Below are positions 1 through 64,000 of a DNA stretch of 64,000 bases, in pieces. The notes below the pieces were generated by a model. That model saw only the letters and a program-made list of their open reading frames with translations, ran no database searches and was not told the origin of the DNA. Both the position numbers and the translations under genes were made by a program. Location of the stretch: the NCBI RefSeq assembly GCF_000426625.1, contig NZ_KE384548.1:1-64000 (forward strand), in the 5' to 3' direction. Each line of letters opens with the position of its first letter. The stretch's first letter is position 1. This DNA is from Psychrilyobacter atlanticus DSM 19335. Lineage in GTDB: Bacteria > Fusobacteriota > Fusobacteriia > Fusobacteriales > Fusobacteriaceae.

Positions 1-1
1 T

Positions 2-361
2 AATCAAAAACAAATTACTGACAATAAGAATAGTCAAAATGTAATTAATACTAAACATGAGAACCTTATTGGGGCTAATACTACTGCTACTTCTAATGAA
101 GTTTCTAGAGCTAAAACGGCAGAAGAAGTTAATCAAAAACAAATTACTGACAATAAGAATAGTCAAAATGTAATTAATACTAAACATGAGAACCTTATTG
201 GGGCTAATACTACTGCTACTTCTAATGAAGTTTCTAGAGCTAAAACGGCAGAAGAAGTTAATCAAAAACAAATTACTGACAATAAGAATAGTCAAAATGT
301 AATTAATACTAAACATGAGAACCTTATTGGGGCTAATACTACTGCTACTTCTAATGAAGTT
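2..361 (+). repeat. Tandem 129-bp repeats in the adhesin stalk
   Basis: Copies begin at 2, 131 and 260. The first two are identical base for base and the third matches to about 361 before diverging. Each unit encodes 43 residues beginning NQKQITDNKN, so copy-number change keeps the frame. The array continues beyond the left edge of the window to an unknown extent. Silent positions are identical as well, pointing to recent duplication or gene conversion. Confidence 0.95.
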
Positions 362-1237
362 ATAAGAGCTAAAGACGCAGAATCAATTAATGCAAAAAAA
401 ATAGCTGCAACATCTTCTCAAGTCAATAATATTGGTACCCTAACTGTAGATAAAAATGGGAATCCAACTCCCCTTATTGGTAAGAGTTCAGATCAATTTG
501 ATCTCACTGGTAGTAGTGGACAATTAAAAGCTCTTGCAAGTGCTCATAATAAAAATGCTCAAGAAATTGGAGATTTAAAAAACTTAGAACACGATCAGAT
601 TAGATCTATCTATGCTGATCCTGTAACTGCACCTGCATCACCTACACCTGGTTCATCTAGTACTGTCTCTAGTGTTCCTCACGCCAACAGTAACGGAGAA
701 ATTTTACAGAGAGGCGGGCAAGACCTTACCGTTGTAAAGGCTTTCAATACTTTAGATAGTGATATCCTTATAAATCATGAAGATATCATAAAATTAAATG
801 ATAAAACTGTGAAAAACACCGGAGAAATTTCTGACAATAAAAATAACATTGCACAAAATAAAAGTGATATAAACAAATTACAAAGTCATTCTAATTCAAG
901 TGCAAAACATATCCAAAACAATGACAAGAGAATTACTAAAAATACCCAGGATATTCATCATAACACAGAGAGAATAAATTCAGTAGAAGCACAGATGAAA
1001 AAAGGAATTGCAGATGCTGTTGCTGTTGCTGAAATTAAATACCCTAAGATGGAAAAAGGTGAGATGGGAATCGGAGCTGGATATGGAACCTATGAATCTG
1101 AAAATGCTATAGCTATAGGAGTAGGTTTACAGGCTACCGATAACTTATTTATCAATGCTTCAGTAGGTGCGACTTCTGGTGCAGATGACAGTGTAGTTGG
1201 CGGAGCTGGAGTTTCATATAAATTTAAAGTATTTTAA
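2..1237 (+). CDS. Trimeric autotransporter adhesin (YadA-like), C-terminal part, 5' end outside window
   Basis: The reading frame is open from base 2 to the stop at 1237, so the gene begins upstream of the window. The visible protein starts with 43-residue repeats, continues with a low-complexity Pro/Ser/Thr stretch near 610-680, then an Asn/Ile-rich coiled-coil stalk (I-x6-I spacing, many NNxxI units), and ends in a YadA-type anchor from about 995 to 1237 (GIADAVAVAEI, then Gly-rich beta strands, final residue Phe). In this family the anchor trimerises into an outer-membrane barrel and the stalk displays a surface adhesin. An internal GTG at 809 is not the start. An OmpA-family gene follows 29 bp later and may be cotranscribed. 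The head domain and signal peptide cannot be seen. Confidence 0.85.
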   Translation, partial: NQKQITDNKNSQNVINTKHENLIGANTTATSNEVSRAKTAEEVNQKQITDNKNSQNVINTKHENLIGANTTATSNEVSRAKTAEEVNQKQITDNKNSQNVINTKHENLIGANTTATSNEVIRAKDAESINAKKIAATSSQVNNIGTLTVDKNGNPTPLIGKSSDQFDLTGSSGQLKALASAHNKNAQEIGDLKNLEHDQIRSIYADPVTAPASPTPGSSSTVSSVPHANSNGEILQRGGQDLTVVKAFNTLDSDILINHEDIIKLNDKTVKNTGEISDNKNNIAQNKSDINKLQSHSNSSAKHIQNNDKRITKNTQDIHHNTERINSVEAQMKKGIADAVAVAEIKYPKMEKGEMGIGAGYGTYESENAIAIGVGLQATDNLFINASVGATSGADDSVVGGAGVSYKFKVF

Positions 1238-1266
1238 AAATATAAGTTTATTTCAAGGAGGAAAAA

Positions 1267-2220
1267 ATGAAAAAAATTATTCTATTAGCTATGATATTAG
1301 CAGCAGGATCTACTAGTTATGCTGATGGTTTTCAATTAAATCTGGGTTATGATGTCTGGAGGTCTGTTTCTGATGTCCCCAATGGTGAAAAATCTGGATC
1401 CATGGATCAAGGGTATACTATCGGTGGAGAATACATTTGGGACTATCAGGATAGGTTTCATTATGGAATAGGAGGAGAATTTAGATCTAAATTAAAAAAT
1501 GAAGATATTACTCTCAACGAATCTGTCCCTGCATATCTGGTAGGAAAGTATGATATTTTAAATCACCAGTTATATTTTGTGGGCAGATTGGGATATAATA
1601 TAGGTCTTAGTAACGCTGACGGAGGCTACTATGCAGGTATTGGTATCGGGAAAAATGTAGGCCTTATTAATATAGAAATATTATATGAAAATATGGGTTA
1701 TACCCTAAAAGAAAAAGAAGACATTGATGGAACTCACAGCAGTGTAGGAATAAAATTTGGATTTAAATTAGGAGATATCTACAATGCATTTACAAATTCT
1801 TCTGAGGATCTCCCTGAGGCAGAAGCTGCTCCAGAGCCAAAAATTATCGAACCTGAAGTTATTAAGCCAGAAGTAATTGTAGAAGAGAAAGTTATTCAAA
1901 AAACTGTGATCAGGGGACAACACTCTAATTTTTCTTTGAATAAATTTTCGTTGAGTACAGATGAAAAAATACAATTAGATCGTTTAAAAAAAGAAGAGCT
2001 CAGTGGAGCTAAAAAACTTATAATTACAGGTTATACAGATCATGAAACAGGTACAACAAAATATAACCAAAAACTATCTGAGGAAAGAGCAGAATCGGTG
2101 AAAGACTATCTTCAAATTCCTACTAATGTAGAAGTCCAAGTAATTGGAATGGGAGAAAAAGAAACATTAGGAGGAAGTCCAGAATTAGATAGAAGAGTAG
2201 AGATCGAAGTAATTAAATAA
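1267..2220 (+). CDS. OmpA-family outer-membrane protein
   Basis: 317 residues. A signal peptide is visible (MKKIILLAMILAAG, cleavage near SYA-DG). Residues about 20-175 alternate like a small beta barrel; a Pro/Glu-rich linker follows (about 178-212, repeated PEVI-type units); residues about 215-317 form an OmpA-like peptidoglycan-binding domain (ITGYTDHETG, then a NQKLSEERAESVKDYL-like helix and the DRRVEIEV ending). The expected role is to tie the outer membrane to the cell wall. The start is set by AAGGAGGAAAAA just upstream. It lies 29 bp after the adhesin gene and ends before a strong bidirectional terminator. The exact barrel family is not identified. Confidence 0.85.
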   Translation: MKKIILLAMILAAGSTSYADGFQLNLGYDVWRSVSDVPNGEKSGSMDQGYTIGGEYIWDYQDRFHYGIGGEFRSKLKNEDITLNESVPAYLVGKYDILNHQLYFVGRLGYNIGLSNADGGYYAGIGIGKNVGLINIEILYENMGYTLKEKEDIDGTHSSVGIKFGFKLGDIYNAFTNSSEDLPEAEAAPEPKIIEPEVIKPEVIVEEKVIQKTVIRGQHSNFSLNKFSLSTDEKIQLDRLKKEELSGAKKLIITGYTDHETGTTKYNQKLSEERAESVKDYLQIPTNVEVQVIGMGEKETLGGSPELDRRVEIEVIK

Positions 2221-2232
2221 AAAATATTAAAT

Positions 2233-2266
2233 AAAAAATGAAAGGATTAATCTCCTTTCATTTTTT
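2233..2266. terminator. Bidirectional rho-independent terminator
   Basis: A 14-bp stem (AAAAAATGAAAGGA, 2233-2246, with its complement 2253-2266) closes a 6-base loop and is flanked by A- and T-runs on both sides. It serves the convergent OmpA gene and SulP gene. Confidence 0.85.
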
Positions 2267-3753
2267 TATAAACTGTCTATGGCAAATTTAATAGATCCTA
2301 TATTCTTTGCATTTTGTAACAACATTCTACAATTCTCATTTGGTCTTATTAGGGTGAATGTCTTCCCCAGAGCCTCATATCTTTCTGCAATTGCATTGAT
2401 TGTTTCTATCCCAGAGAAATCCATTACCTTAGCATATTTTAAGTCTAAAATTACATCTACAGGATCCTTATTTACATCAAATATCTCTTTTAATTTATAA
2501 ACTGAACCAAAGAATAAAACACCATTTATCTTATAAATTTTTTCTCCATTCTCACCAGTTTCAATATTAGCATATATGATCTTTCCTTTTTCCCAGGCAA
2601 ACATAAGAGCCGATAAGATAACTCCTACAATAACTGCAGTTGCCAGATCTTGAAATATAGTTATAAAAGTTACTGCTAAAACAACTATTACATCGGACCT
2701 GGGAATCTTTCCTCCATATTTTAAACTCTCCCATTTGAATGTACCTACAACTACCATGAACATAACTCCTACCAATCCAGATAATGGAATTGCATTTGTA
2801 AAGGCAGAACCAAATAACATGAATATCATTAGGGTAACCGAAGCAATGATTGCTGAAAACCTAGTTCTCCCTCCTGATTTAACATTTATAATTGACTGGC
2901 CGATCATGGCATCTCCACCCATACCTCCGAACAGACCATTTACTAAGTTTCCTAAACCCTGAGCAAAGAACTCCTTATTAATTTTACTTTTAGTATTAGT
3001 CATCTCGTCTATTACCCTTCCAGTTAACACAGCCTCAGTAAGGCCTACAAGTCCCCCTGTCACAGCATATGGAAAGATTATTTTAAATGTCTCCAGACTA
3101 AAACTTACATGGGGAATATAGAATTTTGGAAGATCTCCCTTTAACTCCATCCCTGCAAAATCCTGGACGGTTCTTAAAGAATAAATATCATAGTGGCTCA
3201 TAAGACTGGAAATAATTGTCACAGAGACTATAGCAACCAGACTTGACGGTATTGCACTGGTTATCTTTGAAGTAAAGTGAATTATAGCCATAGTTACCAG
3301 TACAAAGATAATCATAATCAATAGATCTTTTGTTGGCAGCCAGTTCCCGTTAATTTTAAACTGGGAAAACTGAGCAAGAAACATAACAATAGATAATCCA
3401 TTTAAAAATCCTAACGTTACTGAATATGGAATGATCTGGGTATACTTCCCAAGTTTAAAAACTCCCAATAATATCTGGATGATCCCCATTAAAATAACTG
3501 TAGCAAATAAATATTCCAAACCATGAGTTGCTATTAAAGATGCAAAAACAACTGAGATGGCAGCTGTAGAAGAACTTATCATTGCCGGTCTTCCAGTAAA
3601 AATAGCCGCGACCAATCCCATAACTACTGCACCTTTTAAACTTAAAATTGGGCTTACCCCTGCAACAAAAGCAAAGGCGACAGATTCAGGGATAAGTGCC
3701 AATGCAACGGTTACTCCTGATAAAACTTCATTTTTTAATATTTTACTAAACAT
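2266..3753 (-). CDS. SulP-family anion transporter with STAS domain
   Basis: 495 residues. The N-terminal 400 residues are strongly hydrophobic with about ten or more membrane segments and the SulP signature region (ALALIPESVAFAFVAGVSP near residues 17-35). The C-terminal 80 or so residues form a STAS domain (VDVILDLKYAKVMDFSGIETI). SulP proteins carry sulfate, bicarbonate or dicarboxylates; the substrate cannot be told from sequence. Start chosen at ATG 3753 with an AAGGAGG site. The gene is divergent from a MarR regulator and its promoter is covered by two MarR-type operators, so it is probably repressed by that neighbour. Confidence 0.88.
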   Translation of the reverse strand: MFSKILKNEVLSGVTVALALIPESVAFAFVAGVSPILSLKGAVVMGLVAAIFTGRPAMISSSTAAISVVFASLIATHGLEYLFATVILMGIIQILLGVFKLGKYTQIIPYSVTLGFLNGLSIVMFLAQFSQFKINGNWLPTKDLLIMIIFVLVTMAIIHFTSKITSAIPSSLVAIVSVTIISSLMSHYDIYSLRTVQDFAGMELKGDLPKFYIPHVSFSLETFKIIFPYAVTGGLVGLTEAVLTGRVIDEMTNTKSKINKEFFAQGLGNLVNGLFGGMGGDAMIGQSIINVKSGGRTRFSAIIASVTLMIFMLFGSAFTNAIPLSGLVGVMFMVVVGTFKWESLKYGGKIPRSDVIVVLAVTFITIFQDLATAVIVGVILSALMFAWEKGKIIYANIETGENGEKIYKINGVLFFGSVYKLKEIFDVNKDPVDVILDLKYAKVMDFSGIETINAIAERYEALGKTFTLIRPNENCRMLLQNAKNIGSIKFAIDSL

Positions 3754-3770
3754 ACTAACCTCCTTAAATT

Positions 3771-3794
3771 AAGTTGTTCGAACTTGAACAACTT
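3771..3794. promoter_or_regulatory. Palindromic operator 1 (probable MarR site)
   Basis: Perfect 9-bp inverted repeat AAGTTGTTC / GAACAACTT with a 6-bp spacer. The core TTGTTC-N6-GAACAA is the same as in operator 2. Confidence 0.65.
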
Positions 3795-3798
3795 AGAC

Positions 3799-3827
3799 AC
3801 TATAACACACTTCTCAACTTTGTTCAA
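3799..3827 (-). promoter_or_regulatory. Promoter of the SulP gene
   Basis: Read on the minus strand: -35 TTGAAC (3822-3827), a 17-bp spacer, -10 TATAGT (3799-3804). The -35 sits inside operator 2 and operator 1 lies just downstream of the -10, so a bound repressor would block RNA polymerase. Confidence 0.6.
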
Positions 3828-3837
3828 CTACGAACAA
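3820..3837. promoter_or_regulatory. Palindromic operator 2 (probable MarR site)
   Basis: TTGTTC-N6-GAACAA, the same arms and spacing as operator 1 and centred about 46 bp from it. It overlaps the -35 of the SulP promoter and lies upstream of the -10 (TATAAT, 3851-3856) of the marR-like gene, so it could serve both directions. Confidence 0.6.
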
Positions 3838-3885
3838 AAAAACCGTGTGGTATAATAGATATATATTAAAATTAAAGGGGGAAAA

Positions 3886-4305
3886 ATGAAAAATAGTGTA
3901 GTAGAACTGATAAAATGTGTAAATAAAAGATTTAATGATAATTTAAAAGCAGAGTTTAAAAGCAAAGATATCCCAATAAAATTAAAACATATCGACCTTT
4001 TTATGATTTTATATGAATATGGAGAAAAAATAGAATTTAAAAATTTAGTTAAAATCTGGGGTATCTCTAAATCAACTGTATCTGAAACTATAACAAGATA
4101 TGTTAAACTTGAGTTATTAAAAAAAGAGAACACGACTACAGACAAAAGACTGGTATATATATCCCTTACTGAAAAAGGAAGTGATTATACAAAAAAAATA
4201 AATGATATTACTCATGAATTTTCAGCTAAGATCAATGAATTATTAGGAGAAGATAAAAATAATTTAAAAAATATTCTTAAAGAGATTATAAAATCAGACA
4301 TATAA
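3886..4305 (+). CDS. MarR-family transcriptional regulator
   Basis: 139 residues, the usual MarR size. A winged helix is visible at about residues 35-100 (LVKIWGISKSTVSETITRYV recognition region, then a KRLVYISLTEKG wing). Members bind palindromes as dimers and usually repress a neighbouring gene until a ligand binds. A good ribosome site (AAAGGGGGA) precedes the ATG. The gene is divergent from the SulP transporter; the intergenic region holds two identical operator cores, so autorepression plus repression of the transporter is the simplest model. The ligand is unknown. Confidence 0.85.
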   Translation: MKNSVVELIKCVNKRFNDNLKAEFKSKDIPIKLKHIDLFMILYEYGEKIEFKNLVKIWGISKSTVSETITRYVKLELLKKENTTTDKRLVYISLTEKGSDYTKKINDITHEFSAKINELLGEDKNNLKNILKEIIKSDI

Positions 4306-4407
4306 AAAAGCGACTGGACGTTGTATCCAAGGAGCTCTAACTATTTATGATGCCGCTGGCTGGCAGTATCTTGAGATACTCTTGCAGGTATAATTTCTTC
4401 AACTAAA

Positions 4408-4443
4408 AAAAGATAAAGCTCACGAGATGAACTTTATCTTTTT
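4408..4443. terminator. Terminator hairpin after the MarR gene
   Basis: AAAAGATAAAG pairs with CTTTATCTTTT across a 13-base loop, followed by T-runs; A-runs on the other side make it usable from both strands. It separates the marR-like gene from the convergent small membrane-protein gene. Confidence 0.7.
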
Positions 4444-4464
4444 TTAAATAATTTAAAACTAAAT

Positions 4465-4782
4465 CTATCTACGCATATTTACAATCATAAACTCAAAATC
4501 AGCAATTATTCCTAGACATACAAGGATCATAAATAACATATATCTGCCATTTATTCGTTTAGATTTAATGAAGTCATCTTTAGCTTTTCCATCTACTGAT
4601 ATAATATCTTTTAAATAACAATGGTAGTTATTATCAAACCAAATGATATAATCTAAACAGGTATAATCTCTTTCAAACTTAACAATTTTACTTTTTTTTA
4701 TCTTTTTATTGTGATCATAAAATTCAACTAACCCAGTTAATTTTTTTATTTCCTTCCCTTTTAACCTTAAAATTTCTTCCAT
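4465..4782 (-). CDS. Small membrane-anchored protein of unknown function
   Basis: 105 residues; family not recognised. The first 80 residues are polar and Lys-rich and look like a small beta-rich domain; residues about 83-101 are one hydrophobic segment (MLFMILVCLGIIADFEFMI), so a tail-anchored topology is likely. A clear AAAGGAG site precedes the ATG, which supports a real gene. It is divergent from the monooxygenase/reductase group and no function can be inferred from that. Confidence 0.55.
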   Translation of the reverse strand: MEEILRLKGKEIKKLTGLVEFYDHNKKIKKSKIVKFERDYTCLDYIIWFDNNYHCYLKDIISVDGKAKDDFIKSKRINGRYMLFMILVCLGIIADFEFMIVNMRR

Positions 4783-4872
4783 AACATCTCCTTTTATACA
4801 TTTTTTTAGTGTTTTTTAGTATTTTTTTAATCGATTGATTATATTACAAAGTTAGAAAACAATCAATACTTT

Positions 4873-4906
4873 CTATATGGAAACTACCTAACTATATGGA
4901 AACTAC
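4873..4906. promoter_or_regulatory. Direct-repeat operator candidate
   Basis: CTATATGGAAACTAC occurs twice, at 4873-4887 and 4892-4906, a 19-bp period. It lies between the divergent genes at 4782 and 4983. Exact 15-base direct repeats in a promoter region suggest a tandem binding site for a regulator, identity unknown. Confidence 0.5.
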
Positions 4907-4982
4907 TTCACATATAAAACTTTTAATGATATTGTTTTATTGTGAAGAAAAAAACTAAAAAATTTTAGGAGGATCTCAAAAT

Positions 4983-5270
4983 ATGATTGCAATGGTTGTA
5001 AAAATAATAACAGAAACAAATGATATTCAAAGAATAAAAGAAGTTGCAGAAAAATTGGTAGTGGAAACTAAAAAAGAAAAAGGATGTATAGAGTATGATC
5101 TATATATAAATATAGAGGATAAAACATCTATGTCTTTTATTGAAAAATGGGAGACAAAGGATGACCTGGAAAACCATTTAAATTCTGAACATTTCAAAAG
5201 GTTGTATCCAGAGATCTGTAAATATAAAATTGACGGTGAAACAGTTTTATACGAAAAACATAGTGTATAG
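4983..5270 (+). CDS. ABM-domain (quinol monooxygenase-like) protein
   Basis: 95 residues with the antibiotic-biosynthesis-monooxygenase fold pattern: a beta strand (VVKIITE), a helix, KKEKGCIEYDLY, then FIEKWETKDDLENHLNSEHF, all typical of YgiN/ABM proteins. These are small dimeric ferredoxin-like proteins that oxidise quinols or degrade reactive metabolites. The ribosome site TTAGGAGGA supports the ATG at 4983; a later ATG at 4992 is possible. It heads a probable three-gene redox operon with an aldo/keto reductase and an iron-sulfur flavoprotein, suggesting a response to reactive electrophiles or quinones. Confidence 0.8.
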   Translation: MIAMVVKIITETNDIQRIKEVAEKLVVETKKEKGCIEYDLYINIEDKTSMSFIEKWETKDDLENHLNSEHFKRLYPEICKYKIDGETVLYEKHSV

Positions 5271-5301
5271 TCAGTTAATATAAAAAATTTGGAGGGGAAT
5301 T

Positions 5302-6117
5302 ATGCAGAGAATAACTTTGAACAATGGTATAGATATTCCTATTATTGGACTGGGAACATTCCGTGCTAAAGAAAAAGATGTTTATAATGCTGTAAAAACA
5401 GCTTTGGATTCTGGGTACAGACATATCGATACTGCTATGATCTATGGCAATGAAGTAGAAGTAGGAAGAGCTATCAAAGACAGTGGAGTTCCCAGAGAAG
5501 AACTTTTTATAACAACTAAATTATGGAATTCAGATCAGGGTTATGAAACTACTAAAAAAGCATTTGATGACTCATTAAAAAAATTAGGGCTAGAATATAT
5601 CGACCTATACCTGATCCATTGGTATAAAGGGGAGGAAAAAGCCGCTGATTCATGGAAGGCCATGGAGGAACTCTATGAAACCGGCCATATAAAATCCATA
5701 GGAGTATCCAACTTTAATGTAAATCATATTGAAGATCTGTTAAAAACAGCCAAGATAAAACCTGTGATAAACCAGGTAGAGATCCATCTGGGGCTGCCCC
5801 AGTATAATTTGCAAAAATACTGTGAGTCCATGGAAATAAAGTTAGAAGCATATGCTCCTATGCAGTCAGGAGGAATTTTTGCCAATGAAGATATTAAAAA
5901 AATTGCCCAAAAACATAATAAAACAATAGCTAATATAGCTTTAAAATTTTTAGTAGACCGTGGAATAATTGTCCTTCCTAAATCTATCAAAGAGGAGAGG
6001 ATCCTAAATAATAAAAATATTTTTGATTTTTCATTGGATGAAAATGATCAAATAATTTTAGAAAAGCAATGTAACGGTATGAGACTGTTCCCTGACCCAG
6101 ATAACTGTTCTTTTTAA
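5302..6117 (+). CDS. Aldo/keto reductase
   Basis: 271 residues, full length for the AKR5-type family. The catalytic tetrad is visible: Asp43, Tyr48, Lys73 and His106, in the contexts HIDTAMIYGN, TTKLWN and LYLIHW. The enzyme should reduce small aldehydes or ketones with NADPH in the cytoplasm. The C-terminal VLPKSIKEERI motif fits the cofactor-binding site. A TTGGAGGGG site precedes the ATG. It sits 31 bp after the ABM gene and 61 bp before the flavoprotein gene, so cotranscription is likely. The substrate is not predictable. Confidence 0.88.
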   Translation: MQRITLNNGIDIPIIGLGTFRAKEKDVYNAVKTALDSGYRHIDTAMIYGNEVEVGRAIKDSGVPREELFITTKLWNSDQGYETTKKAFDDSLKKLGLEYIDLYLIHWYKGEEKAADSWKAMEELYETGHIKSIGVSNFNVNHIEDLLKTAKIKPVINQVEIHLGLPQYNLQKYCESMEIKLEAYAPMQSGGIFANEDIKKIAQKHNKTIANIALKFLVDRGIIVLPKSIKEERILNNKNIFDFSLDENDQIILEKQCNGMRLFPDPDNCSF

Positions 6118-6178
6118 TAAAAAAGAAACGCGAATTTACATCCAAATAATAATAAATTTTAGGAGTTGAGATATATTT

Positions 6179-6814
6179 ATGAAAGTAGTAGCATTTAATG
6201 GAAGTCCCAAGGTAAATGGTAACACTAAGCAGGCTATCGATATTGTAGCAGCTGAATTAAAAAAAGAGGGAATAGAAGTAGAAGTTATCCATGTTGGAAA
6301 TAAAATCATCAGAGGCTGTTTAGCATGCGGTCAATGCAGAGTCAAGTTAGATGATAAATGTATCATAAAAGATGATAACCATGTAAATGAATGGATCCAA
6401 AAAATGAAAGAAGCAGACGGTGTAATCTTAGGTTCCCCTGTACATTACTCTGCTATTGCAGGGACAATGAAATCATTTTTAGATCGTGCATTTTATGTGA
6501 TGGGTGGATCATCTATGTTAAGAAATAAAGTAGGTGCCTCTGTTGTAGCAGTCAGACGTTCTGGTGGAATACCGACTTTTAATCAGCTGAATAACTTTTT
6601 AAATTATTGTGAACTAACTATGCCTACTTCTAACTATTGGAATGTAATCCACGGTACAGCACCTGGGGATATCGAACAGGATGAAGAGGGAAAACAAATC
6701 ATGAGGGTTTTAGGGAAAAATATGGCTCACCTATTGAAATTAGTTGAAAATGGAAAAGGTCACGTAGAATCTCCTGAACTTGAACCCAAAACATATACTC
6801 ACTTTGTAAGATAA
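6179..6814 (+). CDS. Iron-sulfur flavoprotein / NADPH-dependent FMN reductase family
   Basis: 211 residues. The N-terminus has the flavodoxin-like FMN loop (NGSPKVNGNT). Four cysteines, Cys47, Cys50, Cys53 and Cys61, form CX2CX2CX7C, which matches the compact [4Fe-4S] motif of Isf-type flavoproteins. These dimers pass electrons between ferredoxin-like donors and small oxidants such as oxygen, peroxide or quinones. It is the last gene of the redox group and is followed by a strong terminator. The cluster motif is seen directly; the physiological partner is unknown. Confidence 0.82.
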   Translation: MKVVAFNGSPKVNGNTKQAIDIVAAELKKEGIEVEVIHVGNKIIRGCLACGQCRVKLDDKCIIKDDNHVNEWIQKMKEADGVILGSPVHYSAIAGTMKSFLDRAFYVMGGSSMLRNKVGASVVAVRRSGGIPTFNQLNNFLNYCELTMPTSNYWNVIHGTAPGDIEQDEEGKQIMRVLGKNMAHLLKLVENGKGHVESPELEPKTYTHFVR

Positions 6815-6837
6815 AGAAGAGTTAAAATAATAATCTT

Positions 6838-6880
6838 CCTCCTACCTGTAGAGAAATCTAGTTTTGTAGGAGGTTTTTTT
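6838..6880 (+). terminator. Rho-independent terminator after the flavoprotein gene
   Basis: CCTCCTAC (6838-6845) pairs with GTAGGAGG (6866-6873), followed by seven T residues. Confidence 0.85.
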
Positions 6881-6908
6881 GATAAATAATGTTATTTTTA
6901 ACGTTTTT

Positions 6909-6917
6909 TGCTATAAT
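6909..6917 (+). promoter_or_regulatory. Extended -10 promoter for the riboswitch transcript
   Basis: TG-C-TATAAT, an extended -10 with no good -35, placed about 30 bp before the aptamer. Confidence 0.5.
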
Positions 6918-6949
6918 ATGAACATAATGTATTAAAAATATGATTTTGA

Positions 6950-7027
6950 AAAAGGCAAAACAAGGGAAACTTTGTGACGCAAAACTATAGGGTCTAAATC
7001 TCATAATGGATATGACAGCCAGTTACC
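6950..7027 (+). ncRNA. Cyclic-di-GMP-I (GEMM-I) riboswitch
   Basis: The aptamer signature is visible: GGCAAAACAAGG, a GAAA tetraloop closed by ACAAGG/CUUUGU, then GACGCAAAACTATAGGGTCTAA, and a second arm with the receptor side near 7000-7027. This matches the conserved core of GEMM-I aptamers. It sits in the leader of a TPR-protein gene that starts at 7049. No terminator follows, so control is probably at translation or RNA stability. GAAACTTTG (6966-6974) in the tetraloop arm is fully complementary to CAAAGTTTC (7027-7035) just before the ribosome site, a possible alternative fold. Confidence 0.88.
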
Positions 7028-7048
7028 AAAGTTTCTTTAGGGGGCAAT

Positions 7049-7420
7049 ATGCTTAAGATTCTTATCAAAAAAGTTATTCAAAATGATTATTTAGATGAAA
7101 AAATAAAATTAAAAGAGGAAAATAGATTACTAAAAAATTGTGATAAAACCATTAAACGTAACCCAGATAATCCAATTAGTTATTTTAACCGAGGAAATCT
7201 AAAGTTTAAATCAGGAGATTATCAGGGTGCAATGAAAGATTATAATGCAGCCATAAGACTGAATCCTGAATATTTAGAGGCATATCATAGTAGAGCAATA
7301 ATAAAAGAAAAATTAACTTATTATAACGGAGCTATTGCTGATTATAACTTTATTTTAAAAATAGATTCATTAGATCCATTGGCACGAAAAAATAAAAATA
7401 TTATCCAGCAAAGATTTTAA
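7049..7420 (+). CDS. TPR-repeat protein under c-di-GMP riboswitch control
   Basis: 123 residues. After a charged N-terminal helix, residues about 40-120 hold TPR units (NPISYFNRGNLKFKSGDYQGAMKDYNAAI, then NPEYLEAYHSRAIIKEKL and a third partial unit). TPR proteins are adaptors that bind other proteins. No signal peptide is visible, so it is probably cytoplasmic. The ribosome site is AGGGGGC, 4 bases before the ATG and directly after the riboswitch. A secreted small protein follows about 110 bp later. Control by c-di-GMP suggests a surface, adhesion or motility role, but that is inference. Confidence 0.75.
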   Translation: MLKILIKKVIQNDYLDEKIKLKEENRLLKNCDKTIKRNPDNPISYFNRGNLKFKSGDYQGAMKDYNAAIRLNPEYLEAYHSRAIIKEKLTYYNGAIADYNFILKIDSLDPLARKNKNIIQQRF

Positions 7421-7529
7421 TCAACCTATAAAATAAATTATAGAGAAATCATAAAAAATTTGGAGGAACTTATCACTTCTTTAGTATATGAAAGGTGTAA
7501 TAATATTATTTTTAAAAAGGAGTAAATAT

Positions 7530-7904
7530 ATGAAAAAAATTATTTTTTTATTTTTTATTTTATCTTTTATCTCATTCGGTTCATTTAACCCCTTCAGTCA
7601 TCAAAGGTATAACTTTACCCTGGATAAGGTCTCACTTTTAAACGTTAAACTAAGTGAAAAAATTGGAGGAAGAAAATATTTTGAAGGAATCATTAAAAAT
7701 AATACAGATAAAAAAATTGTAAAAGCTGAAGTTACTGTTATGTTTAAAGATAAAAATACTCCATATCATGTTGTGGGAAGGATGAATTTTTATAATTTAA
7801 AACCTAATGAACGTTCTAATTTTTTTGGGCAGAGTGTTCATGTGAATAATATTAAGGGAGAAAATTTTAAAGTTGAACTCAGTGAAGTTGTAATGGAAAA
7901 ATAA
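7530..7904 (+). CDS. Secreted small protein, FxLYD-like
   Basis: 124 residues from the ATG at 7530, chosen because AAAAAGGAG lies directly upstream; an in-frame ATG at 7488 has no ribosome site at usable distance. The N-terminus is a signal peptide (MKKIIFLFFILSFISFG). The mature part reads as a small beta sandwich (FEGIIKNNTDKKIVKAEVTVMFKD, then NLKPNERSNF), similar in pattern to FxLYD domains that occur in periplasmic or cell-wall proteins. It may be cotranscribed with the TPR gene and so share the c-di-GMP riboswitch. Function unknown. Confidence 0.65.
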   Translation: MKKIIFLFFILSFISFGSFNPFSHQRYNFTLDKVSLLNVKLSEKIGGRKYFEGIIKNNTDKKIVKAEVTVMFKDKNTPYHVVGRMNFYNLKPNERSNFFGQSVHVNNIKGENFKVELSEVVMEK

Positions 7905-7968
7905 ATTTTTTGTATTACACTTTACTACTTTCCTCTAAATTTATAGATAGAATTATATTTATTTGCGA

Positions 7969-7984
7969 TGTAACATGTGTTACA
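7969..7984. promoter_or_regulatory. CRP/FNR-type (HcpR-like) operator
   Basis: TGTAACA-TG-TGTTACA, a perfect 7-bp inverted repeat. Its centre is about 41.5 bp before the predicted start of transcription from the extended -10 (TGGTAGAAT, ending at 8011), the classic class II activator position. The half-sites resemble CRP/FNR-superfamily sites; assignment to HcpR is inference. Confidence 0.55.
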
Positions 7985-8002
7985 GAAAATATGTTAAAAT
8001 CC

Positions 8003-8011
8003 TGGTAGAAT
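8003..8011 (+). promoter_or_regulatory. Extended -10 promoter for the DUF1971 gene
   Basis: TG-G-TAGAAT with no recognisable -35, consistent with a need for the activator at 7969-7984. Confidence 0.5.
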
Positions 8012-8056
8012 ATCCTTAAGTTAAAAGTTCAAATATAAATAAAAGAGGTGATCTAT

Positions 8057-8401
8057 ATGTTTTCAAAATTAAAACTTCCAAAGAATACAAATAAAATGGG
8101 TGAAACGCCTATTATGAATGAAAAAAATGTTTTCCCTGAAATATTAAATAAACACATGACTCCCAAGGGAAAATGGGCACAAATTGTCGTAATTAACGGT
8201 AACCTTAAATATATCCATGACGATGAGCCTGAAAAGATATTAGTAGCAGATAAGAATCATTCGATAGTTATAGAACCTGAAAGATATCACCATGTTATTT
8301 TAGATGGTAATGTTGAATTTAAAGTTGAGTTTTATAAGGTTCCGGAAAATTTAGAAAATTTTGATGATAAAGCTTCTAGACCGGGGGAAAATTTCTTATA
8401 A
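8057..8401 (+). CDS. DUF1971 / YeaR-like cupin protein
   Basis: 114 residues from the ATG at 8057; the upstream GTG at 8048 is part of the ribosome site AAAGAGGTGATC. The pattern KHMTPKGKWAQIVVINGNLKYI, then EPERYHHVILDGNVEFKVEFYKVPE, matches the small DUF1971 cupins (E. coli YeaR type, once linked to tellurite resistance and induced by nitrate/NO). The conserved His pair (YHH) may hold a metal. An FNR-like site at -41.5 suggests activation under anaerobic or nitrosative conditions. The reaction is unknown. Confidence 0.78.
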   Translation: MFSKLKLPKNTNKMGETPIMNEKNVFPEILNKHMTPKGKWAQIVVINGNLKYIHDDEPEKILVADKNHSIVIEPERYHHVILDGNVEFKVEFYKVPENLENFDDKASRPGENFL

Positions 8402-8410
8402 AATAAATAA

Positions 8411-8446
8411 AAAAGAACTTCTAATCTATAGATTAGAAGTTCTTTT
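8411..8446. terminator. Bidirectional terminator
   Basis: A perfect 16-bp stem, AAAAGAACTTCTAATC (8411-8426) with its complement (8431-8446), around a TATA loop, with A- and T-runs on both sides. It separates the convergent DUF1971 and flavodoxin genes. Confidence 0.9.
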
Positions 8447-8448
8447 TT

Positions 8449-8937
8449 CTATATCTCTTTTTTTAATTGATCTATCCACTCTTCAATTCTAGAAGATGTA
8501 AGATTATCCTGGTTATTTATATCCAGTGCCAGACCAACCAATTGATCATTTTCCAAAGCTTTACTGTCGGAAAAACTATAGCTTTCTCTTGAAGTCATAC
8601 CAATTATTTCCCCACCGGCATCTCTTGCCGCTTTGGCTATAATACCTAGAGCATCACAGAAAGTATCCCCATAAGATTCCTGATCACCAGTTCCGAAAAC
8701 ACCTATTTTCTTTCCTGACAAATTCACATCTTTTAAAATTTCGATCCTATCACTCCAATCATCCTGAAGTTCACCATATCCCCAAGTAGAAGATCCAAAC
8801 AAAATTAAATCTAAACAGTCAATATTTTTTACTCCCTGGGATATAGGCACAACTTCTGCTTCTAATTTTCCACCTAAGATTTGAGCTATTGATTCCGTAT
8901 CACCTATTGTACTTCCATAATAAATTCTTACTTTCAT
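8449..8937 (-). CDS. Flavodoxin
   Basis: 162 residues from the ATG at 8937, chosen because AAGGAGGGC lies 5 bases upstream; the longer frame to 8961 adds only the leader-like MESKKEGK. The FMN phosphate loop (YGSTIGDTES), the WGYG aromatic loop (SSTWGYGELQDDW) and the GTGDQESYGDTFCDALG segment are all flavodoxin hallmarks. It carries electrons at low potential in the cytoplasm and may replace ferredoxin under iron limitation. Its own promoter is clear (TTGACA-N17-TATAAT). Confidence 0.9.
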   Translation of the reverse strand: MKVRIYYGSTIGDTESIAQILGGKLEAEVVPISQGVKNIDCLDLILFGSSTWGYGELQDDWSDRIEILKDVNLSGKKIGVFGTGDQESYGDTFCDALGIIAKAARDAGGEIIGMTSRESYSFSDSKALENDQLVGLALDINNQDNLTSSRIEEWIDQLKKEI

Positions 8938-8996
8938 CTTGCCCTCCTTTTTGCTTTCCAAAAGATTTGTAATTCAAAGTATTTTAACTTAAAATC

Positions 8997-9025
8997 ATTA
9001 TATGAATAAAGGGATAAATTGTCAA
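8997..9025 (-). promoter_or_regulatory. Promoter of the flavodoxin gene
   Basis: Read on the minus strand: TTGACA (9020-9025), a 17-bp spacer, TATAAT (8997-9002), a full consensus sigma-70-type promoter. A palindrome ATTTTAA-C-TTAAAAT (8981-8995, plus strand) lies just downstream and could be an operator. Confidence 0.8.
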
Positions 9026-9076
9026 GAAATATATTTAAAATTAAGAGAACTTTACAGTTCCTAAAAAATCACAAAA

Positions 9077-9106
9077 AAAAGCAGATAGGATAACCTATCT
9101 GCTTTT
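9077..9106. terminator. Terminator for the two-component operon
   Basis: AAAAGCAGATAGG (9077-9089) pairs perfectly with 9094-9106 around an ATAA loop; on the minus strand the T-run follows. It lies downstream of the response-regulator gene and of a small frame ending at 9140. Confidence 0.85.
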
Positions 9107-9139
9107 AGTTTAAACTAATATTTTATTTTAAAATTTTAA

Positions 9140-9217
9140 TTACTCTAAAATCCCCATATCACTTACCTTATGAGGTTCTGTATTTTTTTCTTTTAAGAAA
9201 AAATGAAGAATAGTCAT
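9140..9217 (-). CDS. Possible 25-residue small protein or gene remnant
   Basis: Between the response regulator and the terminator the minus strand holds an open frame encoding MTILHFFLKEKNTEPHKVSD and five more residues. GGAG lies 9 bases before the ATG at 9217, and a GTG at 9226 is an alternative start. In the other direction the frame stays open back to a stop at 9244. The residue mix looks protein-like, so this is either a small third gene of the operon or the tail of a lost gene. No family is recognised. Confidence 0.3.
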   Translation of the reverse strand: MTILHFFLKEKNTEPHKVSDMGILE

Positions 9218-9257
9218 CACCAATGGCTCCAACAAATCAACTTAAAAACTTCTAAGT

Positions 9258-9932
9258 TTACAACCTTTCCCTCAAAATATATCCCCTTCCCTGGAGAGAT
9301 TCAATGTGGTTATCAAAGGTAGAAAGTTTATTCTTGAGTTTTCTTATATACACATCTATAATTCTATTCCCCTGAATAAATTCATCCTCCCATACCCTCT
9401 CATAGATATTTCTCCTGGCAAGAGCCACTCCCCTATTTTTTGCTAAAAAAACAAGGAGGTTGTACTCAGTTTTAGAGAGTTTGATCTCCTGACCATCTTC
9501 CTTCACACTATTAGCAGAGAGATTGATAAGAATATCTCCTATCTGAAGAACCTCTACCGTAGCAGTATTTTTTCGTTCCACAGCTCTTATCCTAAGGATC
9601 ACCTCATGGATATTAAATGGCTTTTTTACATAATCATCTGCCCCTTTAGTAAAACCGTCTACTATATCCTGCTCCTCAGTTTTTCCTGTGAGCATTATTA
9701 TGTGGGGAGCCCCGTAAACTCTCGGGTGACTTCTTATCTTTTCACAGACCTCCAGGCCATCTATCCCCGGCAGGTATAGATCCAAAAGTATAAGCTCTGG
9801 GCTCATATTTACTATCATCTGTAAGGCAGCTTCCCCAGATGAAGTTGTACTCACATCAAATCCCTCTTCCTTTAAAGCTTTTTCCAAATGATTTCTTGTT
9901 ATCAGACTGTCTTCTACAATTAATATCTTCAT
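9258..9932 (-). CDS. OmpR-family response regulator
   Basis: 224 residues. The receiver domain spans about 1-118 with acidic residues Glu7 and Asp8, phospho-acceptor Asp51 (LLDLYLPG) and Lys in YVKKPF. The winged-helix DNA-binding domain spans about 128-222 (KLSKTEYNLLVFLAKNRG, then IDVYIRKLKNKL and GRGYIL). It should bind DNA as a dimer after phosphorylation. The ATG overlaps the stop of the upstream hybrid kinase gene by 4 bp, so the two are translationally coupled and almost certainly partners. Targets are not evident. Confidence 0.92.
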   Translation of the reverse strand: MKILIVEDSLITRNHLEKALKEEGFDVSTTSSGEAALQMIVNMSPELILLDLYLPGIDGLEVCEKIRSHPRVYGAPHIIMLTGKTEEQDIVDGFTKGADDYVKKPFNIHEVILRIRAVERKNTATVEVLQIGDILINLSANSVKEDGQEIKLSKTEYNLLVFLAKNRGVALARRNIYERVWEDEFIQGNRIIDVYIRKLKNKLSTFDNHIESLQGRGYILRERL

Positions 9933-12298
9933 ATACTATCCCCTTTTTCAATTCTCTCCCTTAAACTATTCCATCTAATTTCTATATTCTTTAAATATTT
10001 TATTTTTTGTTCTAAGTTTTCTGAATCCCTTTCAATTTCTTCCAAAAGAATTCTTATTTTATCCTCTTTCAGATATGAAAATTCTCCTTTAAGTTTATGG
10101 GCATAATATTTTATTTTCCCATAAGATTTTTCTTCCAATGCTTTTTTCAGCTGGGAAATCCCTTTTGGTATTTCCTTTAAACAATCAGCTATTATCCCTT
10201 CGCTACCCAACTCATCGACTAATCTTTCAACCTTTAGTTGAGGTATAAGATTTTCAATGGCCTCTATAAGATCATCTCTTTGAAAAGGTTTGGTCACATA
10301 GGCATCCAATGATCCCTTCAGAGCTTTTATTCTATCCTCCAAAAACGCATTCGCAGTTATTGCCACAACAGGTAGTTTCATATCTATTTTTTTTATTCTC
10401 TCAGCCAATTCATATCCATCCATCTCGGGCATCTGTATATCTGTAAACACGATATCAATATCATCTGTCAGCAATTCCAGTGCTTTTGAACCTCTCGAAG
10501 CAGAAATAACAACTATCCCAATCTTTTCTAAAAGCTCTTTTAACACATTTAGGTTTAAACTACTATCATCTACTATCAAGGCTTTGATATCTCTTTTTTT
10601 TGCCTCTACCTCTTCCACTTTTATTTTCTCCATACTTCTATAGATCTTCCAGTTAAACAATGGATTCATACAAATAACAGACACTTTTTTCAGTTCTACA
10701 GGAGAATCAGATATCACTGTACAATCTAAACTATGTTTTTCCGGCAGGTATCTATCTTCTCCTATAAAGATATGAGGATAGTCCTGAATTACTTCCTCAT
10801 CCTCAGACAGATCCACAAATGCCTCTTCATCGGATATAATTATATAAGGACGGTTGTAATCATCTCCAAATTGTTGAAAGATCTCTTTTATCTCTTTAGA
10901 AGCTGTGTACAAAATAAAACCTTCGGTATTCATCTCTAACTTATCTTTTCCCTTGGGAAGGGATAAATTAAAATAAAAACTACTTCCCATCCCCACAGTA
11001 CTTTCAACCATGAGTTTTGATCCCATCAAAGATAAGAATCTTGATGTTATTGCAAGACCCAATCCTGTTCCCTCATATTCCTTTGAGTTCCCTTGCTGTC
11101 CCTGAATAAAATCTTCAGTTATCTTCTCTACCATCTCTTCCGGGATACCTATCCCGGTATCTGTTACTCTAAAATAAATATCTTTAGATTCATTTATTTT
11201 AACATAAATCGTAATTTCCCCCTCATGGGTAAACTTGACTGCATTTCCAACGAGGTTTATAAGGACTTTCCTCAGAGCCAGCCTATCCCCTACCACAAAA
11301 TGGGGGATATCTTTTGCACAAATACAGATAAGTTTTAAATTTCTCCTATTTATTATACTCTCAAATATTTGAAGCACCTCGGTCAACGTTTCTCTTAGAG
11401 AAAACTGGTTTCTGTGAATTTCTATTTTATTTGCTTCAATTTTAGAAAAATCAAGGATGTCATTTATAATCTCTAATAAATGATGGGAAGCTCCACCTAT
11501 AACTCCTATTTTTTCACTGATCTTCCTGTCCATGGGGAAATCTTTAAGAGTTTCTATAGTTCCTATTATCCCGCTGAGAGGAGTCCTTATCTCATGGGAC
11601 ATATTTGCCAGAAATCGGCCCTTTTCTAGACTGGCCTCCTCTGCCTTGAGCCTCGTTTCTATAAGTTCCTTTATCAGCTTTCGTCTGCTTATTATCAGAT
11701 AAAACATAATGAAAGAAACTATTATTGTCAAATGGAAGGAGATTATTATCTTATTTAAATTCCTCTTGTCTATCACAAAAAAGTGTCCGTCCATATTATA
11801 AAAGGAATATCCTCCCTCTAAAAGAAAATAATTTAGTTTATATTCTTTTGCCTTGGGGTAGTTAAAAAACAACCTTTCCCTTAGAGAGGAACCACTCTTT
11901 TTTTCGTTGGGATAGAGTACCATAGCAAACTCATCTTTAGGAGTATAACTATACCCATAAACAGGATAGTTAAGTTTTTTTAAATCCGAGGTTTCCCTCC
12001 TATCTTTAACAACCAATGCTCTTGTTGTTCCAAATTCTTTTCCATTTTTTTCCATGGAAAAATTTGAAAATTCTATCTTTTCAAAATGCTTCTTCAAACT
12101 ATCAATTTCTTCCTTTTTAAAACCTAAGAGATAGATCTCCTCCGTTGAAGGCTGAAGATAAAGTATTCTTTCAAAATAAGACTCCAACCCATGAAAATTT
12201 AGGAGGATCTTCCCATTTTTTTCCATATTTATTGCAGATTCTATTCCAAATGCTGACATACATATTATTATATATAAAAACATAGTTATTCTTTTCAT
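9929..12298 (-). CDS. Hybrid sensor histidine kinase (HisKA-HATPase-REC-HPt)
   Basis: 789 residues. A signal/TM segment (about 1-20) and a second TM (about 183-204, FHLTIIVSFIMFYLIIS) bracket a periplasmic sensor of about 160 residues of no recognised family. HisKA follows with His236 (FLANMSHEIRTPLSG), then HATPase_c (GNAVKFTHEG, DTGIGIPEEM, GTGLGLAI). A receiver lies near 570-690 (ALIVDDSSLN, FTDIQMPEMDG, VTKPFQ) and an HPt domain near the C-terminus (YAHKLKGEFSYL). This is the full multi-step phosphorelay layout of ArcB/TorS-type kinases. It is coupled to the OmpR-type regulator that overlaps its stop. The signal is unknown. Confidence 0.9.
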   Translation of the reverse strand: MKRITMFLYIIICMSAFGIESAINMEKNGKILLNFHGLESYFERILYLQPSTEEIYLLGFKKEEIDSLKKHFEKIEFSNFSMEKNGKEFGTTRALVVKDRRETSDLKKLNYPVYGYSYTPKDEFAMVLYPNEKKSGSSLRERLFFNYPKAKEYKLNYFLLEGGYSFYNMDGHFFVIDKRNLNKIIISFHLTIIVSFIMFYLIISRRKLIKELIETRLKAEEASLEKGRFLANMSHEIRTPLSGIIGTIETLKDFPMDRKISEKIGVIGGASHHLLEIINDILDFSKIEANKIEIHRNQFSLRETLTEVLQIFESIINRRNLKLICICAKDIPHFVVGDRLALRKVLINLVGNAVKFTHEGEITIYVKINESKDIYFRVTDTGIGIPEEMVEKITEDFIQGQQGNSKEYEGTGLGLAITSRFLSLMGSKLMVESTVGMGSSFYFNLSLPKGKDKLEMNTEGFILYTASKEIKEIFQQFGDDYNRPYIIISDEEAFVDLSEDEEVIQDYPHIFIGEDRYLPEKHSLDCTVISDSPVELKKVSVICMNPLFNWKIYRSMEKIKVEEVEAKKRDIKALIVDDSSLNLNVLKELLEKIGIVVISASRGSKALELLTDDIDIVFTDIQMPEMDGYELAERIKKIDMKLPVVAITANAFLEDRIKALKGSLDAYVTKPFQRDDLIEAIENLIPQLKVERLVDELGSEGIIADCLKEIPKGISQLKKALEEKSYGKIKYYAHKLKGEFSYLKEDKIRILLEEIERDSENLEQKIKYLKNIEIRWNSLRERIEKGDSI

Positions 12299-12317
12299 CT
12301 ATTTCCTCCTCAAAAGC

Positions 12318-12346
12318 ATTATATCTTTTTTAAAAAATAAAATCAA
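12318..12346 (-). promoter_or_regulatory. Promoter of the hybrid kinase operon
   Basis: Read on the minus strand: TTGATT (12341-12346), a 17-bp spacer, TATAAT (12318-12323), about 20 bp before the kinase ATG. Confidence 0.6.
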
Positions 12347-12476
12347 AAATTAACAAAATGTTAACAAGTTAATATTATACTTATTTTGAACTTAAAGTTC
12401 TTAAAGAAGTCGTATTGGTATGAAATTTATCAATATTTTTAAAAATTATCACATAATATATTTAGGGAGGCAATGT

Positions 12477-13811
12477 ATGAAAGGAAAGTTAGGATTTTGG
12501 AGTATTGTACTTTTAGGTATCAACTGTATAATTGGTACGGGGATTTTTGGATTACCCAATAAAGCTTATGCTATGATTGGTGAAGCCAGTGTAGGAGTTA
12601 TTATTTTTGACGCACTATTAGTTATATCTATTGCTCTGTGTTTTGCAGAAGCAGCAGGTCGTTTTAAAGTAAATGGGGGTCCTTATATCTATGCTAAGGA
12701 AGCCTTTGGAACATTTTTTGGTTATGAAGTTGGACTTATGAAATGGCTTATGGGAATTATCGGATGGGCTACATTTGCAGTATTTTTAGGAAACAGACTT
12801 GCTCTAGTTTTTCCAATGTTTGATACATCATTTGGCAGAATGGCTATTGCAATCTTTAGTATCCTTTTCTGGAGTGTAATCAACTTGATGGGAGTTAAGT
12901 CTTCTAAAATAGTTAATAATATAGTTACTATGGGAAAATTAATACCATTATTTTTATTTATCTTTGCAGGGATCTTCATGTTTGGTAAGGTTGATCCAAC
13001 AACTTTAACTGAAACTGCTGCCATAGCTGCACCTAATGGAAATACCTTAGTAGAAGCCGCGATATTATTTTTCTTTGCTTTTACAGGTTTTGAAGCTATC
13101 GGTATCGCAGCCGGAGATATGATCAATCCTCAGAAAAATCTTCCTAAGGCTATAGTTGTAGTAATGTTAATTGTATCAACTGTTTATATTGCTATCCTAT
13201 TAATATGTATGAAAGTGCTTGGACCATCTCTTGCCTTTAGTAAGGCTCCTGTTGCAGATGCAGCCGGTGTTCTTTTAGGAAGTGCTGGAAAATCATTTAT
13301 CATGGCAGGTATATTGGTCTCAATAATAGGTATAAATATGGCAGGTTCTTATACTTCTACAAAATCTGGAGTAGCTTTAGCTGAAACTGGTCTTGTTCCT
13401 GAGTTCTTCTTAAAGACTAATAGTAAAGGGGTTCACTATAACGCAGTTCTAGCATCTATGATCGGAACTATGGTATTAGCAATGAGTGGTAGTTTTACTG
13501 TTCTTGCATCTATCGGTGTTATTGTTAGATTTATCCAGTATATTCCTACTTGTGCTGCTGTTCTGATCTTTAGAAAAAGAGATAAGGAAAGAGGAATAAA
13601 GCATGACGGCTTTACAATTCCATTTGGTCCAGTTATTCCTGTTATTGCTCTAGTTGTAAGTGTAATCCTATTAATCAAAGCAGGGATAGCTACTCCTCAT
13701 AAAATTGTTTATGGTTTAGGAGGATTGGTTGTTGTAGCTCCATTCTATAAGTTCTCTAAGGACAGGATGGAAAGGGTAGAAAGAAAAGAAGCCCTGGGAG
13801 GTGCCCAATAG
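12477..13811 (+). CDS. APC-family amino acid permease
   Basis: 444 residues from the ATG at 12477, chosen because TAGGGAGGCA lies directly upstream; the frame extends to 12420 without a ribosome site. About twelve hydrophobic segments are visible. The first has the APC substrate motif (INCIIGTGIFGLP, residues about 14-26) and another the GxxFFFAFTGFEA motif, both typical of APC amino acid/polyamine transporters. The stop codon abuts the ATG of a gamma-glutamyl hydrolase, so import of a gamma-glutamyl amine or a glutamate/GABA-like compound is plausible. A 13-bp palindrome (GAACTT-A-AAGTTC, 12388-12400) upstream may be an operator. Confidence 0.85.
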   Translation: MKGKLGFWSIVLLGINCIIGTGIFGLPNKAYAMIGEASVGVIIFDALLVISIALCFAEAAGRFKVNGGPYIYAKEAFGTFFGYEVGLMKWLMGIIGWATFAVFLGNRLALVFPMFDTSFGRMAIAIFSILFWSVINLMGVKSSKIVNNIVTMGKLIPLFLFIFAGIFMFGKVDPTTLTETAAIAAPNGNTLVEAAILFFFAFTGFEAIGIAAGDMINPQKNLPKAIVVVMLIVSTVYIAILLICMKVLGPSLAFSKAPVADAAGVLLGSAGKSFIMAGILVSIIGINMAGSYTSTKSGVALAETGLVPEFFLKTNSKGVHYNAVLASMIGTMVLAMSGSFTVLASIGVIVRFIQYIPTCAAVLIFRKRDKERGIKHDGFTIPFGPVIPVIALVVSVILLIKAGIATPHKIVYGLGGLVVVAPFYKFSKDRMERVERKEALGGAQ

Positions 13812-14510
13812 ATGAAGGTAATTGGTATTTCAGGAAATAAAAAACTTTTAGATGGTTTCAACAGAGATTATGTTTTTGATCATTATTCTACTTGTATTGA
13901 AAAAATTGGTGCTGTACCATTAATTTTACCAATAACCGATAAAAAAGAGGTTGCCAAAGTATATATCGATAAGATAGATGCCCTGATTATGACAGGTGGG
14001 ATCGATGTAAACCCTTTCCTATATGGTCAGGAGGCAGTAAAGGAAACCGAGGTTCCTTTCACTCAGAGAGACACCTTTGATTTTCTGCTTATCGAGGCTG
14101 CACTGGAGAAAAATATCCCTATTTTAGGAATATGCAGAGGGATGCAGATCATGAATGTATATTTCGGTGGTTCACTGCATCAGGATATCAAATATTACGG
14201 GGAAACAAGTATACAACATGTACAGGGATCAAAACACCATGAACCTGTCCATCTTGTTGATGTTGAGAAGGATTCTATCCTCTATACTCTTATTGGGGAA
14301 AAACAAAAAGTTAACTCAGTACACCACCAGTGCATCAACAAATTAGGGACGGGACTGGTAGCTTCAGCAGTATCTTCTTCTGATAAAATAATTGAAGCCT
14401 ATGAATCTAATGGGGAAAATAGGATCTTAGGTATCCAGTGGCATCCTGAGATGATGTTTGCTGAGGGAAATAACGAGATGGAAGATATCTTCTCATTTTT
14501 AGTTAAGTAA
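13812..14510 (+). CDS. Peptidase C26 gamma-glutamyl hydrolase (PuuD-like)
   Basis: 232 residues, typical for class I glutamine-amidotransferase-like hydrolases. The catalytic triad is visible: Cys108 in GICRGMQ, with His211 and Glu213 in QWHPE. These enzymes cleave gamma-glutamyl amides such as gamma-glutamyl-GABA, releasing glutamate. The ATG follows the permease stop directly, with GGGAGG inside the end of the permease gene, so translation is coupled. A terminator follows, and a second APC permease lies beyond it. No gamma-glutamyl-polyamine synthetase is visible in the window, so the natural substrate is uncertain. Confidence 0.82.
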   Translation: MKVIGISGNKKLLDGFNRDYVFDHYSTCIEKIGAVPLILPITDKKEVAKVYIDKIDALIMTGGIDVNPFLYGQEAVKETEVPFTQRDTFDFLLIEAALEKNIPILGICRGMQIMNVYFGGSLHQDIKYYGETSIQHVQGSKHHEPVHLVDVEKDSILYTLIGEKQKVNSVHHQCINKLGTGLVASAVSSSDKIIEAYESNGENRILGIQWHPEMMFAEGNNEMEDIFSFLVK

Positions 14511-14533
14511 TCTCAATAACTATATATTTAAAC

Positions 14534-14566
14534 AGAGGGGTCTTTTAAAAGAGAACCCCTCTTTTA
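14534..14566 (+). terminator. Terminator after the C26 hydrolase
   Basis: AGAGGGGT (14534-14541) pairs with ACCCCTCT (14555-14562), followed by a short T-run. Confidence 0.7.
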
Positions 14567-14636
14567 AATTATAGATACAGATGGTATACTATTTAAAATA
14601 TTATAAATATCAATTTTTATATCAGGGGGACAGATC

Positions 14637-15920
14637 ATGACAAATAAATTAGGTTTTTGGAGTATTATATTACTTGGAATAAACACTATTCTTGGGTCAG
14701 GGATCTTCCTCCTTCCTGGAAGTTTTTATATAGCTTTAAATGAAAGAGGGATCTTCCCTACACTGATTGTTATTGCTACTGTCCTTTCTATCTCCCTTTG
14801 TTTTGCAGAAGCCTCTGGAATTTTTGAGGGTTATGGGGGCCCATACATATATGTAAGGGAAGCCATGGGAGAATTCATGGGTTTTCAGGTTGGATTTATG
14901 AAATGGGTTATCTCCCTTCTTGCCTGGGCAACTATGGCTGTTGCCTTTGCAGATCTTTTAGTGGCTTTTTTAGATATAGGTCATATCCCTTATATTGAAA
15001 AAATTCTTGCGGGACTTCTTATTATCATTCTTTCCTATATCAATTTTTTAGGAGTAGAGTTAACAAAGAGTCTAAATAATATTGTTTCCCTGGGAAAGAT
15101 GGTACCAATTTTATTATTTGTTTTTATAGGAATTAAATATATAGGACAAAGCAACCTTCTCCTTATAACAAGGGGGCCAGAAGGATTAATCACAGGGATC
15201 AAGGACCCAATCTTAATCTTATTCTATGCATTTACAGGTTTCGAATCAATCGCAGTAGCAGCTAGAGATATGAAAACACCTCTTAAAAACCTACCAAAAG
15301 GTATTATTGGTGTGATGATTGGTATAACAATACTTTATCTGATTCTAATTTTTTCTATACTGGGAATTTTAGGAAGAAATATAGACCCTGATTCATATCC
15401 TATATTTCATGCAGCCTATCTTCTTTTGGGACCTCTAGGAGGGAGTTTTTTCTCATCGGGAATAATAATGTCTATTATTGGTATCAATATTGCATCCTCA
15501 TTTACAAGCCCGAGATCTATCGTAGCACTGTCTGAGAAAAAAACTATGCCGGAATTTCTTTCCAGAAAAAATAAATATGGTACTCCCGGTGCTGCTATCA
15601 TCCTTACTGGGGGTCTTTCATTACTTATAATTCTTATTGGGAATTTTAACACCTTAGTTTCATTTTCTGTAATTTCGAGAATTTCCCAATATCTGCTTAC
15701 ATGTGTGGCTGTCATTATATTTAAAAAACGGGGTATTAGAGGCTCTTTAGTCTTACCAGGAGGATACCTGATTCCTCTCATTGCCTTAGTAACTATGGGT
15801 ATTTTATTTTATAACTACCTGATCTACATAGCTTCTGTATTTTTAATATTTTTTCTGATTGGAAAATATTTTTATAGCTATGATGGTAAATCTTATAAAG
15901 GCTTTAGAACTAATCCTTAA
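14637..15920 (+). CDS. Second APC-family amino acid permease
   Basis: 427 residues with about twelve membrane segments and the same landmarks as the first permease (LGINTILGSGIFLLPG near the N-terminus; ILFYAFTGFESIAVAARD in the middle). The two are clear paralogues flanking the gamma-glutamyl hydrolase gene. An AGGGGGAC site precedes the ATG. It has its own terminator upstream and downstream, so it is probably a separate transcript. Substrate not predictable; related permeases carry neutral or acidic amino acids or polyamines. Confidence 0.83.
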   Translation: MTNKLGFWSIILLGINTILGSGIFLLPGSFYIALNERGIFPTLIVIATVLSISLCFAEASGIFEGYGGPYIYVREAMGEFMGFQVGFMKWVISLLAWATMAVAFADLLVAFLDIGHIPYIEKILAGLLIIILSYINFLGVELTKSLNNIVSLGKMVPILLFVFIGIKYIGQSNLLLITRGPEGLITGIKDPILILFYAFTGFESIAVAARDMKTPLKNLPKGIIGVMIGITILYLILIFSILGILGRNIDPDSYPIFHAAYLLLGPLGGSFFSSGIIMSIIGINIASSFTSPRSIVALSEKKTMPEFLSRKNKYGTPGAAIILTGGLSLLIILIGNFNTLVSFSVISRISQYLLTCVAVIIFKKRGIRGSLVLPGGYLIPLIALVTMGILFYNYLIYIASVFLIFFLIGKYFYSYDGKSYKGFRTNP

Positions 15921-15940
15921 TTTTAAAGTTTAAGAGAACA

Positions 15941-15970
15941 AAAAAAGTGCCGCATTTGCAGCACTTTTTT
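15941..15970. terminator. Bidirectional terminator
   Basis: AAAAAAGTGC (15941-15950) pairs with GCACTTTTTT (15961-15970), with an inner GC/GC pair. It serves the permease gene and, on the other strand, the end of the inositol operon. Confidence 0.8.
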
Positions 15971-16791
15971 TAAAACCCCAATAATTTATATTTTTCTAAA
16001 ATAACTCCCTCTATATCTTTCATAGGTTTTTTAAATAACTTTATTCTGTCAAACTCATCTGTTTCAAATTGAGATTTTAAGCTTTCGCCAAATTTCATTC
16101 GAATGGCTGTACCTATATTTACTTTTTTTACAGATGTATGAGACAACTTAGTTAAATCATGATCTTTAACTCCAGTAGATCCGTGAATTACAAGGGGAAC
16201 ATCCAATTTTTTTTCTATATTATTTAAAAGCTCATAGTTAATAACAGCTTCCTGCCCGGTCATCCTGTGAAGAGTTCCCACCGCTACCGCCAAAATATCT
16301 ACTCCTGTTTCATTATAAAATGCCTTAGCTTCTTCCACGTCTGTATATTTCCCCTGGATCTTTATGCTTGGGTCACTATATCCCACTGATCCAATCTCAG
16401 CTTCTACACTTACATTATATTTTTTAGCAAACTGAACTATTTTGTGTGTATTTTCAATATTTTCATTGATAGGAAGACTAGATCCGTCATACATAACAGA
16501 TGTATAACCTGATTTTATGGCTTCTTCTATCTCTTCCATAGATTTTGCATGATCTAAGTGAATACAGATCGGTATATCATAATCTTTACTGATAGATTTA
16601 AGTAAATTGCATAAATTTCTCGAACCCATATGCATAACAGCATCTCTATTTATCATAAGAACAGCAGGAGCTCTCAGCGAAGATGCCACATCTAATATCA
16701 CTTTAGCATCCTCATAACCATATACATTAAAAGCAGGAACCGCTTGATTTTCACCTAATTCATTTATTATTTTTTTTAAAGTAACTAGCAT
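15970..16791 (-). CDS. iolJ: Class II aldolase, probable 6-phospho-5-dehydro-2-deoxy-D-gluconate aldolase
   Basis: 273 residues, class II fructose-bisphosphate aldolase fold. The zinc ligands and catalytic loop are visible: ICIHLDHAKSMEEI, VEAEIGSVGY, and VIHGSTGVKDHDLTKL with the NIGTAIR phosphate-binding region. Position as the last gene of a full inositol operon points to IolJ, which cleaves 2-deoxy-5-keto-gluconate 6-phosphate to dihydroxyacetone phosphate and malonate semialdehyde. By sequence alone it could also be a tagatose- or fructose-bisphosphate aldolase. It lies 8 bp after iolC. Confidence 0.82.
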   Translation of the reverse strand: MLVTLKKIINELGENQAVPAFNVYGYEDAKVILDVASSLRAPAVLMINRDAVMHMGSRNLCNLLKSISKDYDIPICIHLDHAKSMEEIEEAIKSGYTSVMYDGSSLPINENIENTHKIVQFAKKYNVSVEAEIGSVGYSDPSIKIQGKYTDVEEAKAFYNETGVDILAVAVGTLHRMTGQEAVINYELLNNIEKKLDVPLVIHGSTGVKDHDLTKLSHTSVKKVNIGTAIRMKFGESLKSQFETDEFDRIKLFKKPMKDIEGVILEKYKLLGF

Positions 16792-16799
16792 ACTTCCTC

Positions 16800-17810
16800 C
16801 TATCCTCTGGCAACCATTTCTCCAAATTCAGATTTTTTAAGATCTATAAAATTTTGAATTTCATCTGCAGTAGGCATATCCTCTGAACAACTGTGACTTG
16901 CTACCAGCATAGCAGCCGAAGCACTTCCAAATTCCAAGGCATCGATGATATCCCAACCCTCCATTAATCCATAGATAAATGCAGAAGCATATGCATCTCC
17001 TCCGCCAAAGGATTTAAGCAGTTTTACCGGGAATGGTTTAATCTTATAAGATGAATTTTTAGTGTAGGCAACGGATCCTTCTTTTCCATGTTTTATAACA
17101 ACAATTTTATTTTCATAAGCTAACCATCTATTGGCAATTGCTATATCACTTTTATCTTCAAAGTTAGCAATTCCTTCCATCAATTCAAATTCTTCCTTAG
17201 AACCTATTATCAGGTCACTTAATCTTCCTATCAATGAATAATAGATCGCCACTTCTTCCTTAGATTTCCAGGTATAACTCCTATAATCCACATCAAATAT
17301 CACAATAGTTCCATGTTTTTTAGCATATTCTACTGCTGTAAAACAGGCTTCTCTCGACGGGCTGGCCGATAATGCTGTTCCGGATACAACAATTGCTTTA
17401 GCATTTTTAATATACTCTTCTGAAATTTCATTGGATTCCAGCATAAGATCGGCAATACCATTTCTATACATCAATATAGAACTTTCAGTTGGACTTTTTA
17501 TTTCAGTAAATGTAAGTCCAAGAGATTCACCATTTTTACAAGTTGCTACCTCTGATGTATCTATATTATTTTCTTTAAAAAAATTGGTAACAAACTTTCC
17601 AAAACTGTCATCTGAAACTTTTCCGATAAATCCCACTTTTTTGCCAAGTCTCGAAAGACCTACTGCTATATTTGCAGGTGACCCTCCAACATACTTATTA
17701 AAGTTTTTACTTTCCTCCAGGGGTTTATGGATATCTGTAGGATTAAAATCTATTGCAACTCTTCCAATAGGGATGATGTCCATAGGTCTGTTTTGATCAA
17801 ATTTTAACAT
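16800..17810 (-). CDS. iolC: 5-dehydro-2-deoxygluconokinase
   Basis: 336 residues of the PfkB/ribokinase family. The N-terminal signature GGSPANIAVGLSRLG and the C-terminal catalytic GGGDAYASAFIYGL (Asp general base) are both visible. In the iol pathway the enzyme phosphorylates 2-deoxy-5-keto-D-gluconate at C6. It sits between a transaldolase-like gene and iolJ with 8-15 bp gaps, so all three are cotranscribed. The N-terminal DIIPIGRVAIDFNP segment is typical of IolC proteins. Confidence 0.9.
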   Translation of the reverse strand: MLKFDQNRPMDIIPIGRVAIDFNPTDIHKPLEESKNFNKYVGGSPANIAVGLSRLGKKVGFIGKVSDDSFGKFVTNFFKENNIDTSEVATCKNGESLGLTFTEIKSPTESSILMYRNGIADLMLESNEISEEYIKNAKAIVVSGTALSASPSREACFTAVEYAKKHGTIVIFDVDYRSYTWKSKEEVAIYYSLIGRLSDLIIGSKEEFELMEGIANFEDKSDIAIANRWLAYENKIVVIKHGKEGSVAYTKNSSYKIKPFPVKLLKSFGGGDAYASAFIYGLMEGWDIIDALEFGSASAAMLVASHSCSEDMPTADEIQNFIDLKKSEFGEMVARG

Positions 17811-17825
17811 AATTTCCTCCAGTTT

Positions 17826-18899
17826 TTATCTGACTATAAGCATGTATCCTCTAATGATTGAAACCAGTTCATCATACCCTTCGCTGAATTGAAGCAGAGT
17901 TTTTGTTACTGCTCCATAGTTATCAAATTCTTTTTCTTCCATTCCCTCCGGAAGATAGGCTTTTTTGAAGTCATCAAACTTATAGAGAAGTTCATTTATT
18001 ATCTCAGGTGCTACTGAATCACCTATTCTCTCCTTCACCTCTATATTTGAACCGTTGAATCTCTTCTGCCATTTATACGGGATAGTCTCCAGTATATCTC
18101 CTCCAATAAACTGAGACCATTGATGATGGTTTCTATAAGCTGCTGCCAGGAGCTTGGTTTTATATCCTCTTTCCTGGAATATATTATAAGCATTTTTCAT
18201 TACAGCGACACCGGCCCATTCAAGATATTCTGGATTTGTAATTATATGATCTCTATTAGCTACATCTTTTAACCAGTCATCTACCCTTCCAACCATGATG
18301 GTACACACAGGGTTTATATGACTGTTGTCCAATCCCTCTTTTTCTCTTCTATTAAGACCTCTTTCTACCGCTTTTGCTACAGCTATAGCTTGTGGAACTG
18401 TAAAACTAACCGTAGCATTGATGCTTACTCCTCTATATGTAGACTCTTCAAAGGCTTTTATTCCTGCACTTGTAGCCGGGATTTTTACCTGTATATTTTC
18501 AGCAAGATCGCTAAAGTGGAGAGCCTGTTCTATAAGAAGTTCTGACTTTCTATAATATTTGGTATTTGTCTGGATGGAGATCCTTCCCCTCCCTGTCTCA
18601 GGATCAAAAACAGGTTTTAGGAGTTTAGCTCCCTCCACGGCCATATTTTCAATAAGTACCCAGGCGATCTCATCCTCTGTTGCCTCTGGATTATTGGCAA
18701 TGAGCTCTTTTACCTGTTCCTCATAGTTTTCAAGCTCTGCCTTTAATACATTTTTAACTATCACGGGATTTGTAGTTGCTCCTACAGCACCATTTTCTAT
18801 TGCATAGGATAATTCATTTATAGAACAAGAATCATTCCAATAATCTGTTTTAGTAGTAAGAGCCATCTCATGAAGAGGTCCTCTATATTTTTTTTCCAT
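17826..18899 (-). CDS. Transaldolase-family protein inside the inositol operon
   Basis: 357 residues. The transaldolase core is clear: GAVGATTNPVIVKN near residues 38-50, the Schiff-base lysine Lys139 in VKIPATSAGIKAFEE, and SINATVSFTVPQAIAVAKA after it. It is longer than short TalC-type enzymes and carries a C-terminal extension of roughly 100 residues. A ribosome site (GAGGGGGAAAT) precedes the ATG. Transaldolases move a dihydroxyacetone unit between sugars by a lysine imine. The standard iol pathway does not need one, so its substrate here is open: it could link dihydroxyacetone-phosphate-level products to the pentose pathway or act as an aldolase on a pathway intermediate. Confidence 0.8.
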   Translation of the reverse strand: MEKKYRGPLHEMALTTKTDYWNDSCSINELSYAIENGAVGATTNPVIVKNVLKAELENYEEQVKELIANNPEATEDEIAWVLIENMAVEGAKLLKPVFDPETGRGRISIQTNTKYYRKSELLIEQALHFSDLAENIQVKIPATSAGIKAFEESTYRGVSINATVSFTVPQAIAVAKAVERGLNRREKEGLDNSHINPVCTIMVGRVDDWLKDVANRDHIITNPEYLEWAGVAVMKNAYNIFQERGYKTKLLAAAYRNHHQWSQFIGGDILETIPYKWQKRFNGSNIEVKERIGDSVAPEIINELLYKFDDFKKAYLPEGMEEKEFDNYGAVTKTLLQFSEGYDELVSIIRGYMLIVR

Positions 18900-18910
18900 A
18901 TTTCCCCCTC

Positions 18911-18968
18911 AATGGAACCCACTTAATACTTTGGGTTCCATTTTACAGTTATTTTTTATTAAATTTTA
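18911..18968 (-). repeat. Decayed partial copy of the iolA 3' end, with hairpin
   Basis: The gap between iolA and the transaldolase-like gene repeats the last bases of iolA: 18934-18968 resembles 19018-19052 with a few differences (GGTTCCATTTTACAGTTATT against GGATTCCATTTTGTAGTTAT). Part of it forms an 11-bp inverted repeat, AATGGAACCCA (18911-18921) with TGGGTTCCATT (18932-18942), just before the ribosome site of the next gene. Confidence 0.6.
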
Positions 18969-18988
18969 GTTGTATTCATTATTTTTTA

Positions 18989-20431
18989 TTAACTCATCCA
19001 GTCTACTTTATGCTCTGGATTCCATTTTGTAGTTATTTTTATTAAATTTGTCCAAAAATCTATGGAAGAAACCCCTGTAATATCTCCGTATCCAAATTTA
19101 GAATCTTTTATCCCCCCAAATGAGAACGGCTCTCTTGGAACAGGTACTCCGATATTAACCCCTAACATTCCTGCCTGGAATTCTCTGATAGCTTCATCTA
19201 CAAATCTACCATTTTGAGTAAAGATTGCAGCGGCATTCCCATATGGTGACTCATTTTGAATAGCTGCAGCTTCAGCTATTGTATTAGCTCTTCTTATTTC
19301 CAAGACAGGTCCGAAAATCTCTTCACCACTCATATTTTTACTGTTGCCCCAGTCAATAATAGATGGTCCTATAAAGTATCCCTCATCTGTTTTAACCTTT
19401 CTTCCATCAACTACAATTTCAGCTCCATTTTCCTGGGCATAATCTAAGTAGTCCTCTATTTTTTTTATAGCCGCCTCCGAGATAACCGGAGGAAGATCCA
19501 CACCGGGAACCATATTTTTAGCTTTATTAATAACTTCTCCATATACGTCGTCTATACTTCCTACACCGATCATTACCGATACAGCCATACATCTCTGTCC
19601 CGACATTCCAAAGGCAGATGAAATAATATCTCTACTTCCTGCATCTTTATTGGCATCCGGCATTACTACAATGTGGTTTTTTGCTCCACCCAATGCTAAA
19701 ACTCTCTTGGAGTTAGCCGATCCTCTTTTGTGAACAATTTGGGCTACAGGTGTTGATCCCACAAATGATACAGCTACGATATCCTTGTTGTCACAAATCC
19801 CTTCAACAACTTCTTTTCCACCGTTAACTACATTAAAAATCCCTTCAGGTAATCCTGCCTCTTCCCAAAGTTCTGCCATTTTCATAGCTGAGACAGGTGT
19901 TAATTCAGACGGCTTTAAAATTATTGCATTTCCTAGAGCTATTGCATTTGGAACGGTCCAATGGGGAACCATTACTGGGAAGTTAAACGGAGTAATAGAT
20001 GCCACAACTCCTAAGGGTCTTCTTTCTTCCTTACAATTGACTCCTCTACTGACATCCTGGGTTTTCCCAGAAATTAGCTGTGGAATAGAACAAGCAAATT
20101 CTGTTAATTCAATGGCCTTATCCACACCGGCATAGGCCTCTTCCATTGATTTTCCATTTTCTTCACAGTTAACCACAGATAATTCTTCTCTATACTTCAT
20201 AAGTAATTCTCTATATTTATAAATAACCTTAGATCTGGATTTTGCAGTTAAACCTGCCCAAGATTCCTGAGCAGCCTTAGCTTTAGTTACGACTTCGTCC
20301 AATTGAGCTTTAGTCGCAGCTTTAAATTCACCAATAATTTCTCCGTTGATAGGAGCATAGATATCATATTTTTCTCCCATTCCTGATACAAACTTACCAT
20401 TTAAATAATTTTTAATTTCATTATATTTCAT
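18989..20431 (-). CDS. iolA: Methylmalonate-semialdehyde dehydrogenase (CoA-acylating)
   Basis: 480 residues, aldehyde dehydrogenase superfamily of the MmsA/IolA type. Landmarks: ITPFNFPVMVPHWTVPNAIALGNAIILKPSE (cofactor pocket), LALGGAKNH replacing the usual Glu motif, and the catalytic Cys in SGQRCMAVSV. The enzyme turns malonate semialdehyde and CoA into acetyl-CoA with NAD, the last step of inositol breakdown. A GGAGGAAAAG site precedes the ATG. It follows iolG by 9 bp and is part of the same operon. Confidence 0.92.
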   Translation of the reverse strand: MKYNEIKNYLNGKFVSGMGEKYDIYAPINGEIIGEFKAATKAQLDEVVTKAKAAQESWAGLTAKSRSKVIYKYRELLMKYREELSVVNCEENGKSMEEAYAGVDKAIELTEFACSIPQLISGKTQDVSRGVNCKEERRPLGVVASITPFNFPVMVPHWTVPNAIALGNAIILKPSELTPVSAMKMAELWEEAGLPEGIFNVVNGGKEVVEGICDNKDIVAVSFVGSTPVAQIVHKRGSANSKRVLALGGAKNHIVVMPDANKDAGSRDIISSAFGMSGQRCMAVSVMIGVGSIDDVYGEVINKAKNMVPGVDLPPVISEAAIKKIEDYLDYAQENGAEIVVDGRKVKTDEGYFIGPSIIDWGNSKNMSGEEIFGPVLEIRRANTIAEAAAIQNESPYGNAAAIFTQNGRFVDEAIREFQAGMLGVNIGVPVPREPFSFGGIKDSKFGYGDITGVSSIDFWTNLIKITTKWNPEHKVDWMS

Positions 20432-20440
20432 CTTTTCCTC

Positions 20441-21451
20441 CTAAAATATTTCAGAGATCTTTACAGGTCTCTTTTCTTCTAAAGATTTTTTTGCCGCTAA
20501 CCCAATCAATACAGGTTGTAATCCGTCATTTGCATTAACAGGAACATCTTTATCGTTAACTATTGCCTCTACAAATTGATTTACTTCTTCTCCAAATGAC
20601 TGCATATATCTCTCCAAGAAGAAATAAAGTGGTTTTTCTGATACAATACCGTCTTTTGTTGAGATAACTGCCTTTGATCCGCTGTCATTTGAGATAGCCA
20701 CCGAACCAAGTGATCCGAATACCTCTGCTCTCTGGTCATACCCATAAGCTGCTTCTCTGGAATTATCGATTACACCTAAAGCTCCATTTTTCAACTTCAA
20801 TGTTATAATAGCTGTATCTATATCTCCGGCTTCTCCAATCTCAGAGTTTACAAGTACCCCTCCAAGGGCATAGACTTCCTCGACTTCACTTCCAGATAAG
20901 TGTCTTACCATATCAAAATCATGGATAGTCATATCCAAAAACATTCCACCAGATACCTTAACATAGTCTATTCCCGGAGCTTCAGGATCTCTGGAAGTTA
21001 CCTTTATAATGTGAGGTGTCCCAATTTTTCCTTCTGTAACAGCATCCTTTATAGCCTTGAAATTATTGTCAAATCGTCTATTAAATCCAACCTGATATTT
21101 TATCCCGGCTTTTTCTACCTCTTCCAAAACCATCTGGATCTTTCCCAGGTCATGATCGATTGGTTTTTCACAGAAGATATGTTTGTTAGCTCTTGCTGCC
21201 TCTATTGATATAGATGAGTGAGTATCTGTTGAAGAACAGATCAAAACAGCATCGATCTCTTTATTTTCCAATATTTCTTTATAATCAGTAGTTATATTTT
21301 CTATTCCAAGTTCATTGATCCATTTTATTTTATCTTCATTCATAAATGGATCTGCAATCATATGAACAGTAGCATTTTTAACATTATTGGTGATACTTGT
21401 TGCATGTACCTGCCCAATTCTTCCGGCACCTATAATTCCTAACTTTAGCAT
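20441..21451 (-). CDS. iolG: myo-Inositol 2-dehydrogenase
   Basis: 336 residues from the ATG at 21451, selected because GGGGGGAG lies just upstream; an extended frame to 21493 would overlap iolE. Gfo/Idh/MocA family: Rossmann loop GIIGAGRIGQVHA at residues 4-16, EKPID motif, and the catalytic HDFDMVRHL segment with a Lys in the EKP motif. It should oxidise myo-inositol to 2-keto-myo-inositol with NAD. A second family member opens the same operon. Substrate assignment rests on context and on the close adjacency to iolE. Confidence 0.87.
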   Translation of the reverse strand: MLKLGIIGAGRIGQVHATSITNNVKNATVHMIADPFMNEDKIKWINELGIENITTDYKEILENKEIDAVLICSSTDTHSSISIEAARANKHIFCEKPIDHDLGKIQMVLEEVEKAGIKYQVGFNRRFDNNFKAIKDAVTEGKIGTPHIIKVTSRDPEAPGIDYVKVSGGMFLDMTIHDFDMVRHLSGSEVEEVYALGGVLVNSEIGEAGDIDTAIITLKLKNGALGVIDNSREAAYGYDQRAEVFGSLGSVAISNDSGSKAVISTKDGIVSEKPLYFFLERYMQSFGEEVNQFVEAIVNDKDVPVNANDGLQPVLIGLAAKKSLEEKRPVKISEIF

Positions 21452-21470
21452 TTTTAAACTCCCCCCTCTA

Positions 21471-22367
21471 TTAAAGACCTGTTTTTTCAGCAATAAATTT
21501 TCTAGCTCTTACAGCATATTCAAATGGATTGGCAAGTGCAGGATCCTGTTCTGCCTCTACAACCATCCAACCAGTATAATCAGCATCTTTTAATGTTTTG
21601 AATATAGGATCAAAATTAATTATTCCATCACCAGGAATAGTAAACGCACCTTTTTTTACCCCTGTTAAGAAGGAAAGATTGTTTTCTTTAACTTCTCCTA
21701 ATATATTTTCTCTCACATCTTTTAAATGAACATGAGCAATTCTATCTATATATTTATTTAAAACCTTTTCAACCGATGATTGAGTTCCTTCAGAATAGTA
21801 CATATGACCTGAATCAAATAATAAATAAACATTCTCATCAGTTATTTCCATGAATTTATCCACTTCTTCCGGAGTCTGAACACCTGTTCCCATATGGTGG
21901 TGAAGCGATACTTTCATTCCTTTTTCTTCAGCTAATTTAGCTAATTTATTGTATCCGGCAGCCAATCTATCCCATTCTTCATCTGTGAAAACAGGCTTTT
22001 CATTGAATATCGATTTATCCAGTCCCTGAATACTGTGTGACTGCTCGGAACACCCTATAACCTCAGCACCCATAGTATGTAAAAAATCTCTATGTTTAAT
22101 AAATTCAGCAATAGTTTCCTCTTCTTTTCCTACAGCAAAGAAGGTACTAAACCATGCATTACAAATTTGAATTCCTCTGATATCTAACTTTTCTTTTAAG
22201 AGATCAGTATCTTTAGGATATTTATTTCCTACTTCACTTCCAGTAAATCCGGCTAACGCCATTTCAGATACACACTGCTCGAAAGTATTTTCACTCCCTA
22301 GTTCAGGCAGATCGTCATTTGTCCAGGCAATTGGTGCAATTCCTAATTTTACTTTTTTAGAATCCAT
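21471..22367 (-). CDS. iolE: myo-Inosose-2 dehydratase
   Basis: 298 residues, xylose-isomerase-like TIM barrel. Landmarks: [18 protein letters not shown] at the N-terminus, [26 protein letters not shown] and VVEAEQDP, which carry the metal-binding His/Asp/Glu of IolE. It dehydrates 2-keto-myo-inositol to 3D-(3,5/4)-trihydroxycyclohexane-1,2-dione. It lies 12 bp after iolD and 19 bp before iolG. Confidence 0.93.
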
Positions 22368-22379
22368 TTTATTCCTCCA

Positions 22380-24302
22380 TTAATACTTTTTTATTTTTTT
22401 CTTTTCCTGCTTCGATGCTTCATATGCCTTATTTATTTTTTTATTATCAGATACTGAAGCATTCCCCACATGCCACCATGAATCATATCCATCTGTCATT
22501 GTTTTAGGTAACACCTTTATATCTATTAATGTCGATACTGTCTGCTTTTTACTGTCTTCCAGTGCCTCTATTAACTCCTTCTCATTCTTAACATTATATG
22601 TCTTACATCCATAAGATCTTGCATTCATAGCAAAATCAATGGGGATCAGTTCCCCGTCTAAGTTTCCTGTTTCTGCATTTCTATACCTAAATTCAGTTCC
22701 AAAACTTCCCATTCCATTTCCCATTTGAAGATTATTTATACAACCAAAAGCCATATTATCCATTAAGATTATATTTATCTTTTGTTTTTCCTGAATAGAA
22801 GTAACCAGCTCCGAGTGCAGCATCTGATATGATCCATCTCCAACCAGGGCATATACCTCTTTAGTCGGTTCAGCTATTTTAACCCCCAGAGCTCCTCCAA
22901 TTTCATATCCCATACAGGAATAGCCATATTCCATATGATAGTCATTTTCACCCCTGGTTTTCCACATTCTCTGCAGGTCTCCAGGTAAACTTCCTGCAGC
23001 TCCTACAACTATTGAATTTTCCAGATTTTTATTTAATACCCCTAAAACATTAGTCTGGGTCAGGGATGAATTGGTATCTTTTTTAAACTCTTCCAATACA
23101 TGGTCCAGTCCTCTTACTTCCGGAATAAAGTTTTCACCATAAGTTATATCCGCTAATCTATTCCACTCTTTTTCCCAAAGTTCCTTAAGGTCTTTAATTT
23201 CATTTTTATACTCTGTTTTATAACTGTCCAGCAAAGATTTTCTTAATTTTTTTAATGTCTTCCCGGCATCAGCAGTAATTTTAATCCCGTCTAGTTTTTG
23301 TGAATCAAAACCAGCAATATTAATATTTAAAAATTTTACATTTGGATTTTGAAAGATCCATTTAGATGCAGTTGTAAAATCAGTGTACCTCGTTCCTACT
23401 CCTATTATTAAATCTGCATCCTTCGCTATTCTGTTAGCTGCTAAATTCCCAGTTGTTCCCAGTCCTCCCAAATTCATACTATGATCTGAGGAAATAGCTC
23501 CTTTCCCAGCTTGAGTTTCACCAAAGGGAATATTAAATGTCTCACTAAATTCTTTAAAAGTTCCCTCTGCCTCGGAATATTTCACTCCTCCTCCACAGAT
23601 TAACATAGGTTTTTTAGAAGCTTTAATAGCTTCTATTGCATCCTTTATCATGAAATCTGTAGGCATTATTCTTTCTATCCTATGAATTCTTTTTTTAAAA
23701 AATCCATGTGGATATTCATAACTTTCCCCCTGAACATCTTGTGGCAATGATATTGTCACAGCACCTGTATTTATAGGATCAGTCAATACTCTCATGGCAT
23801 TTAACAGAGCCGTCATAAGCTGCTCAGGTCTATTAATTTTGTCCCAGTATTTAGATACTGGTTTAAAAACATCATTTGTTGATATCGTTAAATCATGAAA
23901 TTGCTCGATCTGTTGTAATACTGGGTCAGGCTGTCTGCTTGCAAATGTATCCCCAGGAAATAAGAGTAACGGTATCCTGTTTGCAGACGCAGTTGCCGCT
24001 GCAGTCACCATATTTGCAGCTCCCGGACCTACTGAACTTGTACATGCTATTATCTTTTTTCTCTTATTTTGTTTTGCAAAGGCCGTTGCTGCATGAGCCA
24101 TTCCCTGCTCATTTCTTCCCTGATAGACTTTTAAACCATGGTTTCCTTCTTCCAAGGCCTGGCCTAATCCAAGAACATTACCATGCCCAAAGATTGTAAA
24201 AATTCCTTCTATGAATTTACTCACTTCTCCATCAAATTCAACATATTGATTATCTAAAAATTTAACAAGAGCTTGAGCTGTTGTTAATTTAATTGTATTC
24301 AT
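22380..24302 (-). CDS. iolD: 3D-(3,5/4)-trihydroxycyclohexane-1,2-dione hydrolase
   Basis: 640 residues, thiamine-diphosphate enzyme of the acetolactate-synthase type. N-terminal ThDP half contains [14 protein letters not shown] and [17 protein letters not shown]; a middle FAD-like fold; a C-terminal ThDP-binding motif [29 protein letters not shown]. It opens the inositol-derived ring to 5-deoxy-glucuronate. Position between iolB and iolE, length and motifs all fit IolD. An AAGGGT-type ribosome site precedes the ATG. Confidence 0.94.
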
Positions 24303-24332
24303 ATTTACCCTTCCTATTTAGATTTGATATTT

Positions 24333-25127
24333 TTATTTTTCAGGCCAAATTTTATTTTCCTTATCATGCAGCCATGTATGTGCATCATCGTCAATTCGTT
24401 TTGTCCAAGGGTTTTTGTCTAAATGTCTGATCATCCAGCAATAATACATCCCATATCCCGGAGCTGATGTTTGAGGATGTGTAAAACCACCATCTATCAT
24501 TAAAGCTGAGTTATTTTGTATTTTATATACATTTTCTCCTACAAATGCTCCTCCAAAACCCTGAGGTTTTGTGAATTTATAAAAATAAATTTCCGGCTGA
24601 GCATGACTGTGGGGTGGATAACTTGACCATTTCCCAGGATATGTTATTACTTCTCCTAAAACCATATTTGAATAGGGAGCATTTTCATATTTAAAAATAT
24701 CCCTTACAAGTCTCCTTGCAGTTCCATCCATTATCCCGTCTCCAAAAATATTATCTTTGCAGTCTTCCGGGGTATATAATTTGGAATCAAATAAATTATG
24801 ATTTATGGTTTTTTGAACTCCTATTTCTCCGTCTTCGATAAACTCTATAATCACCTTTTTATCATTTGAAACATGCAGTGTGTAAGGACCACAGTCAAAA
24901 ACATTTTCCCTTTCCGCAAGCAGTTCTTCCCCTTCCCATAAAAATTTTATTTTCCCCTGAAAAAGGATAATTGCCGTTTCTTTATCCCTGTCATATAATT
25001 CTACTTTTTCTCCAGCCTTCATTTTGTATACACCAAAATCCATAAGCATTGATCTATTTTTTCCATCATCTTTTGATATAGAATTATATCCGTATTTAAA
25101 TTCATTATTACTTTGATGCTCAAGCAT
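24333..25127 (-). CDS. iolB: 5-deoxy-glucuronate isomerase
   Basis: 264 residues of the KduI/IolB bicupin family. The metal-binding region is visible in WSSYPPHSHAQPEIYFYKF, and the C-terminal APGYGMYYCWMIRHL is typical of IolB. It isomerises 5-deoxy-glucuronate to 2-deoxy-5-keto-gluconate, the substrate of iolC. It follows the ABC permease gene by 40 bp and precedes iolD by 30 bp. Confidence 0.93.
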   Translation of the reverse strand: MLEHQSNNEFKYGYNSISKDDGKNRSMLMDFGVYKMKAGEKVELYDRDKETAIILFQGKIKFLWEGEELLAERENVFDCGPYTLHVSNDKKVIIEFIEDGEIGVQKTINHNLFDSKLYTPEDCKDNIFGDGIMDGTARRLVRDIFKYENAPYSNMVLGEVITYPGKWSSYPPHSHAQPEIYFYKFTKPQGFGGAFVGENVYKIQNNSALMIDGGFTHPQTSAPGYGMYYCWMIRHLDKNPWTKRIDDDAHTWLHDKENKIWPEK

Positions 25128-25167
25128 AATTAGTTTCTCCTTTTGAATTTTATAAGTTTCTTTTAAT

Positions 25168-26190
25168 TTAAGATTTAATTTTATTCTTTCTCATATCAAA
25201 TACAACTGCTGCTACTATAATAAATCCTTCTACAATTTGCTGGATAAATGCATTGATTCCCAAAAGGGTGAATCCATTTGCCATTACTCCCAATATTAAG
25301 GCTCCTATTACAACACCCCATACAGTTCCTAAGCCTCCTGAATGACTGGTTCCTCCTATTGTTGCCGCTGCTATGGCTGTAAGTTCTATCCCAGTAGCTG
25401 CTGCCGGCTGAATACTTCCGCCTGTTCTTCCCATAAAGATTACTGCACACAGACCCGCCATCAATCCGGCATAAGCATAGATAAGCACTGTATTTCTTTT
25501 AACCTTAATCCCTGATATTTTTGCTGCATTTATATTCCCGCCGATTGCATAAACACTTTTTCCAAATTTTGAATAATTCATAATAATAAATGTAATAATT
25601 ATCATAATTCCATAGATAATAACCGGAACAGGAATGACATTAAATATTCTAGATCCAAAAAATGTTATGGAATGATTAATACTGCTTATTGGTTTCCCGC
25701 CTGTATACATAAGTGCTGCTCCCCTTGCTGCAGTATACATTCCCAATGTTGCGATAAAAGCTGGCACCCCGGTATAAGCTATCAGTCCACCATTTATGGC
25801 TCCACATAGGGCTCCCAATAATAAAGCTACTATTATCGGCACTATTATCGGCAGTTCCGGTAAACCCGGAAACATCCTGTCAAAGGCGTCCATTGTCTGT
25901 CCCAAACTCCCTGCCACAACTCCGGCAAATGCAAGAACCGATCCTACAGAAAGGTCTATTCCCTTAGAAACAATTACAAGAAGCATCCCCAATGCCAATA
26001 TCCCATAGATAGAAGACTGGGTTATTAAATTAAATATATTTCTAACGGACAGGAAATTAGGTCTTAAAATGGATAAAACCAATACCATACCCATAAGAAT
26101 CAAAACTATTCCATATTTTTTCAGTAATTCATTTGTATTTTCATTTAGTAAAAATTTTTTTTCATTTTTTATAACAGTTTCTACTGCCAT
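25168..26190 (-). CDS. Sugar ABC transporter permease (inositol importer)
   Basis: 340 residues, RbsC/branched-chain permease family with about nine hydrophobic segments. The landmark GKSVYAIGGNINAAKISGIKV (coupling loop) and GGTSHSGGLGTVWG are typical of CUT2 permeases. With the adjacent ATPase and lipoprotein it forms a complete CUT2 importer. Placement inside the inositol operon suggests myo-inositol as the substrate, comparable to IatP in other bacteria. The protein is in the inner membrane, probably as a dimer. Confidence 0.9.
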   Translation of the reverse strand: MAVETVIKNEKKFLLNENTNELLKKYGIVLILMGMVLVLSILRPNFLSVRNIFNLITQSSIYGILALGMLLVIVSKGIDLSVGSVLAFAGVVAGSLGQTMDAFDRMFPGLPELPIIVPIIVALLLGALCGAINGGLIAYTGVPAFIATLGMYTAARGAALMYTGGKPISSINHSITFFGSRIFNVIPVPVIIYGIMIIITFIIMNYSKFGKSVYAIGGNINAAKISGIKVKRNTVLIYAYAGLMAGLCAVIFMGRTGGSIQPAAATGIELTAIAAATIGGTSHSGGLGTVWGVVIGALILGVMANGFTLLGINAFIQQIVEGFIIVAAVVFDMRKNKIKS

Positions 26191-26206
26191 TCTTTAGCCT
26201 CCTTAA

Positions 26207-27760
26207 TTATATTAATGTCAATTTTAATTTTTCTTTATTTGTAATATTTCTGTAATCATTTTTTTTATTGGTTGCATATTCCATGAGCTTTTCTTGGGTC
26301 AACTCATCATCATTATCAAGAATCCCTGTAATTTTCCCCTCATGCATCACTACCACACGGTCAGCCATCCCTAAAATTTCAGGCAATTCCGAAGAAATCA
26401 TTATTACACTCTTTCCTTCACAGGCTAATTTTGATATCAATCTGTGAATTTCAGATTTTGCTCCTACATCTATTCCCCTTGTAGGTTCATCTAAAATAAG
26501 TATATCCGGATCTGTTAAAAGCCACCTTGCTATCAGTACCTTTTGCTGGTTTCCCCCGCTTAGATTTCCTATTTTATGGTTTAAACTTGGAGTTTTTATC
26601 CCCAACGCCGATATATACTTTTCTCCGTCTTCTTTCATTTTTTTATAATTTATTAATTTGTTAGGATTTATATAGGCATCTATATTGACTATAGTCATAT
26701 TGTCTTTCACCGACAACATCGGAAAAATACCCGTTTCTCTCCTATCCTCTGTCAATAAGGCCATTTTATTCTTAACAGCTTTAGATGAGGAATCCATATT
26801 TATTTTTTCATTGTCTATTAAAATTTCTCCATTAATAATCGAACGAACACCGAACAGGGCTTCCATTACCTCTGTTCTCCCGGCACCAATCAATCCGGCA
26901 AAACCTAAAATTTCTCCTTTTTTCAGGTTAAAAGAAACATTTCTAAAATGATTTCCATCACTTAAGTTTTTTACCTCTAATTTTGTTCCGGATATCTCAC
27001 TGGGTGTCTTGGGAAACAAGTCCTCTATGTCACGTCCTACCATCATCTTGATCATTTCATCCATGGACATATCTTTGCTGGGCTTGCTGCCTATATAATT
27101 CCCATCACGAAAAACCGTAATCGTATCAGCTATCTTAAATATTTCATCTAATTTATGGGAGGTATATATTATGCTTCTTCCCTCAGATTTCAATTTAAAT
27201 ATTATTTTAAATAACTGATCTATTTCTCTGTCTGTAAGTGCTGAAGTTGGTTCATCCATTATGATTAACTTGGCATCGTATGATATTGCTTTTGCTATTT
27301 CTATCATTTGTATCTTTGCAATACTTAAATCTTTCATCAAAGTTTTAGGGTTTATGTCCAAATTTATCATCTTCAATACTTCTACGGTATTTTTATACAT
27401 AATCTTGTGATCAATTAAACCCAATTTATTCTTAGGTTCTCTCCCAAGCCAGATATTTTCCATGATAGACCTGTATAATATCGGACTTAATTCCTGATGT
27501 ATCATTGAAATCCCTGATTTTAATGCTGTTTCTGTATCATATTTTTTCATTTTTTTACCGTTAAAAATAATCTCTCCCGATGTCTGTCTGTGTATCCCTA
27601 TTATGCACTTCATAATAGTTGATTTTCCGGCACCATTTTCTCCCATGAGAGCATGAATTTCTCCGGTTTTAACCTTTAAATTAACTCCCTTCAATGCCAT
27701 TACACCTGGAAATTTTTTAACTATCTTATCCATTTCTAAAATATATTCATTAACCTCCAC
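26207..27760 (-). CDS. Sugar ABC transporter ATP-binding protein (double NBD)
   Basis: 517 residues with two nucleotide-binding domains, as in RbsA/MglA. The first has Walker A GENGAGKST, signature LSIAKIQMIEIAKA (degenerate) and Walker B LIIMDEPTSAL; the second has GLIGAGRTEV in place of Walker A, the signature LSGGNQQKV and LILDEPTRGIDVG. This asymmetric layout is normal for CUT2 importers. It lies 16 bp before the permease gene. Inositol specificity is inferred from the operon. Confidence 0.92.
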   Translation of the reverse strand: MEVNEYILEMDKIVKKFPGVMALKGVNLKVKTGEIHALMGENGAGKSTIMKCIIGIHRQTSGEIIFNGKKMKKYDTETALKSGISMIHQELSPILYRSIMENIWLGREPKNKLGLIDHKIMYKNTVEVLKMINLDINPKTLMKDLSIAKIQMIEIAKAISYDAKLIIMDEPTSALTDREIDQLFKIIFKLKSEGRSIIYTSHKLDEIFKIADTITVFRDGNYIGSKPSKDMSMDEMIKMMVGRDIEDLFPKTPSEISGTKLEVKNLSDGNHFRNVSFNLKKGEILGFAGLIGAGRTEVMEALFGVRSIINGEILIDNEKINMDSSSKAVKNKMALLTEDRRETGIFPMLSVKDNMTIVNIDAYINPNKLINYKKMKEDGEKYISALGIKTPSLNHKIGNLSGGNQQKVLIARWLLTDPDILILDEPTRGIDVGAKSEIHRLISKLACEGKSVIMISSELPEILGMADRVVVMHEGKITGILDNDDELTQEKLMEYATNKKNDYRNITNKEKLKLTLI

Positions 27761-27794
27761 TACATCACTCCTTATCCTATTTAAAATTCAAAGA

Positions 27795-27827
27795 ATGTTA
27801 ACTTAAAATCATATTTTAAGTTAACAT
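27795..27827 (-). promoter_or_regulatory. Intercistronic stem-loop
   Basis: A perfect 15-bp stem, ATGTTAACTTAAAAT (27795-27809) with its complement (27813-27827), around a 3-base loop, lies between the binding-protein gene and the ATPase gene. There is no long T-run, so it is more likely an mRNA-stabilising or partial-termination element that raises binding-protein level than a full terminator. Confidence 0.55.
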
Positions 27828-27845
27828 AATTTCAAATAATATTTT

Positions 27846-28814
27846 TTACTTAAAATCATTTAAATTTTCTTTGGTAATAAGTTTGAATGGAATATAAGTT
27901 ATTTTATTTGCAACTAATTTTCCTTGAATAACATCAATAACATTTTTGGCTGCTGTTGACCCTTGACCTTTAGCATCTTGAAATACCGTAGCACTAAGTT
28001 CTCCTTTTTCCACGGAATTAAGAGCATCAGGTGTAGCATCTAACCCAATAACTTTAACTTTTTCTAACAAACCATTACTTTTTAAAGCTTCAATTGCACC
28101 CAATGCCATCTCGTCATTATTTGAAATAATTGCAGAAATATCATCTCCATATGTTGTAATCCAGTTTTCAGCAATTGCTAATCCTTTGTCTCTTTGCCAT
28201 AAACCAGTTTCTTCTGCAAGTACTTTAACTTCAGGATATTTTTCTTTTATTACTTCTTTTACACCGAGAGTTCTCTTTAGGGCACCTTCATTTCCTAAAA
28301 TTCCCATAAGAATTGCAATATTTCCCTTACCATTCATTTCTTTCCCTATAAAATCCATCTGCATTTGTCCGCCTGTAATTTCATCGGCACCGACATAATA
28401 AACATTTTCAGGCATTTTATCTTCTTTTCCTGCATATGGATTTCTATTTACATAACATAGAGGAATTTTGGCGTCTATGGCAGCATCGGTAATAGGTCCC
28501 ATAGCACTTGTATCAGTAGGAACTACTATTATAGCGTCTACATTTCTTTCTATTAACGAATTTACTAAGTCTTGCTGCTTGATAACATCTTCTTTTGCAT
28601 TTTCTATAATAAAATTAACATCATTTTCTTCTGCATAGGCTTGTGCTGCATCTAATATAAAGGTCTGGAATGTGTCATTTAAATTATTGATAACGTAAGC
28701 AACTGTTGGCTTTTCGTTGTCTATTTTTTGAGCTTCCTCCTTGGATGATTCTCCGCATCCCTGAAGTAATCCCATTGTCAAAACTAACCCTATTATCATT
28801 AATAATTTTTTCAT
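27846..28814 (-). CDS. Sugar-binding lipoprotein of the inositol ABC importer
   Basis: 322 residues from the ATG at 28814, chosen because TTAGGAGGAAAA lies just upstream; the frame extends to 28856 without support. A lipoprotein signal ends in LLQGC (Cys20). The mature part is a periplasmic-binding-protein type I fold (VAYVINNLNDTFQTFILDAAQAYAEEN, IIVVPTD, GNEGALKRTLGVKEVI, IISNNDEMALGAIEAL), as in RbsB and inositol-binding IbpA. It should be anchored to the membrane and deliver substrate to the permease. Specificity is inferred from context. Confidence 0.9.
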   Translation of the reverse strand: MKKLLMIIGLVLTMGLLQGCGESSKEEAQKIDNEKPTVAYVINNLNDTFQTFILDAAQAYAEENDVNFIIENAKEDVIKQQDLVNSLIERNVDAIIVVPTDTSAMGPITDAAIDAKIPLCYVNRNPYAGKEDKMPENVYYVGADEITGGQMQMDFIGKEMNGKGNIAILMGILGNEGALKRTLGVKEVIKEKYPEVKVLAEETGLWQRDKGLAIAENWITTYGDDISAIISNNDEMALGAIEALKSNGLLEKVKVIGLDATPDALNSVEKGELSATVFQDAKGQGSTAAKNVIDVIQGKLVANKITYIPFKLITKENLNDFK

Positions 28815-28880
28815 TAATTTTCCTCCTAAGTTAAAATCATGAAGTTCCCATAACAAAATTTCTAATCAACATCTATTTTA

Positions 28881-29903
28881 TTAATTTTCTTGAATATCAA
28901 TGAGTTTACCTGTCTCAAATGACTCCTTGCAGGCATAGGCTATAATTGTAGTTCTTGTCCCATCATATACAGTTACCTCTGGTTTTCTTTTATTTATAAT
29001 ACAGTTTACAAATTCTTTTAATTCATCTACATATGCAGTTTCAAATCTTTCCAAGAAATCCTGGGAACATTCTTTTCTCACACCACTGGGATCCAAAACT
29101 TCCACTAAATTTTTCTGGGGGACATTGGCAATTCTTAATATTCCCTCTGTTCCAATGATTTCAGTTTCAACATTATATCCGTGAGGAGCCGTTCTTCCGG
29201 CAAAGATAAATGCCATTGCATCATTTTTAAATTTTAAAAGTGCAGATACATTGTCCCCATCTTTATGTTTTCCAAACTCATCATGCTTATAGCATCCGCC
29301 TATCCCCCATGTTTGAATGGGTTCGGAATCTAGAAGCCATCTCGAAAGGTCTATATCATGTACTGCCATATCGATAAATTGCCCCCCTGAATGTCCTGCA
29401 TAGGCAATTGCTCCGGCTATTGCAGACTCTGGATCCTGGCTGTATCCTCTGAATAAAAATGGTTTCCCTATTTTCCCCTGGTCTATCATCTTTTTAGCGT
29501 ATACATATGAAGGATCATAGCGTCTCATAAATCCCAGCATAAACACCTTATCTGGATGGTTTTCAATGGCCTTTTCTGCTCTTTTACACTCTTCCAATGT
29601 TATTCCCAAAGGTTTTTCAGAAAAAACATGCAGCCCTGCCTTCAATGCTTTTTCAATCTGGTCACAGTGCAGATGTGATGGCGAACATAGGAACACTGCA
29701 TCTAATTCATTGTTTTTAATCATCTCGTCAAAATCAGTATATCCATATGGGACACCCCATCTTGTTTTAACTTCTTCTACTCTTTCCTCTTCAATGGCAC
29801 AAATAGCAGTCAATTCTGCTTCAGGAATTTTAAAAGCAATGTTTTCAGCATGTTGAATTCCAAGTCTTCCAAGACCCACCATTCCAAACTTAATTTTTTT
29901 CAT
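28881..29903 (-). CDS. Gfo/Idh/MocA oxidoreductase, first gene of the inositol operon
   Basis: 340 residues. Rossmann loop GMVGLGRLGIQHA near residues 7-19, EKPLG motif, and the HDIDLSRWLL catalytic segment. It is about as long as the iolG product but clearly divergent. Two such dehydrogenases in one inositol operon usually allow use of other isomers, for example scyllo- or D-chiro-inositol, or act on an inosose. It is the first gene downstream of the LacI-regulated promoter. The substrate cannot be decided by sequence. Confidence 0.85.
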   Translation of the reverse strand: MKKIKFGMVGLGRLGIQHAENIAFKIPEAELTAICAIEEERVEEVKTRWGVPYGYTDFDEMIKNNELDAVFLCSPSHLHCDQIEKALKAGLHVFSEKPLGITLEECKRAEKAIENHPDKVFMLGFMRRYDPSYVYAKKMIDQGKIGKPFLFRGYSQDPESAIAGAIAYAGHSGGQFIDMAVHDIDLSRWLLDSEPIQTWGIGGCYKHDEFGKHKDGDNVSALLKFKNDAMAFIFAGRTAPHGYNVETEIIGTEGILRIANVPQKNLVEVLDPSGVRKECSQDFLERFETAYVDELKEFVNCIINKRKPEVTVYDGTRTTIIAYACKESFETGKLIDIQEN

Positions 29904-29933
29904 TATTCATCCTCCTAAAAGTTTTTCCAATAA

Positions 29934-29949
29934 TTTAAAACGTTTTAAA
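29934..29949. promoter_or_regulatory. LacI-type operator O1 of the inositol operon
   Basis: Perfect 16-bp palindrome TTTAAAACGTTTTAAA with the central CG typical of LacI/PurR-family sites. It lies between the operon promoter (TTGACA at 29988-29993, minus strand) and the first start codon at 29903. Confidence 0.8.
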
Positions 29950-29987
29950 AAAGTTTCTATTAATTAAATACTTCTTTTTTTTTTATT

Positions 29988-29993
29988 TGTCAA
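29988..29993 (-). promoter_or_regulatory. -35 box of the inositol operon promoter
   Basis: TTGACA on the minus strand. With a 17-bp spacer the -10 would be TATTTA (29965-29970), which is weak; a TTTAAT at 29963-29968 is an alternative. Operator O1 follows immediately downstream. Confidence 0.5.
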
Positions 29994-30139
29994 ATCTTTT
30001 TATAACTTATTTAGAACAAAAGAACCAAAAAAATATACAAATATGTCTTTTAACTGCTATTTTTACTGATTTAGATTAAATTATTGCAAGCTGAAATATT
30101 GTATTAAGTTATTTTTTTAACAGTTTTTTATTTAATAAT

Positions 30140-30168
30140 TTGATATTTAAAACGTTTTAAGTTATAAT
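30140..30168 (+). promoter_or_regulatory. Promoter and operator O2 of the LacI-family gene
   Basis: TTGATA (30140-30145), a 17-bp spacer, TATAAT (30163-30168). The spacer contains the palindrome TTAAAACGTTTTAA (30147-30160), the same core as O1, so the regulator should repress itself. The centres of O1 and O2 are 212 bp apart, close to 20 helical turns, which suits DNA looping. Confidence 0.75.
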
Positions 30169-30204
30169 TTTAAAATAAGAATTAAAATTATTGGGGGAAT
30201 CCAG

Positions 30205-31179
30205 ATGGGAGTTACACTTAAAAATATTGCCAGCCAGTTAGGTTTGTCTTATACCACGGTATCCAGGGCTTTAAATAATCACAAAGAAATAAAGCCTTCT
30301 ACCAGAAAACTGGTAAAAGAAACGGCTGATTCCATGGGATATGTACCTAATTCAATAGCCCAGGGATTGGTTATGAAAAAAACCAAAACTCTTGGTCTTA
30401 TTCTTCCGGATATAACCGATGGCTTCATGGCAGAATTAGCAAGGGAGATTGAAATAGTTTCTAACCGTGCCGGGTATACAATATTTCTCTGTAATACCAA
30501 CTGGAGTAAGGAACGGACAAGGGATTATGTAAAGAAATTAATAGAAAGAAGGGTAGATGGTATCATTATGATCCCTACATCCAATGATATAAGTTTTTTA
30601 GAGACTGCTCTGAAATATGATACGAGAATTATATTTATAGGTTCAAGTTTGAAAAAAATAGAGGTTAAGTCCATCCAGATAGACAACTACAAGGCGATAA
30701 AAATAGCTATCTTTCATCTTCTAGGGAAAAACAAAAGAAAAATCGCTTATCTTGGAGGGGGAAAAGAACTTTTTGCCAACGAGGAAAGATTTTTGGCCTT
30801 TAAAAAAATATTAACAGATAATAACCTGTTTGATCCGAAACTTATAGCAAACTCACACGAATTTAGAAAAGATGGTTATTTACTGGTAGAAGAACTCTTA
30901 AAGAAAAAAATAAAATTTGATTCAATTATCGCTTTTAATGACGTTATCGCAATGGGAGCCATAAAAAAATTAAAAGAATTGAATATAAAAGTCCCAGAAG
31001 ACGTAGCAGTTATTGGATTCGATGACAGTCCAATTTCTAAATTTTTAGGAGACGGATTATCTACTATAAAACAACCCATCGAAGAAATGGCCAAATTAGC
31101 CTTCAATGAAGTTATAAAAAGTAAGGATAATAAAAGAATTCTGCTAGACCCTATTTTTATTCAAAGAAATAGTTCTTAA
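30205..31179 (+). CDS. LacI-family regulator of the inositol operon
   Basis: 324 residues. The N-terminal helix-turn-helix is complete (TLKNIASQLGLSYTTVSRALNNHKEI, residues 4-29) with a hinge helix (VPNSIAQGLVMKKT), followed by a periplasmic-binding-protein-like effector domain (LGLILPDITDGFMAEL, IGFDDSPISKFL). Divergent transcription from the inositol operon and two CG-centred palindromes in between make it the likely repressor, with an inositol-pathway compound as inducer. Many other bacteria use a DeoR-type IolR or RpiR-type regulator instead. A strong terminator follows. Confidence 0.88.
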   Translation: MGVTLKNIASQLGLSYTTVSRALNNHKEIKPSTRKLVKETADSMGYVPNSIAQGLVMKKTKTLGLILPDITDGFMAELAREIEIVSNRAGYTIFLCNTNWSKERTRDYVKKLIERRVDGIIMIPTSNDISFLETALKYDTRIIFIGSSLKKIEVKSIQIDNYKAIKIAIFHLLGKNKRKIAYLGGGKELFANEERFLAFKKILTDNNLFDPKLIANSHEFRKDGYLLVEELLKKKIKFDSIIAFNDVIAMGAIKKLKELNIKVPEDVAVIGFDDSPISKFLGDGLSTIKQPIEEMAKLAFNEVIKSKDNKRILLDPIFIQRNSS

Positions 31180-31235
31180 CTATTTAGCAGTGTAAATAAT
31201 TTTTAGATATTCGAATAAACTTTAAAGGATAAATA

Positions 31236-31271
31236 AAAAATCCACCTAGGAATCTACCTAGGTGGATTTTT
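31236..31271. terminator. Bidirectional terminator
   Basis: AAAAATCCACCTAGG pairs with CCTAGGTGGATTTTT around a 6-base loop, with A- and T-runs on both sides, between the convergent LacI and EamA-transporter genes. Confidence 0.9.
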
Positions 31272-32171
31272 TTATGCTCTTTTGTGTTTAGAACCAATCA
31301 ATTTTTTATTCTTTTGTCCAGTACTCATACTATACAAAAAAATACCTAATCCGATAAAGATAATTCCTATAATCATATTTGTACTTAAAACTTCTCCGAA
31401 AACCATAACAGAAATAAAAATAGTAGAAATACTCTGGGTAGACAATATTACAGAAGCTTTTTCAGCATCTACAAATTTTAGTGCTTGATTCTGTGCTGTA
31501 TATGCAAAAGCTGTAACTACAATACTCAGATATAATATATTCATTGTTAAAGCTTTCGTCAAAGGAAAAGGCTTTTCATTAAACACATTAATAAATATCA
31601 AAGAAAAAAAGCCGCATAAAAACATCTGGATAACAGAAAGTTTTTTATAGGACATCTTATTAGAATTTTGTTCTAAATATACTATGTTTAAAGCAAAACA
31701 GAAACCACTTAAAATCGAATAGAAGTCCCCTATACTAAATCCATTGAGCGAAAGACCATTTTTATTGACATAGAAGATCCCAATTATTATGAGGAGTGAA
31801 TAGGATATATTTATTGCACTAAATTGCGCTTTTTTTAAAACTCTTTTAATTATTAAGGTGAATATTAAATAGGAAGAAAATAGTGCAGCACCTCTTGATG
31901 ATGATATATAGAGTAGCCCATAGCTCATAGTAAAGAACATTATAAATACAAATACAGATGACCAAAAACATATTTTTATCTCCTCTATACTTAACCCTTT
32001 GAGTTCTTTAAAATATATTATGGATAATATCAGTCCACCGATAAAAAATCTAACAGTCAATAAAGAGAAGACCCCTACCCCTAAATTAAAAGAATATTCC
32101 ATGGAAGGATAGGCACTCCCCCAGATTAATGAAGCAAAAATCAATAATACAGTCCCATATAAATTGGCCAC
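31272..32171 (-). CDS. EamA/DMT-family transporter
   Basis: 299 residues with ten hydrophobic segments arranged as two EamA repeats (LLIFASLIWGSAYPSMEYSF at the start; SIVVTAFAYTAQNQALKFVDAEKASVILSTQSI in the second). These inner-membrane proteins export amino acids, purines or other metabolites. The C-terminal tail is Lys-rich and cytoplasmic. A 14-bp palindrome lies 85 bp upstream and may control it. Substrate unknown. Confidence 0.85.
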   Translation of the reverse strand: MANLYGTVLLIFASLIWGSAYPSMEYSFNLGVGVFSLLTVRFFIGGLILSIIYFKELKGLSIEEIKICFWSSVFVFIMFFTMSYGLLYISSSRGAALFSSYLIFTLIIKRVLKKAQFSAINISYSLLIIIGIFYVNKNGLSLNGFSIGDFYSILSGFCFALNIVYLEQNSNKMSYKKLSVIQMFLCGFFSLIFINVFNEKPFPLTKALTMNILYLSIVVTAFAYTAQNQALKFVDAEKASVILSTQSISTIFISVMVFGEVLSTNMIIGIIFIGLGIFLYSMSTGQKNKKLIGSKHKRA

Positions 32172-32255
32172 TTTATTTCCCTCCCTATTTAAAAATAAAA
32201 TTTCTTCAAATATTATTTCAGTACAATTCTCTTTAAATAAAAATTTCCATCTTTT

Positions 32256-32269
32256 TTAATCGCGATTAA
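32256..32269. promoter_or_regulatory. Palindrome upstream of the EamA gene, operator candidate
   Basis: Perfect 14-bp palindrome TTAATCGCGATTAA in an otherwise AT-rich 588-bp gap. The GC-rich centre stands out and suggests a repressor site; the regulator is not known. Confidence 0.4.
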
Positions 32270-32409
32270 CTTATTAGTAAGGTTATAGTTCATAAATTCA
32301 CACAAGTCAATACAGCAGCCTGATGAAATAAAGATTTTAACTAATAAACAAACTAAAGCTTACTAAATATAGCTGAACAGATAGATTTTTTTATTTCATT
32401 TAATCCTCT

Positions 32410-32505
32410 CTATTCTTTTATTTTAAAAAAAAAATTAATTTTAAACTTTTTCCACCTAAGTGGCGTCTGATAAGTATAAGCAAATGAAAATAATATTTTT
32501 TTCAT
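32410..32505 (-). CDS. Possible 31-residue small ORF
   Basis: In the gap between the EamA gene and the PLP-GNAT gene, the minus strand has AAGGAAAGAAAGAA then an ATG at 32505 and 31 codons beginning MKKILFSFAYTYQTPLRWKK, ending at 32410. The product would be basic and aromatic. There is no family evidence; it may be chance. The rest of this gap (32172-32759) shows only the palindrome at 32256 and the hairpin at 32542. Confidence 0.2.
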   Translation of the reverse strand: MKKILFSFAYTYQTPLRWKKFKINFFFKIKE

Positions 32506-32541
32506 TTCTTTCTTTCCTTAAAATAAAATATAAAAATAAAA

Positions 32542-32587
32542 ACCTCTTAACTGTGTGACTATTACAGTTAGGGGGTCTTTATTTTTT
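32542..32587. terminator. Stand-alone terminator-like hairpin
   Basis: ACCTCTTAACTGT (32542-32554) pairs with ACAGTTAGGGGGT (32563-32575) using two G-U pairs, followed by CTTTATTTTTTT on the plus strand. No plus-strand gene lies upstream of it since 31179, so it may end an unseen short transcript or attenuate the leader of the gene at 32760. Confidence 0.55.
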
Positions 32588-32759
32588 TGACTATATTTAA
32601 AAATAAATTCCATAGCAGATTAAGTCCCCTATAATTTATAGGTATATCCAATGACTTAAATAAAATCTAATATAGATCTTAGAGGATTTAGGTTGCTCAT
32701 TCCGTAATAATATACATGAGTTTTAATAACTATTAATTGCTGGAAAAGGAGGATATAAC

Positions 32760-34109
32760 ATGTTAAAAAGTGGGAGAACACCCTTACTGAGAGCACATAA
32801 ACTTGAGAAGCTGTTAGATGTAGGAGAGATCTATATAAAATTAGAAGGTGCAAATCCAGCGGGTCATAAGCATGACAGGATAGCTGAGGTACTAGTAAAA
32901 GATGCCATTGCTCACAAATATACAGGAATTGTTGTAAATGGTTCAGTCAGTTATATTAATTCTATCTTATATTACGCTGCTCTGGAAAATTTAGATATTG
33001 TGATTCCCTTATTTAAGGGAGAAAGGTGGAAAATAGTAAAATTTAAAGATCAGGGAATCCTGGATTTAAGATCTTTAAAATATAAATCACAATTAGAAAT
33101 AATAACAAAAACTGCAGAAGATAAAGATTATTACCTGGCAGCTGAAGGTTATACCAATACTCATATAAACCAAATGATCTTGGAAAACTTAACAGATGAG
33201 ATTTTCAAGAAGCTGAATTATAGAGTAGATACTATATATACCCAGTTAAGCTATGGGTATACATTAACCAGTATACATAACTATTTACTAAAAAAATGGA
33301 TGAATGGTGAAATAGAAAACTTTTCAAATATTATATGTGGAACCTGGGGAAAAGGAAATGCAGTATTTCAATACTTTCAAAGGACTAAAGAAATTAAAAA
33401 TAACGTTCTTGAAGGATTTAAAGATAAAGAGTTATCAAGAAATCATATATTATTGGATATAGAATTATTGGAACAGACTTTTCTCGACATCAATGAAACC
33501 GATGGTGAGGTTATTTCCATCAGCAAAGAACTGTTAAAAGAAAGTGTAAAAATTTTAAGACAGAAGGAGCAGATAAAGGTAAATGAACAGGAGGCATATT
33601 CTTTTGCAGCTTTTTATAAATTAGTTAAAGATAAAAAAGTAAAAAATGGAAGACATGTAATTATCCTGAATGAGGGCAAGAGTATCATAAATATTGAAAA
33701 TTTAAATGACTACGATGAGGTTTCTAAAGACAAATTGGTCAAATTAACCCGGGAATTACTGGTGCAATATTCAGATTCTGTAGCAGAAACAGAGGATGCA
33801 ATAAAAAATGCTATCGATAAAGGGTTTATATTATTAGCTTCTCGTAACGGTATATATGAAGGTGTCTGTATTATTGTCAATCTGGGGTTTGAAGAATTCA
33901 TACCAAAATATCATTTGGCATATATCGGAACCAATAAAGTAAGCAAGGGAAGGGGAGTCGGAACTGAATTAATACAACGTGCTATTGATCTAACCGATGG
34001 CAATCTATCGCTCCATGTAGATTTAGATAATAAAGGAGCTAAAAAACTATATAAAAGGCTCGGATTTAAACATGCTTATAATCGTATGATCTACCAGGGT
34101 GAAATATAG
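32760..34109 (+). CDS. PLP fold-type II enzyme fused to a GNAT acetyltransferase
   Basis: 449 residues. The first 300 or so resemble the threonine synthase / tryptophan synthase beta / cysteine synthase superfamily: SGRTPLLRAHKLEKLL, IYIKLEGANPAGHKHDR with the likely PLP Lys37, then GIVVNGSVSYINSILYYAA and a later Gly-rich CGTWGKGNAV segment. Residues about 305-449 are a GNAT domain (AYIGTNKVSKGRGVGTELIQRAIDL acetyl-CoA loop; ALDN-type LHVDLDNKGAKKLYKRLGFK). The fusion suggests an amino acid made or cleaved and then N-acetylated. The ribosome site AAAGGAGGA supports the ATG. No obvious partner genes; both reactions are unproven. Confidence 0.75.
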   Translation: MLKSGRTPLLRAHKLEKLLDVGEIYIKLEGANPAGHKHDRIAEVLVKDAIAHKYTGIVVNGSVSYINSILYYAALENLDIVIPLFKGERWKIVKFKDQGILDLRSLKYKSQLEIITKTAEDKDYYLAAEGYTNTHINQMILENLTDEIFKKLNYRVDTIYTQLSYGYTLTSIHNYLLKKWMNGEIENFSNIICGTWGKGNAVFQYFQRTKEIKNNVLEGFKDKELSRNHILLDIELLEQTFLDINETDGEVISISKELLKESVKILRQKEQIKVNEQEAYSFAAFYKLVKDKKVKNGRHVIILNEGKSIINIENLNDYDEVSKDKLVKLTRELLVQYSDSVAETEDAIKNAIDKGFILLASRNGIYEGVCIIVNLGFEEFIPKYHLAYIGTNKVSKGRGVGTELIQRAIDLTDGNLSLHVDLDNKGAKKLYKRLGFKHAYNRMIYQGEI

Positions 34110-34167
34110 ACTTATTCTAAATTGAAACCTCACTGAAAAATAAAACTTTACTTTCTGTAACATTTAT

Positions 34168-34295
34168 GGTATTATATTTGTAGTAACAGAGAGTCAGACA
34201 AGAGCTTCATTGGTTAAGAAACCCTTTCAGAGGGTTGAAAGTTAAATGGATTTTAAGAAAAACTTATCTGTATTAAAATTTTACGGAGGTAACAA
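34168..34295 (+). promoter_or_regulatory. Promoter and structured 5' leader of the cold-shock gene
   Basis: An extended -10 (TGGTATTAT, 34167-34175) puts transcription start near 34182, leaving a leader of about 114 bases. It can form two mutually exclusive hairpins: AACCCT (34220-34225) with AGGGTT (34231-34236), or CTTTCA (34224-34229) with TGAAAG (34236-34241). Long switching leaders are known for cspA-type mRNAs. Confidence 0.5.
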
Positions 34296-34496
34296 ATGTT
34301 AAAAGGAACAGTTAAATGGTTTAATGAGGAGAAAGGATTTGGATTTATTTCAGCAGAAGACGGAAACGATTACTTCGCACATTTTTCTCAAATCAACAAA
34401 GAAGGATTTAAAACTTTAAACGAGGGAGAAGAAGTAACTTTCGAAATCACTCAAGGCGATAAAGGTCCTCAAGCTTCAAAGATCGAAACTGTATAA
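34296..34496 (+). CDS. Cold-shock protein CspA family
   Basis: 66 residues, the normal size of a single cold-shock domain. Both RNA-binding motifs are visible: [10 protein letters not shown] (RNP1) and DYFAHFSQI (RNP2), after GTVKWFNEE. The protein is a nucleic-acid chaperone that melts RNA structure. TACGGAGGTAAC precedes the ATG. It has its own promoter, a long leader and a terminator, so it is monocistronic. Confidence 0.95.
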
Positions 34497-34518
34497 TTAT
34501 ATATAATTTTGAATATTC

Positions 34519-34550
34519 AAAGTGGTAGAAATTTCTACCACTTTTTTTAT
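34519..34550 (+). terminator. Terminator of the cold-shock gene
   Basis: AAAGTGGTAGAAA (34519-34531) is followed directly by its complement TTTCTACCACTTT and then a T-run. Confidence 0.88.
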
Positions 34551-34740
34551 TTTAAATTTTTCCACAATCATTGCATCAGAATCATATATTTACCTAAGTA
34601 ATTATAGCCTGTTATGATAAGTAATAATATTTTTTATGAACAATTTAGTAACTTTTGAAGAGGAATAAAAAAAAGTGATTGTATATTATAAGAGTAAATA
34701 TTTAGTGCATAATTGGTGGTATCAAGAGGAGGAATAAAAA

Positions 34741-35834
34741 TGATTTTACCGATATCAAAAATAGTAGAAATTAAGTGGACTGCCGTAATGATAGATGACG
34801 AAAGCCTTAGGGATTTAATCTGGGAGGCATTGAAACTGGCGGCAGCTGAGAAAGATGTCACTCTCTCATCCAACCCTTATAACTTGTTCACACATGAACT
34901 GATGCTGATAACAAAGTTGACAGCAATAAATAAAGGAATTATAGAGCTGAAGTGGATAGATCATCTCGTGAATCTGAGAGAACTTGATCTCAGTCAAAAT
35001 AAGATAGTAAATCTAGAGGGAGTGAAGTTCCCTGGCACCCTGACAGAACTTAATCTCAATCACAACCAGATAGCGAACCTGAAAGGTGTAAAGTTCCCTG
35101 ATAGCCTGACAAGCCTTGATCTTAATAACAACAAGATAGCTAGCCTAGAGGGAGTAAAGTTCCCCGGTGGTCTAATAGAACTTAATCTCAAGCACAATCA
35201 GATAGCTGACTTGGAGGGTCTAAACTTCACCGGTCTTGATAACCTGACTATTCTTGGTCTTAATAACAACAAGATAGCGAGTCTTGAGGGGATGAAGTTC
35301 CCCGATAGCTTGACAACTCTCCATCTTTTTAGCAACCAGATAGCTAACTTGGATGGTCTAGACTTTACTGGTCTTGATAACCTAGCTGTTCTTGGTCTTA
35401 ATAACAACAAGATAACGAATCTCGAAGGGATAAAGTTCCCCGATAGCCTGACAACTCTCCATCTTTTTAGCAACCAGATAACAAACCTAAAGGTAGTAAA
35501 GTTCCCCGATAGCCTGCAAAGCCTTGATCTTCTCAGCAATAAAATAACGAGCTTAGAGGGGGTGAACTTCCCTAATAACCTACAGAGTCTCGATCTCCTC
35601 AGCAACCAGATAACGACCTTGGAGGATGTAGAATTCCCTGATAATCTACAGAATCTCGATCTTTCTAATAACCAGATAGATACAGTTGCCGGATTTGAAA
35701 AAGCATTCTCTAAACTTAATAAGTTTTTTCATGTCTGTATGCGTAGCAACCCTATCACAGAGAATTCAGAATACCGTACGGTAACACTTAAGATAGAAGC
35801 AGATAACCCACACATCAACTTTACTCCTAGGTAG
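34741..35834 (+). CDS. Leucine-rich-repeat protein (SDS22/internalin-like repeats)
   Basis: 364 residues from the ATG at 34741, set by AGAGGAGGAAT; a TTG at 34713 is a frame extension only. After an N-terminal domain of about 70 residues, some eleven 22-residue leucine-rich repeats follow (consensus LxxLDLxxNxIxxLEGVKFPDS) to about residue 320, then a short capping region. Two units are 24 residues because they carry an LDFTGLDN insertion. No signal peptide is seen, so a cytoplasmic role in protein binding is likely unless export is non-classical. It stands alone between terminators. Confidence 0.8.
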
Positions 35835-35921
35835 ATAAAAGATAGGTTCAGCAGATTTATACAATGATAATTGTGAAGAGGCAAGAATTAAAATAAATTT
35901 TGCTAATTTAAGTACTCAAAA

Positions 35922-35952
35922 AAAAGTCTACCAATTAAGGTAGACTTTTCTT
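35922..35952 (+). terminator. Terminator after the LRR gene
   Basis: AAAAGTCTACC (35922-35932) pairs with GGTAGACTTTT (35939-35949) around AATTAA. It can also act on the minus strand. Confidence 0.85.
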
Positions 35953-36026
35953 ATTAAATATAATTTAGGAGTATTTAAAAATAAATTCTCTGCAACCTCT
36001 TTATTTTCAATGATTTTTATAGATAC

Positions 36027-36168
36027 AAATCTATTCCCACTCTGTAATTTTAATCTTTTTTGTACTCTCAACCTCTGTTTTTGATACTTTATATCCCATT
36101 ATTCTCACATAAATCAATTTTAAATTTATGTTTCAAAAAATATTAGTACGTTTTTAGTACTTTATTTT
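36027..36168. repeat. 142-bp direct repeat, left copy, flanking the eut locus
   Basis: About 92% identical (11 differences counted by eye) to 52231-52372 in the same orientation. Both copies end with TTAGTACGTTTTTAGTAC. On the minus strand each copy contains a frame ending in the peptide KKIKITEWE, which may be the tail of a lost gene. The two copies bracket the whole ethanolamine operon. Confidence 0.85.
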
Positions 36169-36205
36169 TTTTAAATTCTATTTTTAATAATCCCAAAAGT
36201 TACTA

Positions 36206-37327
36206 TCATCTACACTGTCCATAATAAATTTTGATTAATAGCTCAATATACTCTTCATTATTAAATTGATTAGGATTTCCAATTGTACAAATATCTTTTT
36301 CTATATCTCTTAAAAAGTTTGGAATTAGTTTTTTATAATCTTTAAACTCTATACCTAAATCTTTAAAAGAATTTGGAATTTTCATTTCCTTTTTTAAAAT
36401 ACTAATCAACGCTATCAAAGAATTCTTACCTTCCTCTATATTTTCTGAAGGCAACCCTAACATTTTAGAAATTTCAAAATAATATTCATGAGCATTTTTA
36501 TTACTTTCTATTACATAAGGCATTATTATTGCGTTTGATCTCCCATGAGATAAATGAAAATTAGATCCCAAAGTATGAGCTATACTATGATTTATCCCTA
36601 AAGAAGAATTATTAAAGGCTAGGCCGGCCATGCATGAAGCATGCTGTATTTCTTCTCTAGGTTTTAATAATTCAGCATTCCCATAATGCTTTAATAAATT
36701 TTTATAAACTATTTTAATTGCTTCTAAAGATAAAGCATTCGTAAACGAATTCCTAGAAGTAGATACATATGCTTCTATTGCATGAGTTAATACATCCATT
36801 CCAGTATCAGCAATTACGACTCTAGGTAAAGTTTTCATAAACTCCGGATCTAATATTGCCATAGTTGGTAACATTTCATCATCAGCTAAAGCTATTTTAT
36901 TATTTTTATTTGTAATAACACTATAAGAAGTTACTTCTGAACCTGTCCCACTAGTTGTAGGAATTGCTATAAATGGAATTCTTTTTATATCTCCTTTATG
37001 TTCTTTTTGAATTTTATAACTAAAATAAATTATCCCTTTACAGGCATCTATAGGAGAACCACCTCCTAATGCTATTATTACTTCAGGATTAAACATAAAA
37101 TATTCTTTTATTCCATCTTCTATAACTTCTATAGTTGGATTAGGTTCAACTTTATCAAATACCTTTACTTCTGATCCATTTAAATTAGATATTACTTTAT
37201 CAACTAAACCTAATTTAACCATAGTCTTATCCGTCACTATAAGAATTTTTTTTGATTTCAAATTGTTAATCCATACTAAAGATTCGCACCCGTACTTTAT
37301 TTCAGGTTTTAATTTAAATTCTTTCAT
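36206..37327 (-). CDS. eutG: Iron-containing alcohol dehydrogenase
   Basis: 373 residues, group III alcohol dehydrogenase. NAD loop IIALGGGSPIDACKGI, substrate loop PTTSGTGSEVTSYSVI, and metal ligands in the DVLTHAIEAYVS and NHSIAHTLGSNFHLSHGRSN segments. In the ethanolamine pathway EutG reduces acetaldehyde to ethanol and recycles NAD inside the microcompartment. It is the last gene of the operon, 9 bp after eutQ. No clear N-terminal encapsulation helix is visible, unlike several other cargo proteins here. Confidence 0.9.
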   Translation of the reverse strand: MKEFKLKPEIKYGCESLVWINNLKSKKILIVTDKTMVKLGLVDKVISNLNGSEVKVFDKVEPNPTIEVIEDGIKEYFMFNPEVIIALGGGSPIDACKGIIYFSYKIQKEHKGDIKRIPFIAIPTTSGTGSEVTSYSVITNKNNKIALADDEMLPTMAILDPEFMKTLPRVVIADTGMDVLTHAIEAYVSTSRNSFTNALSLEAIKIVYKNLLKHYGNAELLKPREEIQHASCMAGLAFNNSSLGINHSIAHTLGSNFHLSHGRSNAIIMPYVIESNKNAHEYYFEISKMLGLPSENIEEGKNSLIALISILKKEMKIPNSFKDLGIEFKDYKKLIPNFLRDIEKDICTIGNPNQFNNEEYIELLIKIYYGQCR

Positions 37328-37336
37328 TTTATCCTC

Positions 37337-37786
37337 CTAGTTTTGTTCTTGCCAATTAGCTGGATAAACAACATAAATAAATTTAGCGTAATCTGGAGCA
37401 CTAAATTTAATTTTTGAACCTTTAGGAATTAGCATTACATCTCCCTTCTCTCCAATTATTTCTCTTCCATCAATAATAATTTTTAATGTTCCTTCAATTA
37501 TATAATCTATTTCATCATAATTTAATGTCCAGTCAAAAGTAGATTCTTTCATCTCCATCATTCCTGCCCCTATTCTTGGACTTTCAGTTAATGAAAATAA
37601 ATCAGTAACATAGACTTCATCATTAGGATTTCCAGTATCAAATCTTTCTTGTTCTATTTTATTTGCTTTTATTACTCCTATGCCACTTGGATCAAAGTAT
37701 TTATTTTTTGAATTTTCCTTATTACCTAATTCTGCTTCAATAACTTTTTTTATTAATATTTCTAATTCTTTTTGATTTATATCCAT
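37337..37786 (-). CDS. eutQ: Ethanolamine utilisation cupin EutQ
   Basis: 149 residues. An amphipathic N-terminal helix (QKELEILIKKVIEAEL, about 5-20) precedes a disordered linker and a cupin domain (FDWTLNYDEIDYIIEGTLKIIIDGREI, GDVMLIPKGSKIKFS). EutQ has been described as an acetate-kinase-like or assembly-related cupin. The ATG overlaps the eutH stop by one base, so the two genes are coupled. The helix resembles microcompartment-targeting peptides on neighbouring proteins. Confidence 0.9.
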   Translation of the reverse strand: MDINQKELEILIKKVIEAELGNKENSKNKYFDPSGIGVIKANKIEQERFDTGNPNDEVYVTDLFSLTESPRIGAGMMEMKESTFDWTLNYDEIDYIIEGTLKIIIDGREIIGEKGDVMLIPKGSKIKFSAPDYAKFIYVVYPANWQEQN

Positions 37787-38889
37787 TATACTTCTTCACC
37801 CACTATTTTTTTATTTTTAGATGCACTATACATATATGATGCCAATGTCACAGCAGTAATTCCTCCTACTAATTTTCCTACTACCATTGGGAATATCATA
37901 CTTCTATCAACTCCTGCAGTAAATCCTAAGTGATCTCCAAAAACAAAAGCAGCACTTACTGCAAAAGCAACATTTAGTACTTTCCCTTTCTCATCCATAT
38001 CTTTCATTAATCCAAACATAGGAATACTATTTGCTAAACTTGCCACCATTCCTGTTGCAGAAGTTTCGTTCATTCCTAAAAGTTTTCCAAACTTTAATAA
38101 GGGTTTGTTAAATACTTTAGTAATAAAATGAACTAATGGAAACGCTCCTGCTAACGTTATTGAAACAGCCCCTATTATTTCAATTCCTTCAGATATTGGT
38201 GCCATTCCTGGTATAACTACTATTCCTGTTAAAGTTTCTATTACTATTGCTGCCAAAGCTAATGTAATAACAATTACTACTCCTTGACCAAAAATTGTAA
38301 ACCCTTTTATCATTTTAGCTGGAATTTTCCATAATCCTAAAGCTATTATTCCAGCAAACAAAATTATTGGAATTAAGTTAACTAAAATTAACTCTAAACT
38401 AAATCCACCTACTAATCCACCTACTAAACAACCTAATGGTATAGTTACTACTCCTGCTAATACACCTTTTGCAAGAAATTCCCTATCTTCAACTTTTATA
38501 ATTCCTAAAGCTACTGGTATTGTAAATACTATTGTTGGACCCATCATAGCTCCTAAAATAAGACCTGCAAATGTTCCTGCTTCTGGAGTTTCTGCTAATT
38601 GCATAGCTAAAGGATATCCTCCCATGTCATTAGCAAGTAATGTTGTTGCAAACATCGCAGGATCTGCCCCTAACATTTGGTATAGTGGAGAAACTATTGG
38701 TCTTAATACATTAGCTAATACTGGAGCTAACGATATAACTCCTACCATTGCTAGCGCTAGCGCTCCCATAGCCATAAATCCTTCCTCAAATTTTTCTCCA
38801 TATCCATATTTATTCCCTATACATTTATCAATAGCGCCTACTGCCATAAAAAAAACCATTATATAAATAATAATATCGTTAATTCCCAT
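37786..38889 (-). CDS. eutH: Ethanolamine permease EutH
   Basis: 367 residues with about ten membrane segments and the EutH pattern (DKCIGNKYGYGEKFEEGFMAMGALALAM at the N-terminus; ANDMGGYPLAMQLA; NSIPMFGLMKDMDEKGKVLNVAFAVSAAFVFGDHLGF). It should import ethanolamine across the inner membrane, mainly when the uncharged form is scarce. It overlaps the upstream small gene by 11 bp, and its own stop overlaps the eutQ start. Confidence 0.93.
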   Translation of the reverse strand: MGINDIIIYIMVFFMAVGAIDKCIGNKYGYGEKFEEGFMAMGALALAMVGVISLAPVLANVLRPIVSPLYQMLGADPAMFATTLLANDMGGYPLAMQLAETPEAGTFAGLILGAMMGPTIVFTIPVALGIIKVEDREFLAKGVLAGVVTIPLGCLVGGLVGGFSLELILVNLIPIILFAGIIALGLWKIPAKMIKGFTIFGQGVVIVITLALAAIVIETLTGIVVIPGMAPISEGIEIIGAVSITLAGAFPLVHFITKVFNKPLLKFGKLLGMNETSATGMVASLANSIPMFGLMKDMDEKGKVLNVAFAVSAAFVFGDHLGFTAGVDRSMIFPMVVGKLVGGITAVTLASYMYSASKNKKIVGEEV

Positions 38890-39157
38890 TTTTTATCATC
38901 TCCTCAACTATTTTTGTAATTCTATTTACTTCTATAGTATCTACTATGTTAAATTCTTTTTCTAAGATTGTTTTAATTCTATTTTTTAAAGACATTTTTT
39001 TATTTTCTTTGGTTTCACTATAAGATAGTTTTATATCCCTCTCTTTCAAATAATCTTTTACTATAGGTGATAGAACCATATTTTTAGATACATAAAAGTC
39101 GCTACCACAAATATATTCTTCTATATTTCTTAAAGTAATTAATACCTTCTTATTCAT
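38879..39157 (-). CDS. Small eut-operon protein resembling the EutT N-terminus
   Basis: 92 residues; family not firmly known. The first 45 residues (TLRNIEEYICGSDFYVSKNMVLSPIVKDYLKERDIKLSY) align by eye with the start of the EutT protein in this operon (KGAILTPSAKQFLHDKKIEI). The last 35 residues form one or two charged helices (ITKIVEEMIKNGN) similar to microcompartment-targeting helices. It overlaps both neighbours (eutN by 8 bp, eutH by 11 bp). It could be an adaptor for cobalamin enzymes or for cargo, but this is inference. Confidence 0.6.
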   Translation of the reverse strand: MNKKVLITLRNIEEYICGSDFYVSKNMVLSPIVKDYLKERDIKLSYSETKENKKMSLKNRIKTILEKEFNIVDTIEVNRITKIVEEMIKNGN

Positions 39158-39410
39158 CTCCTCCTCCTTCTTCTATTTCATCGATAATACCTATAACTAA
39201 CGAATCTATAGGTACATCTTCTTCATAAGTCCCTTTTCTTGCTCCACTTCCTAGAGTCACTAGAACTTTATCTCCCTCACCTGCTCCTATATTATCACAA
39301 GCAACAATTTTTTCACCATTTTCTAGTTCAACTATCAAAAATTTGTATCCATTCAGATTATTTACTTTTCTTGTGGCCCAAACATTTCCTATTACTTTAC
39401 CTATTTTCAT
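39150..39410 (-). CDS. eutN: Microcompartment vertex protein EutN
   Basis: 86 residues of the EutN/CcmL family: KIGKVIGNVWATRKVNNLNGYKFLIVE at the start, DNIGAGEGDKVLVTLGSGAR, and DSLVIGIIDEIE at the end. Such proteins form pentamers that close the corners of the polyhedral shell. It sits among enzymatic genes downstream of the main shell genes. Its stop overlaps the next gene by 8 bp. Confidence 0.93.
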   Translation of the reverse strand: MKIGKVIGNVWATRKVNNLNGYKFLIVELENGEKIVACDNIGAGEGDKVLVTLGSGARKGTYEEDVPIDSLVIGIIDEIEEGGGDE

Positions 39411-39414
39411 TCCA

Positions 39415-39987
39415 TCACCTTTTTAATAATTTGATTTCATTTTCCCTTGCAAATTCTTTGGCTAACTCTGTTATTTTTACATTTTTAGAAATCTCTATTA
39501 CTTTACTAGAATTAAATTCATTTTTTATTTTTTTAAAATCTAAAATCCCTTCGGAAACATATTCCCTTTTCTTTATTATTTTTTCTTGTATTTCTAACCT
39601 TTTAGATATTTGAATTCCATATTTTTCTATCTCTTTTTCATATTTTTCATAAATCACTTTTAGATGTAATGGAATTTTTTTGTATGCTCTCCAAGCTATT
39701 CCTTCTTCTATTAAAAAAATTTTCTTGCCATTTAATAATCCTTTTAAAATTTTTTCACAATAATCACTTTCATAAGTTCCTTGAGAGAGAGCAACCATCT
39801 CTTTTATTCCAATAGTTGTAATAATTAAGTATTCACCTTTATCAGAAATTTTAAATTTCTTACTCAATTCATCTTTTAAAAGTACATCTTCGCCTATAAT
39901 TTCTATATTTTTGTTCAAACTATTTTCCATTTTTATATATTTGCTTACTTCTTTTTTTATTAATTCTATTAAATTTTGTTCATTCAT
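39415..39987 (-). CDS. Conserved eut-operon protein of unknown function
   Basis: 190 residues, similar in size and pattern to hypothetical proteins found in eut operons of Clostridia and Fusobacteria. An amphipathic N-terminal helix (LIELIKKEVSKYI, about 6-18) looks like an encapsulation peptide. The body contains GEYLIITTIGIKEMVALSQGTYESDYCEKILKGLLNGKKIFLIEEGIAWR, which recalls a flavoprotein-like alpha/beta fold. It overlaps pduL by 4 bp. No reaction can be assigned. Confidence 0.7.
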   Translation of the reverse strand: MNEQNLIELIKKEVSKYIKMENSLNKNIEIIGEDVLLKDELSKKFKISDKGEYLIITTIGIKEMVALSQGTYESDYCEKILKGLLNGKKIFLIEEGIAWRAYKKIPLHLKVIYEKYEKEIEKYGIQISKRLEIQEKIIKKREYVSEGILDFKKIKNEFNSSKVIEISKNVKITELAKEFARENEIKLLKR

Positions 39988-40604
39988 ACTATTTCTCCGT
40001 AAGAATTTTTATTAAGGTTACATGCATTAGCTTCATCATAATCAATATGCATACTTAATTTAAAAGAATCATTTACTCTTATTAATACTTCTTCAAATAT
40101 CAGTGGTCTCTCTGAATGTATTTTTACTTTAACTTTATCACTATCTTTAACATTTAATTTTGTTGCTTCTTCTAAATTCATATGAATATGATTCTTTGCG
40201 ATTATTACTCCCCTTTCCAATGTTATTTGTTTATCTTTGTTTGTCACAATTAATCCAGCTGTATCTCTTATATTTCCTGAATTCCTTATTGATGGTTTTA
40301 CTCCTAATTTTCGACAATCAGTCAAAGAGATTTCAACTTGAGTTTCTGATCTAGCAGGTCCTAAAACTATTACATTTTCTATTACATCTTTTGGGCCAAT
40401 TATTCTAACTCTTTCTTCACAAGCAAATTGACCTGGTTGAGATAACTCTTTTTTTTTCTTTAATTCATATCCCTTTCCAAATAAATGTTCTATATCTTTA
40501 TAACATAAGTGAATATGTCTTCCAGATGCCTCTATCGGTATTTTGTTTGCATTGTAATGTTCTAATTGATCTTTTACAAGCTTTACTATTTCATCAATTC
40601 CCAT
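39984..40604 (-). CDS. pduL: Phosphate acyltransferase, PduL type
   Basis: 206 residues. The PduL hallmarks are present: IEASGRHIHLCYKDIEHLFG, GPARSETQVEISLTDCRKLG, and KNHIHMNLEEATKL with the paired His metal ligands. It should convert acetyl-CoA and phosphate into acetyl phosphate and CoA, recycling CoA inside the shell. The N-terminal helix (IDEIVKLVKDQLEHY) is a typical encapsulation peptide. In this operon it takes the place of the EutD-type phosphotransacetylase. It overlaps both neighbours by 4-11 bp. Confidence 0.92.
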   Translation of the reverse strand: MGIDEIVKLVKDQLEHYNANKIPIEASGRHIHLCYKDIEHLFGKGYELKKKKELSQPGQFACEERVRIIGPKDVIENVIVLGPARSETQVEISLTDCRKLGVKPSIRNSGNIRDTAGLIVTNKDKQITLERGVIIAKNHIHMNLEEATKLNVKDSDKVKVKIHSERPLIFEEVLIRVNDSFKLSMHIDYDEANACNLNKNSYGEIV

Positions 40605-41349
40605 ATTCCCCTTTTTCCTCCTTTAGCATCATTATATAAATTGCACTACTTAATCTATTTAGGGCTTTTAAAAGGTCTATCTTTTGAACTTTTGATTCTG
40701 ATACAAAAGCATCTACAGCCGTCACTTCTACTTCTCTAATCAAAGTTCTTAACTTATTCAGATACAAAGTCCTCAAATTATTTTCAGATGATATACCAAA
40801 AAGGTGATCCATAGAAAAATATTTTTTAGGATTATGTGAGATTTTTCTTATTTTTTCTAATGATAAATTAAAAATTTTTAAATCTTTATCTAATTTAGTG
40901 TTTAATACTTCTGCTTTTATTATTTCATCTAAAAATTGTTTTATGCTCTTAAAATCTTCTTTTAATCCCTTGTTTTTATCAGTATTAACTTGTTTTTCGA
41001 TTAGTATTAATTCTGATAAAAAATTATCTATTTTACTTCTAAAAAAAATTATTTTATGATTTTTTTTTATTAATATATTCTCTGAAAGTTGAGTCATATA
41101 TTCTGGTTTTTCAAAATATACTTCCCCCATAACTCCTTTATATTTAGCAACGACACTTTTCTCTATTGAGTTTTCTGTTGTTGTTTTTTTATTTTGTTCT
41201 TGTTCATTTTTTATTTTAGTTATTTCTATTTTCTTGTCATGAAGAAATTGTTTAGCGGAGGGTGTTAATATTGCACCCTTCTCTAAATAATATTTATTAA
41301 ATTCTTGTTTTTTATAGCTTTCTTTTAAACTTAATTCTGTTACTACCAT
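40594..41349 (-). CDS. eutT: Cobalamin adenosyltransferase EutT
   Basis: 251 residues. The N-terminal segment (SYKKQEFNKYYLEKGAILTPSAKQFL) and the C-terminal helical bundle (LRTLIREVEVTAVDAF, LLKALNRLSSAIYIMM) fit EutT. It should attach the adenosyl group to cobalamin for ethanolamine ammonia-lyase. The whole protein contains no cysteine, so the Cys-rich metal motif known from Salmonella EutT is absent. It overlaps pduL by 11 bp and follows eutE by 8 bp. Confidence 0.82.
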   Translation of the reverse strand: MVVTELSLKESYKKQEFNKYYLEKGAILTPSAKQFLHDKKIEITKIKNEQEQNKKTTTENSIEKSVVAKYKGVMGEVYFEKPEYMTQLSENILIKKNHKIIFFRSKIDNFLSELILIEKQVNTDKNKGLKEDFKSIKQFLDEIIKAEVLNTKLDKDLKIFNLSLEKIRKISHNPKKYFSMDHLFGISSENNLRTLYLNKLRTLIREVEVTAVDAFVSESKVQKIDLLKALNRLSSAIYIMMLKEEKGEYGN

Positions 41350-41357
41350 ATAGTTAC

Positions 41358-42812
41358 CTACCTATTTAATAAGTCTTGTACTACTTTTTTTATTACATTT
41401 TCTATATCTATATTTGTATTTGAGCATTCTTTATTATTTAAAGTAGAAGTTTTATTAGGTTTTAGATCCTCTAACTCTCTAACTCCCCAAGCTAATCTTC
41501 TTATATTTATAAGATTTAATGGTGTAATATTATCCGATGTAGAACTGCCTCCAACTGCCCCGCATCCTAATGTAAGTGCAGGTGCTAGATTAGTTGTTCC
41601 TCCTATCCCCCCTAGAGCTCCTGGGGTATTTACTAATATTCTAGAAGCTGGTTTTTTCAATCCAAATTCTCTAATAATTGCTTTATCTTCTGAATGGATA
41701 CATAATGTATGTCCTGCTCCTTCATTATTTAATATTTCTATAGATCTTTTGCAAGCGTCTTCCCAATTCTTTTCTACGTAAAAAGCTAATATTGGAGCTA
41801 ACTTTTCTCTTGAATAAGGGTTTATTTTAGATACTGTGGTTTCTTCTGATATTATTACTCTTGTACCTCTTGGAATTTCAATATTTGCAAGATTTGCTAT
41901 ATATTCTACGCTTTTCCCTACTATCTGAGGATTCATCGTCCCATTTGCTCTCAATATAAATTTTCCTAATTTTTCTGATTGTTCTCTTGTTAAAAAATAA
42001 GCTCCTTGTTTTTTTAATTCTTCTATTACTTCTATTTTTTTTATTTCTTCTACAATAATTGATTGCTCTGAAGCACATATAACACCATTGTCAAATGTTT
42101 TACTGTCTAATATCCTTTTTACAGCAAGTTTTATATTCGCGCTTTTTTCTATAAATGCAGGTCCATTTCCAGGTCCAACTCCTATTGCTGGATTCCCTGA
42201 ACTATAAGCGGCTCTAACCATTGCTTCTCCACCTGTTGCTAAAATAACTGCAGTATCTTTATGTTTCATAAGAGCTTGTGTTCCTTGCAAAGTTGGAATT
42301 TCAATTACTCCAATTAATCCCTCCGGTGCCCCAGCCTTAGATGCTGCATTTTGCATAATTCTAACGGTTTCTAGTATACAATTTTTAGCATTTGGATGAG
42401 GACTAACAACTATTCCATTTCCTGATTTTAATGCTAATAAAATTTTATATATTGTTGTAGAAGTAGGATTAGTAGATGGTATTATTCCCGCTATAACCCC
42501 TACAGGAACACCTATTTCTAAAATGTTTTCTGTTTCTTTTATTACTCCTATTGTTTTCATATCTTTTATGTATTCATACAGGTATTCAGAAGCAAACTTA
42601 TTTTTAATAACTTTATCTTCCCATATACCAAAACCAGTTTCTTCTGCTGCTTGTTTTGCTAATTTATCATTATAAGAAGATACTTCTTTTGCAACAATTT
42701 TAACTATGTAATCAATTTTTTCTTGATTAAATTCAGCATATTTTTTCTGTGCACCTTTAGAAAGGGCCATTAAATCCCTAACTTGCTGTATTGACAATAA
42801 ATCTTTATCCAT
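41358..42812 (-). CDS. eutE: Acetaldehyde dehydrogenase (CoA-acylating) EutE
   Basis: 484 residues of the aldehyde dehydrogenase superfamily, EutE/PduP branch. Landmarks: GVIAGIIPSTNPTSTTIYKILLALKSGNGIV, ILATGGEAMVRAAYSSGNPAIGVGPGN, and the catalytic Cys in DNGVICASEQS. It converts acetaldehyde, CoA and NAD into acetyl-CoA. The last 18 residues (IDIENVIKKVVQDLLNR) form an amphipathic helix after a flexible linker, similar to targeting helices that other family members carry at the N-terminus. Confidence 0.94.
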   Translation of the reverse strand: MDKDLLSIQQVRDLMALSKGAQKKYAEFNQEKIDYIVKIVAKEVSSYNDKLAKQAAEETGFGIWEDKVIKNKFASEYLYEYIKDMKTIGVIKETENILEIGVPVGVIAGIIPSTNPTSTTIYKILLALKSGNGIVVSPHPNAKNCILETVRIMQNAASKAGAPEGLIGVIEIPTLQGTQALMKHKDTAVILATGGEAMVRAAYSSGNPAIGVGPGNGPAFIEKSANIKLAVKRILDSKTFDNGVICASEQSIIVEEIKKIEVIEELKKQGAYFLTREQSEKLGKFILRANGTMNPQIVGKSVEYIANLANIEIPRGTRVIISEETTVSKINPYSREKLAPILAFYVEKNWEDACKRSIEILNNEGAGHTLCIHSEDKAIIREFGLKKPASRILVNTPGALGGIGGTTNLAPALTLGCGAVGGSSTSDNITPLNLINIRRLAWGVRELEDLKPNKTSTLNNKECSNTNIDIENVIKKVVQDLLNR

Positions 42813-42822
42813 TATTTTCCTC

Positions 42823-43338
42823 CTAAATATACTTTAATATTCCATTACTAGGATTATTTATTTTTCGATAACTTTTTACCTTGTATGATTCAGTCACTAA
42901 AATAATCGCTTCTTCTATAGAATCTATATTTCCAGTTATAACATAATAACTCTTTCCTGCAATACCGTAGCCTAATACTAGCTTAACTATTGCCACATCT
43001 ATTTTTTTTATTAAATTATCTAAAGAGTAAAGACTTTCAGAAATATTTGAAAATTCAAATACTCCAATAGAACTTTTAATCTTTTTATTATTTTGATTTC
43101 TTATTGCTTTCAAAACATCTTCTGAGACCCCTGAGATTGATATTTTTTTTTGTTCTTCCTTTAAATTATTTAAACCTATATTTATGGATTCTGTGTCCCC
43201 TAAGATTATAAAGTAATATTTGCCTGGACACGTTGTTCCTGCTCTATATACATCAACATTTACTATTTTTAAAAATTTATCTAGTGTTTCTATTCCTTCA
43301 GGAATACTAGAAAATTCGGCTACACCAATGGAACTCAT
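42823..43338 (-). CDS. Tandem-BMC shell protein (PduT-like)
   Basis: 171 residues from the ATG at 43338, with TAAGGTGA as ribosome site; the GTG at 43347 belongs to that site. Two BMC domains in tandem are visible: SSIGVAEFSSIPEGIETLDKFLKIVNVDV then SSIGVFEFSNISESLYSLDNLIKKIDVAI, each followed by a Gly-rich pore strand (CPGKYYFIILGD; GIAGKSYYVITGN). The single Cys near the first pore (TTCPGKY) recalls PduT, which can hold an iron-sulfur cluster at the trimer axis. It likely forms a pseudohexameric shell tile. Confidence 0.85.
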   Translation of the reverse strand: MSSIGVAEFSSIPEGIETLDKFLKIVNVDVYRAGTTCPGKYYFIILGDTESINIGLNNLKEEQKKISISGVSEDVLKAIRNQNNKKIKSSIGVFEFSNISESLYSLDNLIKKIDVAIVKLVLGYGIAGKSYYVITGNIDSIEEAIILVTESYKVKSYRKINNPSNGILKYI

Positions 43339-43407
43339 ATTAATCACCTTAATTTTTAAACGGCAGAAGCTGTAACGTTATACAGCTTCTGCCAATTTAA
43401 TTTTTTA

Positions 43408-43695
43408 CTATTTAGTTATTGCTTTTGGTAAAATAATTTCAACTTCTGAATGAGGTCTTGGAATTACATGAACAGAAATTAAATCTCCAACTCTATCTGC
43501 TGCTGCTGCTCCTGCGTCTGTAGCCGCTTTAACAGCCCCAACATCTCCTCTAACTAATACAGTAACTAATCCTCCACCGATCATTTCTTTCCCTACTAAT
43601 GTTACATTTGCTGCTTTTACCATTGCGTCTGCTGCTTCTACTGCTGCTACTAACCCCTTTGTTTCAATCATTCCTAATGCATTTAAAGTTGCCAT
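43408..43695 (-). CDS. eutM: Hexameric BMC shell protein EutM
   Basis: 95 residues, a canonical single BMC domain: [67 protein letters not shown] and a [11 protein letters not shown] ending. It should be a main facet protein of the shell. GAGGATTAAT precedes the ATG. It is 61% or so Ala/Gly/Val-rich like other EutM proteins. A second, longer BMC gene lies just upstream. Confidence 0.95.
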
Positions 43696-43715
43696 AATTA
43701 ATCCTCCTATATTTT

Positions 43716-44114
43716 TTATTTTTTATTTTTTATTTCTTTTTTTTTAGCTGTTGTTTCTTGTTTTAATTCTTTTATTTCTTTTACCACTAAATCTGTTTCT
43801 GTTTTTTCAACTTTTTCTAGTGTTTTAAAATTTTCTTTTTCAAGATTGTCTAAAATTAAATTTGCAATTGATTCACTCGGTCTAGCTATTACATTGCTAC
43901 TCACATAAAGTCCTAATTTTTTAACAGATTCTTCCGCTGCTTCTATTGCTACTTTAACAGCTCCAATATCTCCAGTTATTTCGACTGTTACTATCCCTGC
44001 ACTAATAAAATGCTTGTTTAAAATTTCAACATTTGCTGTTTTAGTAGCTACATCTGCAGCTTCTATAGCGCCTATTAATCCTACAGTTTCCATCATTCCT
44101 AATGCTTTCATCAT
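43716..44114 (-). CDS. BMC shell protein with Lys-rich C-terminal tail
   Basis: 132 residues. Residues 1-90 are a EutM-like BMC domain ([60 protein letters not shown]). The remaining 40 or so are charged and end in a run of lysines ([12 protein letters not shown]), with no cysteines. Two adjacent ATGs (44114, 44111) both fit the AAGGAG site. In some systems EutK carries a C-terminal nucleic-acid-binding extension; this tail is different but also basic, so binding to nucleic acid or to cargo is possible. Confidence 0.82.
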
Positions 44115-44122
44115 TTTGCTCC

Positions 44123-44776
44123 TTAATACTTAGTTGGATTTGCTGCGACATACTTAACAGCATCTGCAAAAGCCTCACAAGCCGCTTTACACGCTGATTG
44201 ACTTCCAGTTAATAAAGCTCCACCAAAGTTTGTTTCAGATGGTGGTCCAAAAAATGAAACCATTGTTACATCTGCAGCTTTCATTGCTGTATCTAGAGCA
44301 TACATTGCTTCTAGAGGAGGAGCTATTAAATAAGCGATGGCTTCTCCTTCTTTTATTCCAGAAGTTTTTGATAAATATGTCCCAGTTCTTGAGATACAAT
44401 GTGCATAATAAGCTATAGAATCATCCTCGTTAGCACTATAGAAACACGCTTCATTTTCTACAAAATCAATTATTGTATCTAAACCACTCTTTACTTCGGC
44501 AGGGGTTGGACCTGCTATAATCCCAATAACTTCTCCTGCTAATTTAGTATTTGCATTTGCTGCACCACCATAAAATGATTTCCCATAAACAACCTCTACT
44601 TCTGCCATTTTAGTAGCAGCATCAAGTGCCGTATAGGTTACATCATCACAATCTGCCGTAACAATTCCAATACTTTTATACCCATTCGGTAAATTTAATT
44701 CCTTTGCCATCTTATCATCTACATTTGGTATAACCTTTACTCCTAATACTTTTGCTTTCAACGGATCATTAATCAT
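44123..44776 (-). CDS. eutL: Trimeric shell protein EutL
   Basis: 217 residues, the tandem circularly permuted BMC protein EutL: PLKAKVLGVKVIPNVDDKMAKELNLP at the start, GKSFYGGAANANTKLAGEVIGIIAGPTPAEV, and GPPSETNFGGALLTGSQSACKAACEAF at the end. EutL trimers have a large gated pore and can bind ethanolamine. Strong ribosome site GGAGGGGA. It lies between eutC and the EutM-like genes. Confidence 0.95.
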   Translation of the reverse strand: MINDPLKAKVLGVKVIPNVDDKMAKELNLPNGYKSIGIVTADCDDVTYTALDAATKMAEVEVVYGKSFYGGAANANTKLAGEVIGIIAGPTPAEVKSGLDTIIDFVENEACFYSANEDDSIAYYAHCISRTGTYLSKTSGIKEGEAIAYLIAPPLEAMYALDTAMKAADVTMVSFFGPPSETNFGGALLTGSQSACKAACEAFADAVKYVAANPTKY

Positions 44777-44788
44777 TTTTCCCCTCCA

Positions 44789-45655
44789 CTAAAGTTTTAA
44801 ATCTTGTCCACTAGCCTTAGCTTCCAAGCTTTGTTTTATAATATGCGCTATATGTGCACCAGCTTCCGCAGCAGATGTCCCGTTTCTATGAATATTTGAA
44901 ACTACTGTTCTTTTGGCCTCTGGAATTCCTATGTACCCTTTATATGTAATATATGCACTCATACTTTCTGAAGTTGCTAGACCTGGCCTTTCTCCAATTA
45001 ATACACATGTTAATTCTGCATCCACAATCTCTGAAACTTCATCTGCTGCAGCTACTCTACCGTACTTTACAAAGAATGGAGTTCCTGTTTCTATTCCATA
45101 AGATTTTAATCCATTTAATAACGATGGTAAAGTATCTTCAACGTTTGCTTCTATAGCAGTAGAACTTAATCCATCTGAAACATAAACTTGTACTTTTGGT
45201 GATTTTTTACATTTTTCTTTAATTTCTTGGACACCTGCTTCAGAAACTCTTCTTCCTAGATCAGGCCTAGTAAGATATTCATCTTTATTTTCACATCTTG
45301 TTTCTACTTTAAATAAATCATTTCTCTTTAAAAATTCGTCCGATACATCACTAAATACTGCATCTATTGCTGCAGCATGATCTGCTTTAAACCTCAATGA
45401 AGTACTCGTAAGATATCTACTCCCAGCTCTAGACACTCCTACTCTTGCAGGTGTTTTTTGTTTATATTTTAGAAATTCATTCCTATTATACAATTCTTTT
45501 AATTCACATATATCTTTAATTTCTTTTTCTGTTATGTCTTCTAGTTCCATATTGCATAATTTTTCTTCAATTATTTTGTTTTCTACTTTTGTTTCAGCCC
45601 CCATTTGTTCTAAAACTTTAGAAATTATGCCTTTAAGTTCTTTTTCTGATACCAT
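44789..45655 (-). CDS. eutC: Ethanolamine ammonia-lyase small subunit EutC
   Basis: 288 residues. Typical EutC segments: TPARVGVSRAGSRYLTSTSLRFKADHAAAIDAVFSDV, VQVYVSDGLSSTAIEANVEDTLPSL, LIGERPGLATSESMSAYITY and RNGTSAAEAGAHIAHIIKQSLEAKASG. It binds the adenosylcobalamin with EutB. The first 20 residues (EKELKGIISKVLEQMG) are an amphipathic helix that in EutC directs the lyase into the shell, followed by an acidic linker. Confidence 0.95.
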   Translation of the reverse strand: MVSEKELKGIISKVLEQMGAETKVENKIIEEKLCNMELEDITEKEIKDICELKELYNRNEFLKYKQKTPARVGVSRAGSRYLTSTSLRFKADHAAAIDAVFSDVSDEFLKRNDLFKVETRCENKDEYLTRPDLGRRVSEAGVQEIKEKCKKSPKVQVYVSDGLSSTAIEANVEDTLPSLLNGLKSYGIETGTPFFVKYGRVAAADEVSEIVDAELTCVLIGERPGLATSESMSAYITYKGYIGIPEAKRTVVSNIHRNGTSAAEAGAHIAHIIKQSLEAKASGQDLKL

Positions 45656-45667
45656 TTTTTCCTCCTC

Positions 45668-47029
45668 TTATAAAAAAATTGATCCATCTCCTGATTTTTT
45701 TGTTAATTTTTCATTGTTTCTAATCCCCATCTCTTCTAGCCATAAAGAAAATTCTTTAATTGGAGTTTTATTTAATGTTTCTCTCAGAGTTTGTATATCA
45801 TGATACCCTGTAGTTTGATAATTAAGCATAATATCATCTCCTACAGGAACTCCCATAAAGAAGTTACACCCTGCTGATGTTAATAATACTGCTAAATTTT
45901 CTATATCATTTTGATCAGCTTTCATATGATTTGTATAACAAACATCTACACCCATTGAAAGTCCATGTAATTTACCCATAAAATGATCTTCTAATCCCGC
46001 TCTTGTTACTTGTTTACTATCGTATAAATATTCTGGTCCTATAAATCCTACTACTGTATTAACAATAAAAGGATCGTATCTTTTCGCAAAACCATAACAT
46101 CTGGCTTCCATTGTTAATTGATCTACCCCATGATGAGCATCTGATGAAAGTTCTGATCCTTGCCCAGTTTCAAAATACATTACATTTGGCCCGGCTCCAG
46201 TTCCTTCTTTTAATGCTAATTGTCTAGCTTCTTCTATCATTTTTGCATTTATTCCAAAAGCTTCATTCCCTTTTTCAGATCCCGCTATACTTTGAAATAT
46301 TAAATCTGTTGGAGCTCCTTTTTTTATTGCCTCCATTTGCGTTGTAACATGAGCAAGTACACAAATTTGTGTTGGTATTTTCCATTTTCTTTTTATTTCA
46401 TCAAATCTTTCTAATACTCTAATTACACTATCTACTGTATCATCTACAGGATTAAGTCCTATTACAGCATCTCCTACTCCATAACTTAAACCTTCTAAAA
46501 GAGAAATCATAATCCCATCAGGGTCATCTGTTGTATGATTGGGTTGTAATCTTGCTGCAAGAACTGTTTCTCCTCCAATAGTAGTATTACAGTGTTTAGT
46601 AACAACTATTTTTTTTGCTGTTTGTATTAAATCTAAATTGGACATTAATTTAGTTACTGCAGATATCATTTCTGAAGTAAGACCTCTTCTAATCCATTTA
46701 ATATCATTTCCTTTTACCTCTGAGCTTAATAGCCATTCTCTTAATTCTTTAACAGTCCATTCTTTTATTTCATCATAAACTTTTAGATTTAAATCATCTA
46801 TTATTATTCTTGTTATTTCATCTTCATCATATGGTACTGCAGGATTTTCTTTCAAATCTCTCAAGGTAATTTCAGATAAAACTACTTTAGCAGCTACTCT
46901 TTCTTTTGTTGTCTTAGCTGCAAGACCTGCTAATTCATCCCCTGATTTTAATTCATTGGCTTTAGCCATAACTTCATTAAGAGACTTAAAGTGATACTCT
47001 ACGCCAAATAATTTTGTACTTAATCTCAT
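45668..47029 (-). CDS. eutB: Ethanolamine ammonia-lyase large subunit EutB
   Basis: 453 residues, full length. Segments such as ETVLAARLQPNHTTDDPDGIMISLLEGLSYGVGDAVIGLNPVDDT, YFETGQGSELSSDAHHGVDQLTMEARCYGFA and GLSMGVDVCYTNHMKADQ are diagnostic. With EutC and adenosylcobalamin it splits ethanolamine into acetaldehyde and ammonia. It precedes eutC by 12 bp and follows eutA by 19 bp, so the three are one unit behind the attenuator upstream of eutA. Confidence 0.97.
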   Translation of the reverse strand: MRLSTKLFGVEYHFKSLNEVMAKANELKSGDELAGLAAKTTKERVAAKVVLSEITLRDLKENPAVPYDEDEITRIIIDDLNLKVYDEIKEWTVKELREWLLSSEVKGNDIKWIRRGLTSEMISAVTKLMSNLDLIQTAKKIVVTKHCNTTIGGETVLAARLQPNHTTDDPDGIMISLLEGLSYGVGDAVIGLNPVDDTVDSVIRVLERFDEIKRKWKIPTQICVLAHVTTQMEAIKKGAPTDLIFQSIAGSEKGNEAFGINAKMIEEARQLALKEGTGAGPNVMYFETGQGSELSSDAHHGVDQLTMEARCYGFAKRYDPFIVNTVVGFIGPEYLYDSKQVTRAGLEDHFMGKLHGLSMGVDVCYTNHMKADQNDIENLAVLLTSAGCNFFMGVPVGDDIMLNYQTTGYHDIQTLRETLNKTPIKEFSLWLEEMGIRNNEKLTKKSGDGSIFL

Positions 47030-47048
47030 TTATTCCACCTCTTTTATT

Positions 47049-48473
47049 TTAATAATTTAATACTAATGTTTTTACTATTACTGGCAATACACTCCCATTT
47101 CCTAGCGGTTTACCTAAATCTATGTAATCCCCATCTGCAAGTTTAATCCCGTCTATACAAATAATTTCAGTATTTTTTGGATATTTAAGCACTAATCCTT
47201 GCCCTAACACTTTACCTATATCATGTTCAACTACTATTATTATTTTTTTTAGATTTGATAGAGCAAGATGTAATTTTTCATATAGATTTAAAATCTCATA
47301 ATATTTCATATTCCTTTTTCCTGTTAACCCTATTGCAATTACTTGATCATCACCATTAATCTTAAACCACTCTATTTTCTTAGAAAGTTTTTTTGCAAAT
47401 TCATCTTTCTCCAAAAGTTCATCTGAAGACGTAAGTTTAATTACTGGTATATTTTTAAATGGAAATGAATTAGTTGTATAAGTTATAGTGCTACCTGAAA
47501 TTTCTGTAGTATGGGACCCTGCACCTATTACTGTTGCTCCGATAGTTTCTCCCGCTTTTATTGTTTTTATATTTTCGTCCTTTAAAATTTTCTTGATTTC
47601 TTCTCCAAGAATTACACCAACATCTTTATAAATAAACTTATTTTCCACAGGGTCTCTATAAATATAATCCGCTACTCCTCCTGAAAAACTTACATATTCA
47701 GAAATAACAGAACTTGATGAATCTTTATACGTTATTAATTTTTTATACTCGGCACTTTTTTTTTTAAAATTAAGAGTTTGTAAGAACATATAAGCTAAAT
47801 ATCTACATAAAATTTTTAACTCTTCTAAACTTGCTTTAGAGCCAACTTTTAAGCTTTTTAAGCCTAATTTTTCTATTAAATCCAAATACTTTTCATATAT
47901 ATAATTAATTTCTAATTGTTCATCTTTAAAAGTAATTAAATGGCCTCCAATATCTAAACATGTAGTATCTATTATCTCTCCTTTATCAAACAAAGAAATA
48001 TTTGTTGTCCCACCTCCAATATCAAAATGATAAATTGTTGTATTATTTTTTTCTGAAAATTCCATTGCCCCAGAACCTTTTCCTGCAATAACACTTTCTA
48101 AATCTGGTCCTGCGGTTGCAACTACAAAATCTCCAGCTAATCCACTTAATGCATTTAGAACTTCTCTTGCATTTTCTTTTCTTGCAGTTTCACCTGTTAT
48201 AATAACAGCTCCAGTTTCTACAGAATTTATATTTACACCACTTGTTTTATATTCAGATTTTATAATTTTTTTTATACTTTCTGCATCAATTACTCTTTGA
48301 TTTAATAGCGGAGTAAGATAAATTTTACTTCTGTAAAAAACTTCTTTCCCGACTATTTTTATTTGTGGAACTCTTGCTCCTGAAGCCATGTTTTCTAAAA
48401 TAATTTTTGTAAACACTAATTGGGTTGTAGAAGTTCCTATATCTATTCCAACACTAATTATCTCTTCTTTCAT
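47049..48473 (-). CDS. eutA: Ethanolamine ammonia-lyase reactivating factor EutA
   Basis: 474 residues from the ATG at 48473, chosen because AAAGGAGAAGGG lies directly upstream; the longer frame reaches back into the terminator hairpin. The ATPase-like fold is visible: [17 protein letters not shown] at the start, [18 protein letters not shown] in the middle and [12 protein letters not shown]. EutA removes damaged cobalamin from EutBC using ATP. It is the first gene after the EutV-type antitermination leader, so everything from here to eutG is probably controlled by it. Confidence 0.93.
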
Positions 48474-48497
48474 CCCTTCTCCTTTGGTAATAAAAAA

Positions 48498-48566
48498 AGC
48501 CAAAATAACATAGTTATCCTATGTTACTTTGGCTTCATTGCCTTATAAATACACACCTTTGTGCAC
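48498..48566 (-). ncRNA. EutV-type antitermination leader (P1, P2 and terminator)
   Basis: Read on the minus strand in order: hairpin P1 (48549-48566) GTGCAC-AAAGGT-GTGTAT, hairpin P2 (48531-48542) GGC-AATGAA-GCC, then a 16-bp terminator stem (48519-48534 with 48498-48513, one mismatch) followed by a T-run. Both hexaloops have A at position 1 and G at position 4, the rule for ANTAR-domain binding. The 3' arm of P2 overlaps the 5' arm of the terminator, so bound EutV would prevent termination. It lies between eutW and eutA. Confidence 0.85.
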
Positions 48567-48573
48567 CATAATA

Positions 48574-49971
48574 TTATATATTTTTAAATTCAAATTCTAC
48601 AGTAGTCCCTTTTCCAATTTTACTTTTAACATTAAAAGTTCCTTTTAATTTATCTTTCACAATTTTTTCAACTATCATCATTCCTAGGTTCTTATCTTTT
48701 CTTTCATTAACATTCATTCCGACCCCATTGTCAGATACGCTAATTTTGAAACAAAATTGTGTTTTTTCAGCATTAATTGTTATATCCCCTTTTTCTCTTC
48801 CTACAAAAGCATGATCTACTGCGTTTTGCAATATTTCATTCATAACCAAAGCTATTGCTGTAGAAGTTTCTGAGTTCGTATAAAAATCACTTCCAATAAC
48901 ATTAAACCTTATTTTATTTATTTTGTCAATAGATGTATTTGAAAAATTTTTGTACACTAATTTTAATATTTTTTTTATATTCAAATCATTAAACCCATTT
49001 TCGGACAATATTTCATGTGTTATAGCAATGCTTAAAATTCTATTTATTGTCTCATCTAATATTTTTTTTACTTCTTCATTCTCTACTCTTCTTTTCTGTA
49101 TCCTCAATAAACTAGCTATTGTTTGTAAATTATTTTTTACTCTATGATGAATTTCTTTTATCGCTACTGACCTTAACATTAATTCTTTTTGATCATTTTT
49201 TTCTTTTGTAATATCTTGTACAATCATTATCACATTTGTCTCTTTTTCTTCAAATTCTGTTAAAAAATAAGAAACAGCTAATGATATTCCTGATATCGTT
49301 ATTTCTTTTATTTTTTTAGTTTCAACCTCTTCTAATATTTTAGAAAATTTAGATTTTGTTAAAGTTATATTTTCATAATTTCTTCCAAATATATTGTGAT
49401 ATATTCCTAATTTTGAATAAATTAATTTTGCAACTTTATTTGAATAAACTACATCTCCATTTCTATTAAAAACTACTACTCCATCTTTAACAAATTCTGG
49501 AATTTTAGTTCTTGAAACACTTATTTCTTTAATCAAGTTGTTAGTTGTTTTATTTAATAAATCCGAGTTTAGCTTTTTTTCACCATGATCTTTATATTCA
49601 ACTATTATAACTGCTATAGTCTGATTGTCGTTATTTTTAATAGGGATGACATTTTGAGTGACATCTTCCTCTTCTTGAGTTATAGCTTTATAATTTTTTG
49701 AAGGCAGTCCTGTTAAAAAACTTCTAAAAACAGCTGGTTCTTTTGTAGAAATAGCAGTTTCGCCTGATACATTCCTAGTATAAAGGCTATTTTGAGGAGG
49801 TTTTGCATGATAAACAACTATTGCTTTTTCTTTATCTTTTGTAGCACAGTTTATAAAGACATCAGTTCCTAAAATATTACTCAACATTGAAACAGTTTCC
49901 TTTAAACTCAATATTTTTTCTATATCTTCCTGTATTAATGTTCCAGATATTTTACAGTAAGTAGTTATCAT
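48574..49971 (-). CDS. eutW: Sensor histidine kinase EutW
   Basis: 465 residues from the ATG at 49971, with AGGTGA upstream; the GTG at 49980 is part of that ribosome site. Residues about 1-150 form an N-terminal sensor region, 155-265 a PAS-like domain (VKDGVVVFNRNGDVVYSNKVA), then the HisKA_2-type phospho-acceptor (KEIHHRVKNNLQTIASLLRIQKR) and an HATPase domain (NEILQNAVDHAF, DNGVGMN, GLGMMI-like NLGMMIVEKIV). No membrane segment is visible, so it senses ethanolamine in the cytoplasm. It overlaps eutV by 20 bp. Confidence 0.93.
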   Translation of the reverse strand: MITTYCKISGTLIQEDIEKILSLKETVSMLSNILGTDVFINCATKDKEKAIVVYHAKPPQNSLYTRNVSGETAISTKEPAVFRSFLTGLPSKNYKAITQEEEDVTQNVIPIKNNDNQTIAVIIVEYKDHGEKKLNSDLLNKTTNNLIKEISVSRTKIPEFVKDGVVVFNRNGDVVYSNKVAKLIYSKLGIYHNIFGRNYENITLTKSKFSKILEEVETKKIKEITISGISLAVSYFLTEFEEKETNVIMIVQDITKEKNDQKELMLRSVAIKEIHHRVKNNLQTIASLLRIQKRRVENEEVKKILDETINRILSIAITHEILSENGFNDLNIKKILKLVYKNFSNTSIDKINKIRFNVIGSDFYTNSETSTAIALVMNEILQNAVDHAFVGREKGDITINAEKTQFCFKISVSDNGVGMNVNERKDKNLGMMIVEKIVKDKLKGTFNVKSKIGKGTTVEFEFKNI

Positions 49972-50545
49972 TAAATTCACCTGTCATTAAAATTATTTTT
50001 GATAAGCTTAACATACTTACTCTTTTAGCCATACTTATTTCTCGTAGAAGTTTATATGCTTCATCTTCAGAAACTTTTTTAGATTCCATAATTATTCCTT
50101 TAGCTTTTTCTATTATTTTTCTACCAACTAATGTTTCTTTAATTTCTTCGACTTCTTTCTTTAAAGATTTTGTATTTCTATGATTATTATAAATTAATTT
50201 TAAATGAGATAAAAAAGTTTTTTCTTCAACAGGTTTTAATAAATATCCCATAACGTTATTTTCGGTAGCTTTATTTATATATTCTTCTATGTTATACGCA
50301 GTTAACAATACCGTACATCCTTCGAAATGCTCGTTAGACAATATTTTACTGACTTGAAGTCCTGTGATTATAGGCATTTTAATATCGAGTAATGCTATAT
50401 CTGGATTTTTTTCTTTACATTCAGTTATAGCTTCTATACCATCACTAGCTTCACCTACAACATCATATCCAGCTTCTGTTAATATTTCTGATATATCCAT
50501 TCTAGTAAGCGGGTCATCTTCTGCTATTACAACTCTAATCTTCAT
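49952..50545 (-). CDS. eutV: ANTAR response regulator EutV
   Basis: 197 residues. Receiver domain (about 1-120) with Glu9/Asp10/Asp11 acidic pocket and phospho-acceptor Asp54 (IALLDIKMP); C-terminal ANTAR domain (about 135-195) with the helical RNA-binding pattern IIEKAKGIIMESKKVSEDEAYKLLREISMAKRVSM. When phosphorylated by EutW it dimerises and binds paired hexaloop hairpins in mRNA leaders, blocking terminators. Such hairpins are present just upstream of eutA. It overlaps eutP by 4 bp. Confidence 0.95.
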   Translation of the reverse strand: MKIRVVIAEDDPLTRMDISEILTEAGYDVVGEASDGIEAITECKEKNPDIALLDIKMPIITGLQVSKILSNEHFEGCTVLLTAYNIEEYINKATENNVMGYLLKPVEEKTFLSHLKLIYNNHRNTKSLKKEVEEIKETLVGRKIIEKAKGIIMESKKVSEDEAYKLLREISMAKRVSMLSLSKIILMTGEFNDNYLL

Positions 50546-50964
50546 TTCCCCCCCTTTATATAACTATTTAAAGTTTCTATTTTACAGTTTTTCCCAATCT
50601 CAATAATTTCTTCAACTCCTGCAAGTTCTAAAAAATTTCTAGCTATTTTTGTATCTTTATTTAAATCTACTTTAGTTATTATTCCTATAACTTTTTTATT
50701 TAAAAACATTGATGAAAAATTAGGTGGAAAAACGCTAACTTCATCTAAACTTGATTGAACTAATCCTACAATTTGAGTATCTATAGCTATAACATTTAAA
50801 GCTTTATAATAGTGTCTATTTTCAATATATTCTCCAGGAGTATCTATTATTTCACCAATATAATCTACCATTTGAGTTTTTTTATACTCTAATTTTTCTT
50901 TATTGAGCCTTTGGGTTAAAGTAGTTTTTCCTACTCCTGTTTTTCCAACCAACATTAATTTCAT
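50542..50964 (-). CDS. eutP: EutP GTPase-like protein
   Basis: 140 residues. P-loop GKTGVGKTTL at residues 7-16, then TPGEYIEN and the guanine-type motif TKVDL, typical of EutP/PduV small GTPase-like proteins. EutP proteins have been linked to acetate kinase activity or to microcompartment positioning. The gene lies between eutS (3 bp away) and eutV (4-bp overlap). Confidence 0.92.
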   Translation of the reverse strand: MKLMLVGKTGVGKTTLTQRLNKEKLEYKKTQMVDYIGEIIDTPGEYIENRHYYKALNVIAIDTQIVGLVQSSLDEVSVFPPNFSSMFLNKKVIGIITKVDLNKDTKIARNFLELAGVEEIIEIGKNCKIETLNSYIKGGK

Positions 50965-50967
50965 AAG

Positions 50968-51312
50968 CTAAGACCTCGTCACTTTGGCAATTGAAAATTT
51001 TAAAGTTTCTTCTAAAAAAGAGATTACACTCTCTAAAGACGTTTCAACACTAGAGATGTCACCACTTATAACAACTGTTCCGCTAAATCTATCTAAAAAT
51101 CCTATTTGGACATCACCATTTTTTGTAGCTATATCTGCTGCAATAATGGATGCTTCCCCAGGTGTTATTGTTAAGATACCTATCGCTCCATCATTATCTC
51201 CTACAAGACCTAACTTTTTATAAATTTCATTGTTTGGATGTGCTATTAAATGGGCTAAAGTAACCTGTTTCCCTGGGACATACTCCTGTATAACTCTTTT
51301 TTTTTCATCCAT
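50968..51312 (-). CDS. eutS: BMC shell protein EutS
   Basis: 114 residues. EutS-type circularly permuted BMC domain: [31 protein letters not shown] at the start, [52 protein letters not shown] afterwards. It forms bent hexamers in the shell. It is the first gene of the ethanolamine operon, behind the promoter at 51405-51433. Confidence 0.95.
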
Positions 51313-51404
51313 GATTATACTCCTTCATTTTAATTTTATAATTTTATTTTATTTCTTATTTGTAATTTTATAACATTAAATTGTTTTATTAACAACTTTA
51401 TCTG

Positions 51405-51433
51405 AATATACCTTAATCTAAAAAAAAAGTCAA
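51405..51433 (-). promoter_or_regulatory. Promoter of the eut operon
   Basis: Read on the minus strand: TTGACT (51428-51433), a 17-bp spacer, TATATT (51405-51410). The leader of about 86 bases to eutS holds a small inverted repeat (TTGTT-N5-AACAA, 51381-51395) but no EutV-type hairpin pair, so eutS, P, V and W appear free of antitermination control. Confidence 0.75.
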
Positions 51434-51835
51434 ATAACATAATATTTTTTAAGTTTATTTATTTTAATTTTATAATTCGAATATTAACAATAACAAATTT
51501 ATATTTTTACTATAACATGTAATTTTATTTTATAATTTAACCATATTAAAATCCTTAAAATACTCTTTTTATTTTACCTTTTTTACCAAATTCAATTAAT
51601 AACTAAACTTAAATGTATATATTTATTTAAGTTTAAACCCTTTTTAATACTGACAATCTAATACAACCAAATAAAAAAAGAGATTAAGATAATTAAATAT
51701 ATTTAATCAGTAATTTTATTAGTTAGATAATTTTTTTATTTGTAATTTTATAATGGGCTAATAAATTAATATAGCTCCATCTTAAACTTAAGCAAAAAAT
51801 AATCTATAATTATATCAGAAAATAAATTTAGGAGG
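51434..51835. other. AT-rich intergenic stretch upstream of the eut operon
   Basis: No gene is seen here. The motif TTTGTAATTTTATAA occurs near 51358 and 51739, and shorter relatives (TTTTAATTTTATAATT, GTAATTTTATTTTATAAT) occur near 51327, 51465 and 51521. They may be regulator sites or simple low-complexity drift. Confidence 0.3.
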
Positions 51836-52075
51836 ATATTGCGACAACAAGGAAGATCACTGGGGAATTTAAATTTAAAATTACTTCAAAAAAAATTTAC
51901 TAGGTGCTGAAGTGAATGTACTTCCTAATCAAATAACTAGAGGAGTAAAAGAGATGAAATAATGAAAGAATATGACATTTTAAAGAAAAAGAAAGAGCAA
52001 TTGAACCATCTATAGGGAATAATAAAGAAAACCTCTATAAGCCTTATTTTAAAAGGTTTATAAAGGTTTTCTTTT
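51836..52075 (+). pseudogene. Remnant coding fragments with terminator
   Basis: Two adjacent frames look like broken protein ends. One encodes IATTRKITGEFKFKITSKK and, after a frameshift, LLGAEVNVLPNQITRGVKEM to a stop near 51961. The next starts ATG at 51962 (MKEYDILKKKKEQLNHL) and stops after 17 codons. A ribosome-like AGGAGG lies at 51829-51835 and a hairpin with T-run at about 52027-52075. The family is not recognised. Confidence 0.35.
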
Positions 52076-52142
52076 ATATACTATACTAAAAACGTACTAT
52101 TTTTATTTCTATAATCTATTGCAAGTTTTGTGTAAATTCTAA

Positions 52143-52197
52143 AAATCAATGTAAAATAAATCAATGTAATGCCCTGTAGATCAATAAAATCAATGTA
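52143..52197 (+). repeat. Short iteron-like direct repeats
   Basis: AAATCAATGTA occurs three times (52143-52153, 52158-52168, 52187-52197) with a weaker copy (AGATCAATAAA) near 52178. Spacings of about 15 and 29 bp suggest a helically phased binding array. Function unknown. Confidence 0.45.
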
Positions 52198-52230
52198 TTT
52201 AGAGATGATTGATTACTAAAGATTATTGAA

Positions 52231-52372
52231 AAATCTATTCCCACTCTGTAATTTTAATCTTTTTTGTACTCTCAACCTCTATTTTTAATACTTTATATCT
52301 CACTATTCTCACCAAAATCAAATTTTAATTTATGTTCTTAAAAATATTAGTACGTTTTTAGTACTTTATTTT
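52231..52372. repeat. 142-bp direct repeat, right copy, flanking the eut locus
   Basis: Matches 36027-36168 in the same orientation at about 92%. Its end motif (ACTAAAAACGTACTA on the minus strand) is found again inverted at about 52087-52101 on the plus strand, so this copy lies at one side of a roughly 290-bp inverted pair. Confidence 0.85.
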
Positions 52373-52525
52373 AATATGATTAACTACTATGATAAGCTCG
52401 ACCGACTCCAGTAGGTGACATAAATAAAATAGAGTTTTAGAGCAGAGCCTAAGTTTTTCTTTTTTTTATTTAACTAAGCATACATTTTTCCTTAAGGACT
52501 ACCTACGCAGATCGATCCAGATAAC

Positions 52526-52836
52526 CTTGATTCTATTTTATATTCCTCTGGTATTCCAGCTCTTCATAGAATTAGGATGAAATTTATTAATTGAGTCTGC
52601 TAGGCCTAAGAATACTCGAGTAGTAATTATTACTACTTCTATAGAATCAACCTATTTTTTTTAGGAGATATTAATATAGAGTTAAATACTAATGGGATTA
52701 CATATTTTAATTCTATTGCTTCTCTTCAAATTCTAGCTGAGTTAGTCTAACTAAAGTTAGTAAAAATTCAAAAGATTCTGAGAAAAAAAGATTAGAAACT
52801 ATCGATCATTTATTGGAACTTAAAAATAATTTTTGA
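52526..52836 (+). pseudogene. Degenerate coding remnant, possibly an RpiR/SIS-type regulator
   Basis: Three pieces in different frames look like one decayed protein: LDSILYSSGIPALHRIRMKF (52526 onward), VVIITTSIESTYF (52620 onward) and GDINIELNTNGITYFNSIAS (about 52664) running to a stop at 52750, then after a further shift LTKVSKNSKDSEKKRLETID to the stop at 52836. The order and the FNSIASLQILAEL segment recall the C-terminal SIS domain of RpiR-family regulators. Multiple frameshifts and stops rule out a working gene. Family assignment is tentative. Confidence 0.35.
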
Positions 52837-52960
52837 TATTTATAAAGTCTCTAGAATAAATATTTAATCTAAATAAAAAAATTGAAAATTTGAAATTATT
52901 AAAGAGTAATGATATTATTAGTAATATATTAAATATAATTATAAAGTAGAGGGACCCTAT

Positions 52961-53608
52961 ATGATAATTCAAAAAAGTAAAAGAATGAGAGAACTAGTAT
53001 ATGATCAATTAAAGGAATTGATCATAGATGGTACATTACAACCAGGAAGTCGAATTATAGAAACTGATTATGCTGAAAAATTTCAAATAAGCAGAACACC
53101 TATAAGAGAAGCTATTAGAATGTTAGAATTAGAAGGTTTTGTAGAATCTCAATCAAAAGGTGGAGTCACTGTAACTGGTATTAACAAACTAGACATAGAT
53201 GAAATCTATAAGATAAGAATTGCGTTAGAAGAAATAATTCTCAAAGAAGTTATACTTCGAGCTAATTCTGATGATATTCAAAAATTAGATAATCTCATGA
53301 TAGAAACTAAAGACCTTTTAGATGATAAAAATAGAATAGATGATGTATTTGGCCTTTTTTCATCATTTAATGATATCCTCTATGAAATAGCCAAATTAAA
53401 TAGAGTTACAGAGATGATTAAAAATTTAAATCTTTATATGAAAAGGTTTAGAAGAATGGCTATAGACAGTGGGAAAAGAAAAGAAATTGCATTTGAAGAT
53501 CACAAAGCTATTGTAAAATCTATAAAAGAAAAAGATATTATAAAAACTTTAAAACTTAATAAAGTTCACTTAGAAAGATCTAGAGATTTTATTATTAATA
53601 ACCTTTAA
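52961..53608 (+). CDS. GntR-family regulator (FCD domain) of the citrate genes
   Basis: 215 residues. N-terminal winged helix (LVYDQLKELIIDGTLQPGSRIIETDYAEKFQISRTPIREAIRMLELEGFVES, about 13-65) and a C-terminal FCD all-helical domain (IDEIYKIRIALEEIIL onward) whose acidic/His residues usually bind a metal and a carboxylate ligand. GAGGGACC precedes the ATG. The gene lies just before a citrate carrier and oadA, both of which carry the same palindrome next to a consensus promoter, so repression relieved by a citrate-related acid is likely. Confidence 0.88.
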   Translation: MIIQKSKRMRELVYDQLKELIIDGTLQPGSRIIETDYAEKFQISRTPIREAIRMLELEGFVESQSKGGVTVTGINKLDIDEIYKIRIALEEIILKEVILRANSDDIQKLDNLMIETKDLLDDKNRIDDVFGLFSSFNDILYEIAKLNRVTEMIKNLNLYMKRFRRMAIDSGKRKEIAFEDHKAIVKSIKEKDIIKTLKLNKVHLERSRDFIINNL

Positions 53609-53611
53609 AAT

Positions 53612-53669
53612 AAAAAAAGCTATAATATGTAACCGCTTAATTTTAAGCCAGCATTTTATAGCTTTTTTT
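53612..53669 (+). terminator. Terminator after the GntR gene
   Basis: AAAAAAAGCTATAA near 53611-53624 pairs with TTATAGCTTTTTTT (53656-53669); an inner GCTTAA/TTAAGC hairpin (53635-53648) lies in the loop. Confidence 0.75.
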
Positions 53670-53722
53670 TATACACAATTATAATAAAATTAAAACAATA
53701 AGGTTGAAAACAAAACAAAAAT

Positions 53723-53786
53723 TTGACAACTTTTCTTTTCTTGAGTATAATTATCTCAAATCTAGAATTCTGTATACAATATACAG
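53723..53786 (+). promoter_or_regulatory. Promoter and GntR operator of the citrate carrier gene
   Basis: TTGACA (53723-53728), a 17-bp spacer, TATAAT (53746-53751). Twelve bases past the start point lies CTGTATA-CAA-TATACAG (53770-53786), a perfect 7-bp inverted repeat with a 3-bp spacer. The same sequence is found before oadA. A leader of about 190 bases follows to the gene at 53974 and shows no clear riboswitch. Confidence 0.8.
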
Positions 53787-53973
53787 TTATTTTAAAAAGA
53801 TTAAATATCATATCGATGTTTAAATTAAGTTTTAAACCGTAATACCAGATTCAAAACATATTAGAATCTGTGTTAACTCTAAAAATTTCAGATAAAACTT
53901 TATTCAATCTGAAATTGGGAGTAAATAATGGAATTTAAATTTAGATTTAAATGTAATTATTTAGGAGGAACAA

Positions 53974-55278
53974 ATGGAAAAAACGATCAGTATTAAAAAT
54001 GAGAAAAAAGGGTTTAAAGTTTTTGGGATGCCAATTCAATTATTTATGTTTCCGTTAATCGCCGTTTTATTAGTACATTTTACAGATTCATTACCTACAG
54101 GTATTGTTGGTGGCTTTGCTTTTATGTATGTATTTGGAATTATTTTTGGAGAAATTGGAGATAGATTGCCCATATGGAAGGAATATATTGGTGGAGCTCC
54201 CGTTTTAATATTTTTAGCTGCTGCATTCTTTGTTTATCAAGGCTGGTTTACAGAGAGAGAGATTACTACAGTAACAAATATTATGAAAAAAACAAAATTT
54301 TTAAATCTCTATATTGTAGCTTTAATTACAGGGTCAATTTTATCCGTTAATAGAAAACTTTTATTAAAATCATTGGTTGGTTATATTCCAACTATATTAG
54401 CAGGATTATTAGGTGCTTCTATCCTAGGAATAATAGGTGGATTTATATTTGGAATTACACCTAAAGAAATTATGATGATGTATGTTTTCCCAACTATGGG
54501 TGGAGGAAATGGTGCAGGAGCTATTCCACTATCTGAAATATATGAGTCAGCAACAGGAAACCCTAAAGAAACTTATTATTCTTATGCAATAGCGATATTA
54601 ACTATAGCTAATATCTGGGCAATACTTGTAGCAGCCGTTTTAAATAAAATAGGAATTAAAAAACCTTCATTGACTGGAAATGGTGAATTAGTTAGAACTG
54701 CTATTTTAAATCTTGAAGAAGATGAGGAAGTAACAGTAACAGCAAGAGATATGGCAGCAGGATTAATCATCGGCTTAGCATCTTATACATTGGGATATTT
54801 TTTATATAAAAATGTATATAATGGAATCCATTACTACGCTTATATGGTATTAATTATCGCTGCTCTAAATGGATTAGATGTAGTTCCTTTATCTTTAAAG
54901 CAAGGATCTAAAAAAATGCAACAATTTTTCTCTAAACAATTTACATGGATTTTAATGGTAGGAGTAGGAATAGCTTATACTGATTTAGGTGAAATAATTT
55001 CTGCAATCACACCAACTAACGTTATAATTGCTCTTCTTATTGTAGTAGGAGCTGTAATAGGATCTGGAATAGCAGGTTATGCAGTAGGATTTTATCCAAT
55101 CGAAGCTTCAATTACAGCAGGACTTTGTATGGCAAATAGAGGGGGATCGGGAGATATAGAAGTTCTTGGAGCTTCTCAAAGAATGAATTTAATCTCTTAT
55201 GCTCAGATTTCATCTAGATTAGGTGGAGGAATTGTACTTATTATAGCCAGTATTATGTTTAAAATATTAACAAGTTAA
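53974..55278 (+). CDS. Citrate/2-hydroxycarboxylate transporter (CitS/MaeN family)
   Basis: 434 residues with about eleven membrane segments, 2HCT family. The two re-entrant loop motifs are visible: MYVFPTMGGGNGAGAIPLSEIYES near residue 170 and the C-terminal GLCMANRGGSGDIEVLGASQRMNLISYAQISSRLGGG. Members exchange or symport citrate, malate or other hydroxy acids, often with sodium. With citrate lyase and the sodium-pumping decarboxylase downstream, sodium-citrate symport is the most likely role. GGAGGAAC precedes the ATG. Confidence 0.88.
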   Translation: MEKTISIKNEKKGFKVFGMPIQLFMFPLIAVLLVHFTDSLPTGIVGGFAFMYVFGIIFGEIGDRLPIWKEYIGGAPVLIFLAAAFFVYQGWFTEREITTVTNIMKKTKFLNLYIVALITGSILSVNRKLLLKSLVGYIPTILAGLLGASILGIIGGFIFGITPKEIMMMYVFPTMGGGNGAGAIPLSEIYESATGNPKETYYSYAIAILTIANIWAILVAAVLNKIGIKKPSLTGNGELVRTAILNLEEDEEVTVTARDMAAGLIIGLASYTLGYFLYKNVYNGIHYYAYMVLIIAALNGLDVVPLSLKQGSKKMQQFFSKQFTWILMVGVGIAYTDLGEIISAITPTNVIIALLIVVGAVIGSGIAGYAVGFYPIEASITAGLCMANRGGSGDIEVLGASQRMNLISYAQISSRLGGGIVLIIASIMFKILTS

Positions 55279-55300
55279 TTATATTTAAATAGTTAAATGG

Positions 55301-55330
55301 AAGCCAAGATTTTTTCTTGGCTTTTATTTA
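55301..55330 (+). terminator. Terminator after the citrate carrier gene
   Basis: AAGCCAAGA (55301-55309) pairs with TCTTGGCTT (55315-55323), then TTATTTATT. It separates the carrier from the oad/cit operon, which has its own promoter. Confidence 0.7.
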
Positions 55331-55393
55331 TTAAAAAAGAAAGTTTTTTAGATGAAACGTATTATTATCAAACAATATATAGTTAAAAAAACA

Positions 55394-55458
55394 TTGACAA
55401 AGTGAGATTAAAAGAATATAATTAATCGAAATAAATACTGTATACAATATACAGTATT
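55394..55458 (+). promoter_or_regulatory. Promoter and GntR operator of the oad-cit operon
   Basis: TTGACA (55394-55399), 17 bp, TATAAT (55417-55422). The operator starts about 5 bp after the likely start point: arms AATACTGTATA (55434-55444) and TATACAGTATT (55448-55458) around CAA, a perfect 11-bp inverted repeat. The inner 17 bases equal those before the carrier gene. Confidence 0.85.
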
Positions 55459-55472
55459 GAGGAGGAAATAAT

Positions 55473-56858
55473 TTGAAAAGGTTAAAGATTACAGAAACAG
55501 CACTGAGAGATGGTCATCAATCTCTAATCGCAACCAGACTTACAACAGATGAAATACTTCCAATCCTTGAAAAAATGGATCATGTTGGGTATCATTCTCT
55601 AGAAGTGTGGGGTGGGGCAACATTTGATGCTTGTATAAGATTTCTTGATGAAGATCCTTGGGAAAGACTTAGAGAGATAAGAAAGAGAGTTAAGAATACA
55701 AAATTACAGATGCTTCTAAGAGGTCAGAACTTACTTGGATACAGACACTATGGAGACGATGTAGTTGAAAAATTTGTAGAAAAAACTATTGAAAATGGAA
55801 TTGATATTTTGAGGATATTTGATGCTTTAAATGATTATCGAAATATTAAAACTGCTGTATATGCAACAAAAAAATATGGAGGACACTGTCAAGTGTGTAT
55901 GGCATATACAACAAGTGAGATCCATACTATAGATTATTATGTCGAGAAAGCTAAAGAAATCGAAGTTATGAAAGCTGACTCTATATGCATAAAAGACATG
56001 GCTGGAATTCTACTACCAGAAGTTGCCTATGAGTTGATCACAAAAATAAAAAAAGTAACATCAATACCTATTGAACTTCATACACATTGTACATCAGGGA
56101 TAGCATCGATGTTATATATGAAAGCTATAGAGGCTGGAGTAGATATTATAGATACTGGTATCTCAGCATTTTCTGGTGGAACAGCTCAACCATGTACCGA
56201 AGTATTTGCAGAAGTTTACAAAGGCCATGAAAGAGATCCTAAATTAAATTTAGATCTTCTATCTGAAATAGCTGACTATTTTAAACCGATCAAAGAAAAA
56301 TATAGAGCAGAAGGAATTTTAAATCCAAAGGTAATGGATGTTGAACCTAAAACTATTAAATACCAAGTGCCCGGTGGTATGTTATCGAATCTTTTATCCC
56401 AGCTTGAAGGGCAAGGAGCTGCTGATAAATATGAGGCGGTATTAAATGAAATTCCTAGAGTAAGAAAAGATTTAGGATTCCCGCCTTTAGTTACTCCACT
56501 ATCACAGATGGTAGGAACGCAGTCAGTTTTTAATGTATTAACAGGATCTAGATATAAGGTCGTTCCAAAAGAAATAAAAGATTATGTTTTAGGAATGTAT
56601 GGTCAGGCTCCTGCAGAGTTAGATGAAGAAATAAAAAAAATAATCATTAAAGATGAAGAACCAATCACTCATAGACCAGCAGATGATATAGAGCCAGAAT
56701 TTAAAAAACTTACAATGGAAATTGGCGAACTAGCAAAATCAGAGGAAGATATACTCATGTATGCACTCTTTCCTGAAAATGCTAGAAAATTTTTAGAAAA
56801 AAAAGGTAAACCTCAAGTAGAAGAGATAGAGGAATACCAAATTAACATAATAGTTTAA
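55473..56858 (+). CDS. oadA: Oxaloacetate decarboxylase alpha subunit (carboxyltransferase part)
   Basis: 461 residues, starting with TTG at 55473; GAGGAGG lies 9 bases upstream and no better start exists. The HMGL-like barrel is clear (ETALRDGHQSLIATRLTTDEILP metal/substrate site, VEVWGGATFDAC-like SLEVWGGATFDACIRFL, KDMAGILLP, ELHTHCTSGIASMLYMKAIEAG), followed by the PYC/OADA domain. It lacks the biotin domain found in many OadA proteins; that domain is a separate gene downstream. It transfers CO2 from oxaloacetate to biotin. Confidence 0.93.
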   Translation: MKRLKITETALRDGHQSLIATRLTTDEILPILEKMDHVGYHSLEVWGGATFDACIRFLDEDPWERLREIRKRVKNTKLQMLLRGQNLLGYRHYGDDVVEKFVEKTIENGIDILRIFDALNDYRNIKTAVYATKKYGGHCQVCMAYTTSEIHTIDYYVEKAKEIEVMKADSICIKDMAGILLPEVAYELITKIKKVTSIPIELHTHCTSGIASMLYMKAIEAGVDIIDTGISAFSGGTAQPCTEVFAEVYKGHERDPKLNLDLLSEIADYFKPIKEKYRAEGILNPKVMDVEPKTIKYQVPGGMLSNLLSQLEGQGAADKYEAVLNEIPRVRKDLGFPPLVTPLSQMVGTQSVFNVLTGSRYKVVPKEIKDYVLGMYGQAPAELDEEIKKIIIKDEEPITHRPADDIEPEFKKLTMEIGELAKSEEDILMYALFPENARKFLEKKGKPQVEEIEEYQINIIV

Positions 56859-56871
56859 GGTGGTGAAAGAA

Positions 56872-57177
56872 TTGATATTTCAAGCACAAATGACCTTTAC
56901 ACAGGGTTTACAGCTGACGGCAATAGCTATGATAATAGTATTTACTCTATTATTTATCATATCTTTAATTTTGGGATTATTTAAATATATCCCCCAAGAA
57001 AAAAAAGTACCTCAGAAAAAAAAATCAACAACAGCTCCAGTATTAGCAGCAGGTGTAAATTGGAATGAATTAGAATCTGATGAAGATATGATGATCGCAT
57101 CCCTTGTCGCATCTATGGAAGCAGCAAAGGGAAGAAAAGAAACTAACTATAAAATAACTAGAATAACGAAACTATAA
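56872..57177 (+). CDS. oadG: Oxaloacetate decarboxylase gamma subunit
   Basis: 101 residues from a TTG at 56872, placed by AAGGTGGTGAAAG; GTG codons at 56860 and 56863 lie inside that ribosome site and are less likely. One membrane segment (LQLTAIAMIIVFTLLFIISLILGLF) is followed by a cytoplasmic tail of about 60 residues with a basic stretch (PQKKKSTT). This is the usual OadG/MmdC plan: it anchors the complex and binds the alpha subunit. It lies between oadA and the biotin-carrier gene. Confidence 0.82.
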   Translation: MIFQAQMTFTQGLQLTAIAMIIVFTLLFIISLILGLFKYIPQEKKVPQKKKSTTAPVLAAGVNWNELESDEDMMIASLVASMEAAKGRKETNYKITRITKL

Positions 57178-57195
57178 ACGGAGGGTTATTGAGAA

Positions 57196-57540
57196 ATGAA
57201 AAAAATATATAAAATAAAAGTTAACGGGAAAGCATATGAAGTAGAATTACAGGAGATAAGTTCAGTACAGGGTGAAATAAAAGCAGAAACAGTAGGAGAG
57301 CCAACACCAGTATCTATAGCAACAGGGGGAGAAAGTGTAACTGCTCCAATGCCAGGAATCATTGTAGATATAAAAGTAAAAAAAGGTGATAGTGTTGCCA
57401 AAGGTCAGCTTGTAGCAGTTCTTGAAGCTATGAAGATGGAAACGGAAATTTTTGCATCGAATGCCGGAACTATAATAGCAGTTAATATGGAAAAAGGTGC
57501 ACAAGTTAATTTAGGAGATGTAATAGTATCTTTAGGATAG
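57196..57540 (+). CDS. Biotin carboxyl carrier protein of the decarboxylase
   Basis: 114 residues. The C-terminal biotinyl domain has the motif LEAMKMET with Lys80 as the biotin site; residues 1-30 ([20 protein letters not shown]) are a small N-terminal domain and a short Pro/Thr/Glu linker joins them. It is the missing domain of this OadA, on a separate chain as in some sodium-pump decarboxylases. It carries CO2 from the alpha to the beta subunit. GGAGGGTT precedes the ATG; the gene sits 10 bp before oadB. Confidence 0.93.
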
Positions 57541-57550
57541 GAGGGAGAAA

Positions 57551-58663
57551 ATGCTAGAAATTATAACACAATTTATAGGAAGTACAGGACTTTCTCTTTT
57601 GAATATACAGCAAATGATAATGATGATGATTGCATGTGTATTTTTATACCTTGCAATAAAAAAAGGATACGAACCTTATTTATTGATCCCCATAGCATTT
57701 GGAATGTTAATGGTTAACTTACCCGGTTCTGCCTTAATGGATGAAGGAGGATTATTTTATTATCTATACAAGGGTACAAAATTAGGTATCTACCCCCCAT
57801 TAATCTTTTTATGTGTCGGAGCAGGAACAGATTTTGGTCCACTCATAGCTAATCCTAAAAGTTTATTATTAGGAGCAGCAGCACAATTTGGTATATTCTT
57901 TGCCTTTTTAGGAGCAATTTACCTTGGGTTTTTAGGACCAGAAGCAGCATCTATAGGAATTATAGGTGGAGCAGATGGGCCAACAGCAATATATTTAACT
58001 TCAAAATTAGCACCTAAATTATTAGGGCCAATTGCCTTAGCAGCATATTCATATATGGCATTGGTTCCTATTATTCAACCACCAATCATTAGAGCTCTTA
58101 CCACAAAGGAAGAAAGAGAAGTAAAGATGGAACAGGCAAGACACGTAAGTAAAAATGAAAAAATAATATTTCCTATAGTTGTAACTATTTTAGTTGTATT
58201 ATTACTTCCGAGTTCTGCTCCATTAGTAGGAATGTTAATGTTTGGAAATTTAATTAAAGAATCAGGAGTAGTTCCTAAATTAACAGATGTTGCTTCTAAT
58301 ACTCTAATGTATCTTATTACAATTGTATTAGGTTTAACTGTTGGAGCTACAGCTAATGCTGAGAATTTTTTAAATCCTCAGACATTAAAAATAATAGCTT
58401 TAGGACTTATTGCTTTTGCAATAGGAACAGCAAGTGGAGTAATCTTTGGAAAAATCATGTATAAATTATCAGGAGGAAAAATAAATCCTATGATAGGTGC
58501 AGCAGGAGTATCAGCAGTACCTATGGCTGCAAGGGTAGTTCAAAAAGTAGGCCAAGAAGAAAACCCTCAAAATTTCTTGTTGATGCATGCAATGGGTCCA
58601 AATGTAGCAGGAGTAATCGGTTCAGCAGTAGCAGCTGGAATATTGCTCAATGTATTTAATTAA
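57551..58663 (+). CDS. oadB: Sodium-pumping decarboxylase beta subunit
   Basis: 370 residues, mostly membrane. The conserved core is visible: [74 protein letters not shown] (with the Asp of GGADGPT implicated in sodium transport), [41 protein letters not shown]. It decarboxylates carboxybiotin and pumps sodium ions out, storing the energy of oxaloacetate breakdown. Followed 22 bp later by citD. Confidence 0.95.
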
Positions 58664-58684
58664 TATTAATAAAGGAGATATAAA

Positions 58685-58951
58685 ATGATAGGAATTTGTG
58701 GAAATGAAAAGGCATCTGATGCAGTTGTTACTGTTAATTTAGATTCTAAAGGAAGAAAAATTGAAATAAAATCTAAACTTAAAAAAATGTTTGGTTCTCT
58801 TATGGAAAAAGCTGTTATAGAAATTTTGGATGAATTAAAAATCGAAAATATTGATGTTAAAGTCGAAGATTTTGGAGCTTTAGATTTCATAATAAAAGCC
58901 AGAACAAAAACTGCAATTAGAAGAACTAAAAATGCTGGAGGTATAAATTAA
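58685..58951 (+). CDS. citD: Citrate lyase acyl carrier protein (gamma)
   Basis: 88 residues, right for CitD. The N-terminal GNEKASDAVVTVN carries the serine (about Ser11) that should hold the phosphoribosyl-dephospho-CoA arm; the ending VKVEDFGALDFIIKARTKTAIRRT is typical. It acts as the swinging arm of citrate lyase. AAAGGAGATA precedes the ATG; the stop shares a base with the citE start. Confidence 0.93.
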   Translation: MIGICGNEKASDAVVTVNLDSKGRKIEIKSKLKKMFGSLMEKAVIEILDELKIENIDVKVEDFGALDFIIKARTKTAIRRTKNAGGIN

Positions 58952-59847
58952 TGAAAAAATTAAGAAGAACTATGTTATTTGCACCAGCAAGTAATCCAAA
59001 ATTGCTTTTCAATACATCCATTTATAAACCAGATTGTATTCTATTTGATTTAGAGGATGCTGTGAAGTATGATGAAAAAGATGCTGCTAGAGATCTATTA
59101 GTAGAAGCTTTAAAAGCAGTTGATTTTGGAAAATGTGAAATATTTGTAAGGATAAACCCACTTAGAACTCCCTTTGGAAGCAAAGCTCCCTTTGGAGAAT
59201 TAGATGTAAGAGCATTAGTCCCAGCAGGTCTTACGAGAATGAGACTTCCTATGTGTGAAAAGCCAGAACATATAGAGGAATTAGATCAATTATTAAATGA
59301 ATTAGAAAAGGAAAATGATATCGAAGCAGGAACGATAAAAATTCAAGCGTCTTTAGAAACTCCTTTAGGTGTTATGAATGCTTTAGCTATCGCACAATCT
59401 TCTGATAGAGTTGTATCTATTTCATTTGGTGCAGAAGATTTTACAAGAACTCTTGGAACAGATAGAACTAAATCAGCGACAGAATTATTCTATGCAAGAT
59501 CACAAGTATCTATGGCTGCATCAATAGCTAAAGTTGATGCAATTGACACTGTTTGGTCAGATGTAGCTGATATAGAAGGGTTTAAAAATGAAGTTGAATC
59601 CGCTAAAAATTTAGGATTTGCAGGAAAATCTTGTATTCACCCATCTCAACTAAAAATCGTTCATAATATATTTACGCCATCTATGGAAGAGGTTAATAAA
59701 TCCCTTGAAATAGTTGCAGCAGCTAAATCAGCTAATATCGAATCAGGAGGAGTTATAACTGTAAATGGTAAAATGGTAGATATTCCTGTAATTGCTAAGG
59801 CAGAAAGAATTGTAAACCTTGCTAAAGGTGCAGGATTGATTAAATAA
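58951..59847 (+). CDS. citE: Citrate lyase beta subunit
   Basis: 298 residues, HpcH/HpaI-like CitE: RRTMLFAPASNPKLLFNTSIYKPDCILFDLEDAVKYDEKDAARDLL at the start (Asp/Glu metal pocket), EIFVRINPLRTPFG, SISFGAEDFTRTLGTDRT and GFAGKSCIHPSQLKIVHNIFTP. It cleaves citryl-ACP to acetyl-ACP and oxaloacetate. One base overlaps citD and citF follows 13 bp later. Confidence 0.94.
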   Translation: MKKLRRTMLFAPASNPKLLFNTSIYKPDCILFDLEDAVKYDEKDAARDLLVEALKAVDFGKCEIFVRINPLRTPFGSKAPFGELDVRALVPAGLTRMRLPMCEKPEHIEELDQLLNELEKENDIEAGTIKIQASLETPLGVMNALAIAQSSDRVVSISFGAEDFTRTLGTDRTKSATELFYARSQVSMAASIAKVDAIDTVWSDVADIEGFKNEVESAKNLGFAGKSCIHPSQLKIVHNIFTPSMEEVNKSLEIVAAAKSANIESGGVITVNGKMVDIPVIAKAERIVNLAKGAGLIK

Positions 59848-59860
59848 TTTGGAGGGTAAA

Positions 59861-61420
59861 ATGAAAAAAGAAAATTTTATTAATAAAGCTGGAAGAGAAC
59901 TTCCTAATTATATAGAAGGTTATGGAGATGTTAAAGGATATGAGGGCCCTTTTGCAATTAGTCCAACAGGAAAAAAATATGCTCCTCAAAAATCTGGATC
60001 TAAGCCAGGATCAAAAAAAGTTCTTTCTGACTTAAAAGAAGCTATTCAAAATTCAGATCTTAAAGATGGGATGACAATATCTTTTCACCATCATCTAAGG
60101 AATGGAGATTATGTCTTAAATATGGTTATGAATGAAATTGCAGATATGGGAATTAAAGATATAACTATCTGTGCTTCATCTCTTACAAAAGCACACGAAC
60201 CATTGATAGAGCATATTAAAAATAAAGTAGTAACAGGTCTTGAAACTTCAGGCTTAAGAGGAGATATAGCAAAAGAAATAGCTAAAAATAATATCTTAGG
60301 AAAACCGGTTATTTTTAGAACTCACGGAGGAAGAGCAAGAGCAATTGAAGCTGGAGATGTTAAGATCGATATAGCTTTTGTAGCAGCTCCAACATGTGAT
60401 ACTATGGGAAATATGAATGGTAAAGATGGAAAATCTGCTTTTGGTGTAATGGGATACCCTATGGTAGACGTTCAATACGCTGAAAAAGTAGTTGCAATAA
60501 CCGATAATTTAGTTCCATTTCCTTTAGTAGATATTTCAATTTCTATGTCAAATGTAGACTATGTAGTAGTAGTAGATTCTATTGGAGATCCAGAGAAGAT
60601 AGCAACAGGAGCAACAAGAGTTACTAAAAATCCAACTGATCTTTTAATCGCTGAAGAAGCTGCAAAAGTTTTAGTTGCTTCAGGTTTAGTTAAAGATGGA
60701 TTTGCATTCCAAGCCGGATCTGGAGGAGCTTCATTAGCTGTTTGTAAATTTTTAAGAGAATATATGGAGAACAACAAAATAAAAGGATCATTTGCAGCTG
60801 GAGGAATCACAGCTTATTTAGTTGAGTTATTAGAAGCAGGATTATTCAACGCTTTATTAGATGTTCAAACTTTTGATGGAGCAGCAGCTTCATCTGTAGA
60901 TAGAAATAAAAATCATATAGAGATGTCTGCATCAACTTATGCTAATCCTCATAACAAAGGATGTTCAGCCCACCAATTAGATATGATGATTTTATCAGCA
61001 ACTGAGATTGATACAAACTTTAACATTAATTCAATTACTGGTTCAACAGGAATGATTATGGGAGCTCTTGGTGGAGCACCAGATACAGCAGCAGGTGCTG
61101 ACTTAACATTAGTTGTAGCTCCTACAATGAGAAAAAGAATTCCTATTATTTTGGATAAAGTAACTAATGTTGCTACTCCAGGCGAGACAATAGACGTTTT
61201 AGTAACTGAAAGAGGGATCTGTGTAAATCCTAGAAGAACTGATTTAATAGAAAAAATGAATCTTGCAGGAATAGAACTTAAAACAATTGAAGATCTAAAA
61301 AATGAAGTAGAAAAACTTACAGGAAAACCAGAAAGAGCATCTTATGAAGATACAATAGTAGGTATTGTAGAATATAGAGATGGAACTGTATTAGATGTAA
61401 TAAGACAAGTAAAAATGTAA
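59861..61420 (+). CDS. citF: Citrate lyase alpha subunit
   Basis: 519 residues from the ATG at 59861, set by TTGGAGGGTAAA; the longer frame to 59849 includes the ribosome site. CoA-transferase-like fold with GMTISFHHHLRNGDYVLNMVMNEIADMGIKD near residue 75, a GFAFQAGSGGASLAVCKFLREYM segment and the terminal GTVLDVIRQVK. It exchanges acetyl for citryl on the carrier protein. The cluster has no visible citC, citX or citG, which mature the enzyme in other bacteria. Confidence 0.94.
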   Translation: MKKENFINKAGRELPNYIEGYGDVKGYEGPFAISPTGKKYAPQKSGSKPGSKKVLSDLKEAIQNSDLKDGMTISFHHHLRNGDYVLNMVMNEIADMGIKDITICASSLTKAHEPLIEHIKNKVVTGLETSGLRGDIAKEIAKNNILGKPVIFRTHGGRARAIEAGDVKIDIAFVAAPTCDTMGNMNGKDGKSAFGVMGYPMVDVQYAEKVVAITDNLVPFPLVDISISMSNVDYVVVVDSIGDPEKIATGATRVTKNPTDLLIAEEAAKVLVASGLVKDGFAFQAGSGGASLAVCKFLREYMENNKIKGSFAAGGITAYLVELLEAGLFNALLDVQTFDGAAASSVDRNKNHIEMSASTYANPHNKGCSAHQLDMMILSATEIDTNFNINSITGSTGMIMGALGGAPDTAAGADLTLVVAPTMRKRIPIILDKVTNVATPGETIDVLVTERGICVNPRRTDLIEKMNLAGIELKTIEDLKNEVEKLTGKPERASYEDTIVGIVEYRDGTVLDVIRQVKM

Positions 61421-61422
61421 GT

Positions 61423-61450
61423 AAAAGGAGGCGTCTTGCCTCCTTTTGTC
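61423..61450 (+). terminator. Terminator of the oad-cit operon
   Basis: AAAAGGAGGC (61423-61432) pairs perfectly with GCCTCCTTTT (61438-61447) around GTCTT. The T-run is short, but the stem is strong. Confidence 0.75.
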
Positions 61451-61514
61451 TAATATACATTTATTAAAAAAATCAATGTTATAATATTATTATTTTTTAC
61501 TTAGGAGTGATCAA

Positions 61515-62843
61515 GTGAATCAGTTAATTTTAAGTCTATATTTTTTTATAGTTATTTTTATAGGATATAGTTCTTATAAAAAGATAAGAGGATCCAGAGA
61601 CTATTTTGTAGCTGGAAAAGAAGCTGGCGTTAGAGAAATAGCCGGAAGCCTTTTAGCTACAGTCCTTGGAAGTTCAGCAATTATTGGAAGTATTAATTTT
61701 TCCTATATCAATGGATGGGCTGGATCTTGGTTTATGCTCTGTGCTGCTCTAGGTCTTTTAGGTCTCTTACCTTTGATAGATAAATTAAATAAATACAAAA
61801 GCTATAACCTTCCAGAACTAATGGGAGAATTTTATGGAAATGAAGTAAAAACTCTTTCTTCTACTATTATTCCCATTGCATGGATAGGTATAGTTGCAGC
61901 CCAGATAATGGGATCAGCTAAGATAGTCTCTATTTTCGTGGATATGAATTATTCTACTGCTGTAATTATAAGTGGATTAGTATTTATTGCCTATACATTT
62001 TTGGGGGGACAGTTATCCATTATAAAAACAGATTTTATTCAATTTCTTTTTATAATTGCTGGAGTTATTCTTTGTTTTGCCTATACCTTAAAAGGTGGAG
62101 GAAATATGAAGGGAATAGGAATGATCAATGAAAATTTTAATTCTTTAGACCTTTTTATCATGATCCTTACTTATTCATCCACTTTTTTAGTGGGACCGGA
62201 TATATATTCTAGAATATTTTGTGCCAAAGACGAGAAGACAGCTAAACAAGCTATCAAATTATCCATTATAATCTTAATTCCATTGGGGTTTATCTTAGCA
62301 GGGATAGGAGTTTATGTAAGTTCAAATTACGGTGTTGATGTAGTCAAGGGATCGGTGTTGATGTTTTTAGCAGACAAAGTATTGCCCCAGCCAATAGTAA
62401 TTTTACTTTATTTTGGGCTATTATCGGCAGTTATCTCTTCCGCTGACACAACCTTACTAACTGCCTCTTCTACCTTTGCCCAGATCTTTATAAAAGATCT
62501 GAGAGATGAGAATGCTATTAGATTAACCCGGGTATTTATTCTTATTTTCGGTTTATTTTCTATATTGGTGGCACTACAGTTTACCTTTATATTGCCTACA
62601 CTATTACTTGCTTTAGCGGTCTATTCAGGGGCTTTTATAGTTCCGTGTTTGTCAGGAATTTTAGGATATAGATGTGAAAAAAAATATGCTCTATCAGGTA
62701 TTTTAGTTGGGGGAGGTCTGGCTCTCTATGGTAAATTAATGGGAGGGAGTACAGGAAATATAATTATCATCTCTTCTTTTCTTATTAATTTGATTATATT
62801 AATAATCCCAAAATTAAAAAAAAGCATAGATGCAAATAGTTAA
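61515..62843 (+). CDS. Sodium:solute symporter family protein
   Basis: 442 residues from a GTG at 61515 with TAGGAG upstream; an extended -10 (TG-T-TATAAT, 61477-61485) precedes it. About twelve or thirteen membrane segments and SSS-type landmarks: RDYFVAGKEAGVREIAGSLLATVLGSSAIIG, FLVGPDIYSRIFCAKDEKTAKQA, and LSAVISSADTTLLTASSTFAQIF, where the Ser/Thr residues usually bind sodium. The substrate is unknown; the position directly before bioB makes a biotin-precursor or related vitamin possible, but this is only context. Confidence 0.82.
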   Translation: MNQLILSLYFFIVIFIGYSSYKKIRGSRDYFVAGKEAGVREIAGSLLATVLGSSAIIGSINFSYINGWAGSWFMLCAALGLLGLLPLIDKLNKYKSYNLPELMGEFYGNEVKTLSSTIIPIAWIGIVAAQIMGSAKIVSIFVDMNYSTAVIISGLVFIAYTFLGGQLSIIKTDFIQFLFIIAGVILCFAYTLKGGGNMKGIGMINENFNSLDLFIMILTYSSTFLVGPDIYSRIFCAKDEKTAKQAIKLSIIILIPLGFILAGIGVYVSSNYGVDVVKGSVLMFLADKVLPQPIVILLYFGLLSAVISSADTTLLTASSTFAQIFIKDLRDENAIRLTRVFILIFGLFSILVALQFTFILPTLLLALAVYSGAFIVPCLSGILGYRCEKKYALSGILVGGGLALYGKLMGGSTGNIIIISSFLINLIILIIPKLKKSIDANS

Positions 62844-62896
62844 TAAGGAAAAAAATCATTTAAATTAACTATAAAATAAAAATAAAGGAGAAACAT

Positions 62897-63871
62897 ATGA
62901 ATAAAATTAATATTAGAAGTTTTATCGATAGAGAAATAACTTTCGAAGAAGCCTTAGCTCTTACTGAAGTCAAAGGTTTTCAGCTTATAGAATTATTTGC
63001 AGTTGCTAACGAAATAAGAGAAAAATATTGTGGAAATAAAGTTCATACTTGCACTATTTCAAATGCAAAATCTGGTAAATGTGAAGAAAATTGTAAATTC
63101 TGTGCTCAATCAGCTCATTACAATACCAACGTAACTACTTATGATCTAAAAACCAAAGAAAATCTTTTAGAAGAATATATAAAAGCTGAAAAATTAGGCA
63201 GTTCAAAATTTGGACTTGTAACTTCTGGCAGGAGCATAAAAAAAGGCACTAAAGATTATTCTGATATTAAGAAATTTTTAGTAGATGCAAAATCTAAGAA
63301 AAAAAATGTAGATTTATGTTGTTCTATCGGTCTTCTTAGTAAAGATGAACTTTTAGAACTTAAAGAATCAGGAGTGACGAGATTTCATAGCAACCTTCAA
63401 ACTTCTATAGAGGGATATGAGAGTATTGTGGCTACAACTCATAAAATAGATGATCGAATTGAGACTATAAAAGCTGCCAAAGGAATTGGTCTAGAGGTTT
63501 GTAGTGGAGGGATAATCGGTATGGGTGAATCTTGGAAAGATAGAATTGATATGGCCTATACTCTAAAAAAATTAGGAGTTGATGGTATCCCTATAAATAT
63601 TCTTAATCCAATCTCTGGAACCCCTCATGGGGAAAGAGAACATCTTTCTATGGATGAAATTTTAAAAACTATTGCTATCTACAGGGTTATATTCAGAGAT
63701 AAAGTAATAAAAATAGGAGCTGGAAGAGAGAGCATATTAAAAGATTTTACAGGAATGGCTTTTTTAAGTGGCGCTAACGGAATGCTTGTTGGGGGTTACC
63801 TGACGACAAAAGGAAGAAACTTCGAAGAAGATTTTAAACTTATAAACAGTATTCAGAAATTATGGGAGTAA
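62897..63871 (+). CDS. bioB: Biotin synthase
   Basis: 324 residues, radical SAM enzyme. The [4Fe-4S] motif CX3CX2C is at Cys62, Cys66 and Cys69 (GKCEENCKFCAQS). Other landmarks are FHSNLQTS (dethiobiotin site), CSGGIIGMGES and PINILNPISGTP, and the Arg-bearing IGAGRES near the end. It inserts sulfur into dethiobiotin. It lies beside a biotin-dependent sodium pump, which would need the cofactor. No bioA, D or F is visible, so the organism may import dethiobiotin or have those genes elsewhere. Confidence 0.94.
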   Translation: MNKINIRSFIDREITFEEALALTEVKGFQLIELFAVANEIREKYCGNKVHTCTISNAKSGKCEENCKFCAQSAHYNTNVTTYDLKTKENLLEEYIKAEKLGSSKFGLVTSGRSIKKGTKDYSDIKKFLVDAKSKKKNVDLCCSIGLLSKDELLELKESGVTRFHSNLQTSIEGYESIVATTHKIDDRIETIKAAKGIGLEVCSGGIIGMGESWKDRIDMAYTLKKLGVDGIPINILNPISGTPHGEREHLSMDEILKTIAIYRVIFRDKVIKIGAGRESILKDFTGMAFLSGANGMLVGGYLTTKGRNFEEDFKLINSIQKLWE

Positions 63872-63873
63872 AA

Positions 63874-64000
63874 ATGAATAATTTTTTCCCTATTAGAAAA
63901 CAAATTGAAACGACGAAAATTTTGAAACAATTAAATAAATCAAGCAGGGCTTTAGCAGAATTAAAAGTTTATTTTGAATTGATTCCTAACAAAGATATCT
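63874..64000 (+). CDS. Fic-family protein, N-terminal fragment cut by the window
   Basis: The ATG at 63874 opens a frame to the window end (42 codons). The sequence (PIRKQIETTKILKQLNKSSR, then ALAELKVYFELIPN) matches the N-terminal helix bundle of Fic/DOC-domain proteins, which lies before the HPFxxGNG catalytic motif (outside the window). Fic proteins AMPylate or otherwise modify target proteins. It starts 3 bp after bioB, possibly coupled. Confidence 0.7.
   Translation, partial: MNNFFPIRKQIETTKILKQLNKSSRALAELKVYFELIPNKDI

Follow-up and report, generated by a model that had tools for sequence, protein, structure and literature searches.

The window analysed here is a stretch of 64,000 nucleotides from Psychrilyobacter atlanticus DSM 19335. 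It contains an ORF that has a strong ribosome site, AGGAGG, in front of it and whose product joins a PALP domain (fold type II PLP) to a C-terminal GNAT acetyltransferase domain (Table 1). The match to PF00291 was above the Pfam gathering cut-off (E 7.1e-22; 78.5 bits versus 35), and so was the match to PF00583 (36.6 bits versus 20.7). The acetyl-CoA loop of the GNAT domain is intact and reads K396-G-R-G-V-G401. Both the N-terminal PLP-fold domain and the C-terminal GNAT with its loop, as claimed in the initial annotation, were thus confirmed. The PALP-GNAT fusion is a variant of known families. Among NCBIfam models, the PALP domain was matched best by PRK06381 (NF004996), a 'threonine synthase', at 131.5 bits, and the equivalog cut-off of that model (266) was not reached. 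TrpB-like NCBIfam models gave 15.8-19.5 bits on the fusion protein against cut-offs of at least 366. Either 'threonine synthase' or 'cysteine synthase' would be a wrong annotation for this protein.

Table 1. Coordinates of the features described (positions are those of the window unless another sequence is named).
Feature	Position	Strand	Remarks
PALP-GNAT fusion gene	32760..34109	+	one uninterrupted ORF, 449 aa
PALP domain, residues 4-303	32769..33668	+	PF00291; fold model and Foldseek
Displaced lysine motif, N32-P-A-G-H-K37-H38-D-R40	32853..32879	+	alignments to canonical PALPs
SGN(T)G substrate/cofactor loop site, residues 60-65	32937..32954	+	reads N-G-S-V-S-Y
Glycine-rich phosphate loop (GxGGTxxG) site, residues 162-171	33243..33272	+	reads QLSYGYTLTS
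GNAT domain, residues 339-436	33774..34067	+	PF00583
GNAT motif A (acetyl-CoA loop), residues 396-401	33945..33962	+	K-G-R-G-V-G; sequence comparison
Conserved upstream non-coding block	32640..32715	+	kept in four species of the genus; its core, 32679-32691, is TTAGAGGATTTAG
Small cold-shock gene	34293-34496	+	CSD, PF00313; directly after the fusion gene
LRR protein gene	34713-35834	+	373 aa
Terminator-like hairpin and T run	32542-32576	+	
c-di-GMP-I riboswitch	6944-7030	+	Rfam, 82.7 bits
Microcompartment-like cluster	36206-51312	-	assigned by eye
Stand-alone GNAT copies, Persicobacter plasmid (L009)	21761-22207 and 36349-36795		each near an ornithine-racemase-like gene
Host ornithine degradation cluster	L064 2582-12951 (G000:C2:636000-655999)		Ord, OrtA, OrtB, OraE and Orr by NCBIfam

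In the window, the neighbours of the fusion gene are a LacI regulator, an EamA transporter on the opposite strand, the cold-shock protein and an LRR protein; no pathway gene is adjacent, in agreement with the initial annotation. By sequence, the cold-shock region was also found 3' of the fusion gene in a second genome of the genus (G059) and, with less clarity, in a third (G061), while the remaining neighbours vary among species. The LRR protein, which has near-identical internal repeats, is encoded near the fusion gene in G059 too. Elsewhere in the window, the c-di-GMP-I riboswitch precedes a TPR-like ORF at 7049, and a run of genes that by eye resembles an ethanolamine-type microcompartment cluster appears to comprise shell proteins, ammonia-lyase subunits, and aldehyde and alcohol dehydrogenases.

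The conserved block upstream of the fusion gene is probably a promoter or leader. A search of the leader against Rfam matched no family and returned nothing above chance, and its predicted structure was unconvincing (z -1.07, with little covariation among the four sequences). The motif TTAGAGGATTTAGG has nine matches in the genome; four of their flanks were inspected, of which one was the leader itself and the other three lacked the remainder of the block. The terminator-like hairpin is in the gap towards the divergent EamA gene, some 180 bases upstream of the fusion gene.

Lysine register and cofactor loops of the PALP domain

The initial annotation had taken Lys37 as the usual PLP lysine. 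When the protein was aligned by MAFFT with 10 canonical fusobacterial PALPs, the motif was ungapped, with KLEGANPAGHKHDRIAE over KLEGSNPSKSTKDRIAL, and the canonical Schiff-base column fell on His38 (codon 32871-32873), Lys37 (codon 32868-32870) lying one residue earlier. The same ungapped register, again with His38 in the column, was obtained by HMMER alignment to the solved threonine and cysteine synthases 5xem, 6cgq and 2zsj. It was also obtained with 32 viral cysteine-synthase-like proteins, which had been picked by a pattern demanding the Schiff-base lysine and are a fair yardstick for the other columns. Among fusobacterial PALPs retrieved by profile, with no selection on the lysine, all 15 carry it in the normal column as S-x-K. 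The assignment of Lys37 as the usual PLP lysine was not borne out by these alignments, since the column for that lysine holds His38. The canonical SxKDR or HKIN placement is absent from the fusion protein. In all six fusion proteins examined (five from the genus and one from Acetoanaerobium noterae) the Schiff-base column is His or Asn, the latter in A. noterae and in one copy of the genus (G057).

The two other loops of the cofactor site are altered as well. The Asn-loop S-G-N-[TAS]-G, which contacts cofactor and substrate, is kept neither in the genus (N-G-S-V-S) nor in A. noterae (H-G-S-E-R, within HGSERY). The phosphate loop GxGGT is retained in part, as SYGYT in the genus and as KGGYT, with two glycines, in A. 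noterae, where the whole site reads QAKGGYTVMS. Of 58 columns conserved at 90% or more in the 32 viral proteins, the window protein keeps 22 and changes 36, and the changed columns include the SGN(T)G, GxGGT and GIS[SA]GAN motifs. Classical PLP chemistry is made doubtful by the alteration of the SGN(T)G and phosphate loops besides the lysine column, and we infer from the residues at these sites that the PALP domain has lost it.

On the other hand, the fusion proteins share the family motif NP[AT]GHK[HN]DR: N32, P33, G35, H36, Lys37, D39 and R40 are invariant across the fusion proteins. Judged from the sequences, the invariance of Lys37 and its motif neighbours suggests an active site that is being preserved, not one that is dead. 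The initial annotation had named the loss of PLP-binding residues among homologues as evidence that would speak against it. Such loss was found in part, because the lysine column is His or Asn and both loops are changed, but Lys37 itself is invariant, so that an unusual PLP site is still conceivable on sequence grounds.

These observations bear on the possibility that the protein is a bifunctional enzyme, in which Lys37, though displaced, still holds PLP for amino-acid synthesis or breakdown by the PALP domain, whose product the GNAT domain then acetylates. A displaced yet working lysine can be envisaged: a slip of one residue might leave Lys37 near PLP, and it could have arisen by a paired one-residue deletion and insertion (NPTGSHK-DR to NPTG-HKxDR). 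Speaking against this, no gap appears across the motif in the profile and pairwise alignments. Lys37 and the His preceding it are shared by all six proteins, including that of A. noterae at about 40% identity, and the 'HK' is like that in MSHKDR of a fusobacterial sequence (L010). TrpB has a His-Lys pair, which the 'HK' of the fusion resembles. The overall fold model also matches threonine synthases (see below), but the changes in the other cofactor loops argue against this reading, which we take as the chief alternative and consider possible though rather unlikely. Its most far-reaching form, a new two-step synthesis in which the moved Schiff-base lysine still works and is coupled within one chain to acetylation of its own amino-acid product, appears improbable.

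Structure prediction of both domains, proposed in the initial annotation, gave a model for the PALP half. A model of residues 1-311 was built with AlphaFold2 from an alignment with the 32 viral cysteine-synthase relatives (pLDDT 71.5, pTM 0.74), and a helix begins at residue 37. In Foldseek, threonine deaminases and threonine synthases matched this model, 2zsj among the latter with E 3e-15 and TM 0.78. The match is support and not independent proof, because the input alignment already held PALP proteins that steered the fold. The model is consistent with the domain assignment and does not settle the lysine register. With two close sequences only, AlphaFold2 gave an unusable model (pLDDT 35), and no good model was obtained for the GNAT half.

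Threonine synthases (PF00291; 2zsj, 6cgq, 2d1f) resemble the fusion protein in domain length, in the predicted order of strands and helices, and in the N-terminal motif KxEGxNPxG..DR, which aligns with the fusion protein ungapped. They differ in that the fusion protein has His or Asn in the Schiff-base column, changed SGN(T)G and GxGGT loops, and an added C-terminal GNAT domain.

The acetyltransferase half and its stand-alone relatives

The C-terminal half resembles other GNAT proteins in that the whole domain scores above the curated cut-off and carries the GRGVG loop, and it is unlike them in being fused to a PALP domain. The loop fits the pattern [RQ]xxGx[GA], its first position being Lys and not Arg or Gln; in A. 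noterae it reads A-G-R-G-V-A. This half belongs to a small GNAT subfamily whose motifs, FIPxYHLAYIG and SLHVDxxNKxAKKLY, recur in A. noterae and, in weaker form, in Persicobacter. The nearest stand-alone GNATs found are two copies on a Persicobacter plasmid, with 34% and 30% identity over about 130 aa. One copy has a sodium/solute symporter before it and an M20 amidohydrolase, an alanine racemase and an Orr-like racemase after it; the other copy has a further Orr-like gene about 330 bases downstream. Among the genomic contexts read, a metabolic neighbour was seen in Persicobacter only. The only contextual clue to the substrate class comes from here and points to amino acids, perhaps of the D- or diamino kind.

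A different substrate would be expected if the protein, like RimI, acetylated proteins, peptides or other large substrates; the PALP domain would then act as a recognition scaffold, and the protein would have no role in amino-acid metabolism. RimI was among the better NCBIfam matches both for the fused GNAT half, which did not near the cut-off of 86.4, and for the Persicobacter GNAT, which at 39.9 bits stayed well below it, and the fusion gene stands alone in shifting contexts. However, RimI-type scores are generic for GNATs, and the Persicobacter GNATs accompany amino-acid racemases and an amidohydrolase. We regard a large substrate as unlikely.

The ornithine-racemase-like neighbours in Persicobacter have counterparts in the oxidative ornithine degradation pathway (Orr, OraS/E, Ord, OrtA/B), whose cluster is present in the host genome at a distance from the fusion gene. 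There the order is an alanine-racemase-like gene, Ord, OrtA, OrtB, an arginase-like gene, a small subunit, OraE, a MutL-like gene and Orr, and OrtB is a separate PALP protein, not the fusion. With the host genome's own Orr as query, Orr-like genes were found in A. noterae. We weighed whether co-occurrence of the fusion with Orr could count as functional evidence and decided against it, because within the phylum every carrier of the fusion belongs to one genus; it is weak evidence also since Orr occurs in 16 of 98 Fusobacteriota genomes, including 7 of the 8 of the window's genus.

Distribution, selection and possible role

A search for the same fusion in other genomes, suggested by the initial annotation, was successful. 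When 98 Fusobacteriota genomes were searched in six frames, the full protein was present in five, all of them in the window's genus (8 genomes), and in none of the 90 others; the carriers thus belong to one genus of 29. The three genomes of the genus in which it was not found are 62-76% complete. Outside Fusobacteriota, where sampling was thin, a full-length relative with 38-40% identity in A. noterae (Clostridia) was the sole one seen. A genome-wide scan returned one locus, in the same genus. Scans of the viral collection gave no relative of the fusion and no occurrence of the motif GHK[HN]DR, and no description of such a PALP-GNAT fusion was found in the open-access literature searched. Because the fusion recurs in other genomes, it is real and not an accident of assembly or reading.

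Copies within the genus show 81-95% identity. Their dN/dS is about 0.05-0.15 in both halves for most pairs; in one close pair the GNAT half gave 0.41, on a small dS. The low dN/dS in both domains indicates that selection also acts on the PALP half, which is not decaying. Between the genus and A. noterae, the GNAT domain is 53% identical, versus 40% overall. The patchy spread, in one genus of the phylum and one clostridium, and the varying neighbours could also be those of a relic, a horizontally spread gene with no fixed role that is being lost. This seems very improbable in view of the ORF, intact in each of the five genomes of the genus that carry it, a dN/dS of about 0.1 and the conserved upstream block.

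The explanation that we prefer, and to which we give even chances, is that the protein N-acetylates an amino acid or amine through its GNAT domain, and that its PALP domain is non-classical and would bind a ligand instead of performing ordinary PLP chemistry. The GNAT domain would acetylate an amino acid or a related small amine; the membership of the GNAT family and the racemase and amidohydrolase neighbours of the Persicobacter GNATs point to acetyl transfer of this kind. The PALP domain, having given up ordinary PLP catalysis, would be a module for ligand binding, regulation or assembly; it might, for instance, sense or present an amino acid. The initial annotation had proposed that a single protein might make or degrade an amino acid and acetylate it. 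The fusion on which that idea was based stands, and the amino-acid chemistry is weakened by the His/Asn column and the altered loops.

The PLP lysine occupies the same column in every canonical relative checked and is displaced in the fusion family. A displaced lysine, together with selection and an attached GNAT domain, would represent either a PLP fold converted to a binding role or an active site that has been rebuilt.
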